The notes under the pieces: generated by a model
Database searches by the model: none
What the model was told of the DNA's origin: nothing
Seen by the model: the letters and a program-made list of their open reading frames with translations, nothing else
Shown: positions 1 through 33,010 of the stretch, in pieces
Layout of the letters: each line of letters opens with the position of its first letter
Position numbering within the stretch: position 1 is the first letter of the stretch
DNA from: Melioribacteraceae bacterium
GTDB taxonomy: Bacteria > Bacteroidota > Ignavibacteria > Ignavibacteriales > Melioribacteraceae
Direction: 5' to 3'
Assembly: GCA_026983955.1 (NCBI GenBank)
Contig: JALSTB010000163.1
Coordinates: 1 to 33,010, forward strand
Length of the DNA stretch: 33,010 nt
Translations under genes and position numbers: made by a program

Positions 1-90
1 CAAATAGAAAATATATATTGCAAGCACTAATAGAATTGTGGCGGAAAGCAGCCGGAAACTTTTTCGAATTGGCAAATCGGAAATATTCAT
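1..90 (-). CDS. N-terminal fragment of a membrane or membrane-anchored protein (runs off window)
   Basis: Reading the minus strand from an ATG at 90 gives 30 open codons to the window edge. The product begins MNISDLPIRKSFRLL and continues into a hydrophobic run (TILLVLAIYIFYL), which looks like a cytoplasmic basic N-terminus followed by a first membrane helix or uncleaved signal anchor. The upstream region on this strand is AT-rich and contains TATAAT-like sequence. It is divergent from pta with about 127 bases between the two start codons. The family cannot be recognised from 30 residues, and the call rests only on the open frame and hydrophobicity pattern. Confidence 0.5.
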   Translation of the reverse strand, partial: MNISDLPIRKSFRLLSATILLVLAIYIFYL

Positions 91-217
91 ATACGCCTAT
101 CAGTTAAATTTTTATTATAAATATAACAGAAAACTTTAGAAAATTCCTTAGTTGAAATATTTTGATTAAATTTACGACAAACAAATCCGAAATTGTGAAA
201 AAATTCCGAGGTGTGAA

Positions 218-1198
218 ATGGTGGGAAGCAATTTACTAGAAAATATCAAAAGTAAAGCAGCTGCTATAAAGAAAACAATAGTATTGCCTGAATCCAGTGA
301 TGAAAGGGTATTGAAAGCTGCGGAAATTATTAACAGAGAAGGGATTGCGAAGGTAATCCTTTTGGGGAATGAAGATAATATTCGCAATGAAGCTCAAAAG
401 TTGAACTTGAATTTACAAGGCGTGCGTATAATCGAGCCGGAAAAATCCGGGTTGAGTTCCGATTTTGCCAACATATACTTCAATTTAAGAAAAAACAAGG
501 GAATAACTATTGAAGAAGCACGGGAAACGGTTAAGAACAATCTGTACTTCGGTGCGATGTTGGTACGCGAAGGAATGGCCGACGGTTCCGTTGCCGGTTC
601 GGCTTCGCCTACGGCTAATGTTTTGCGTGCTGCTATCCAATGCGTTGGAATGCCCGAAGGAATTTCAATCGTTTCAAGCCTTTTCTTAATGGTCTTTCCC
701 GGACGTGTTTTCAGTTTTGCCGATTGTGCCGTTGTTCCAAATCCGGATGCCGCACAACTTGCCGATATTGCCATTTCAACTGCCGATAATCATAAGAAAC
801 TTACCGGAGAAGAACCTTACGTTGCAATGCTTTCCTTTTCAACAAAGGGGAGTGCAAAACATGAGTTAATAGACAAAGTAGTGGAAGCAACAAATTTGGC
901 TAAAGAAAAAAGACCCGATTTAACCATAGACGGTGAATTGCAATTTGATGCTGCCATAGTTGATTCGGTAGGAAGAAAAAAAGCTCCGGATAGTCCGGTT
1001 GCCGGTCGGGCCAACGTGCTTATTTTCCCAGACCTTCAAGCCGGAAATATCGGATATAAAATTGCACAACGGCTTGGCGGCGCAGAGGCAATCGGTCCTA
1101 TCGTGCAAGGTTTGAAAAAACCGTTGTTCGATTTGAGCAGGGGTTGTAACGTCGATGATATTGTGAATACGGCGGCTATTGCGGTGCTTATGGCATAA
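218..1198 (+). CDS. pta: Phosphate acetyltransferase
   Basis: Interconverts acetyl-CoA and acetyl phosphate in the cytoplasm, as part of acetate activation or overflow metabolism. The 326-residue product is the usual length of the short, single-domain Pta without the N-terminal DRTGG/P-loop extension. Recognisable family segments are the N-terminal IVLPES..DERVLKAA, the central SVAGSASPTANVLRAA, the FADCAVVPNPDAAQLADIA block and the C-terminal GPIVQGLKKPLFDLSRG. The ATG at 218 is preceded by GAGGTG at 208-213, which supports this start. No acetate kinase gene (ackA) lies beside it; the next gene is metG, 55 bases downstream on the same strand. A related phosphate butyryltransferase is less likely because the Pta signature is strong. 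Confidence 0.93.
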   Translation: MVGSNLLENIKSKAAAIKKTIVLPESSDERVLKAAEIINREGIAKVILLGNEDNIRNEAQKLNLNLQGVRIIEPEKSGLSSDFANIYFNLRKNKGITIEEARETVKNNLYFGAMLVREGMADGSVAGSASPTANVLRAAIQCVGMPEGISIVSSLFLMVFPGRVFSFADCAVVPNPDAAQLADIAISTADNHKKLTGEEPYVAMLSFSTKGSAKHELIDKVVEATNLAKEKRPDLTIDGELQFDAAIVDSVGRKKAPDSPVAGRANVLIFPDLQAGNIGYKIAQRLGGAEAIGPIVQGLKKPLFDLSRGCNVDDIVNTAAIAVLMA

Positions 1199-1253
1199 AC
1201 CGTTTTAAGTAAAATTGCTATATTTAACCTCAAAAAAATCAGGTGAATTTTAA

Positions 1254-3290
1254 GTGGAAAAAGAAAAAGTATTAGTTACGTCTGCATTACCGTACGCAAA
1301 CGGTCCAATACATTTGGGCCATTTAAGCGGAGCGTATTTGCCCGCAGATATTTACGTGCGTTATAAAAGATTAAAAGGTGATGATATAATTTATGTTTGC
1401 GGTTCCGATGAACACGGTGTTCCCATTACCATTACCGCAGAAAAAGAAAAAGTGGAGCCCAAGGTTATCATCGACAGATATCATGAAATGAATAAAAAAG
1501 CTTTCGATATGTTCGGAATGGATTTCGATATTTATTCGAGAACAAGTTTACCCGTTCATCACGAAACTGCGCAAACTTTTTTCAAGAGTTTTTATGATCA
1601 AGGGATTCTTAAAGAAAAGAAAACATTACAGTTTTACGATGAAAAAGCTAAAATGTTTTTGCCCGACCGTTACGTTGAAGGAACTTGTCCACGTTGCGGT
1701 TATGAAGAAGCAAGAAGTGATGAATGTGAAAAATGCAGCTCGCATTACGAACCGACGGAATTAATCAATCCCAAAAGTAAAATTACCGGTGAAACACCGG
1801 TATTGCGGGAAACTTCGCATTGGTTTTTCCCTTTGGGCAAATACCAAGAATGGTTGGAAAATTACATCGACGAGATGAATAAAAAATACGGTTGGAAAGA
1901 TAACGTTTTGCAGCAATGCCGCAGTTGGTTTAATGACGGATTAAAAGACCGGGCGGTAACCCGCGATTTGGATTGGGGCGTAAAAGTTCCTCTTGAAAAC
2001 AGTGAAGGTAAAGTACTTTACGTTTGGTTCGAAGCCGTGCTCGGATATATTTCCGCTACCAAAGAATTAAGTGCGAAAAAAAACCAACCGGAACTTTGGC
2101 GAAACTATTGGCAAGATCCCGGAACAAAATACATAGCGTTTATCGGGAAAGACAATATAGTTTTTCATGCAATTATGTTTCCCGCAATGCTGAAAGCCTG
2201 GAACGACGGGAACGAAGACAAATATATCTATCCGCAGAATGTTCCGGCAAACGAATTTTTAAATTTCGAAGGAAAGAAATTTTCGAAATCGAGAGGCTGG
2301 GGAATCGATGTGATTGAGTTTCTGGAAATGTTTCCAGCCGATCCTTTGCGTTACACCCTTGCAGCAAATCTGCCCGAAAATAAAGACACCGATTTTTACT
2401 GGAAAGAATTCCAAGCACGCAATAATAACGAACTTGCCGATATTTTGGGAAATTTTGTTAACCGTACTTTTACGTTCGCCCACAAACATTTTGAAGGGAA
2501 AGTACCCAAACGCGGAGAACTTTTGCCTATCGACAACGAAATGCTGAAAGCAAATAAAGAGTTCCCGGAAAAAATTTCCGCACTTTTGGAAAAATTTAAA
2601 ATTAAAGATGCCGTGCTAGAAATGATGAATCTGGCAAGAACGGCAAATAAATATTTCAACGACACCGAACCGTGGAAAACGGTCAAATCGGATAAGGAAA
2701 GATGCGGAACAACAATTAACATTAGTTTGCAGACTGTTTACACACTTGCGGAAGTTTTTTATCCCGTAATCCCGTTTGCAGCTGCCAAAATGTTTAAAAT
2801 GTTAAATGCCGAAAAAACGGATTGGTTTTCCGCCGGCGAAGCAAAATTGCCGGAAGGTCACCGGTTGAATAAAGCGGAGATTCTTTTCCGGAAAATAGAA
2901 GACAAAGTAATCGAAGAACAAATTGCAAAGTTGCCTGCAACCGAAGAAGAACCCGGCAAGCCAAAGGAAATAACATACGAAGAATTCTCGGAAATAGATT
3001 TACGGGTTGCAAAAATTATTGATGCCGGCAAAATTCCCAAAGCGGAAAAACTGCTTAAACTTCAAGTTGATTTGGGAAGCGAAAAAAGACAAATAATAGC
3101 CGGTGTTGCCAAATTTTATAGTCCGGAAGATTTAATAGGTAAAAAAGTTGTGGTGGTTGCCAATCTGCGACCGGCGAAGTTGTTCGGACTCAAATCGGAA
3201 GGGATGTTGCTCGCTTCGGAAAATAAAGACGGGCAGCTGAAAGTGGTTGAAGTTGACGACTCGGTTGAAATTGGTGCAAAAGTTAAGTAA
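1254..3290 (+). CDS. metG: Methionyl-tRNA synthetase with C-terminal tRNA-binding domain
   Basis: Charges tRNA-Met with methionine for translation. The 678-residue protein has the class I HIGH-type motif as HLGH at residues 20-23 and the KMSKS-type motif as KFSKS near residue 342. A zinc-knuckle insert carries C145-x2-C148 and C158-x2-C161. The anticodon-binding helical region follows (about 390-550). The last roughly 110 residues (ITYEEFSEIDLRVAKI to the end) form an OB-fold Trbp111/EMAP-like tRNA-binding domain, as in dimeric MetRS enzymes. The start is a GTG, with a purine-rich AGGTGA upstream as the likely ribosome binding site and no better ATG nearby. It is probably co-transcribed with pta. 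Confidence 0.97.
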   Translation: MEKEKVLVTSALPYANGPIHLGHLSGAYLPADIYVRYKRLKGDDIIYVCGSDEHGVPITITAEKEKVEPKVIIDRYHEMNKKAFDMFGMDFDIYSRTSLPVHHETAQTFFKSFYDQGILKEKKTLQFYDEKAKMFLPDRYVEGTCPRCGYEEARSDECEKCSSHYEPTELINPKSKITGETPVLRETSHWFFPLGKYQEWLENYIDEMNKKYGWKDNVLQQCRSWFNDGLKDRAVTRDLDWGVKVPLENSEGKVLYVWFEAVLGYISATKELSAKKNQPELWRNYWQDPGTKYIAFIGKDNIVFHAIMFPAMLKAWNDGNEDKYIYPQNVPANEFLNFEGKKFSKSRGWGIDVIEFLEMFPADPLRYTLAANLPENKDTDFYWKEFQARNNNELADILGNFVNRTFTFAHKHFEGKVPKRGELLPIDNEMLKANKEFPEKISALLEKFKIKDAVLEMMNLARTANKYFNDTEPWKTVKSDKERCGTTINISLQTVYTLAEVFYPVIPFAAAKMFKMLNAEKTDWFSAGEAKLPEGHRLNKAEILFRKIEDKVIEEQIAKLPATEEEPGKPKEITYEEFSEIDLRVAKIIDAGKIPKAEKLLKLQVDLGSEKRQIIAGVAKFYSPEDLIGKKVVVVANLRPAKLFGLKSEGMLLASENKDGQLKVVEVDDSVEIGAKVK

Positions 3291-3316
3291 AATATAAGAA
3301 CTTAAATTTTTTACTT
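3285..3316 (+). promoter_or_regulatory. Inverted repeat directly before the methyltransferase start codon
   Basis: AAGTAAAA at 3285-3292 is exactly complementary to TTTTACTT at 3309-3316, with a 16-base loop, ending one base before the ATG at 3318. A second, mutually exclusive pairing exists between TTAAGT (3283-3288) and ACTTAA (3300-3305). The first stem overlaps the metG stop codon. It could modulate translation of the downstream methyltransferase, which has no visible Shine-Dalgarno sequence. The region is AT-rich, so chance is a real alternative. Confidence 0.3.
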
Positions 3317-3317
3317 T

Positions 3318-4262
3318 ATGAAGAAAAAATCACCGAGAAATCAAACTATTGAGCTTTCAGAGAAAGAGTTCGCTTTCTATTCGGAAAAACTTATCACGAT
3401 TAACGGAAATGTTTCCGTAGAAGAGATATTAAACAAAACCATAAACCAGGATTTACTTGACGCAGTTGATTTTTTACCCGAATCGTTTGTCGATCTCTTA
3501 ATTATTGACCCACCGTACAATTTAACAAAATCATTTAACAATAAAACATTTAACCGTAAGACAATTGAAGAATATTCCGAATGGGTGGATGAATTTCTCT
3601 CCAAACTGAAAAAAATATTGAAACCCACAGCCTCCGTTTACTTTTGCAGCGATTGGCATTCTTCAACATCGGTTCATCTGATTTTGAGCAAATATTTTAT
3701 CGTACGGAACCGGATTACATGGGAAAGGGAAAAAGGAAGGGGAGCGAAAAGAAATTGGAAAAACAGTTCCGAAGATATTTGGTTTTGCACGGTCTCCGAA
3801 AATTACAGGTTTTATCCCGAACGTGTTAAACTTAAACGTAAAGTTTTGGCACCTTACAAACATGAAGGCAGGCCGAAAGATTGGACTATCGAAAACGGCA
3901 AAAGTTACCGTTTAACTTTTCCGTCGAATATTTGGACGGATATTTCGGTTCCGTTTTGGTCTATGCCGGAAAACACCGAGCATCCGACGCAAAAACCGGA
4001 AAAACTTCTTGCCAAAATTATTCTTGCCAGTTCCGATGAAGGCGATATCGTATTCGATCCCTTCCTTGGTTCCGGTACAACTTCGGTTGTTGCTAAAAAA
4101 CTCAAACGTAATTTCATCGGAATTGAAAGGGAAAAAATTTATGCTTGCCTCGCCGAAAAAAGACTGAAAATGGCCGAAGACAATCCGTCCATTCAAGGGT
4201 TTCGGGATGGTATTTTCTGGGAAAGAAATTCTTCTATCTTGAAAAATCTTGCAAAAGATTAG
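3318..4262 (+). CDS. Site-specific DNA adenine methyltransferase (DPPY type), apparently orphan
   Basis: Transfers a methyl group from S-adenosylmethionine to adenine N6 (or possibly cytosine N4) in a specific DNA sequence. The 314-residue protein carries the catalytic motif IV as DPPYN at residues 64-68. The SAM-binding FxGxG motif I lies near the C-terminus (DPFLGSGTT, about residues 246-254), after the HPTQKP block. This order, catalytic motif before SAM motif, is the beta class. The start is an ATG 27 bases after the metG stop. No Shine-Dalgarno sequence is visible, and an inverted repeat covers the leader. Neither neighbour encodes a restriction enzyme, so it is either an orphan regulatory methylase or the partner of a distant nuclease. 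Its recognition sequence cannot be read from the protein. Confidence 0.9.
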   Translation: MKKKSPRNQTIELSEKEFAFYSEKLITINGNVSVEEILNKTINQDLLDAVDFLPESFVDLLIIDPPYNLTKSFNNKTFNRKTIEEYSEWVDEFLSKLKKILKPTASVYFCSDWHSSTSVHLILSKYFIVRNRITWEREKGRGAKRNWKNSSEDIWFCTVSENYRFYPERVKLKRKVLAPYKHEGRPKDWTIENGKSYRLTFPSNIWTDISVPFWSMPENTEHPTQKPEKLLAKIILASSDEGDIVFDPFLGSGTTSVVAKKLKRNFIGIEREKIYACLAEKRLKMAEDNPSIQGFRDGIFWERNSSILKNLAKD

Positions 4263-4367
4263 GAAACATTAACGCTTCCGTATTGTAAAATTATTTTTTG
4301 GAATAAAATACTTACCTTGATTTTGAAGTAACCTATAAGTAAACTTTGAACTTAAGTTTTAATGAAT

Positions 4368-4374
4368 AAGGAGG
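4368..4374 (+). promoter_or_regulatory. Strong Shine-Dalgarno sequence of the PPIase operon
   Basis: AAGGAGG lies 7 bases before the ATG at 4382, a near-perfect match to the 16S anti-Shine-Dalgarno. It fixes the start of the first peptidyl-prolyl isomerase gene. Confidence 0.8.
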
Positions 4375-4381
4375 AATTCTG

Positions 4382-6376
4382 ATGATTAATCGCAAGTTGC
4401 TGGTTGCACTTTCTTTTATTATCCTTTTTGGTATGTTTGCATGCACACCCGAACATTCCAAAATAATTGTTGCGGAATATGACGACGATGCAATAACCAT
4501 GGGCGAGTTTGAAAATGCTTACGTTAAAAACGCAGGCAGTGTGGAAAAAGCCCGTAAAGATTCTTTGGAAGATTATAAAAATTTTCTCGACCTGCTCGTC
4601 AATTACAAAATGAAATTGAAAGATGCCTACAAAAGGGGTTTGGATAAAAACCCGGATCTGCAAAAGGAAATGGCTCAATACAGGAAGAACATCGCCGTTA
4701 CTTGGTTCTTAGATAAAGAACTTGTGGACAAAGGAATTAAAAAATTATACGAACAGAGAAAAAACGAAATCAGAGTAAGTCATATAATGATTAAAACCGA
4801 TACGTTATCCGATGAAAAAGCGAAAGAGAGAGCATACGAAGTTCTGAAGAAATTGAAACAAGGTGAAAAATTTGAAGATTTGGTTAAGCAATATTCGGAC
4901 GATAAATATTCGGTAAATCAAGGTGGAGATGTGTACTACTTTGTTGCCGGTGAAATTCTTGCCGATTTTGAAGATGCCGCATATCAAACACCGGTCGATT
5001 CGGTTTATCCCGAACCCGTAAAAACACGTTTCGGTTACCACATAATTAAAGTTACCGATAAAATGCCGTACAGACCCGAAATAAGGGCAAGCCATATTCT
5101 TGTTGCCACAAAAGACAAAGACGGCAGACCCAAAAAGGATCAAGACGCTTTGCTTGCCAGAATTAAAGCAATCCGGGAACGTGCATTGCAGGGTGAAGAT
5201 TTTGCAGAACTTGCGAAAGAATATTCAGACGATACAATCAGTAAAAAACGCGGTGGCGATTTGGGGTTCTTTGCAAGGCGAAGAATGGTTAAACCGTTCG
5301 ATGATGCGGCTTTCAAATTGAAAAAAGGTGAAATATCCGGTATCGTAAAAACTCCGTACGGATACCACATAATTAAGCTGACCGATGAAAAACCGTATCC
5401 TTCTTTCGAAGCCTCTAAATCGTTTCTCAAAAAGGTGTACGAAAAAACAAGATACAAAAGGGATTTGGACAAACTTGTGGCTCAACTCGCGAAAAAATAT
5501 AACCTGAAAACAGTTGAATCTACCGTCAATTATATCTTAAGCCTTGCCGACACACTGAAATTTCCCGATTATTTCAACAGTGAAATGAGGGAAAAAGTAA
5601 AAGATAAAGTGCTTTTCACCTTTGCGGGAAATAATGTTATTTGCGATACGGTTTTTACTCGTTTGAAAAAAGATAAATCATATAACAACTGGAAAATAAA
5701 CAAAAGATTTCTTGACGCTGCAATCAAAAAAGTGAGTCAGGAATTAATGCTGGAAGAAAGAGTTAAAAATTTGGAGAGCGAAGACCCCGGATTTGCCACA
5801 TTGATGGATGAATACCGCAACGGTTTATATATTTTCGAACTTCAAAAAAGGGAAGTATGGGATAAATTGAAAATTGACAGCACCGATATTTACAACTATT
5901 ATTTGGCGCACAAAGATAAATATTTTACTACCGATAAAGTGGATTTCAGTGAAATCTTTTCCAGAAACGACTCGTTGATAAACTTATATTACGATAAACT
6001 GAAATCCGGAGCTGATTTTGACTCACTCGCTGAAAAAGTAACCGAGCGGGTTGGATATAAAAGAAAGAAAGGTCACTTCGGAAACATTGAAGTAATGAAA
6101 AACGAGTTGGCAATGAAAGCTGCAACATTGGAAAAACCCGGTGAGTTTACACGTCCGTTCAAATACGGAAACGGATGGTCTATTGTAAAATTGAACAAAC
6201 GTGAAAGACCCCGGCAAAAAACATTTGATGAAGCCCGGGCGCAGGCGGCAAGTGATTTACAAGATGAAGAAAGTAAAAGACTTGAAAATGAATATATTGA
6301 TAGATTAAAATCAATCTATCAACCCGTTTATTATTATGAAAAACTTAAAAATGCGTTCAGAACCGCTGCGAAATAG
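4382..6376 (+). CDS. Periplasmic peptidyl-prolyl isomerase lipoprotein with two or three parvulin domains
   Basis: Predicted periplasmic folding factor of the SurA/PpiD/PrsA type. Residues 1-20 are a signal peptide ending in MFAC, with C21 as the likely lipidated cysteine. A SurA-like N-terminal helical region is followed by a parvulin domain (about residues 129-225, from RVSHIMI to GYHIIKVTD) and a second (about 233-340, from RASHILV to GYHIIKLTD). A third, more divergent parvulin-like segment occupies about residues 513-610 ([11 protein letters not shown] to GWSIVKL). At 664 residues it is longer than SurA (about 430). It is the first gene of a run of three related proteins, the next overlapping it by 41 bases. 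The role in outer-membrane protein maturation is inferred from the family. Confidence 0.88.
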
Positions 6377-7178
6377 TGTTTTTATTCTCATCGGAATTTT
6401 CTTGTTTCTCGCTTGCGGTGAAAAGAAAAAACCGGAGAAAATTATTGCCCGGGTTGGCAATGCGGTTTTAACACAATCCCAACTCGAAAAGGCTTTGGCA
6501 TCGGACAGGTACAAACGGAAATTTAAAGAAGAATTTGTAAGGCAGTGGGTGGAAACCGAATTACTTTATAAAAAAGCTGTTGATGAAAATATTGTTGCGG
6601 ATTCATTGTTTAATGAGATTTTAACGGAATCGAAAAAAGAACTTGCCGCCGCACTTCTTATTTCAAAACTTTTTGGCGAAAAGAAATTCAAGTTCTCCGC
6701 TAAAGAAATTCTAGATTATTACAATAAAAATTTATCCGAATTTCTTGCCCCTTTCGACGGCTACGTTCTTAATATTGCAAAATTCAGTTCCCAAAACGAT
6801 GCCATTCTTTTCAGAAAGGAAATGCTTGAGAATAAATGGAATAAAGCAAAAAACAAATTCAAAGGCAAAACATCACTCGTCTCGCTTGTAACAAATTCAT
6901 TGCTTTACAAATACCAGATACAGCCGGCTAAATTGTTAAGGGTAGTTGAAAAATTATCGCCCGGAGTTGTCAGTATTGTAATCCAGACAGAACCCGGAAT
7001 TTTTACGGTTGTACAAATGATTGATTCTATTACAAAAAATAAACCCATTCCTTCGAAATATATAAAGAATGAAATTGAGGAACGGTTGAGAATTTACAAA
7101 ACGAAACAAAATTACCATAAATTTATTAACAGCTTGTACGAAGAATACAGCGTTCAATTAAAAAGAGATTCATTATGA
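6336..7178 (+). CDS. SurA-N-like lipoprotein with a degenerate parvulin domain
   Basis: A 280-residue predicted lipoprotein. After a hydrophobic signal ([14 protein letters not shown]) comes [19 protein letters not shown], the typical start of a SurA/PpiC N-terminal domain. The middle and C-terminal parts keep parvulin-like spacing, including [20 protein letters not shown] where a parvulin ends in a GYHIIKL-type strand, but the SHIL and GGDLGFF motifs are missing. It is probably a chaperone without isomerase activity. The ATG at 6336 gives a 41-base overlap with the upstream gene; an in-frame ATG at 6351 is an equally good start. It shares four bases with the next gene, so translation is probably coupled. 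Membership of this chaperone family is clear; the precise role is not. Confidence 0.75.
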
Positions 7179-8443
7179 AAAAAATTATTTTGGCTTTTCT
7201 GATTTTCACTTCATCATTGTTTGCACAAGAGGTAATCGATAAAATTGTTGCCGTTGTTGATAATGAAGTTATTCTAAAATCGGAGTTGGATTTTCAAACA
7301 TTCATTTTCGCTTCACAGAGAAGATTGGATCCCTCCAATCCCAAATTACGCAAGCAAATTTTAAATAAGATGATTGAAGATAAATTGGTTTATGCCGAAG
7401 CGGTTTTGGATTCGGTTGAAGTTTCGGATGAAGAAGTTCAAGCGCAAATAGATAGATTGGTAAACTTTTACATCCAGCAATACGGATCAAAAGAAAAATT
7501 GGAAGAAGCCTATGGAATGAGTTTGGAAAAAATTAAACGGGAAATGAGGGAAGATACACGTAAAAATTTGATGGCGGAAACGTTGAAGAATAAAAAATTC
7601 GCAACGGTCGATGTAACCAGAAGGGAAGTGGAAAAGTTTTATGAAACGTACAAAGATTCTTTGGGTCAGATTCCCGAAAAATTTAAAATTGCCCACATTT
7701 TCATTAATCCCAAATCGGGTGAAAGGCTAAAAAAGAAAGCCCGGGAATTTGCACAAGCATTATTGGATTCGCTTAAAAACGGGGCAGACTTTGCCGAGTT
7801 GGCGAAAAAATATTCGGATGATCCCGGAAGTGCGGCGGCAGGTGGTGACTTGGGTTTCGTTAAACGCGGTGTGTTTTATCCCGAGTTCGAATCCGTTGCA
7901 TTTGCACTCAAGAAAAACGAAATTTCCAAAGTCATTGAATCGCCCGTGGGTTTTCATATAATTCAATTATTGGAAAGGCGGGGCGAAACCATTCATACAC
8001 GCCACATTCTTATAAAACCTAAAAGCGATGCGCAGGCGGATATTAAGGCAATCGAATTGCTTACAGAAATACGGGATAGCATTCTAAGTGGCGTCAACTC
8101 TTTTTGTTATTACGCAAAAAAATACAGCGACGACAAACAGACTGCAGCAAATTGCGGAGTGCTCGGCACTTTTGAAGTCGGGCAATTGGATAAACCTTTG
8201 CTCGACCAAATATACAAATTGAAAGAAGGAGAAATCGGTTTTCCGAAAAGACTTAACTTGGGAGGTGGCGAGTACGGTTTCCACATAGTTAAATTAATCA
8301 AACATATTCCCGCACACTCCCCCGATATTAACCGGGATTACGATGAATTGAAAAAATTGGCGGAATTTAAGAAAAGGGAAGAGCTTTTCAAAAAATGGAT
8401 TAAAGAACTGAAAGAAAAAATATATTGGGAAATTAGAGCTTAA
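7175..8443 (+). CDS. surA: SurA-like periplasmic peptidyl-prolyl isomerase
   Basis: Predicted periplasmic chaperone/isomerase for unfolded outer-membrane proteins. The 422 residues match SurA in length and order. A signal peptide ends SLFAQ. It is followed by the SurA N-terminal domain, which opens with VIDKIVAVVDNEVILKSEL. The first parvulin domain runs over about residues 168-268 (FKIAHIFI to GFHIIQLLE) and the second over about 272-375 (HTRHILIK to GFHIVKLI). A C-terminal helix follows. Its ATG overlaps the stop of the previous gene as ATGA. The second parvulin has an unusual CYYAKKYSDD/CGVLG variant of the central motif. It is the most SurA-like of the three tandem genes. The symbol is a family assignment, not proof of orthology. 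Confidence 0.88.
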   Translation: MKKIILAFLIFTSSLFAQEVIDKIVAVVDNEVILKSELDFQTFIFASQRRLDPSNPKLRKQILNKMIEDKLVYAEAVLDSVEVSDEEVQAQIDRLVNFYIQQYGSKEKLEEAYGMSLEKIKREMREDTRKNLMAETLKNKKFATVDVTRREVEKFYETYKDSLGQIPEKFKIAHIFINPKSGERLKKKAREFAQALLDSLKNGADFAELAKKYSDDPGSAAAGGDLGFVKRGVFYPEFESVAFALKKNEISKVIESPVGFHIIQLLERRGETIHTRHILIKPKSDAQADIKAIELLTEIRDSILSGVNSFCYYAKKYSDDKQTAANCGVLGTFEVGQLDKPLLDQIYKLKEGEIGFPKRLNLGGGEYGFHIVKLIKHIPAHSPDINRDYDELKKLAEFKKREELFKKWIKELKEKIYWEIRA

Positions 8444-8452
8444 GGATTTTTC

Positions 8453-9454
8453 GTGGAAAATTTAGAGAATAACACAAACGATGCACTTCTGGTTGAACAA
8501 TTAAGTCAAAAAGTTAAAGAACTTAAAAAAGAAATTGCAAAAGTTATCGTTGGGCAAGAAGAAATTATCGATAATTTGCTAATAAGCCTGCTGGCGCGCG
8601 GTCACTGTTTGCTTGTTGGTGTGCCGGGATTAGCTAAGACTTTATTAATTAAAACTTTAGCCGAAGTGTTCGATTTGTCTTTCAGCAGAATTCAATTTAC
8701 ACCGGATTTAATGCCAAGCGATATCACCGGCACGGAAATAATCGAAGAAGATCAAACAACCAAAAAGCGTGCGTTCCGTTTTGTTAAAGGTCCGGTATTC
8801 GCTAACATTATTTTAGCCGACGAAATAAACCGTACACCGCCTAAAACTCAATCGGCTTTGCTCGAAGCTATGCAAGAACATAAAGTTACTGCAGCCGGTG
8901 TTACATATAATTTACCGGAACCGTTTTTTGTTTTGGCAACGCAAAATCCCATTGAGCAAGAAGGAACTTATCCGCTTCCCGAAGCCCAACTCGATAGATT
9001 TATGTTTAACCTTTGGCTCGATTATCCTTCCTTTGATGAAGAAGTGGAAATAATACGAACCACAACCGCTGAAAATAAATTTAAACTGAACAAAATAATT
9101 TCGGATGAGGAAATTGGACGTTACCAAGATTTGGTAAGGCGTGTGCCCGTTTCGGAAAATGTAATTGAATATGCGGTTAAAATTGTTAACTCCACCCGTC
9201 CCGGAAATAATAAAATAAAATTTATAAATGATTGGGTAAGCTGGGGTGCCGGTCCGCGTGCATCGCAGTACTTGATTCTTGCCGCAAAAACAAAAGCAAT
9301 TATCGAAGGAAGATTTACACCTAATATCGAGGATGTAAAATCCGCTTTGGTTCCGGTACTGAGGCACAGAATTATCCCGAGCTTTAACGCTGAAGCAGAC
9401 GGACTTACAAGTCTGGATATTATTGAAAAATTAGTGAAAGAAATTCACACATAA
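8453..9454 (+). CDS. MoxR-family AAA+ ATPase
   Basis: Cytoplasmic MoxR-type AAA+ ATPase, a family that usually acts as a chaperone or activator for partners carrying von Willebrand A domains. The 333-residue protein has Walker A as GVPGLAKT (56-63), Walker B as ILADEINR (about 120-127), the TQSALLEAMQE block and sensor 1 in LATQNPIEQEG (161-171). The start is a GTG at 8453, with AAGGA a few bases upstream and 9 bases after the surA-like gene. MoxR genes usually sit beside DUF58 and VWA genes. Here none is adjacent; the neighbours are SurA-like proteins upstream and an M23 lipoprotein four bases downstream, which suggests a cell-envelope role. Confidence 0.93.
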   Translation: MENLENNTNDALLVEQLSQKVKELKKEIAKVIVGQEEIIDNLLISLLARGHCLLVGVPGLAKTLLIKTLAEVFDLSFSRIQFTPDLMPSDITGTEIIEEDQTTKKRAFRFVKGPVFANIILADEINRTPPKTQSALLEAMQEHKVTAAGVTYNLPEPFFVLATQNPIEQEGTYPLPEAQLDRFMFNLWLDYPSFDEEVEIIRTTTAENKFKLNKIISDEEIGRYQDLVRRVPVSENVIEYAVKIVNSTRPGNNKIKFINDWVSWGAGPRASQYLILAAKTKAIIEGRFTPNIEDVKSALVPVLRHRIIPSFNAEADGLTSLDIIEKLVKEIHT

Positions 9455-9458
9455 AAAA

Positions 9459-10724
9459 TTGAACGGTAACACAGTGCTCCATTATCTCTCGAAAACAGTG
9501 TTTTTTTTATTTTTTTTATTAATATTTTATTCTTGCTCAACCGAAACGCCCAAAACCTCACCGCCCGCAGTAAAGAAAAACTATTTTGACGAATATGGAA
9601 TTGATACTTCCAAGTTTTCAGTTTCGGCGGGGGAAGTGAAGAAAAATGAAACTCTTGCCGATATTCTTCTTCAATTCGATATACCGTATGCTAAAATTGA
9701 TGAAATTGCAAAGTTATCCAAACCGGTTTTTGACGTCAGGAAAATCAAATCGGGAAATACGTATCGCGCTTACTTTGCGGAAGATTCCGTAAAAAACTTG
9801 AAATATTTTATTTACGATAAAGACAAAATCAATTACGTTACATACGATTTGGATGATAGTGTCACGGTTTCCGAAGGAAAGAAAAAAGTTACCATAAAGA
9901 TTGATAAAGCCAGCGGAATAATAAATTCATCCTTGTACGAAACGTTGCACGATGAAGGCCTAAGTCCGTTATTGGCGGTTGAACTTGCTGATGTTTTCGC
10001 ATGGCAAATTGATTTTTACATTGTGCAACGGGGGGATAAGTTCAAAGTAATTTATGAAAAGAAATACATCGGTGACAGATTTATCGGTACCGGTGAAATT
10101 TTAGCTGCCGAATTTGAACACATGGGAAATAAATTTTTAGCTTTCCGGTTCGAACAAAATGGTAAAACAGAATATTTTGACGCTGAAGGAAAAAGTTTAC
10201 AAAAGCAATTTTTAAAAGCTCCTTTGAAGTACAGACGGATAAGTTCACGTTTTTCGAGAAGGAGATTTCATCCGATTTTAAGAATCTACCGCCCTCATTT
10301 GGGAATCGATTATGCTGCCGCAATCGGTACGCCGGTTCAAGCCGTTGGCGACGGTATTGTTGTGGAAGCAAGGTATAAAGGACAAGCCGGAAGGTTCGTT
10401 AAAATTAGGCACAACAGTGTTTACACATCAGGATATCTTCACCTATCGAGGTACGGAAAAGGGATTAAGCGGGGAGCAAAAGTAAAACAAGGACAAGTTG
10501 TCGGTTACGTGGGAAGTTCGGGTTTATCAACCGGACCACATCTCGATTTCCGTTTTTGGAAGAACGGCAGGCTTGTAAATTACATGACGCAAAAATTTCC
10601 GTCTTCACAATCCGTTAAAAAAGAAAACATGTCGGCTTTTCTAAAAGTGAGGGATGAATACATCAAAAAACTTAACGAAATCGGTTACAGTCCGCCCAAA
10701 GAAATTACCGTGGGAACACAATAA
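9459..10724 (+). CDS. M23-family peptidoglycan endopeptidase-like lipoprotein (LytM domain)
   Basis: Predicted envelope lipoprotein of about 420 residues with a C-terminal LytM/M23 metallopeptidase domain. The signal peptide ends in IFYSC, giving a lipidated cysteine. An OapA/LysM-like middle region (DILLQFDIPYAKIDEI, KSGNTYRAYFAED) precedes the M23 domain (about residues 265-390). Zinc and catalytic residues are seen as H280 and D284 (HLGID), H328 (YLHLS) and H361 in GPHLDF. The canonical second histidine of the HxH motif is an aspartate here (D363). The start is uncertain: TTG at 9459, four bases after moxR, or GTG at 9474, which would remove five residues; numbering is from the TTG. Likely role is peptidoglycan cutting or, if inactive, amidase activation. 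Confidence 0.88.
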   Translation: MNGNTVLHYLSKTVFFLFFLLIFYSCSTETPKTSPPAVKKNYFDEYGIDTSKFSVSAGEVKKNETLADILLQFDIPYAKIDEIAKLSKPVFDVRKIKSGNTYRAYFAEDSVKNLKYFIYDKDKINYVTYDLDDSVTVSEGKKKVTIKIDKASGIINSSLYETLHDEGLSPLLAVELADVFAWQIDFYIVQRGDKFKVIYEKKYIGDRFIGTGEILAAEFEHMGNKFLAFRFEQNGKTEYFDAEGKSLQKQFLKAPLKYRRISSRFSRRRFHPILRIYRPHLGIDYAAAIGTPVQAVGDGIVVEARYKGQAGRFVKIRHNSVYTSGYLHLSRYGKGIKRGAKVKQGQVVGYVGSSGLSTGPHLDFRFWKNGRLVNYMTQKFPSSQSVKKENMSAFLKVRDEYIKKLNEIGYSPPKEITVGTQ

Positions 10725-11444
10725 TTAATCCGGCACGTGAACCAGAAAATAGTCTTTTGCCGTTTTCCCGATTTCACTTGCTTGTTCAATCGTCATGTGT
10801 AAATCGGTGGAACTTTCGTCTTCGGCACCGGCTTCAATAATTGCCAAATCGGAACCCATTGCCATTTTTACCAGCGTTTCAGTGTAGGCAGTATCGCCGC
10901 CGTAACAAATTGATTTTCCGTTGTATGTAAATTTGAAACCCAAGGAAGGAACGGCAACCGGATTTCCGTCATCGTCAATTTCTTTATGATTAACCTTAAA
11001 CGGTTTAATCTTTACTCTTTTACGTACAAAACTCCGGCTGTTATTTATCGGATGCAAATTGATTTTGTAAGTAAGCTCATGCGAATAAACTTGTAGAAAA
11101 GCATTGTATATGCTTTCAATTTCGATGCAGCCTTCCGGATAAAATATATTCAAAGGAGTTTTTTTCTTCATAACTGAAAGGTAAGTAAGCAAAGACCAAA
11201 CACCACCAACGTGATCGTGGTGACCGTGTGATATGAAAATATCGGAAATGGCTAAAATTTCGGCAGCGGATTTGTCGCGGTTCAAATCACGTAAAATTCC
11301 ATCGCCCGGATCGATTACAAATGCCGACCTTTCCGTAGTGAGAATTATTCCGGTTGCTATGTTGGGGATGGAACAATATATCTTTATGAAAAAATCGTCC
11401 TTTTGCCAAACCAGCGGATATTTCGGTTTATATTTTTTTTTCAT
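10725..11444 (-). CDS. Metallo-beta-lactamase-fold hydrolase (RNase Z/UlaG-like)
   Basis: A 239-residue predicted metal-dependent hydrolase of the metallo-beta-lactamase superfamily. The metal-binding motif is HGHHDH at residues 73-78, preceded by FVIDPGDG. Later conserved pieces are FKFTYNGKSICYGGDTAYTE and a C-terminal LVHVPD, which resembles RNase Z and related phosphodiesterases. The family includes nucleases, phosphodiesterases and lactonases, so the substrate is not assigned. It starts with ATG at 11444, 15 bases after the Fur-family gene on the same strand, so the two probably form an operon. Its stop codon abuts the stop of the M23 gene with no space between these convergent genes. 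Confidence 0.85.
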   Translation of the reverse strand: MKKKYKPKYPLVWQKDDFFIKIYCSIPNIATGIILTTERSAFVIDPGDGILRDLNRDKSAAEILAISDIFISHGHHDHVGGVWSLLTYLSVMKKKTPLNIFYPEGCIEIESIYNAFLQVYSHELTYKINLHPINNSRSFVRKRVKIKPFKVNHKEIDDDGNPVAVPSLGFKFTYNGKSICYGGDTAYTETLVKMAMGSDLAIIEAGAEDESSTDLHMTIEQASEIGKTAKDYFLVHVPD

Positions 11445-11459
11445 TTAATTTTTCTTTCG

Positions 11460-11930
11460 TTATTTATTTTTAGCTTTGTTGTGCTTGTAATGTTTGCAAT
11501 TATCGGGATCTTTACATTTACCGAAAACATTGAAAGAATATCCGGCTTCTTCGTATCCGAGTGTTTCACAAATTTCTTCAACTATTTCTTGTATTTTCGG
11601 ACTGGTAAACTCTTTGATTTCTCCGCAATTAATGCAAATAAGATGATCGTGGTTTTTTCTGTTGAAACTCGACTCGTATCTTGTTTTACCGTCGCCGAAA
11701 TTTCTCTTGGCAAGTAAATTGCATTGTACAAGCAGCTCAAGTGTACTGTAAACGGTTGCGCGGGAAATATTGGATTTTTTATTTTTCATCTCGATGTAAA
11801 GATCGTCCGCACCGAAATGACCTTTATAATCGAGTGCAAAATCCAAAACCTCAAATCGTTCCGAAGTTACCCGGTGTTTATTTTTTTTGAGAAAATCTTT
11901 TAATTTCTCGTGAGCTTTTTCTTTATTCAC
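11460..11930 (-). CDS. Fur/PerR-family metalloregulator
   Basis: A DNA-binding repressor of the Fur superfamily, 156 residues. The winged helix covers about residues 10-85 (RVTSERFEVLDFAL; SRATVYSTLELLVQCNLL). The metal site follows, with HDHLIC (H94, H96, C99) and C102 forming the usual first CxxC. The second cysteine pair is C139 and C145, spaced CX5C instead of CxxC. The start is a GTG at 11930 without a clear Shine-Dalgarno sequence. It is divergent from the dodecin-PrxQ operon, and peroxiredoxin as a neighbour suggests a PerR-like peroxide sensor rather than an iron regulator. Fur, PerR and Zur cannot be told apart with certainty from sequence alone. Confidence 0.9.
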   Translation of the reverse strand: MNKEKAHEKLKDFLKKNKHRVTSERFEVLDFALDYKGHFGADDLYIEMKNKKSNISRATVYSTLELLVQCNLLAKRNFGDGKTRYESSFNRKNHDHLICINCGEIKEFTSPKIQEIVEEICETLGYEEAGYSFNVFGKCKDPDNCKHYKHNKAKNK

Positions 11931-11963
11931 TTTTTCAAGTTATTTTTTTTCTAAAACTAACTA

Positions 11964-11971
11964 CAAAATTA
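11964..11971 (-). promoter_or_regulatory. Possible Bacteroidota-type -7 element of the Fur-family gene
   Basis: On the minus strand the sequence TAATTTTG fits the TAnnTTTG -7 consensus of Bacteroidota housekeeping promoters. It sits 33 bases upstream of the GTG at 11930. No good TTG is seen at the expected -33 distance, so this is tentative. Confidence 0.35.
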
Positions 11972-12033
11972 AGAATTGTCAACTATCGCCCTTAATGTCG
12001 GCAAGGCAACATTTTACTTTCAAAAAGATTTGT

Positions 12034-12041
12034 TAAATTTG
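12034..12041 (+). promoter_or_regulatory. Possible -7 element of the dodecin operon
   Basis: TAAATTTG matches the TAnnTTTG consensus exactly and lies 27 bases upstream of the dodecin ATG. The -33 region is T-rich but lacks a clear TTTG. It would serve the whole dodecin-PrxQ-PTPS-FolE-SDR run. Confidence 0.45.
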
Positions 12042-12068
12042 TAAACAGGATTAAAACAGGAGGAACCA

Positions 12069-12272
12069 ATGAGTAAAAGTTATGAAATTATCAGCAGGGT
12101 AGGTATTTCCACAGTCAGTCTCTCCGATGCAATTCAATCGGTTGTGATGGAAGCCAATAAAGAAAAACGGGTTTCCTGGTTCGAAGTGGTTGAACAAAGA
12201 GGAAGAATCACTTCCGAAGATAAAGTGGAATATCAAGTTACTGTAAAAATAGGCAGAAGGGTTACGGATTAA
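12069..12272 (+). CDS. Dodecin, flavin-storage protein
   Basis: A 67-residue dodecin, the length typical of this dodecameric flavin-binding family. Family features are the opening SYEIISRVGIST, the DAIQSVVMEANKEKR helix, the flavin-stacking tryptophan in SWFEVVEQRG and the final EYQVTVKIGRRV strand. Dodecins bind and buffer free flavins. An AGGAGGA Shine-Dalgarno sequence at 12058-12064 fixes the ATG. It is the first gene of an operon leading into a peroxiredoxin and pterin-biosynthesis genes, with 29 bases to the next start. Dodecin beside pterin genes is notable because flavins and pterins share GTP as precursor. Confidence 0.93.
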   Translation: MSKSYEIISRVGISTVSLSDAIQSVVMEANKEKRVSWFEVVEQRGRITSEDKVEYQVTVKIGRRVTD

Positions 12273-12301
12273 TTTATAAATAAAAGCGAAAGGGCAAAAT
12301 T

Positions 12302-12766
12302 GTGATTGAAGAGAACAAGAAGGCACCACAATTTACATTACCGGACCAAAACGGCAACAAAGTATCATTAAAAGATTTTCTGGGGCAAAAAGTAGTACTT
12401 TATTTTTATCCCAAAGACAACACTCCGGGTTGCACTAAAGAGGCTTGCGATTTCCGGGATTCGATAGAAGACTTTAAGAAAATCAAAGCCGTCGTACTTG
12501 GTGTTAGTCCCGATTCGGTAGAATCGCACAAAAAATTTGCCGGCAAATACGATTTGCCGTTTCCTTTACTTAGTGATCCAGGTAAAAAAGTGCTGGAAAA
12601 ATACGGGGTTTGGAAGGAGAAAAGTATGTACGGCAGAAAATACATGGGTGTTGAAAGGACAACGGTAGTAATTGACGAGAAAGGAAAAATTCTGAAAATT
12701 TTTCCCCGTGTCAAGGTTAAAGGTCATGTTGACCAAGTAAAAAAAGTGTTGCAAGAAAATGGGTGA
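12302..12766 (+). CDS. bcp: Thioredoxin-dependent peroxiredoxin, BCP/PrxQ type
   Basis: Reduces hydrogen peroxide and organic hydroperoxides in the cytoplasm using thioredoxin. The 154-residue protein shows the PrxQ signature FYPKDNTPGCTKEACDF. The peroxidatic cysteine is C44 and the resolving cysteine C49, five residues later in the same helix, as in the atypical two-cysteine PrxQ group. The C-terminal part (GRKYMGVERTTVVIDEKGKI) is also typical. The start is a GTG at 12302 with AAAGGG upstream. It overlaps the next gene by eight bases. A divergent Fur/PerR-like gene nearby suggests peroxide-dependent regulation, which is inference. Confidence 0.95.
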   Translation: MIEENKKAPQFTLPDQNGNKVSLKDFLGQKVVLYFYPKDNTPGCTKEACDFRDSIEDFKKIKAVVLGVSPDSVESHKKFAGKYDLPFPLLSDPGKKVLEKYGVWKEKSMYGRKYMGVERTTVVIDEKGKILKIFPRVKVKGHVDQVKKVLQENG

Positions 12767-13175
12767 GCAAAAGTTATACGTAACAAGGCGTGAAGTTTTC
12801 AGTGCTTCACATCGTCTTTACAATAAAAAATGGACGGACGAACGTAATGTTAAAATATTCGGCAAGTGCAGCAACGTTTACGGTCACGGGCACAATTACG
12901 TACTTGAGGTTACCGTAGTGGGAACGGTCGATCCCGATACAGGTTATGTGATTGATACCAAAGAGTTGAAAAAAATTATAAGGGAAAATGTTGTTGATAA
13001 AATGGATCACAAAAATTTAAATATGGATGTCGATTTTATGAAAGATGTTATTCCCACGGCGGAAAACATTGCAATAAAAATATGGGAACAACTCGAAAAC
13101 AAAATCACAAACGGAAAACTCTACTCGGTTAAAATTTACGAAACCGAAAACAATTACTTTGAATTTAAAGGATAA
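12759..13175 (+). CDS. ptpS: 6-pyruvoyltetrahydropterin synthase (eukaryotic-type PTPS)
   Basis: Converts 7,8-dihydroneopterin triphosphate to 6-pyruvoyltetrahydropterin. The 138-residue sequence carries zinc histidines H18 (FSASH), H43 and H45 (YGHGHNY), catalytic C37, the D83-H84 pair and the pterin-anchoring E128 (YETENN). From memory these sit at a constant offset of -5 from rat PTPS (H23, C42, H48, H50, D88, H89, E133). The cysteine is six residues before HGH (C-x5-HGH), as in animal PTPS; bacterial QueD has C-x3-HGH, which argues against a queuosine enzyme. It overlaps the peroxiredoxin gene by eight bases and folE follows three bases later. Together with the SDR downstream this predicts tetrahydrobiopterin synthesis. 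Confidence 0.88.
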   Translation: MGEQKLYVTRREVFSASHRLYNKKWTDERNVKIFGKCSNVYGHGHNYVLEVTVVGTVDPDTGYVIDTKELKKIIRENVVDKMDHKNLNMDVDFMKDVIPTAENIAIKIWEQLENKITNGKLYSVKIYETENNYFEFKG

Positions 13176-13178
13176 ACA

Positions 13179-13745
13179 ATGGATTTAAAAAAGGTCGAAA
13201 AAAATATAGAATCTATTTTGATTGAAATTGGGGAAGACCCCAAAAGACAAGGACTGCTAAAAACTCCCGAAAGGGTTGCAAAGGCATACGAATTTTTAAT
13301 GCAAGGATATAACCAGGATATTGATGAAGTGCTAAACGGTGCAATTTTCGATGAGAAATACGATGAAATGGTAATCGTAAAGGATATCGATTTTTACAGT
13401 ATGTGCGAACATCACATGATTCCCTTTTACGGCAAAGTGCATGTTGCTTATATTCCGAACGGTAAAATTGTAGGGTTGAGCAAAATTCCTCGAATTGTTG
13501 ATGTGTTCGCCCGCCGTTTGCAGGTTCAAGAAAGAATGACGCAACAGATTGCGGACACATTGCAAAAATACTTAAACCCCCTCGGTGTGGCGGTTGTGGC
13601 TGAAGGATATCACATGTGTATGATGATGCGCGGCGTCGAAAAGCAAAACTCATATTCCATAACCAGCGCCGTTCACGGTGATTTCAGGCAAGATACCAGC
13701 ACGCGGGCGGAGTTTTTGGAATTAATTTCACACAAAAGGATTTAA
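13179..13745 (+). CDS. folE: GTP cyclohydrolase I
   Basis: Converts GTP to 7,8-dihydroneopterin triphosphate, the first step of folate and biopterin synthesis. The 188-residue protein is the usual length. Zinc ligands are visible as C76 and H79 in SMCEHHM and C147 in HMCMMMRG, at a constant offset of 34 from the E. coli residues as I recall them. The [23 protein letters not shown] block and the C-terminal TSAVHGDFR are typical. It lies three bases after the PTPS gene and directly abuts the SDR gene, so the three are almost certainly co-transcribed. Its product is the substrate of the PTPS next door. Confidence 0.97.
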
Positions 13746-14459
13746 ATGAAAAATAAACCCCGGTCTGTAATTGTAACCGGAGCGTCATCCGGTATAGGAA
13801 AAGAAATTGCAAGGGTGTTTGTGCGGAATAAAATTCATGTTGTTGCCTGCTCCCGAAAATGGACTAAACTGAAGTCCGTGATTTCGCACCGTGATGAAAA
13901 TTACATGTATTACCATCCGTATAAAATTGATGTAGGAAATCTTACCGGAACAAAGAAAGCATTTTCGGAAATTTCCAAAAAATTTACGGTTTACGGTTTG
14001 GTAAATAATGCCGGAATTACCGCTTTCAAAACAGCGGTTGATCATACGGAAAAGGAAATTGAGAATATCCTGAAAGTTAATTTATTCGGTGCCATTCATC
14101 TAACGAAATTTACACTTCCCGGAATGTTGAAAAGAAACGAAGGAATAATTCTTAACATTTTATCCGTTGCCGCAAAAAATGTTTTCACCAATAGCAGTGT
14201 TTATTCGGCATCGAAAGCAGGTTTGCTGGCTTATATGAATGTTGTGCGCGAAGAAGTTAAAGAATCGAATATTAAAATTATTAACATTCTTCCCGGAGCA
14301 ACAGCCACGCCTATTTGGCCGGATAAAGCATTAAACAATTTCGCCGGTAGAATGATGACCGCTGAAGATGTTGCGGAGTTTGTTTTTACCGTCTTTAATA
14401 TGAACTCCACCGTGGTACCGGAGGAAATTGTAATCAGACCGGTTCACGGTGATTTGTGA
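13746..14459 (+). CDS. Short-chain dehydrogenase, probable sepiapterin reductase
   Basis: NADPH-dependent SDR of 237 residues. The cofactor motif is TGASSGIG (11-18), NNAG is at 87-90, and the catalytic residues are S140, Y153 and K157. Several segments resemble what I recall of Chlorobium tepidum sepiapterin reductase: SVAAKNVFTNSSVY, PGATATPIWPDK, MMTAEDVA and a C-terminal EEIVIRPVHGDL. Sepiapterin reductase reduces the side-chain ketones of 6-pyruvoyltetrahydropterin to give tetrahydrobiopterin. The ATG follows the folE stop with no gap and is preceded by AAAAGGA within folE. Position in the operon strongly supports the assignment. A generic SDR of other specificity is the main alternative. 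Confidence 0.8.
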   Translation: MKNKPRSVIVTGASSGIGKEIARVFVRNKIHVVACSRKWTKLKSVISHRDENYMYYHPYKIDVGNLTGTKKAFSEISKKFTVYGLVNNAGITAFKTAVDHTEKEIENILKVNLFGAIHLTKFTLPGMLKRNEGIILNILSVAAKNVFTNSSVYSASKAGLLAYMNVVREEVKESNIKIINILPGATATPIWPDKALNNFAGRMMTAEDVAEFVFTVFNMNSTVVPEEIVIRPVHGDL

Positions 14460-14571
14460 TTTTATTGCATTCGTCGAAAAAAGATTTGATTTATTCTTTA
14501 ATTTTTTTATATTAATTTTATTACGGTAAAATTCGAGTAACAACATTTAAATTTTATACAAAGGAGAACCC

Positions 14572-15522
14572 ATGAAGAAAAATATACTTTCAATATTTTT
14601 AATTCTACTTATTTCAACATTAACTTTGCTTGCACAAGAAGATGTGGCAAACAAAGTGGATTATACATTCACTCTAAATTCCGATTGCCTTGACGAGCCC
14701 GTTGTTATTGCTTCCGGGTCAGTTATGGAAGGTGAAACATTTACTTTGCCTTCTTTCGGATTTCCCGAATACATTCCGAACTGGCAACAATTATACGATG
14801 CTTTGGTCGGAACGACATTCGAACTTGAGTCTGGTGCGATAAACGAGAATGTTCATCTGGATATCCAACTCCAGCAACTGGATTGCGATGGAGCGGGATT
14901 TGTAGATCCTACGGGAGAAGGTAATCCGTTTTTTATATTCCTTGGTATAAAAGTAACCGGTGAGCAGAGCGGTGAGACGGCTTTGGAAGATTTTTATTAT
15001 TTCAACGAAGGAAAACATGCTACAATCTGTTTCCCGATGACGGAAGAATTTCTGGCTTTTCTCGCATCCGTGGGAATTGACCCTAACGATATCAGTTTTG
15101 CTTATTTCCTCGGCGGTGAATATTTAACCGAGGGAATGACTTGGGAGGTTGTGGAAGGAAATCCCGGTAAATTGTGCTTGTATTTAAGCCACTTTTCGCA
15201 AATTGCCGGAGGCAGTGGTAAACTCGTCGGTTTAACCAACGGCGATGCATCTGTTCCGGAACATTATTTCTTGCAACAAAACTATCCCAATCCTTTCAAT
15301 CCTTCTACCGTTATAAAATTCGGATTACCGGAAGCAGGAAATGTTAAATTGGATATTTTCAATTTATTGGGCCAAAATGTTGCCGAGCTTGTAAACAGAA
15401 AACTGTCCGCCGGAATTCATGAAGTTACCTTCGATGCTTCGAATTTACCTTCCGGAATTTATTTGTATAAAATTACAACCGGCAAATTTTCAGAAACCAA
15501 GAAAATGATTTTAATGAAATAA
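14572..15522 (+). CDS. Secreted protein with type IX secretion C-terminal sorting domain
   Basis: A 316-residue exported protein of unknown function. Residues 1-22 are a signal peptide (hydrophobic core, cleavage after LLA before QED). The central part (about 25-225) is acidic and rich in aromatic residues, with several cysteines (CLDEPV, LDCDGAG, ATICF, KLCLY), and has no domain I recognise. The last 80-85 residues, beginning at YFLQQNYPNPFNPST and ending in a lysine-rich KKMILMK, are a type A T9SS sorting domain. The product is therefore predicted to cross the outer membrane by the Por system and be anchored or released. AAAGGAG precedes the ATG, and a strong terminator follows 25 bases after the stop, so it is a single-gene unit. 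Confidence 0.87.
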   Translation: MKKNILSIFLILLISTLTLLAQEDVANKVDYTFTLNSDCLDEPVVIASGSVMEGETFTLPSFGFPEYIPNWQQLYDALVGTTFELESGAINENVHLDIQLQQLDCDGAGFVDPTGEGNPFFIFLGIKVTGEQSGETALEDFYYFNEGKHATICFPMTEEFLAFLASVGIDPNDISFAYFLGGEYLTEGMTWEVVEGNPGKLCLYLSHFSQIAGGSGKLVGLTNGDASVPEHYFLQQNYPNPFNPSTVIKFGLPEAGNVKLDIFNLLGQNVAELVNRKLSAGIHEVTFDASNLPSGIYLYKITTGKFSETKKMILMK

Positions 15523-15547
15523 ACTGAAAATATATAATATTTAAGTT

Positions 15548-15575
15548 AAGGGCTCTTTTGAGCCCTTTTTATTTT
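15548..15575 (+). terminator. Rho-independent terminator after the T9SS-cargo gene
   Basis: AAGGGCTC (15548-15555) and GAGCCCTT (15560-15567) form a perfect 8-bp stem with a TTTT loop, followed by a T-rich tail. Confidence 0.92.
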
Positions 15576-15847
15576 GTAAGACTACAAACATAAGTCAACC
15601 GGTCCTTTTCCAAAATTCAATCACCGCAAAAAATTCTACGGCAATTTACTTTCAAGGTAATTCCCGGGAATACGTTTTCCGGGTTTCAAATAAAACTTGC
15701 ATTTTGAAATTTATTCTGCTTTTTCGCAAATACCGTAGCCTGATTATTTTCTTCGAAGGGCTAAACATTTTGTTTGCTAAACCGATAATGAAAATGGAAA
15801 AGTTTGCCCGTTTCCGGATATGATTTGAAACCATCTTGGAAGTTGGA
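15576..15847. other. Gene-free stretch before the RteC-like gene
   Basis: Together with the terminator this makes about 325 bases without a gene. No tRNA, convincing open frame or standard promoter is seen. There is one imperfect GC-rich hairpin near 15663-15689 (CCCGGGAA against TTTTCCGGG). The minus-strand open frame over 15652-15834 is rich in rare-looking composition and lacks a start context, so it was not called. Confidence 0.5.
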
Positions 15848-16657
15848 ATGAATATTTACGAATTGAATTATCATAAAATAAAATTCACTCTGGATTTATT
15901 GTCCTCACCGGAAGAGAAAATAAGTTATTTATACCAGATAAAAATTGAAATTAACCGTGTTATTCAATGCTTTAACAAAAAGAAATTACTGCCTCTAAGA
16001 AAATATGCACTCGATAATGTTTTTTTGGAAGACGGTTGCCCGGAGCTGAATAAATTTATAAAAGAAATTTTGGCTTACTACGATTCACGCCCGAATGAAC
16101 AAAGATATCCGAATGAAGATATTTTATTAAGGCATGTTAAAAAAGAAATCAAAAAATACGAACGGTTAGGTGAAATAATTGATGCGGAAATAGAATTTTT
16201 TGCCAAAAGGAGGGATCAAAAAATAAATATTTCGGTAAATCAACCGAATATAAAAGTAGAAAATAAACAGGGAAAAGTTTCAAATAAAACGGAAATGAAA
16301 ATCATGGAAGAATTGGAAAACAAGAGGGAAATTAAAGCGGAGCGTCAAACGGCAGCCAAACCGCACACAACAATCCGTGAACTTAAAGAACAACAGAAAA
16401 AAATCGTTTGGCAAGGAACCCAATCGGATTTGATTTATTTCTTCGATCAATTATACGATATGGATTTCATGTCCATAAAAAGTTACGATGAAATCTTCGC
16501 AATTATTTCGAAATTTTTCGTCGATAAAGATGGGGAACCGTTCAGAACCGACAAAGCGGCGGAAATTAAGTTACAACAACGTAAAAACAGTCTGCCGAAA
16601 GGTTATGCCCGTTATATGAAAGTGATTGATAAGTTGAAATCGAAAGGCGGCGGATAA
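15848..16657 (+). CDS. RteC-like protein of unknown function
   Basis: A charged, soluble protein of 269 residues with no signal peptide or membrane helix. The N-terminal two thirds are helical and lysine/glutamate-rich. From about residue 185 the segment IVWQGTQSDLIYFFDQLYDMDF, followed by IFAIISKFFVDKDGEPF and a terminal RKNSLPKGYARYMKVIDKLK, resembles the C-terminal domain of RteC, the regulator of CTnDOT-type conjugative transposon excision. The domain also occurs in many small Bacteroidota proteins. The ATG at 15848 (with GGAAG upstream) is preferred over an in-frame TTG at 15836. No integrase or transfer gene lies nearby. It may be a remnant of a mobile element or a domesticated regulator; the family match is by eye. 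Confidence 0.6.
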   Translation: MNIYELNYHKIKFTLDLLSSPEEKISYLYQIKIEINRVIQCFNKKKLLPLRKYALDNVFLEDGCPELNKFIKEILAYYDSRPNEQRYPNEDILLRHVKKEIKKYERLGEIIDAEIEFFAKRRDQKINISVNQPNIKVENKQGKVSNKTEMKIMEELENKREIKAERQTAAKPHTTIRELKEQQKKIVWQGTQSDLIYFFDQLYDMDFMSIKSYDEIFAIISKFFVDKDGEPFRTDKAAEIKLQQRKNSLPKGYARYMKVIDKLKSKGGG

Positions 16658-16663
16658 AATGTA

Positions 16664-16697
16664 CGGGGTTACCTCCGGCAAAAGCAACCCCGATTTT
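16664..16697. terminator. Bidirectional terminator between convergent genes
   Basis: CGGGGTT (16664-16670) pairs perfectly with AACCCCG (16686-16692), followed by ATTTT on the plus side and a T-rich run on the minus side. It lies between the stops of the RteC-like gene (16657) and the convergent Spy-like gene (16701). Confidence 0.75.
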
Positions 16698-16700
16698 AAA

Positions 16701-17186
16701 TCAAAATTTTCTGAATCCTGCTCTTCCTTCCATTCTCATAGGATGACCGGAATTTTTACGGTGTTTTACTTTTCTGAAATGACGGAAATGTTTTATCCAT
16801 ATTTCCCTTTGTGAATCGTTAAGAATTTTATAAACATTTAACCAGAATTTTGTTCTCAACATTTTTAGCTTGCCTTGAAGTTGATTTATTTTCCCAGTTA
16901 ACGCCAATAATTTGTCACCGTCAACGTTGTTTTCTGCCATCATTTTTCTGATTTTTAATCGTACTTTCTGAATGTCAGCCCGTAAATCGATTGACGCATT
17001 TTGCTGTGTGAAAAAGAAATTGTTGAATTTCTTTTGCTGTTCGCCGGTTAATTTTAGAAGCGCAGTTATTCTTTCTTTATTGAAACCTTGATATTTCGGA
17101 GGTTTAGGCACAGGTTGCGCCGTAACCGTTATACTTACTAACAAAGCGATAATAATTGCACTTATCAAAAAGATTTTTCCTTTCAT
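16701..17186 (-). CDS. Spy/CpxP-like periplasmic protein
   Basis: A 161-residue exported protein with a signal peptide (MKGKIFLISAIIIALLVSITVTAQ) and a helical, basic mature part. It contains two LTxxQ-like motifs, LTGEQQKKF and LNDSQREIW, as in the Spy/CpxP/CnrX family of periplasmic chaperones and metal sensors. The start is fixed by AAAGGAGGA at 17191-17199 on the minus strand; the open frame extends 22 codons further upstream but without signal. It is divergent from an ECF sigma factor whose operon ends with a second Spy-like gene, suggesting it is part of that regulon. The C-terminus is rich in histidine, lysine and arginine (HFRHFRKVKHRKNSGH), which might bind metal. Confidence 0.75.
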   Translation of the reverse strand: MKGKIFLISAIIIALLVSITVTAQPVPKPPKYQGFNKERITALLKLTGEQQKKFNNFFFTQQNASIDLRADIQKVRLKIRKMMAENNVDGDKLLALTGKINQLQGKLKMLRTKFWLNVYKILNDSQREIWIKHFRHFRKVKHRKNSGHPMRMEGRAGFRKF

Positions 17187-17190
17187 CTTT

Positions 17191-17199
17191 TCCTCCTTT
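17191..17199 (-). promoter_or_regulatory. Shine-Dalgarno sequence deciding the Spy-like gene start
   Basis: AAAGGAGGA on the minus strand lies four bases before the ATG at 17186. It shows that the signal peptide start, not the longer upstream frame, is used. Confidence 0.8.
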
Positions 17200-17253
17200 A
17201 ATGAGTTATGTTTTTGTCGTATTTTTGTTGTTAGACAGTGCAAACCGGACAAG

Positions 17254-17268
17254 GGTTTAATTTAAACC
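17254..17268. promoter_or_regulatory. Palindrome between the divergent Spy-like and ECF sigma genes
   Basis: GGTTTAA and TTAAACC form a perfect 7-bp inverted repeat around a single T. It sits 46 bases before the ECF start and 67 bases before the Spy-like start, so it could be an operator shared by both promoters. Confidence 0.35.
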
Positions 17269-17313
17269 AATCCGTTGCTCAGGTTGTCAAATACTTTAGT
17301 AAGGTTGGAGCTT

Positions 17314-17862
17314 ATGCCGGAAGAAAAAGACGAAATTTTGGTTAAAAGGTTTTTAGAGGGTGATGAACGTGCGTACAATGAAATTGTTATCCGTTACAGA
17401 AAAAAGATTTACTGGCATGCAAGAAGAATGCTGGGTAATCATCTTGATGCCGACGATGTAACACAAGAAGTGTTAATCCAAATATATAAAAAGTTAAAAA
17501 CATTTAAGTTTAACTCATCTTTGTATACTTGGATTTTTAAAATTACATCGAGTAAAAGTTTGAATAAAATAAAAAGAAACAACATCAAAAAATTTTTATC
17601 ATTGGATAACGGACATACACAATTTTTACGGACAAATGTGGACATTGTAAAAACTTTTGAAGATAAAGAAAAATTAAACAGATTAAATGAAATATTGAAG
17701 GATATTTCCGCTAGACAGAAAGAAGTTTTTTTGCTTAAGCAATTTGAAGGACTGAGTTATAAAGAAATTTCAGAAATAACCGGGAAAAGCATCGGAACAT
17801 TAAAAGCCAATTATCATTTTGCTTTGCAAAAAATATTAGAGAAGATGAAAAATGAAGAATAA
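17314..17862 (+). CDS. ECF-type RNA polymerase sigma factor
   Basis: A 182-residue extracytoplasmic-function sigma factor. Region 2 covers about residues 10-80, with EILVKRFLEGDERAYNEIV, the polymerase-binding LDADDVTQEVLIQIYKKL and YTWIFKITSSKSLNKI. Region 4 covers about 120-175, with ISARQKEVFLLKQFEGLSYKEISEITGKSIGTLKANYHFALQK split here only by function, forming the -35-binding helix-turn-helix. The ATG at 17314 has GGAG just upstream and is preferred over an in-frame TTG at 17275. It overlaps the following anti-sigma gene by 11 bases, the usual arrangement. Its regulon probably includes the Spy-like genes on both sides, which is inference from position. Confidence 0.92.
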   Translation: MPEEKDEILVKRFLEGDERAYNEIVIRYRKKIYWHARRMLGNHLDADDVTQEVLIQIYKKLKTFKFNSSLYTWIFKITSSKSLNKIKRNNIKKFLSLDNGHTQFLRTNVDIVKTFEDKEKLNRLNEILKDISARQKEVFLLKQFEGLSYKEISEITGKSIGTLKANYHFALQKILEKMKNEE

Positions 17863-18424
17863 AGAAAAAATATTAAAATACCTTGCAGGTCAAATGAGCA
17901 AAGCGGAAAAAGATCAGTTCGAAAATGAGATATCCCGCGATGCCGCACTGGAAAAGGAATTAAATTCAGCAAACGGACTGTTGGAACAAATTAATAAATT
18001 TTCGGATGTTGAAACGGATGAGGCATATTTTTCTTCGTTAATTCCGGAAATCAGACGACGACTGGAAAAAGATAAAAAGCGGAGAAAAGTTTACCGGTTC
18101 TCCGTTGCCTTCACGTCAATTATAATTTTGATACTTGCCTTTGTATACTTTTCCGGTAACCAAAAACATGAAGTGCTGTTGAGCGATTCGGAAATGGAAA
18201 AAATAATTGATGAGATTCCGCAAAACTTGGTTTCAACGGTATTATCCGGTACAGTTGATTTAAGGGGAGCGGAAATTCAAATTGATGAATTCGATTTAAC
18301 CGGAGAATATTTATCGGAATTTTCCGAGAGTGATTTTATTTATCTTTTAAATTCGTTTTCAAATGAAGAATTGAATGAACTTTCCGAATATTTAACGGAA
18401 ACTAAAACACAGGTGGAAAAATGA
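17852..18424 (+). CDS. Membrane-bound anti-sigma factor
   Basis: A 190-residue single-pass inner-membrane protein, predicted to hold the ECF sigma factor inactive. The cytoplasmic N-terminus (about 1-78) opens with KILKYLAGQMSKAEKDQFENEIS, typical of anti-sigma domains, but no zinc-binding HxxxCxxC motif is present. One membrane helix spans about residues 81-101. The periplasmic part (about 102-190) is acidic, with a leucine/serine-rich C-terminus. It overlaps the sigma gene by 11 bases and the next Spy-like gene by four (ATGA), so all three are translationally coupled. The signal it senses is unknown; coupling to a Spy-like protein suggests misfolded protein or metal stress. Confidence 0.85.
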   Translation: MKNKEKILKYLAGQMSKAEKDQFENEISRDAALEKELNSANGLLEQINKFSDVETDEAYFSSLIPEIRRRLEKDKKRRKVYRFSVAFTSIIILILAFVYFSGNQKHEVLLSDSEMEKIIDEIPQNLVSTVLSGTVDLRGAEIQIDEFDLTGEYLSEFSESDFIYLLNSFSNEELNELSEYLTETKTQVEK

Positions 18425-18903
18425 AAAAAAATATGTTAATGATTTGTCTTTTGTTAATCGTTCCGGTATTGAATTACGGACAAATAAGGCACAAGCCGCC
18501 TCATCGTTTGTGGAAGGGCTGGGCAAAAGTAGAACAGTTGGAAAAACTGAAATTGCTCGAAATTTTGGATTTGGACGAAGAAACTTCAATCCGCTTTTTC
18601 GCCCGGAAAAACAAACATCACAAGCAACAAAAAAGATTCATTGAACAAAAGGACAGTTTGATAAACGTGTTAAACGAAATTGTGGAAACCGGAAAAGGCG
18701 AAAACAAAAACCGGATTTTGCAAGTGGTTAATGAAATTAACAATATTGATATTAAACTGGCAGAAAATAAAAAGAAATTTATTAATTCATTGACCGGTTT
18801 ATTAAGTGCGGAACAAATAGCCAAACTGGTTATATTCGATTCGAAATTCAGGCGTGAAATAGCCGATTTTATAATCAAAAAGAGACGCAGAAAACCAGAT
18901 TAA
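18421..18903 (+). CDS. Second Spy/CpxP-like periplasmic protein
   Basis: A 160-residue exported protein with a signal peptide ending NYGQ. The mature part is mostly helical and very basic, with a proximal LLEILDLDEETSIRFF segment and a distal LLSAEQIAKLVIF segment in the positions of the two LTxxQ motifs of the Spy/CpxP family. The histidines in the HKPPHR and NKHHKQQ stretches could bind metal. It overlaps the anti-sigma gene by ATGA. In CnrYXH-type systems a periplasmic CnrX of this family controls a membrane anti-sigma factor, and this gene may play that role. The family call is by motif and context, not by strong identity. Confidence 0.65.
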   Translation: MKKNMLMICLLLIVPVLNYGQIRHKPPHRLWKGWAKVEQLEKLKLLEILDLDEETSIRFFARKNKHHKQQKRFIEQKDSLINVLNEIVETGKGENKNRILQVVNEINNIDIKLAENKKKFINSLTGLLSAEQIAKLVIFDSKFRREIADFIIKKRRRKPD

Positions 18904-18963
18904 AAAGTTTTGAATTGTTTTATGGCATAAAGTAATTAATATCCAACCAAAATTAATTTAACT

Positions 18964-19007
18964 AATCATTGGAACATCTGGGGAAATTCCCTGTTTAAGA
19001 AATGATT
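18964..19007. repeat. Nested imperfect palindrome upstream of tRNA-Leu
   Basis: AATCATT (18964-18970) pairs with AATGATT (19001-19007). Inside it AACA (18973-18976) pairs with TGTT (18992-18995), and the centre is GGGAAATTCCC (18981-18991), itself a palindrome around one A. There is no T-run after it, so it is not a standard terminator. Confidence 0.4.
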
Positions 19008-19041
19008 GAGGCACTAAACTATCAAGTGGCGAAATAAGGTA

Positions 19042-19072
19042 TTGATTTTTTTATCTTGATGAATTATCTTTC
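19042..19072 (+). promoter_or_regulatory. Bacteroidota-type promoter of tRNA-Leu
   Basis: TTG at 19042-19044 is followed after exactly 20 bases by TATCTTTC (19065-19072), which fits TAnnTTTG except for the last base. Transcription would start a few bases before the tRNA at 19085. The spacing is identical to the nth promoter in this window. Confidence 0.6.
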
Positions 19073-19084
19073 TGGTTCGATTAT

Positions 19085-19168
19085 GCGGAAGTGGTGAAAT
19101 TGGTATACACGCTACTTTGAGGGGGTAGTGCCCGCAAGGGCGTACGGGTTCAAGTCCCGTCTTCCGCA
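19085..19168 (+). tRNA. tRNA-Leu (anticodon GAG)
   Basis: The acceptor stem GCGGAAG/CTTCCGC is perfect. The anticodon stem is CTACT/GGTAG with loop TTGAGGG, placing anticodon GAG at 19119-19121, which reads CUC and CUU leucine codons. The long variable arm (GCCC-GCAA-GGGC) is typical of class II leucine tRNAs, and the T arm is ACGGG-TTCAAGT-CCCGT. The discriminator base is A at 19168; CCA is not encoded. The TPR gene begins 33 bases downstream with no terminator between. Confidence 0.95.
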
Positions 19169-19200
19169 CTAGTCATAAATCATTAAACAAAGGGGAAAGT

Positions 19201-19974
19201 ATGAAGAAAGTTGTTTTTCTAATCTTGAGTTTCGTTTTGTTATCGGTAAGTTTTGTTTATGCGCAAAAGACCGAAATGGATCCGGAAGCTGCAAAATTAT
19301 ATAATTCCGGAAACAAAATGTTAAAATCCGGTAACTACGAAGGTGCAATTGAAGATTACAGCAAAGCACTTGAAATTTCCAAAGATTACAGAATTTTTTA
19401 CCAGCAGGGAATTGCATATAAAAAACTACGTAAATTCGACAAGGCTCTCGAATCTTTCCATGCCTGCCTCGAAGCTAATCCGGATTTCCATATTGTTTAC
19501 AACAGTTTGGGAACAACTTATTATGCACAAGGCGATTATTTAAAAGCCATTGAATACTTCAAAAAATTTGAAGAATCGGTTAAAAAGAAAAAACTTAAAA
19601 ACCGCGCGCGAAAATATATCAGTCTGGCATACACCAAGTTGGGTGATAAGGAATTAAAAAATAAAAATTATAAAAAAGGTATTGAATATCTTACTGAAGC
19701 GGTAAAGTATTACAATTATGATGCAGCTTATCTCAAGTTGGCCGATGCTTATATTGAAATGGGAGAGTATCAAAAAGCATTGGAAGCTGCAGACAATGCT
19801 ATCAAATACAGAAGTAAAAAATCCAAAGTACCGAAAGGTGCACCTTATTTTTACAAAGGATTGGCTTACAAGGGTTTGAAAGATAAAGCCAATGCGAAAG
19901 AAAATTTTGTTATTGCTGCGAAAGATAAATTATACAGGGATAGAAGCAAACATGAACTTAAATACATGAACTGA
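19201..19974 (+). CDS. Secreted tetratricopeptide-repeat protein
   Basis: A 257-residue exported protein. The signal peptide ends FVYAQ. The mature part consists of about five to six TPR units starting near residue 25, for example LYNSGNKMLKSGNYEGAIEDY, and another motif YLKLADAYIEMGEYQKALEAAD near residue 178. TPR arrays mediate protein-protein contacts; the partner is unknown. AAAGGGGAAAG upstream supports the ATG. It is probably transcribed with the tRNA-Leu just upstream, since no terminator separates them, and ends at a strong terminator. It is a separate gene from the giant TPR protein at 21005. Confidence 0.85.
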   Translation: MKKVVFLILSFVLLSVSFVYAQKTEMDPEAAKLYNSGNKMLKSGNYEGAIEDYSKALEISKDYRIFYQQGIAYKKLRKFDKALESFHACLEANPDFHIVYNSLGTTYYAQGDYLKAIEYFKKFEESVKKKKLKNRARKYISLAYTKLGDKELKNKNYKKGIEYLTEAVKYYNYDAAYLKLADAYIEMGEYQKALEAADNAIKYRSKKSKVPKGAPYFYKGLAYKGLKDKANAKENFVIAAKDKLYRDRSKHELKYMN

Positions 19975-19999
19975 TTGCTTCATTAAAGTTTTTTAGCTG

Positions 20000-20029
20000 A
20001 ACCCTCGTGTTACGAGGGTTTTTTATTTT
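20000..20029 (+). terminator. Rho-independent terminator after the TPR gene
   Basis: AACCCTCG (20000-20007) and CGAGGGTT (20013-20020) form a perfect 8-bp stem around TGTTA, followed by TTTTATTTT. Confidence 0.93.
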
Positions 20030-20204
20030 AAATTTGTAAAAAAAATAATGAAGAGTCTCGCGAATTGACTGAACAAAAAAATCTTGAATTCACGTCAAGT
20101 TTCCGGAAATCTTAACTTCTTGTAACTCAATGACTTATCCAATCTGATGTAGAAAATATTTTAACTTATTCATATATTTTTATATATTATAAGAAAATAT
20201 AAAA

Positions 20205-21005
20205 ATGTTTTCCTTGTGGATAAAATTAATAATATCATTTTCATTAGCGTTCTTTGTTTCTTGGGTTGCATTTAAGAGGGAATTTCTCACAAAAAGCGGT
20301 GCCGTAGCCACATTTTTTCTCGCGGTGGTAATTTTTTATTACGGCGGAATAAAGTGGAGTATTCCGGTATTAATGTTTTTTCTTCCGTCAAGTTTTTTGA
20401 GCAAACTGAATAATTCGAAAAGAAGCGGTTTTCAAAACATATTTGAAAAAGCGGGCAGCAGGGATTTTTGGCAAGTATCGGCTAACGGTGGTGCCGGCGG
20501 AATTTTAGTACTGGTTAATCATTTTATCCCAAGTGAAACATGGTTTTATCTTTATGTTGCCTATTTGTCCATCATGTCGGCAGATACTTGGGCTACGGAA
20601 CTCGGAACACTTAAAAGCAGGAAAACGTATAACGTGTTAACATTCAGACCGGTTGAGCAAGGCATATCCGGTGGTGTTTCATTGTTTGGAATATTTGCTT
20701 CTCTCGCCGGTTCGTCGGTCGTTGTATTAAGCGCTTTGCCATGGTTAACGGGAAATCCCGGAATTATATTTTTATTAATTATTACCGGGTTGTTGGGAAG
20801 TTTGATTGACAGTGTTCTCGGCGCAACAGTACAAGTTCAATACAAATGTGGTAATTGTTTTGCGGTAACAGAAAGAAAGAAACATTGCAACATTGAAACA
20901 ACCAAAATAAAAGGAATAAGCTGGTTCAATAACGATTGGGTTAATTTTTCAGCGGGAATTACAGGAATTTTAATTTTTTATTTAATCGGAAAATTGTTTG
21001 CTTAG
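20205..21005 (+). CDS. DUF92-family integral membrane protein (VTE6-like)
   Basis: A 266-residue polytopic membrane protein with about six hydrophobic helices. It has the DUF92 (TIGR00297) signatures: FLTKSGAVATF near the N-terminus, the MSADTWATELG motif at about residues 124-134, LGSLIDSVLGATVQ and a C-terminal NDWVN. Plant and cyanobacterial relatives (VTE6) act as phytyl-phosphate kinases, using CTP; in non-photosynthetic bacteria the substrate, probably an isoprenoid alcohol phosphate, is unknown. A pair of cysteines (YKCGNCF) lies in a loop near residue 217. The stop codon overlaps the GTG start of the giant TPR gene by one base, so it heads a seven-gene operon. Confidence 0.87.
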   Translation: MFSLWIKLIISFSLAFFVSWVAFKREFLTKSGAVATFFLAVVIFYYGGIKWSIPVLMFFLPSSFLSKLNNSKRSGFQNIFEKAGSRDFWQVSANGGAGGILVLVNHFIPSETWFYLYVAYLSIMSADTWATELGTLKSRKTYNVLTFRPVEQGISGGVSLFGIFASLAGSSVVVLSALPWLTGNPGIIFLLIITGLLGSLIDSVLGATVQVQYKCGNCFAVTERKKHCNIETTKIKGISWFNNDWVNFSAGITGILIFYLIGKLFA

Positions 21006-23980
21006 TGAATAAAAATATTTTTCATACCGGATTGATTTTTTTCATTTCCTTCACTTTACTGCGGGGACAATCCACCGTTGATATTTACAATTCGGCGCTG
21101 ACCGCTTTCCGGAAAAATGATTACGCCAAAGCCTATGAATTGTTTACTGCTTTCCTTAACAACAATGATGTGGATAAAGATTTGTTCGCATCGGCAAAAT
21201 ATTATACGGCGGAAAGTTTAATTGCCCTGAATGAATATGAAGGTGCTATTCAAGAACTCAATTCTTTGGTTCTCGATCATAATTTTGTCGTAATCCGGCC
21301 CAAAGCATTATACCGGTTGGGAAAATTGTTTTTCGATTTGGGGGAATATGAAAATGCCAGAAAAAAATTGGAACAATATCTTTACGAATATCCTTACGGT
21401 TCGTTTACCGGTTCGGTTTATTATTTGATTGGTGAAAGTTATGTTAAAGAAAACCGGTACGGTGAAGCAATCGATTTTCTGAAAAATGCGATTGAAATTA
21501 AGCGCAAAAATGAATTTGTAGATCATACGATTTTTTCCTTGGCAAATATTTACGAGAAAAAAGGTGAATATGAAAAAGCAGTTGAATATTACGATAAGCT
21601 CTTGGCTTTTTACCGGAAAAGCAAGCTGAGACCTTACGCACAATTGAGAATAGGAATATGTTACTACAAACTGGGAGAATACGAAAGCGCAATTTTGGAA
21701 TTATCCGATCCCTTAATTGACCGTTTGCCGCAAAATTTTAAGAATGAAGCTTTCTTTATGTTGGGACAAACTTACTTTGCGCAAAACGAATTTGAAAAAG
21801 CTTCTAAAATTTTTTCCGGTTTACTTGATGGCAATACCGGCAAAAAATTTAAAAACAAAATTGTTTACAGTCTGGCATGGGTTCATTTCAAAAACAATCA
21901 ATATGATAAAGCATATAAATTATTTGAGAATATTGCCAAACTTAAGAGCGACACACTTGCAGCCAATGCTTTGTTCTGGAGTGCCGAATGTAAAAGACTG
22001 AACGGTGATAAACAAGAGGCGGTGGAAATTTATAACCGGTTTCTTGAAAAATATCCGCAACACCGGTTGGCTCCGAAAGCAAAACTTAATTTGGGTTTGG
22101 CTAAATTGGACAAAACCGATTTTTCACAATCCGAAAGGGATTTAATTTCCGCGCTCGGATCGTCTGATATTCAAACCAAAGCAAAAGCAAATATTTTATT
22201 GGGGAATATCAGTCTGAGAAAAAAAGATTACAATGCCGCGGCAAAATATTTTGGCGATTGTGTTTTCTTAAATCCTCCGGTAAAATTAAAAGACAAAGCA
22301 TTGCTCGGTTGGGGAACGGCTTTGTACTATTTAAACAAACCGTCCCGGGCAATTCAGGAATTGAAAAAAATTACAATTGGACTAACTTCGGATGAGGAAC
22401 AAACCAAAAATTTTTACTTGGCCGAATCATATTTCGCATTGGGAAAATATAAAAAGGCAATTGTCTATTACAACAAAATTAAATCCACCAATAAAAAATT
22501 GGATGGAGAAACACTTTACGGAAAAGCCTATGCTTATTTCAATGCCAAAGATTACGCCAACGCTGCATATTTGTTCCGTAAATTCTTAAACCGGTTTCCC
22601 GGTGATAAAAGAGAGCTCGATGCAAAAACAAGATTGGCGGAAAGTTATTTCGGGGTAAAAGATTTTGACAAAGCTGCACGTTTGTACAAAGAATTAATTT
22701 ATAAACATAAAAGATTAGCTAACTCCGGTGAATCTTATTACAGATACGGACAGTCGCTGTTTCAAGCCGGTAAATCAAATGAAGCGATTAAGGTTTTTCA
22801 AGAACTGCAAAAAAAATTTCCAAACTCGGAATATGGAGACGAAGCACAATACTTAATCGGTTGGGTTCACTTCCAAACTGGAAATTTTCACGAAGCAATA
22901 CGGTACTACGAGGATTTGCAAACGAAATATCCAAGGTCGAAAATAATACCAGTCGCAATTTATTCGATTGGCGATGCTTATTTTAATTTGGGCGAATACG
23001 AAAGGGCAATCAGAAAATATATGGAATTGATTAAGCGTTACCCGGATACAAAATATGTTTTCGATGCAATTAACGGGATAATTTATTGTTATGAAGTAAC
23101 GGACAGAACTACCGATGCAATTAATTTTATCGATAAAATAATTCAAACCAATTCCCAGCCGCAATTCAACGATAAAATCTTTTTTAAGAAAGGGGAAATT
23201 TATTACAGTATTGCGAATTACAAATCGGCAATTGAAAGTTATAATGAATTTATCGCAAAATATCCGCAAAGTAAACTTGTACCAAATGCATATTATTGGA
23301 TTGGGAAAAGCGCGGCAAACTTAGGCAACTATGATGAAGCACTGATCAACTATCACAAAATCATCAATAACTACATCAATTCCGATATTGCGGTGCAGGC
23401 GGTAATTGAAGCGGGAACAATCTATCACAAACGGGAAAATTACGATGGTGAAATTGAATTGTATGAAGCGACATTCGATAAATTGAAAGATAAAGAAGGT
23501 GCCGCCGAAATAGCATTTAAGAAAGCGGAAGCATTTATTCAAAAAAACGATATTCCGGCAGCGTATAAATCTTTGTTGGCTGTCATTGAAATTTATCCCG
23601 GTACGGTATTTTCCGACGAAGCTAAAATTGAATTGGGAATTATTGAATTGGCACGGAAAGATTATAGTAAAGCGGAAGATTTGTTCAGGGAAGTTGCCGG
23701 TTCACGAAAAGACGACATCGGAGCGAAGGCACAATTCTATTACGGCGAAGCTTTATTCCTTCAAAATAAAATTGAAGATGCAGTTGCGGCATTTGTGCGG
23801 GTGCGTTCCATCTTTCCGGCTTACGATGAATGGTATTCGCGCTCGTTGTTAAGGTTGGGCGATTGTTATGTAAAATTAAACGATACTAAAAATGCAAAAG
23901 AAATGTATTCGGCGGTATTGAAAAAACACCGTTCGGATAAATTGGGCGCAGAGGCAAAATCAAAGTTGAAAAAGTTATGA
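21005..23980 (+). CDS. Giant tetratricopeptide-repeat protein, CpoB/YbgF-like
   Basis: A 991-residue exported protein made almost wholly of TPRs, some 25 units. The signal peptide ends LLRGQ. Many repeats follow a pattern such as AIYSIGDAYFNLGEYERAIRKY or AEAFY-QKND types, ending in a KYP turn, as in BamD and CpoB/YbgF. A role as a periplasmic scaffold is likely. The start is a GTG at 21005 overlapping the DUF92 stop (TAGTG), with no other start better placed. It ends with ATGA shared with the outer-membrane barrel gene. In Tol-Pal systems CpoB, a TPR protein, links TolA to cell-wall synthesis; sitting here with ExbB/ExbD/TonB genes it may act likewise. Confidence 0.88.
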   Translation: MNKNIFHTGLIFFISFTLLRGQSTVDIYNSALTAFRKNDYAKAYELFTAFLNNNDVDKDLFASAKYYTAESLIALNEYEGAIQELNSLVLDHNFVVIRPKALYRLGKLFFDLGEYENARKKLEQYLYEYPYGSFTGSVYYLIGESYVKENRYGEAIDFLKNAIEIKRKNEFVDHTIFSLANIYEKKGEYEKAVEYYDKLLAFYRKSKLRPYAQLRIGICYYKLGEYESAILELSDPLIDRLPQNFKNEAFFMLGQTYFAQNEFEKASKIFSGLLDGNTGKKFKNKIVYSLAWVHFKNNQYDKAYKLFENIAKLKSDTLAANALFWSAECKRLNGDKQEAVEIYNRFLEKYPQHRLAPKAKLNLGLAKLDKTDFSQSERDLISALGSSDIQTKAKANILLGNISLRKKDYNAAAKYFGDCVFLNPPVKLKDKALLGWGTALYYLNKPSRAIQELKKITIGLTSDEEQTKNFYLAESYFALGKYKKAIVYYNKIKSTNKKLDGETLYGKAYAYFNAKDYANAAYLFRKFLNRFPGDKRELDAKTRLAESYFGVKDFDKAARLYKELIYKHKRLANSGESYYRYGQSLFQAGKSNEAIKVFQELQKKFPNSEYGDEAQYLIGWVHFQTGNFHEAIRYYEDLQTKYPRSKIIPVAIYSIGDAYFNLGEYERAIRKYMELIKRYPDTKYVFDAINGIIYCYEVTDRTTDAINFIDKIIQTNSQPQFNDKIFFKKGEIYYSIANYKSAIESYNEFIAKYPQSKLVPNAYYWIGKSAANLGNYDEALINYHKIINNYINSDIAVQAVIEAGTIYHKRENYDGEIELYEATFDKLKDKEGAAEIAFKKAEAFIQKNDIPAAYKSLLAVIEIYPGTVFSDEAKIELGIIELARKDYSKAEDLFREVAGSRKDDIGAKAQFYYGEALFLQNKIEDAVAAFVRVRSIFPAYDEWYSRSLLRLGDCYVKLNDTKNAKEMYSAVLKKHRSDKLGAEAKSKLKKL

Positions 23981-25563
23981 AAAAGTTAATTCAAATATTT
24001 ATAATTTTAAGTATTGCGGGAGTTAGCCGTGCCCAGCAATCAGGAGAATCACAAAGTGTGGAATTGCCCGAATTTGTAATTACCGGCGTAAGAAAAATTT
24101 CGTTGCCCCCGGCGAGGAAAGCCAAACCCGATCTCGTTTTCTCAAATTTGGAAAATTATTCCGCCGGTGTTGAATATGATGAGAATTTGTTTGACCCGGG
24201 AATAACGGTCCCCCGGTTTCTTAATTTAACGGAACACAAACAATCTTCGTCCAACGGATTATTAAAAGGATCGGTAGGAAGCGTAACATTCCCTTCGGGT
24301 GAGTTTTTCTACAATAACAATTACGGCGGTGTTTTTGTAGATGCAAATATTTGGGGCAAAAGCGAGAGGGAATTTGTAAAAGATGCCGGTTATAATTCTG
24401 CCGGTGCTTCCCTCGGTTTGAATTATTTTATCGATCATAATACGGAAAACTTCGGTGGTTTGGCAATATCCTTTTCAACAAAATATTCAACCGATTCCTA
24501 CAATCTTTACGGTTCGGCTACAAATTTAACGCGGAAAACCAAAAACGGTTATTTCAATGTTGGTTTATCAAATAACTATTCGCCTGTAAGATACGGATTT
24601 TCATTTGCCGGCAAATATTTGGAATTTAACGAAAATAAATTATCCCAAACGATGACGTTAATCGGATCGTACATAAAATTTCCAGCCGGTAAATTAAACT
24701 TCTCAGTAAGCGGAAACGTGAAAATCCAAAAACTTGTTAATAATTTAAGCTCAAAGGATACATACAGTTATATTACTTTTGAGCCGGAAGTTAATTATAG
24801 AATTTCGCGCAATGCCGAAATTATAGGCGGAATATTTTTCTCACGGGATGATATCAATACTTTCTTTTCACCCAAAGTGCGGCTTAGAACCAAAATCTCC
24901 GGTAAACTTTCCGCTTTTGCCGAGTTTTCACCCGGAACGGAATTTTTGACCATATCCGATTTTATAAATATGAACAGGTACTACAGTCTGTCACAGACCG
25001 AAAATATTTTTCTTAAACGGAACAACAGCTTGAAATTTTCTCTCGAGTACGGATTTTTACAATATTTTGAAATTGACGGAACTTTTGAATACAACAGATT
25101 CGATAACCTGCCTTATTTCCAGAGAGATGTTAATCCGGGCAATTTTAATATTTATAATTTAAATGGAGTTGATGATTTTTCCGTCGCGGTAAATTCCTAT
25201 TTCGATTTTTTGGATTACGGCAAATTAACATTAAACTTAAAATATCAAATAATTGAAAAGAATGGAGCGCAAATTCCCTACTACCCGTTATTTAAAAGTA
25301 CGGCGGTCTATTGGTACGGTTTCGAAAACGGGATTGATGTAACGGCAAGAATGAATTATTCTTCAAAAATTTATGCTGATGTTGGAAATACTGTAACTGT
25401 CCCGGATTATTTGACAATCGGATTTTCACTCGGTTATGAATTGTTCGACAGCTTCAAATTAACTTTGGATGCCGATAATTTACTCAACAGAAAAAATTAT
25501 TTGTTTGAAAATTACCGCGCAAAAACTTTGGATATTGCTGCGGGTTTTGAATATAGATGGTAA
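23977..25563 (+). CDS. Outer-membrane beta-barrel protein, TonB-receptor-like without a plug
   Basis: A 528-residue predicted outer-membrane protein. The signal peptide ends SRAQ. A short segment (VELPEFVITGVRKI, about residues 27-40) resembles the start of a TonB-dependent receptor, but only about 50 residues separate it from the barrel, so the roughly 120-residue plug domain is missing. The rest is alternating polar/aromatic strands, with many segments ending in aromatic residues, and the C-terminus is FEYRW, typical of barrels. The DADNLLNRKNYLFE segment near the C-terminus also occurs in TonB receptors. It overlaps the giant TPR gene (ATGA) and precedes the HU-SPOR gene by 36 bases. Its cargo is unknown; linkage to ExbB/ExbD/TonB suggests energised function. 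Confidence 0.8.
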   Translation: MKKLIQIFIILSIAGVSRAQQSGESQSVELPEFVITGVRKISLPPARKAKPDLVFSNLENYSAGVEYDENLFDPGITVPRFLNLTEHKQSSSNGLLKGSVGSVTFPSGEFFYNNNYGGVFVDANIWGKSEREFVKDAGYNSAGASLGLNYFIDHNTENFGGLAISFSTKYSTDSYNLYGSATNLTRKTKNGYFNVGLSNNYSPVRYGFSFAGKYLEFNENKLSQTMTLIGSYIKFPAGKLNFSVSGNVKIQKLVNNLSSKDTYSYITFEPEVNYRISRNAEIIGGIFFSRDDINTFFSPKVRLRTKISGKLSAFAEFSPGTEFLTISDFINMNRYYSLSQTENIFLKRNNSLKFSLEYGFLQYFEIDGTFEYNRFDNLPYFQRDVNPGNFNIYNLNGVDDFSVAVNSYFDFLDYGKLTLNLKYQIIEKNGAQIPYYPLFKSTAVYWYGFENGIDVTARMNYSSKIYADVGNTVTVPDYLTIGFSLGYELFDSFKLTLDADNLLNRKNYLFENYRAKTLDIAAGFEYRW

Positions 25564-25587
25564 AGTTTTAATTTGGTTCATAATTTC

Positions 25588-25593
25588 AGAGGA
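25588..25593 (+). promoter_or_regulatory. Shine-Dalgarno sequence deciding the HU-SPOR start
   Basis: AGAGGA lies six bases before the ATG at 25600, which places the start there rather than at the in-frame TTG at 25573. Confidence 0.6.
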
Positions 25594-25599
25594 CTAAAA

Positions 25600-27195
25600 A
25601 TGAACAAACAAAATCTAATCCTGAAAATGGCTGAAAACCTTGGTGTTTCCCGTACACAAAAAGATTTGGCTTTTAAGATTTTTATCGACAAAGTTACAAG
25701 TTTGCTAAATTACGGTGAAGCAATCAAGATTCCCGAAATAGGTGTTTTTCAATTGAAAAAAGAACCTGCGGTTGCAGGTAAATCCGGCCAAGGTGCAAGC
25801 AGCAGAATAATTTTCTCACCAACTTACTCCGCATCCACGGATGAGAAATTATCACTGTTTTTAACTATAGACGTTGAAGAACACAGCCGCGTTAGCCGGG
25901 AATACACCGATAAAATTTTCAGTCTGGGCATCGGCAAACCTTTAATTCCCGTTAGCAATACTTCAAAAGGGAATGTGGCAACCGATGAACTTTACATCCA
26001 GAGATCGATTCAAGAAAGAATAAACGACTTGCTCGCCCGTTCGGAAAAGCTTGAAAGTTTCGATTTGTGGGATGATTATTTGAGTGAAAAAACCGTGAAA
26101 AACGCTCCCACATTTGAGCCGAATTTAAGTGATAAAATTACAGCCGGCTTACCGGATGAAGTTGAAAATTTTATTCAAAAAAAAAACTTTGAACCTGAAC
26201 AAAACGGGCAAGTAACCGGCGAAAACGAACAAGCGGAACCTGTAGTAGAAAGGGAAGAAGACGATATTATATTCGAGCCGGAAAATTTATCCACGGAAAC
26301 CGGAACGGACAATTCTGGCAAATTGGAAAATCCGGTTGAAAAATTGATTGATGATGAACCGGAAAATACAAACAATGAAATTGATGAACCAAATGAAGAA
26401 ACATCTTCCGGTGATATAAAATCGGAAGAAGAAAATTTACAAACGGATTCCGGTACCGGAGAAGCTACCGATGAAGATAATTCCAAGACAAATAACGATG
26501 CGGAGAAATTAAATGATGAAGAAACGGTTCAGCCGATATTTGATCCAACGGTACGTTGGACGCATGAACAAAAGCGCGACAACTCATTCTGGTATATTCT
26601 TGGTGTTTTCATTTTAGTTACGTTAGCCGGAATCTACTATTTCATTCTTGAACCTTCCGGAAGCACAAACGTATCAATTCCGGGTGATATTTCCGGTAAT
26701 GGAGAAAGACAATCGCCCGTAATATCACAAGAAGAAAAGAATACAGCAGAGCATTCAACAGCCAATATTCCGGAGCAGGCTAACACTCAAAAGGTAACAA
26801 AGGAATCCGTTACCGGTGAATCACCCCAAGGAGCGGAAACAAATCCGCAAAAGAATGAAGCCGGTAATGTTAATAAAAAACCGGTTGCAAATCAGTTATC
26901 AGTAGCAACCGGACAAAAAAATCTTGCAGGAAACGGGAACAATTCCGCTTTTGGCAAGGAAAAAGAGGTAGAAGATTTAATTTTTTACAACGGTAAATTT
27001 TATTCCGTACAAATTTCCTCTTGGAAAAACAAAAGCTCTGCATTGAAAGCAGCGGAAAAAATCAAAAGAAGAGGTTACCAAACGGAAGTTGTATCAGCAG
27101 ATTTGGGTTCAAGGGGAACGTGGCACAGGGTAAGAATTGCAAAAGTCAAAAACATTAAAGAAGCAAGAAGAATTAAAAATTTATTCGTAAGATAG
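25600..27195 (+). CDS. Inner-membrane protein with cytoplasmic HU domain and periplasmic SPOR domain
   Basis: A 531-residue single-pass protein. Residues 1-90 form an HU/IHF-type fold, with LILKMAENLGVSRTQKDLAF and AIKIPEIGVFQLKK corresponding to the HU beta-arm start. Residues about 160-320 are a low-complexity acidic linker rich in E, D, N and T. One membrane helix lies at about 330-350 (SFWYILGVFILVTLAGIYYF). A second linker leads to a SPOR domain in the last 75 residues (FYSVQISSWKNKSSALKAAEKI and WHRVRIAKVKN), which binds denuded septal peptidoglycan. HU is expected in the cytoplasm and SPOR in the periplasm, so it could tie DNA to the division site. Such HU-SPOR fusions are known in Bacteroidota; their function is not established. 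Confidence 0.87.
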   Translation: MNKQNLILKMAENLGVSRTQKDLAFKIFIDKVTSLLNYGEAIKIPEIGVFQLKKEPAVAGKSGQGASSRIIFSPTYSASTDEKLSLFLTIDVEEHSRVSREYTDKIFSLGIGKPLIPVSNTSKGNVATDELYIQRSIQERINDLLARSEKLESFDLWDDYLSEKTVKNAPTFEPNLSDKITAGLPDEVENFIQKKNFEPEQNGQVTGENEQAEPVVEREEDDIIFEPENLSTETGTDNSGKLENPVEKLIDDEPENTNNEIDEPNEETSSGDIKSEEENLQTDSGTGEATDEDNSKTNNDAEKLNDEETVQPIFDPTVRWTHEQKRDNSFWYILGVFILVTLAGIYYFILEPSGSTNVSIPGDISGNGERQSPVISQEEKNTAEHSTANIPEQANTQKVTKESVTGESPQGAETNPQKNEAGNVNKKPVANQLSVATGQKNLAGNGNNSAFGKEKEVEDLIFYNGKFYSVQISSWKNKSSALKAAEKIKRRGYQTEVVSADLGSRGTWHRVRIAKVKNIKEARRIKNLFVR

Positions 27196-27211
27196 CAAAG
27201 GAAGGTAATTT

Positions 27212-27871
27212 ATGAGCATACTGGAAATTTTCATGAAAGGCGGCTGGATAATGCTGCTTATTCTTATCGCTTCGATTATTGCCGTGGCAATAATTATAGA
27301 CAGATACAGGGTAATCAGAAAATCGAAAATGAACGTACCGGCATTCCTTGTAAAAATCAGAGGAATGGTAAAGCGGAAAGACATTTCGGGTGCAATCAGT
27401 TATTGTATTGAAGAAAATTCCGCTGCGGCAAACATTGTTAAACAAGGATTAAAGAAATATCATCTCGGAAGGGAAAGAGTTAAAGAAGCAATTGAAAATG
27501 CAGGCAAACAGGAAATAAGCAAGTTGGAGAAAGGGCTTTCCGTTTTGGCTACAATTTCCGGGGTTGCGCCGTTACTCGGTTTTCTCGGTACGGTAACGGG
27601 AATGATTGCAGCATTTATGAAAATAGAAGATTTGCAAGGAGCCGCAAATCCGAATGACTTGGCCGGTGGAATTTGGGAAGCGTTGCTCACAACTGCTTTC
27701 GGACTTGCAGTGGGAATTTTGGCATATACTTTCTACAACTTTTTGGTTTCATCAATTAAAAAATTGGTATTGCAAATGGAAGTGGTGTCAAACGATGTGG
27801 TGGATATTTTGGACGAAGTTACTTCGGGGCACGAACGCACCGAAGAAGATGATATCGAAATAGAATTATAG
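27212..27871 (+). CDS. exbB: ExbB/TolQ/MotA-family proton-channel subunit
   Basis: A 219-residue inner-membrane protein with three helices. The first covers about residues 10-31; the others (VLATISGVAPLLGFLGTVTGM about 110-131, and a helix near 155-180 beginning LLTTAFGLAVGIL) carry the family's conserved GLLGTV/GIAEAL-type motifs. It forms the proton channel that drives TonB or TolA with ExbD/TolR. GGAAGG precedes the ATG. The gap to ExbD is eight bases. ExbB and TolQ cannot be separated with certainty; the TonB gene downstream favours ExbB. Confidence 0.92.
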   Translation: MSILEIFMKGGWIMLLILIASIIAVAIIIDRYRVIRKSKMNVPAFLVKIRGMVKRKDISGAISYCIEENSAAANIVKQGLKKYHLGRERVKEAIENAGKQEISKLEKGLSVLATISGVAPLLGFLGTVTGMIAAFMKIEDLQGAANPNDLAGGIWEALLTTAFGLAVGILAYTFYNFLVSSIKKLVLQMEVVSNDVVDILDEVTSGHERTEEDDIEIEL

Positions 27872-27879
27872 GTGGAAAT

Positions 27880-28284
27880 ATGAAATTTGAAATGTCTCAA
27901 AAACCCCTTACTATTTTCAGTTTTTCTTCGTTAACGGATATTGTTTTGCTGTTGCTTATCTTTTTCCTGCTCACTTCGCAATTTGTGGTTCAAACGGGAG
28001 TTAAAGTGAAACTACCTGCGGCAAAAAACATGGAACAATCGGTTCCTACAAAGTTGGTTGTTTCGATTACGGAAGAGGGAAAGGTTTTTCTCGGTTCGAA
28101 AGCGGTTGATGTGGCTGCACTTCCGGCAGAACTCGATGGTTTAAAACAACAAAACGATGAAAACAATTTAATTATCAGAGCCGATAAATCCGTGCAAATT
28201 GATTTGGTAATTAAAGTAATTGATGCTGCACGGAGTGTTGGAATAGATAAATTTACAATTGAAACGGAAAAAGAAACTTTTTAA
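27880..28284 (+). CDS. exbD: ExbD/TolR-family protein
   Basis: A 134-residue inner-membrane protein with a short cytoplasmic N-terminus, one helix (about 19-38, TDIVLLLLIFFLLTSQFVV) and a periplasmic domain. The conserved proton-carrying aspartate is D20 at the start of the helix. The periplasmic part has the typical LIIRADKSVQIDLVIKVID strand-helix. GGTGG lies before the ATG, and an in-frame ATG at 27892 is an alternative start. It partners with the upstream ExbB-like channel. Confidence 0.92.
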   Translation: MKFEMSQKPLTIFSFSSLTDIVLLLLIFFLLTSQFVVQTGVKVKLPAAKNMEQSVPTKLVVSITEEGKVFLGSKAVDVAALPAELDGLKQQNDENNLIIRADKSVQIDLVIKVIDAARSVGIDKFTIETEKETF

Positions 28285-28286
28285 TC

Positions 28287-28979
28287 ATGGATAGAAAAGA
28301 TTCAATAAAATCTTATCTGTATTCAATCGGATTGCATTTGCTGTTGGCGTTTGTGTTTTTGTTTTTAAGTTTTACACCCGATGTGAAAGAGGATGAATAC
28401 GTTACAATCGGTTTCGGAACAATAGGCAAACTAAGTTCGCCGGGACCTTTGGGAAGTGCGAAGAAAAGTGAGACCAAAATTACGAAACCGGAAAAACAAA
28501 AAAAGAAAAAGAAAACCGAAATCAAAAAAGTTAATGTTCCTAAAACAAAAAACACCGATGTAAAAAACAAAGTTGTTGTTGCCGCAAAAGAGAAAAAGAA
28601 AACGGAAAACGAATCGAAGAAAAACAATTCTTTGGTTAAAGACGAAACCAAAAAAGCCAAAGGGAAAGAGATAAGCGGCGAAGGTGAAGGCAACTTCGGA
28701 TTCGAAATCGATTTTGGTGGAAAAGGGAAACGGAAAATTTACAGCTATAAACTTCCCGAATATCCGCCGGGTGTTTCGAAGGAGATTGATGTTAAATTGA
28801 AATTCAGTATTTTACCGGACGGAACCGTGGGACGAATTATTCCGCTTATTAAAGCCGATACCCGTTTGGAGATGGCGGCTATTAATTCTTTACGAAAATG
28901 GAGGTTCGAACCCCTTCCCGAAAATCAAAATCAAGCCGTTCAAACCGCCGTTATTGTGTTTCCTTTCCGCTTGAGGTGA
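28287..28979 (+). CDS. tonB: TonB energy-transducer protein
   Basis: A 230-residue periplasm-spanning protein. The N-terminal anchor (about 9-30) includes S13 and H17, matching the SHLS-type motif through which TonB and TolA contact ExbB. A long lysine/glutamate-rich linker (about 60-135) replaces the usual proline-rich one. The C-terminal domain (about 150-230) has the TonB signature: LPEYPPGVSKEIDVKLKFSI, GTVGRIIPL and AAINSLRKWRFEPL. It lies two bases after ExbD and is the last gene of the operon. Its 3' end overlaps a convergent gene by 29 bases. A TolA-like role is possible. Confidence 0.88.
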   Translation: MDRKDSIKSYLYSIGLHLLLAFVFLFLSFTPDVKEDEYVTIGFGTIGKLSSPGPLGSAKKSETKITKPEKQKKKKKTEIKKVNVPKTKNTDVKNKVVVAAKEKKKTENESKKNNSLVKDETKKAKGKEISGEGEGNFGFEIDFGGKGKRKIYSYKLPEYPPGVSKEIDVKLKFSILPDGTVGRIIPLIKADTRLEMAAINSLRKWRFEPLPENQNQAVQTAVIVFPFRLR

Positions 28980-29250
28980 AAATATCGGAATAATAAAATT
29001 TATAGAAAAAGAATTCACCCGCAGTTAAAAGCATTAATGAAAGCGTATCCAAATTCAATTCTTTGCCGAACCCTTCCGGCGGGAAAACCGCTTTGCTGAT
29101 CATTGTTGAAATTGACCAACCGACGGCGAACAAAATTATAATTAGAATTGCATTCGATAACGCCGAGGTAGGAGATTCCGTTTTCCATTTTTTATATACG
29201 ATAAAAAACAGAAAAATAAAGTGAATTAGAAAAATAAAAGCAGCGAGCAT
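28951..29250 (-). CDS. Small membrane protein of unknown function
   Basis: A 99-residue protein with about three hydrophobic helices (LAAFIFLIHFIFLFFIVY, AILIIILFAVGWSISTMIS and LSLMLLTAGEFFFYKFYY). No family is recognised. Its ATG overlaps the stop of the upstream gene (TAATG), which supports a real, translationally coupled last member of a four-gene operon. Its 3' end overlaps the tonB gene by 29 bases on the opposite strand. Confidence 0.65.
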   Translation of the reverse strand: MLAAFIFLIHFIFLFFIVYKKWKTESPTSALSNAILIIILFAVGWSISTMISKAVFPPEGFGKELNLDTLSLMLLTAGEFFFYKFYYSDIFTSSGKETQ

Positions 29251-29756
29251 TACGAATTTTGTTGAATCTTTGAATTTATAAATTTTAAGCCTATTAATGC
29301 ACCAATCGTTCCGAAAATAGGATTTATTATCAAATTGTTTACCACAACGGAGAAGGAGTATAACAGCGAAAATCCGGTTGTTTTAATTGAATTGACAACG
29401 TTTTCGGTTAATTGTATTACCTGTGTTTTCACCGTTTCTTCCACGGGAAATTTATCGATGAATTCATATAAATCGTTTACAACATACACAAGGTCATTCG
29501 ATTTTGTGATGAACGTGATTAAAATCTCGAAAAAACTTCCGAACAGTGCGGCAAACACGCCGGTCATTAATCCGGTTACAACAGCTTTTTGTGTGCTGAT
29601 TGGTGAAATGATTTTGTTCGATTTTTGATATAGTACTAATGCAAAAATTCCGGCCAACGGCATTATAATCAAACAAGAAAAACTTTTAACCACGGGTACA
29701 ACTTGCAACACACCGGCACCGAAACCGGCAACAAGAGCGGGAAGATGTTTTTTCAA
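29250..29756 (-). CDS. Integral membrane protein of unknown function
   Basis: A 168-residue protein with about four helices: an N-terminal pair (LPALVAGFGAGVLQVVPVV and LIIMPLAGIFALVLY), a middle helix (VVTGLMTGVFAALFGSFFEILI) and a C-terminal region (NLIINPIFGTIGALIGLKF). A polar, partly amphipathic stretch lies between the last two. No domain is recognised with confidence. It overlaps the DUF2085 gene by four bases and the next small membrane gene by one (TAATG). Confidence 0.7.
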   Translation of the reverse strand: MKKHLPALVAGFGAGVLQVVPVVKSFSCLIIMPLAGIFALVLYQKSNKIISPISTQKAVVTGLMTGVFAALFGSFFEILITFITKSNDLVYVVNDLYEFIDKFPVEETVKTQVIQLTENVVNSIKTTGFSLLYSFSVVVNNLIINPIFGTIGALIGLKFINSKIQQNS

Positions 29757-30211
29757 TTTTTATCCTTTTTGTTTTTTTCTTCCAATAAATCCATAATTCC
29801 TTCGTGAATATATAAAAATCCGGCTGAACCTAAAAGTAAGCCTGTTACTAGTGCAACGGTTTTGGAGTAAGAGTAAATTCCCAAAGAATATAAAAGCACA
29901 TCACCGGCAAGCGGTACTGATGCAAAAATTAATAGTTTAATATTTAATTTATTCTGCAATTTCAAAAATAGCAATCCGGCAGATGACAACAATGCGCCCA
30001 AATAAATTCCCGTGCACCTTGCGCATACCAAAGTTTTATGTCCGTTTATCGAAATTAGTTTAGCGGGTTGTTGGTGGCAAACGGTTGAATACGTCTTTTC
30101 CAAAAACGGAAGCAAGTAAAACAAACCGTTGATTTCCGGAATAAAAAAACGGATAAAGATTCCGCCGACCCACAAAAGAACCAAAAAGAATAGTACAAGT
30201 TTTATTTTCAT
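29753..30211 (-). CDS. DUF2085-family membrane protein
   Basis: A 152-residue membrane protein with about four helices. It has the DUF2085 signatures: VCHQQP (C45, H46) and, after a short loop, CARCTGIYLG (C63, C66), which together look like a metal-binding or redox-active site at the membrane surface. The function of this family is unknown. It shares four bases with both neighbours (NHL gene upstream, unknown membrane gene downstream), so all are probably co-translated. Confidence 0.85.
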   Translation of the reverse strand: MKIKLVLFFLVLLWVGGIFIRFFIPEINGLFYLLPFLEKTYSTVCHQQPAKLISINGHKTLVCARCTGIYLGALLSSAGLLFLKLQNKLNIKLLIFASVPLAGDVLLYSLGIYSYSKTVALVTGLLLGSAGFLYIHEGIMDLLEEKNKKDKN

Positions 30212-31074
30212 TTCCCGGCTTGATTTTCGTACGATGTGTAAACGATAATTTCCGTTTCCGTGAGAACATAAATTTTATTGTTCCGTGGTACAGCCTCAAC
30301 AATGTTAGCATTATCGGATAAACCTAATTGTTCCTTCGAAATATGCAAGGAACTATTTTCGCGCAAATTGAAAACCGTAATTTGCGATTCGTTATTAACG
30401 GAGAGAGAATTGCCGGACATGCCGATGTTTGTTGCATTAAAGCCGATTTTAATTTTAAACAAACCGTTTCCGTAATAATCGTAAACCAAAATTAAGCCGT
30501 CGTCCAATACATAAATTTTGCCGTCTGCCGAAATTGCCAATTTTTCCGGTTGGGTTACTGAAAAATCTCCGGCATCTATTCCTCCTATTTCCTGAAGAAA
30601 ATTTCCGTTCAAATCGTACTTCAATATTCTGGCGTTATCCGAATCCAAAATGAAAAGATCACCTTGGCCGGAAACCACACAACTTACAGGGTAAGCAAAA
30701 CCCAAATCACTTTCTTCGTTCGGTTGATTTTTGAACCCGGACAGAAAATTCAAATCTTTATCGAAAATTTGGATACGGTTATTGTTTTTGTCGGCTACGT
30801 AAACGTTGAGGGTGTTTGCATAGATGTCGGCCGGTTCGTCGAACTGGGCATCTTCCCAGCCGTATCCACCGATGAATTTAAACAGAGTTCCGAGAGTATC
30901 GAATTTGAAAATTTCATTCGAATATGAATCCGCCACGTAAACGTAACCGTTATCGGTAATCGAAAATGCCGATGCATTTTCAAACTTGCCAAAACTGACT
31001 GTTTTTGTAAACGGAAATTGAGCGTTTAACCGTAAACCGGAAAGCATAACTAAAATAATTAACAGATTCTTCAT
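30208..31074 (-). CDS. Secreted NHL-repeat beta-propeller protein
   Basis: A 288-residue exported protein, with a signal peptide ending RLNAQ. The mature part shows several NHL-type blades: GYVYVADSYSNEIFKFD, NVYVADKNNNRIQIFDK and DLFILDSDNARILKYDLNG, followed by two to three more diverged ones (GKIYVLDDGLILVYD), consistent with a six-bladed propeller. NHL propellers bind proteins, sugars or RNA; the ligand is unknown. It is the first gene of the minus-strand operon and is divergent from nth with about 115 bases between start codons. There is no T9SS sorting domain, so it probably remains periplasmic. Confidence 0.83.
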   Translation of the reverse strand: MKNLLIILVMLSGLRLNAQFPFTKTVSFGKFENASAFSITDNGYVYVADSYSNEIFKFDTLGTLFKFIGGYGWEDAQFDEPADIYANTLNVYVADKNNNRIQIFDKDLNFLSGFKNQPNEESDLGFAYPVSCVVSGQGDLFILDSDNARILKYDLNGNFLQEIGGIDAGDFSVTQPEKLAISADGKIYVLDDGLILVYDYYGNGLFKIKIGFNATNIGMSGNSLSVNNESQITVFNLRENSSLHISKEQLGLSDNANIVEAVPRNNKIYVLTETEIIVYTSYENQAGK

Positions 31075-31135
31075 AACCTAAATTTATTGATTAAGTTTTA
31101 GATTGGAAAGGGAAATCACTGTAATATTTATAAAA

Positions 31136-31166
31136 TTGAAATAACAAAAATTATAAGTTAAGTTTG
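31136..31166 (+). promoter_or_regulatory. Bacteroidota-type promoter of nth
   Basis: TTG at 31136-31138 and TAAGTTTG at 31159-31166 are separated by exactly 20 bases, an excellent fit to the -33/-7 consensus with the -7 box matching at all fixed positions. Transcription would begin some 15-20 bases before the ATG at 31191. Confidence 0.7.
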
Positions 31167-31190
31167 CATTAACGTTTGGGAAGATATGGA

Positions 31191-31823
31191 ATGAATGAAA
31201 AAGACAGGGCAAAAAAAATATTTACACTTCTTAAAAAAGAATATCCGGATGTAAAACCGGCTTTGAATTTTAATTCGCCTTTCGAACTACTTGTTGCAAC
31301 AATTCTCAGTGCACAATGTACTGATGAACGTGTAAACATAGTAACGAAGGATTTATTTAAAAAGTATAAGACACCGAAGGATTACGTAAATGCAAAACAG
31401 GAAGAATTGGAAAAAGACATTTACTCAACCGGTTTTTACCGTCAGAAGGCGAAGAGCATAAAAAAATGTTGCCAGGCATTAATTGAAAAGCATAACGGTA
31501 AAGTGCCGGCTGATTTCGATGCATTAACGAAACTTCCCGGTGTAGGCAGGAAAACAGCTTCCGTTGTAGCCGGAAATGCATTTGGAATTCCGGCCATAGC
31601 CGTCGATACTCATGTAATCCGGCTTTCCAACTTGCTTGGCTTTGTGAAAACAAAAGATCCCGTAAAAATAGAAAAGAAATTAAAGGAATTATTGCCGGAA
31701 AAAGATTGGGTAAAAGCTTCACATTTGCTTGCAAGCCACGGAAGAAAAATTTGCATTGCACGCAGACCTAAATGTGCGGAGTGCATCATTGCCAATTACT
31801 GCCCGGCTTTTCTTAAACAATAA
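31191..31823 (+). CDS. nth: Endonuclease III, base-excision repair DNA glycosylase/AP lyase
   Basis: Removes oxidised pyrimidines and cleaves the abasic site. The 210-residue protein has the helix-hairpin-helix LPGVGRKTA (115-123), catalytic K121 and D139, and a 4Fe-4S cluster ligated by C188, C195, C198 and C204 (C-x6-C-x2-C-x5-C). All these residues lie one position later than in E. coli Nth, as recalled. The ATG at 31191 gives this fit; an in-frame TTG at 31176 would overlap the predicted transcription start and is rejected. The HD-domain gene follows after 18 bases. Confidence 0.96.
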   Translation: MNEKDRAKKIFTLLKKEYPDVKPALNFNSPFELLVATILSAQCTDERVNIVTKDLFKKYKTPKDYVNAKQEELEKDIYSTGFYRQKAKSIKKCCQALIEKHNGKVPADFDALTKLPGVGRKTASVVAGNAFGIPAIAVDTHVIRLSNLLGFVKTKDPVKIEKKLKELLPEKDWVKASHLLASHGRKICIARRPKCAECIIANYCPAFLKQ

Positions 31824-31841
31824 AATTTTTAAGGAGTAAAA

Positions 31842-32396
31842 ATGAAGGACCGGAATTATTGTTTGAATTTGTTAAAGGAATACACAAAAAGTGAGAATTT
31901 GTTAAAACATGCTTATGCCGTTGAAGCTTGCGTAAGATTTTATGCAAAAAAATATAATGAAGACGAAGAATATTGGGGAAACGTTGCTTTGCTTCACGAT
32001 TTTGATTACGAAATGTATCCCTCACTTGAAGATCATCCGTTCAAAGGAGCGGAAATATTGCGTGAGAAAGGCTTTGATGAAGAATTTATTCAAACCATTC
32101 TTTCGCATGCCAATCACACAGGTGTTCCTAGAGACACGTTGTTAAAAAAAGTATTATTCGCTTGTGATGAAATTTCCGGGTTTATTACAGCCGTTACACT
32201 CGTCAGACCTTCAAAATCTTTGGATGAAGTCTCCGTAAAATCGGTAAAAAAGAAAATGAAAGATAAAGGCTTTTCCCGGGCTGTTAGCCGGGAAGATATT
32301 AAACAAGGTGCCGAAGAGCTGGGAATCCCGCTCGAGGAACATATTCAGAATTGTATCGAAGCTATGAAATCGGTTAAAGGCACTTTGGGACTCTAG
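31842..32396 (+). CDS. HD-domain metal-dependent hydrolase
   Basis: A 184-residue protein of the HD superfamily, whose members are metal-dependent phosphohydrolases on nucleotides. Metal ligands are visible as H23 (LLKHAYAVE), the H52-D53 pair (LLHDFDYE) and D109 (FACDEISGF). The C-terminal part (SREDIKQGAEELGIPLEEHI) is typical of the HDIG-related group of uncharacterised hydrolases. AAGGAG precedes the ATG. It is probably co-transcribed with nth. The substrate is unknown. Confidence 0.87.
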   Translation: MKDRNYCLNLLKEYTKSENLLKHAYAVEACVRFYAKKYNEDEEYWGNVALLHDFDYEMYPSLEDHPFKGAEILREKGFDEEFIQTILSHANHTGVPRDTLLKKVLFACDEISGFITAVTLVRPSKSLDEVSVKSVKKKMKDKGFSRAVSREDIKQGAEELGIPLEEHIQNCIEAMKSVKGTLGL

Positions 32397-32410
32397 TATC
32401 GCTAAAGTGC
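32380..32410 (+). terminator. Possible terminator-like hairpin over the HD-gene stop codon
   Basis: GCACTTT (32380-32386) pairs perfectly with AAAGTGC (32404-32410), with the TAG stop in the 17-base loop. No T-run follows, so it may be a weak or Rho-assisted terminator, or a 3'-end stabiliser. Confidence 0.35.
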
Positions 32411-32629
32411 GAACATTTATATTCGATAATAATTTTGAAAAACTGTATTTTGTAAAATCATTATTAATTACGGTTAAGTTTTTTGACTTGACAAAGAGGT
32501 TATAAGTTCCCTATTTTAAGGGCACAAAATAAAAAAGGGAAGGTAATTATAGATAATTCTGTTACTGTTTACTAAATTCTAATTTTCCGGTTAACGGTTG
32601 TAGTTTAACAAAGTTAATATTCAATTGTA

Positions 32630-33010
32630 ATGAAAAACAGATTATCTATATTACTTATTTCCCTAATTTTTTATTCGGCGGTATTTGCCGGCGATATAAA
32701 AATTATTTCGTCCACACCATCCGCACTGGTTTTCACTTACACACTCGAAAGCTACGATACTGCAACCGTTTTGCTTGACGGGCAAAAATTTGTTAGTGTT
32801 AAAGCAACCGGATTGATTAACGATTTCAACTCGAAATACAACGAATTAATAAAAATTATAAACGTTGGAGTCCCTCAAGAAACGGGAAATACAATACGGA
32901 TTTTAAATTCAAAATATTTAACAATTAAAGGTAATCTTATTTCCAAATCCGGTTGGGATAGCCGGGGGGTGGAAAACAACACCGGTGCTGTTAATAGTGG
33001 ACAAAATAAA
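32630..33010 (+). CDS. N-terminal part of a secreted protein, possibly C25 (gingipain/PorU-like) peptidase (truncated by window)
   Basis: The frame opens with ATG at 32630 and stays open for 127 codons to the window edge. Residues 1-20 are a signal peptide (MKNRLSILLISLIFYSAVFA). The following stretch, IKIISSTPSALVFTYTLES, then a VLLDGQKF segment and a LIKIINVGVPQETG segment, resembles the N-terminal propeptide of C25 family peptidases that act in or are exported by the type IX system. The upstream 230 bases are otherwise empty of genes and no consensus promoter was pinned down. The family call needs the rest of the gene. Confidence 0.5.
   Translation, partial: MKNRLSILLISLIFYSAVFAGDIKIISSTPSALVFTYTLESYDTATVLLDGQKFVSVKATGLINDFNSKYNELIKIINVGVPQETGNTIRILNSKYLTIKGNLISKSGWDSRGVENNTGAVNSGQNK

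Follow-up and report, generated by a model that had tools for sequence, protein, structure and literature searches.

A conserved Ton-type gene module with a plug-less outer-membrane barrel, a giant TPR protein and a SPOR protein in Melioribacteraceae and their relatives

The stretch of DNA analysed here, which we refer to as the window, is an entire contig of 33,010 bases from a Melioribacteraceae genome of 3.1 Mb in 190 contigs. Seven packed genes occupy positions 20205-28979 (Table 1). An earlier, sequence-only reading had described them as a single operon with junctions of at most 36 bases, and the coordinates and strand of all seven open reading frames agree with that description. In gene order the junctions measure -1, -4, +9, +16, +8 and +2 bases; the gap between the barrel and HU-SPOR genes widens from +9 to +36 if the latter begins at the ATG at 25600, which is its likely start. 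The gene names were likewise borne out by Pfam for each protein but the barrel, which has no Pfam match. Upstream, the consensus match to a terminator-like hairpin falls between a gene for a 257-residue TPR protein and the DUF92 gene. The hairpin probably separates this upstream gene from the operon and, as it lies just 5' of DUF92, the unit plausibly begins there.

Table 1. Features of the operon and its upstream boundary, in window coordinates
Feature	Position	Strand	Basis
Terminator-like hairpin, 10 pairs and T-rich tail	19999..20021	+	Consensus scan only
DUF92 integral membrane protein, 266 aa	20205..21005	+	Pfam PF01940, 201.5 bits, 2e-59
Giant TPR protein, 991 aa (core)	21005..23980	+	Pfam TPRs
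Plug-less TBDT-type outer-membrane barrel, 528 aa (core)	23977..25563	+	AF2, Foldseek; no Pfam match
TonB-box-like motif ELPEFVITG, barrel residues 29-37	24061..24087	+	Conserved columns
HU-TM-SPOR protein, 540 aa	25573..27195	+	Pfam SPOR 36.4 bits, Bac_DNA_binding 32.2 bits
ExbB/TolQ-type proton-channel subunit, 219 aa	27212..27871	+	Pfam MotA_ExbB, 119.7 bits
ExbD/TolR-type subunit, 134 aa	27880..28284	+	Pfam ExbD, 99.9 bits
TonB-type transducer, 230 aa	28287..28979	+	Pfam TonB_C, 34.3 bits (cut-off 24.6)

Scanning with the motif ELP[DE]FVIT returned 100 loci that encode a relative of the barrel, and 80 of these were kept. They come from records labelled Melioribacteraceae, Melioribacter, Ignavibacteriales and Ignavibacteria, including the isolate Stygiobacter electus, and from others labelled just 'Bacteroidetes', 'Chlorobiota' or 'bacterium'; the closest relative, at locus L074, shares 59% identity with the window barrel. 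A match to the barrel protein is present in 56 of 58 related genomes, the window's own included, and the window together with the neighbourhoods of 39 of the 55 matching relatives makes up our close set (n = 40). A lack of conserved gene order had been named beforehand as an outcome that would refute the reading of the operon as a dedicated machine. The reading withstood this test: the TPR, barrel, SPOR and TonB genes follow one another in this order on one strand in all 40 close neighbourhoods, and ExbB and ExbD sit between SPOR and TonB in 34. Under a strict distance test 32 loci are full and six are without ExbBD (L049, L055, L056, L059, L069 and L072), which indicates that the motor can come from elsewhere; in the remaining two, L041 and L052, the ORF calls break up the SPOR gene but the order is intact. 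Median spacing in the close loci is -4 bases from TPR to barrel and -1 from ExbD to TonB. Four downstream genes on the opposite strand are likewise kept within the order (33-37 of 39), so that adjacency at this level is by itself no proof.

Searches further out were made with a profile of the 40 barrels, which at E 0.001 matches 164 of 197 genomes sampled from the class and 231 of 296 sampled from the phylum, numbers in which weak matches may include other barrels. From these genomes we picked 40 distant loci by hand, 20 in families of the class other than the window's own and 20 elsewhere in the phylum. As these loci were fetched through their match to the barrel profile, the barrel's own count in them is no evidence. 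By eye, a giant TPR gene precedes the barrel in 35 of the 40 (in L195 it is cut by the contig end, and in L191, L199 and L200 one gene intervenes), and a SPOR gene follows the barrel in 31. No giant TPR gene was seen upstream of the barrel in L203, L205, L206, L210 and L217, the contig of L206 ending about 550 bases upstream of the barrel. ExbB is labelled in 18 distant loci and TonB downstream of the barrel in 24; L204 and L208 have an additional TonB-like protein (by eye), and in L197 TonB lies upstream. The TPR-barrel pair is all that L211, L212, L215 and L218-L220 keep, L217 has the barrel alone, and no SPOR gene stands beside the barrel in L197 and L198.

As a control, each window gene from 12 kb onward was searched as a single sequence against the 40 distant neighbourhoods. 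Matches were found for the TPR protein in 35, the barrel in 18, ExbB in 18, ExbD in 17 and TonB in 22. The HU-SPOR protein, which has a poorly conserved linker, matched in just two, and genes outside the block matched in 0-5, except for a 99-residue gene (7) and the 257-residue TPR gene, whose nine matches are probably TPR cross-matches. Apart from HU-SPOR, the core genes match distant loci more often than the flanks do, and the clustering is not due to chance. In distant Bacteroidota-type genomes either the set or just the TPR-barrel pair is found again, mostly without the flanks. DUF92 adjoins the TPR gene in 24 of the 40 close loci and matched in four of the 40 distant neighbourhoods, and we therefore rejected it as a member. 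The seven-gene set first proposed is in this way reduced to a core of six (TPR, barrel, TM-SPOR, ExbB, ExbD and TonB) with DUF92 as an optional neighbour.

The description of the barrel as plug-less also held. Neither of two sets, of 40 and 41 barrels (the window is in both, giving 80 different barrels), contains a match to the Plug domain at E 0.01. The AF2 model, built from 40 sequences with a mean pLDDT of 83, is an empty TBDT barrel whose strands span residues 94-527; it contains no plug and no fold before residue 94, and residues 17-46 and 51-90 have pLDDT values below 50. Counted by eye it has roughly 21-22 long strands, where 22 are expected of a TBDT. All 50 matches listed from a Foldseek search against the PDB are TonB-dependent transporters, with query TM scores of 0.51-0.64. 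The Pfam TBDT barrel model matches just 3/40 and 7/41 barrels of the two sets, and the barrel profile gave only weak matches to PDB sequences, mostly to C-terminal TBDT parts (best 1.8e-7). An ordinary plugged receptor was rejected, given that neither the Plug searches nor the model revealed a plug.

Within the barrel the most conserved stretch is the motif ELPEFVITG, a few residues past the likely signal peptide, which holds six of the 11 invariant columns in nine positions (Fisher p 1.3e-9). The pattern (E/Q)LPxFVIxG is present in all 40 close barrels, and this conserved, TonB-box-like N-terminus supports the earlier suggestion that the barrel may be a partner of TonB. The TonB-box consensus of ordinary receptors resembles ELPEFVITG. 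By eye, two of three receptors examined in the same genome (L224, L227 and L228) carry the strings EVVVTAG and EVVISG ahead of the plug. TonB-box-like N-terminal strings were also noticed by eye in several distant barrels, such as ETVTVTK in L220.

The giant TPR protein opens with a signal-like segment. No lipobox-like motif was seen in the window protein, and four of 74 TPR proteins of at least 900 residues have one. Its AF2 model is all helix, with 54 helices placed end to end (mean pLDDT 91), and has a pTM of 0.49, which leaves the overall curvature unsure. A TPR superhelix of eight repeats measures about 6 nm; by our estimate the ~27 repeats could reach ~20 nm, near the width of the periplasm. 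Identity to the window protein in the close set is 31-76% for the TPR protein, which is better conserved than the barrel at 18-59%. The YbgF/CpoB-type TPR model TIGR02795 scores 358 bits over 11 stretches against a cut-off of 90.1, a sum inflated by the repeats, and models for BamD, PorW/SprE and other TPR proteins match as well.

The next gene encodes a protein with an HU-like N-terminus, an acidic linker, one transmembrane segment at about residues 341-359 (one hydropathy peak) and a C-terminal SPOR domain; with this topology its N-terminus would lie on the cytoplasmic side. Pfam and hydropathy confirmed the C-terminal SPOR domain behind a single transmembrane segment. The SPOR domain was found in 38/38 close proteins and in 30/32 of a second set made of the window and 31 distant proteins, the window being in both sets. 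The TM-SPOR protein is a core part of the module. The NCBIfam ftsN model gives it 19.8 bits, far below the cut-off of 107.65.

Downstream, ExbB, ExbD and the TonB C-terminal domain all pass their Pfam cut-offs in the window. With NCBIfam, ExbB scores 109.4 bits with tolQ vs 70.9 with exbB, and ExbD 60.5 with tolR vs 55.1 with ExbD_1, every one of these scores being under its cut-off. The window ExbD has the membrane aspartate motif (SLTDI, in an alignment of 11), and the aspartate motif is present in 33 of the 34 close loci with ExbBD. TonB consists of a transmembrane segment bearing Ser-x3-His, which is found in 40/40, followed by a basic linker and the TonB C-terminal domain. The functional meaning of the transducer histidine and the ExbD aspartate is known from work in E. 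coli.

Taken together, the locus is a real, conserved Ton-type module and a variant of known machinery, with features of both the Tol-Pal and the Ton systems. With Tol-Pal it shares a TolQ/ExbB- and TolR/ExbD-type motor, a membrane-anchored transducer and a TPR protein that may be of the YbgF/CpoB type in one operon, and possibly septal work on the outer membrane, which is here proposed only. It differs in that the locus is without TolB and Pal, its outer-membrane partner is a TBDT-type barrel, its transducer is of the TonB type, a SPOR protein belongs to the set, and the TPR protein, set against the 263 positions of the CpoB model (PRK10803), is almost four times as long. With the Ton system and TonB-dependent transporters such as BtuB, Cir and FepA it has in common ExbB, ExbD, TonB and a TBDT-type barrel whose N-terminus resembles a TonB box; unlike these, it shows no detectable plug, has giant TPR and SPOR partners, and keeps one barrel fixed at the locus (40/40 close loci).

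The Tol-Pal comparison was extended to the genomes. Pfam searches of the window operon proteins found neither TolB nor Pal encoded at the locus. Among the 58 related genomes TolB_N was found in three at E 0.001 and in one over the cut-off, with none in the window's own genome; the positive controls E. coli, Caulobacter and Bacteroides ihuae were over the cut-off. Pal (TIGR02802) was over its cut-off in 0/58 and below it in 58/58, and as just two of four matching control genomes pass this cut-off the model is strict and the absence of Pal is not final. On these counts (TolB_N 1/58, Pal 0/58) we rejected membership of the classical Tol-Pal system. OmpA-type domains are plentiful, occurring at nine places in the window's own genome, and along with the Pal matches below the cut-off in all 58 genomes they suggest that another tether may do Tol-Pal-type work.

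From the architecture, which is directly visible in these genomes, we infer a function. Our best reading is of an energised trans-envelope machine, and more specifically we propose, at a probability of roughly 0.4, that it does Tol-Pal-like work with Ton parts, TonB pulling the barrel and outer membrane at septal wall marked by the SPOR protein. In established members of these families, ExbB and ExbD power the movement of TonB with the proton gradient, the partner of TonB is the TonB box, and SPOR domains bind denuded septal glycan. In the proposed mechanism ExbB and ExbD would use the proton gradient to move TonB, and the C-terminal domain of TonB would take hold of the TonB-box-like stretch near the N-terminus of the barrel. 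With no plug to extract, a flexible tether of ~55 residues would transmit the tug to the wall of the barrel and to the outer membrane. The TM-SPOR protein would collect the machine at stripped peptidoglycan, that is, at the septum, and the long TPR rod may connect the barrel with the wall and the inner-membrane components, a role akin to that of CpoB in Tol. As a net effect, dividing cells would pull their outer membrane inward or keep it attached to the wall.

This septal reading is favoured by the composition and order of the set and its recurrence in distant lineages, the TonB-box-like motif, the lack of a detectable plug, the fold of the barrel, the SPOR domain and motor residues kept in nearly all proteins scanned, the TonB that remains in the six loci without ExbBD, and the near-absence of TolB_N and of Pal matches over the cut-off. 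Against it count the plentiful OmpA-type domains and the Tol-like parts found elsewhere in the phylum. Nor does it predict the loci with the TPR-barrel pair only, or L197 and L198 with no adjacent SPOR gene, unless the other genes lie elsewhere, and an empty barrel of this size would be expected to leak if nothing caps it. A broader version, in which an ancestral Ton-type machine serves as the Tol-Pal equivalent of Bacteroidota and Ignavibacteria, its transporter barrel having lost the plug and turned into an outer-membrane handle, so that TonB pulls the membrane and not a plug, with SPOR for placing it at the septum and a TPR rod of roughly periplasmic length as spacer, strikes us as rather unlikely.

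The closest competitor, which we regard as a tentative possibility, is a private TonB-driven transporter or exporter in which the barrel is the pore, the TPR protein either caps it on the periplasmic side where a plug would otherwise sit or guides a polymer or protein through it, TonB opens the gate and the SPOR protein only positions the assembly. TPR-barrel exporters guide exopolysaccharides. The TBDT fold and the TonB-box-like motif of the barrel would fit such a role, as would the persistence of the TPR-barrel pair, the most stable combination in the distant loci (35/40). There is also a precedent in the Oar/PopC pair of Myxococcus, where a TBDT is reported to be needed for secretion (PMC6434023). 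Against a transporter, no gene for a substrate, a glycosyltransferase, a lipoprotein receptor or an enzyme was seen to recur in the block across the 40 close loci, the window among them; most neighbours in the distant loci are un-annotated. The SPOR partner, present in 31/40 distant loci, also has no obvious use in transport.

The locus could also be a general Ton energiser operon, one whose ExbB, ExbD and TonB work for the ordinary receptors of the genome and whose envelope genes are otherwise unrelated to them. In favour of this, Plug domains occur at 24 places in the genome against just two loci with ExbD, one being this operon and the other an ExbB-ExbD-ExbD set on a different contig, which has no adjacent TonB. 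In some distant loci TonB is followed by unrelated genes, which we take to be folC- and tRNA-methyltransferase-like, so that riding along is possible, and the opposite-strand cluster downstream is, as noted, also kept within the order in 33-37 of 39. The stability of the gene order (40/40) speaks against this explanation, and in the six close loci that have no ExbBD TonB remains with the barrel in every case. This pattern, read from gene neighbourhoods, favours a TonB bound to the barrel and a motor that may be shared. The genome also offers other TonB-type proteins and the second ExbB-ExbD-ExbD set: TonB_C occurs at six other places, two of which (L233 and L234) are in one ORF. In a tree that combines the C-termini of the 40 operon TonBs with those of three different TonBs from the window's genome (the TonB_C places L230 and L231 were left out), the operon TonBs split from the others on one branch (100/100), a result which, given the long branches and unsettled bootstrap, shows separation and not ancestry. 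The 24 Plug places, the other TonBs and the second ExbB-ExbD-ExbD set together make a private Ton set plausible, and we consider the general energiser improbable.

The sequence-only reading had also linked the machine to the chromosome through the HU-like domain, and as a general feature this link was not upheld. Bac_DNA_binding is found in 30/38 close SPOR proteins and 12/32 of the second set, some members of which have HU-CCDC81 domains, and by eye the HU-like domain is missing from 18 of the 31 distant SPOR proteins. The sequence (R)NPxTG is the beta-arm motif of HU DNA-binding proteins. An NPxTG arm was found in the first 110 residues of 0/38 close and 0/32 second-set SPOR proteins (the window being in both), with one near miss, VDPRTG in L200. 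HU is lineage-dependent, and we rejected it as a core feature. Eight distant loci (L181-L183, L194, L200, L203, L207 and L210) have a separate small HU-like gene between the barrel and HU-SPOR genes, which by eye has the NPxTG arm in L181, L182, L183 and L200; its product may be a dimer partner. A 2017 paper reportedly predicted a role in chromosome partition for CCDC81-type HU proteins of Bacteroidetes. A link from chromosome to septum, with HU binding DNA, SPOR the septal wall and the motor aiding final partition, draws on the HU-SPOR fusion of the close set, the HU-CCDC81 domains and the small HU-like genes, and is made very improbable by the absence of HU from 18 of the 31 distant SPOR proteins and by the missing arm.

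The septal reading can also be set beside other systems. The Agl-Glt gliding machinery of Myxococcus xanthus combines a TolQR-type motor with TPR proteins, TonB-like parts and outer-membrane barrels; it is another gene set in another lineage, and we know of no SPOR gene or TonB-box barrel in it. The bitopic SPOR protein is like those of the FtsN/DamX type, and the HU-CCDC81 domains of some second-set members are like CCDC81-type HU proteins, but unlike either the protein here has a fixed place next to a TonB gene and the barrel. In Bacteroidetes, fusions of TolB with Pal and of CpoB with TolB and Pal (PorE) have been reported (PMC12204202), and with the TolB_N of Bacteroides ihuae they indicate that Tol-like parts do occur in the phylum. 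PorE is likewise a proposed Tol-Pal stand-in with a TPR part, but is a single lipoprotein with an OmpA-type wall-binding domain, whereas the operon here has no OmpA and has instead a motor, TonB and a barrel (PMC12204202). The TPR-motor-vWA transducer loci in the same source resemble ours in having a TPR gene near tolQ/tolR-like motor genes and a membrane-anchored transducer; that transducer ends in a vWA fold and ours in TonB_C, and the section on these loci mentions no barrel or SPOR gene (PMC12204202). A word search of its main text found neither 'SPOR' nor 'Ignavi', and the titles and abstract openings of the matches listed in the open-licence literature contain no description of the gene set.

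The module bears on how Ton machinery can be used. Ton is textbook import machinery, in which TonB unplugs a receptor. The barrel here retains a TonB-box-like motif and no plug was detected in it, which would leave TonB to pull on something else. Throughout the order, and to some extent beyond it, this barrel is linked to a TonB gene that mostly has its motor alongside. If the machine is septal, it would help to explain how the outer membrane is constricted or held in bacteria without a standard tol-pal locus, and would trace a path from the uptake of nutrients to the transmission of force. The core set also provides a clear list of genes for knock-outs in tractable relatives.

The operon is flanked by gene groups on both sides (see table). 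Downstream, the minus-strand genes adjoin the operon in 33-37 of the 39 close neighbourhoods, the barrel loci of relatives within the order, and the first of them overlaps the 3' end of the TonB gene. The four upstream genes have matches in 26-31 of these 39 neighbourhoods versus 0-9 of the 40 distant ones, which were hand-picked elsewhere in the class and phylum. Further upstream, the protein encoded at 14572-15522 carries PF18962, a C-terminal sorting domain of the type IX secretion system.

Genes flanking the operon
Feature	Position	Strand
Convergent group of four genes, encoding an unknown 99-aa protein, a DUF4199-like protein (match below the cut-off), a DUF2085 protein and a protein with NHL repeats	28951-31074	minus
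ECF-type sigma factor gene, two small unknown genes, 257-aa TPR gene, in that order	17275-19974	

In three distant loci (L204, L208, L209) the gene directly 3' of the TonB-like gene is one that we take, from its sequence, to be folC-like, and in two of these a presumed tRNA-methyltransferase-like gene also lies directly there. Outside the operon in the window's own genome, the two TonB_C places L233 and L234 (G000:C120) fall within one 402-aa ORF.

In 11 close loci (L038, L040, L042, L048, L051, L054, L057, L064, L067, L068 and L070) the DUF92 ORF is ~470-530 aa, almost twice the length of that in the window, which suggests that DUF92 is fused with another domain there. In eight distant loci (L181, L182, L183, L194, L200, L203, L207 and L210) a separate small HU-like gene sits between those for the barrel and the HU-SPOR protein, and in four of the eight an NPxTG arm was seen in it by eye. 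It is possible that this small protein and the HU domain of the HU-SPOR protein form an HU heterodimer.
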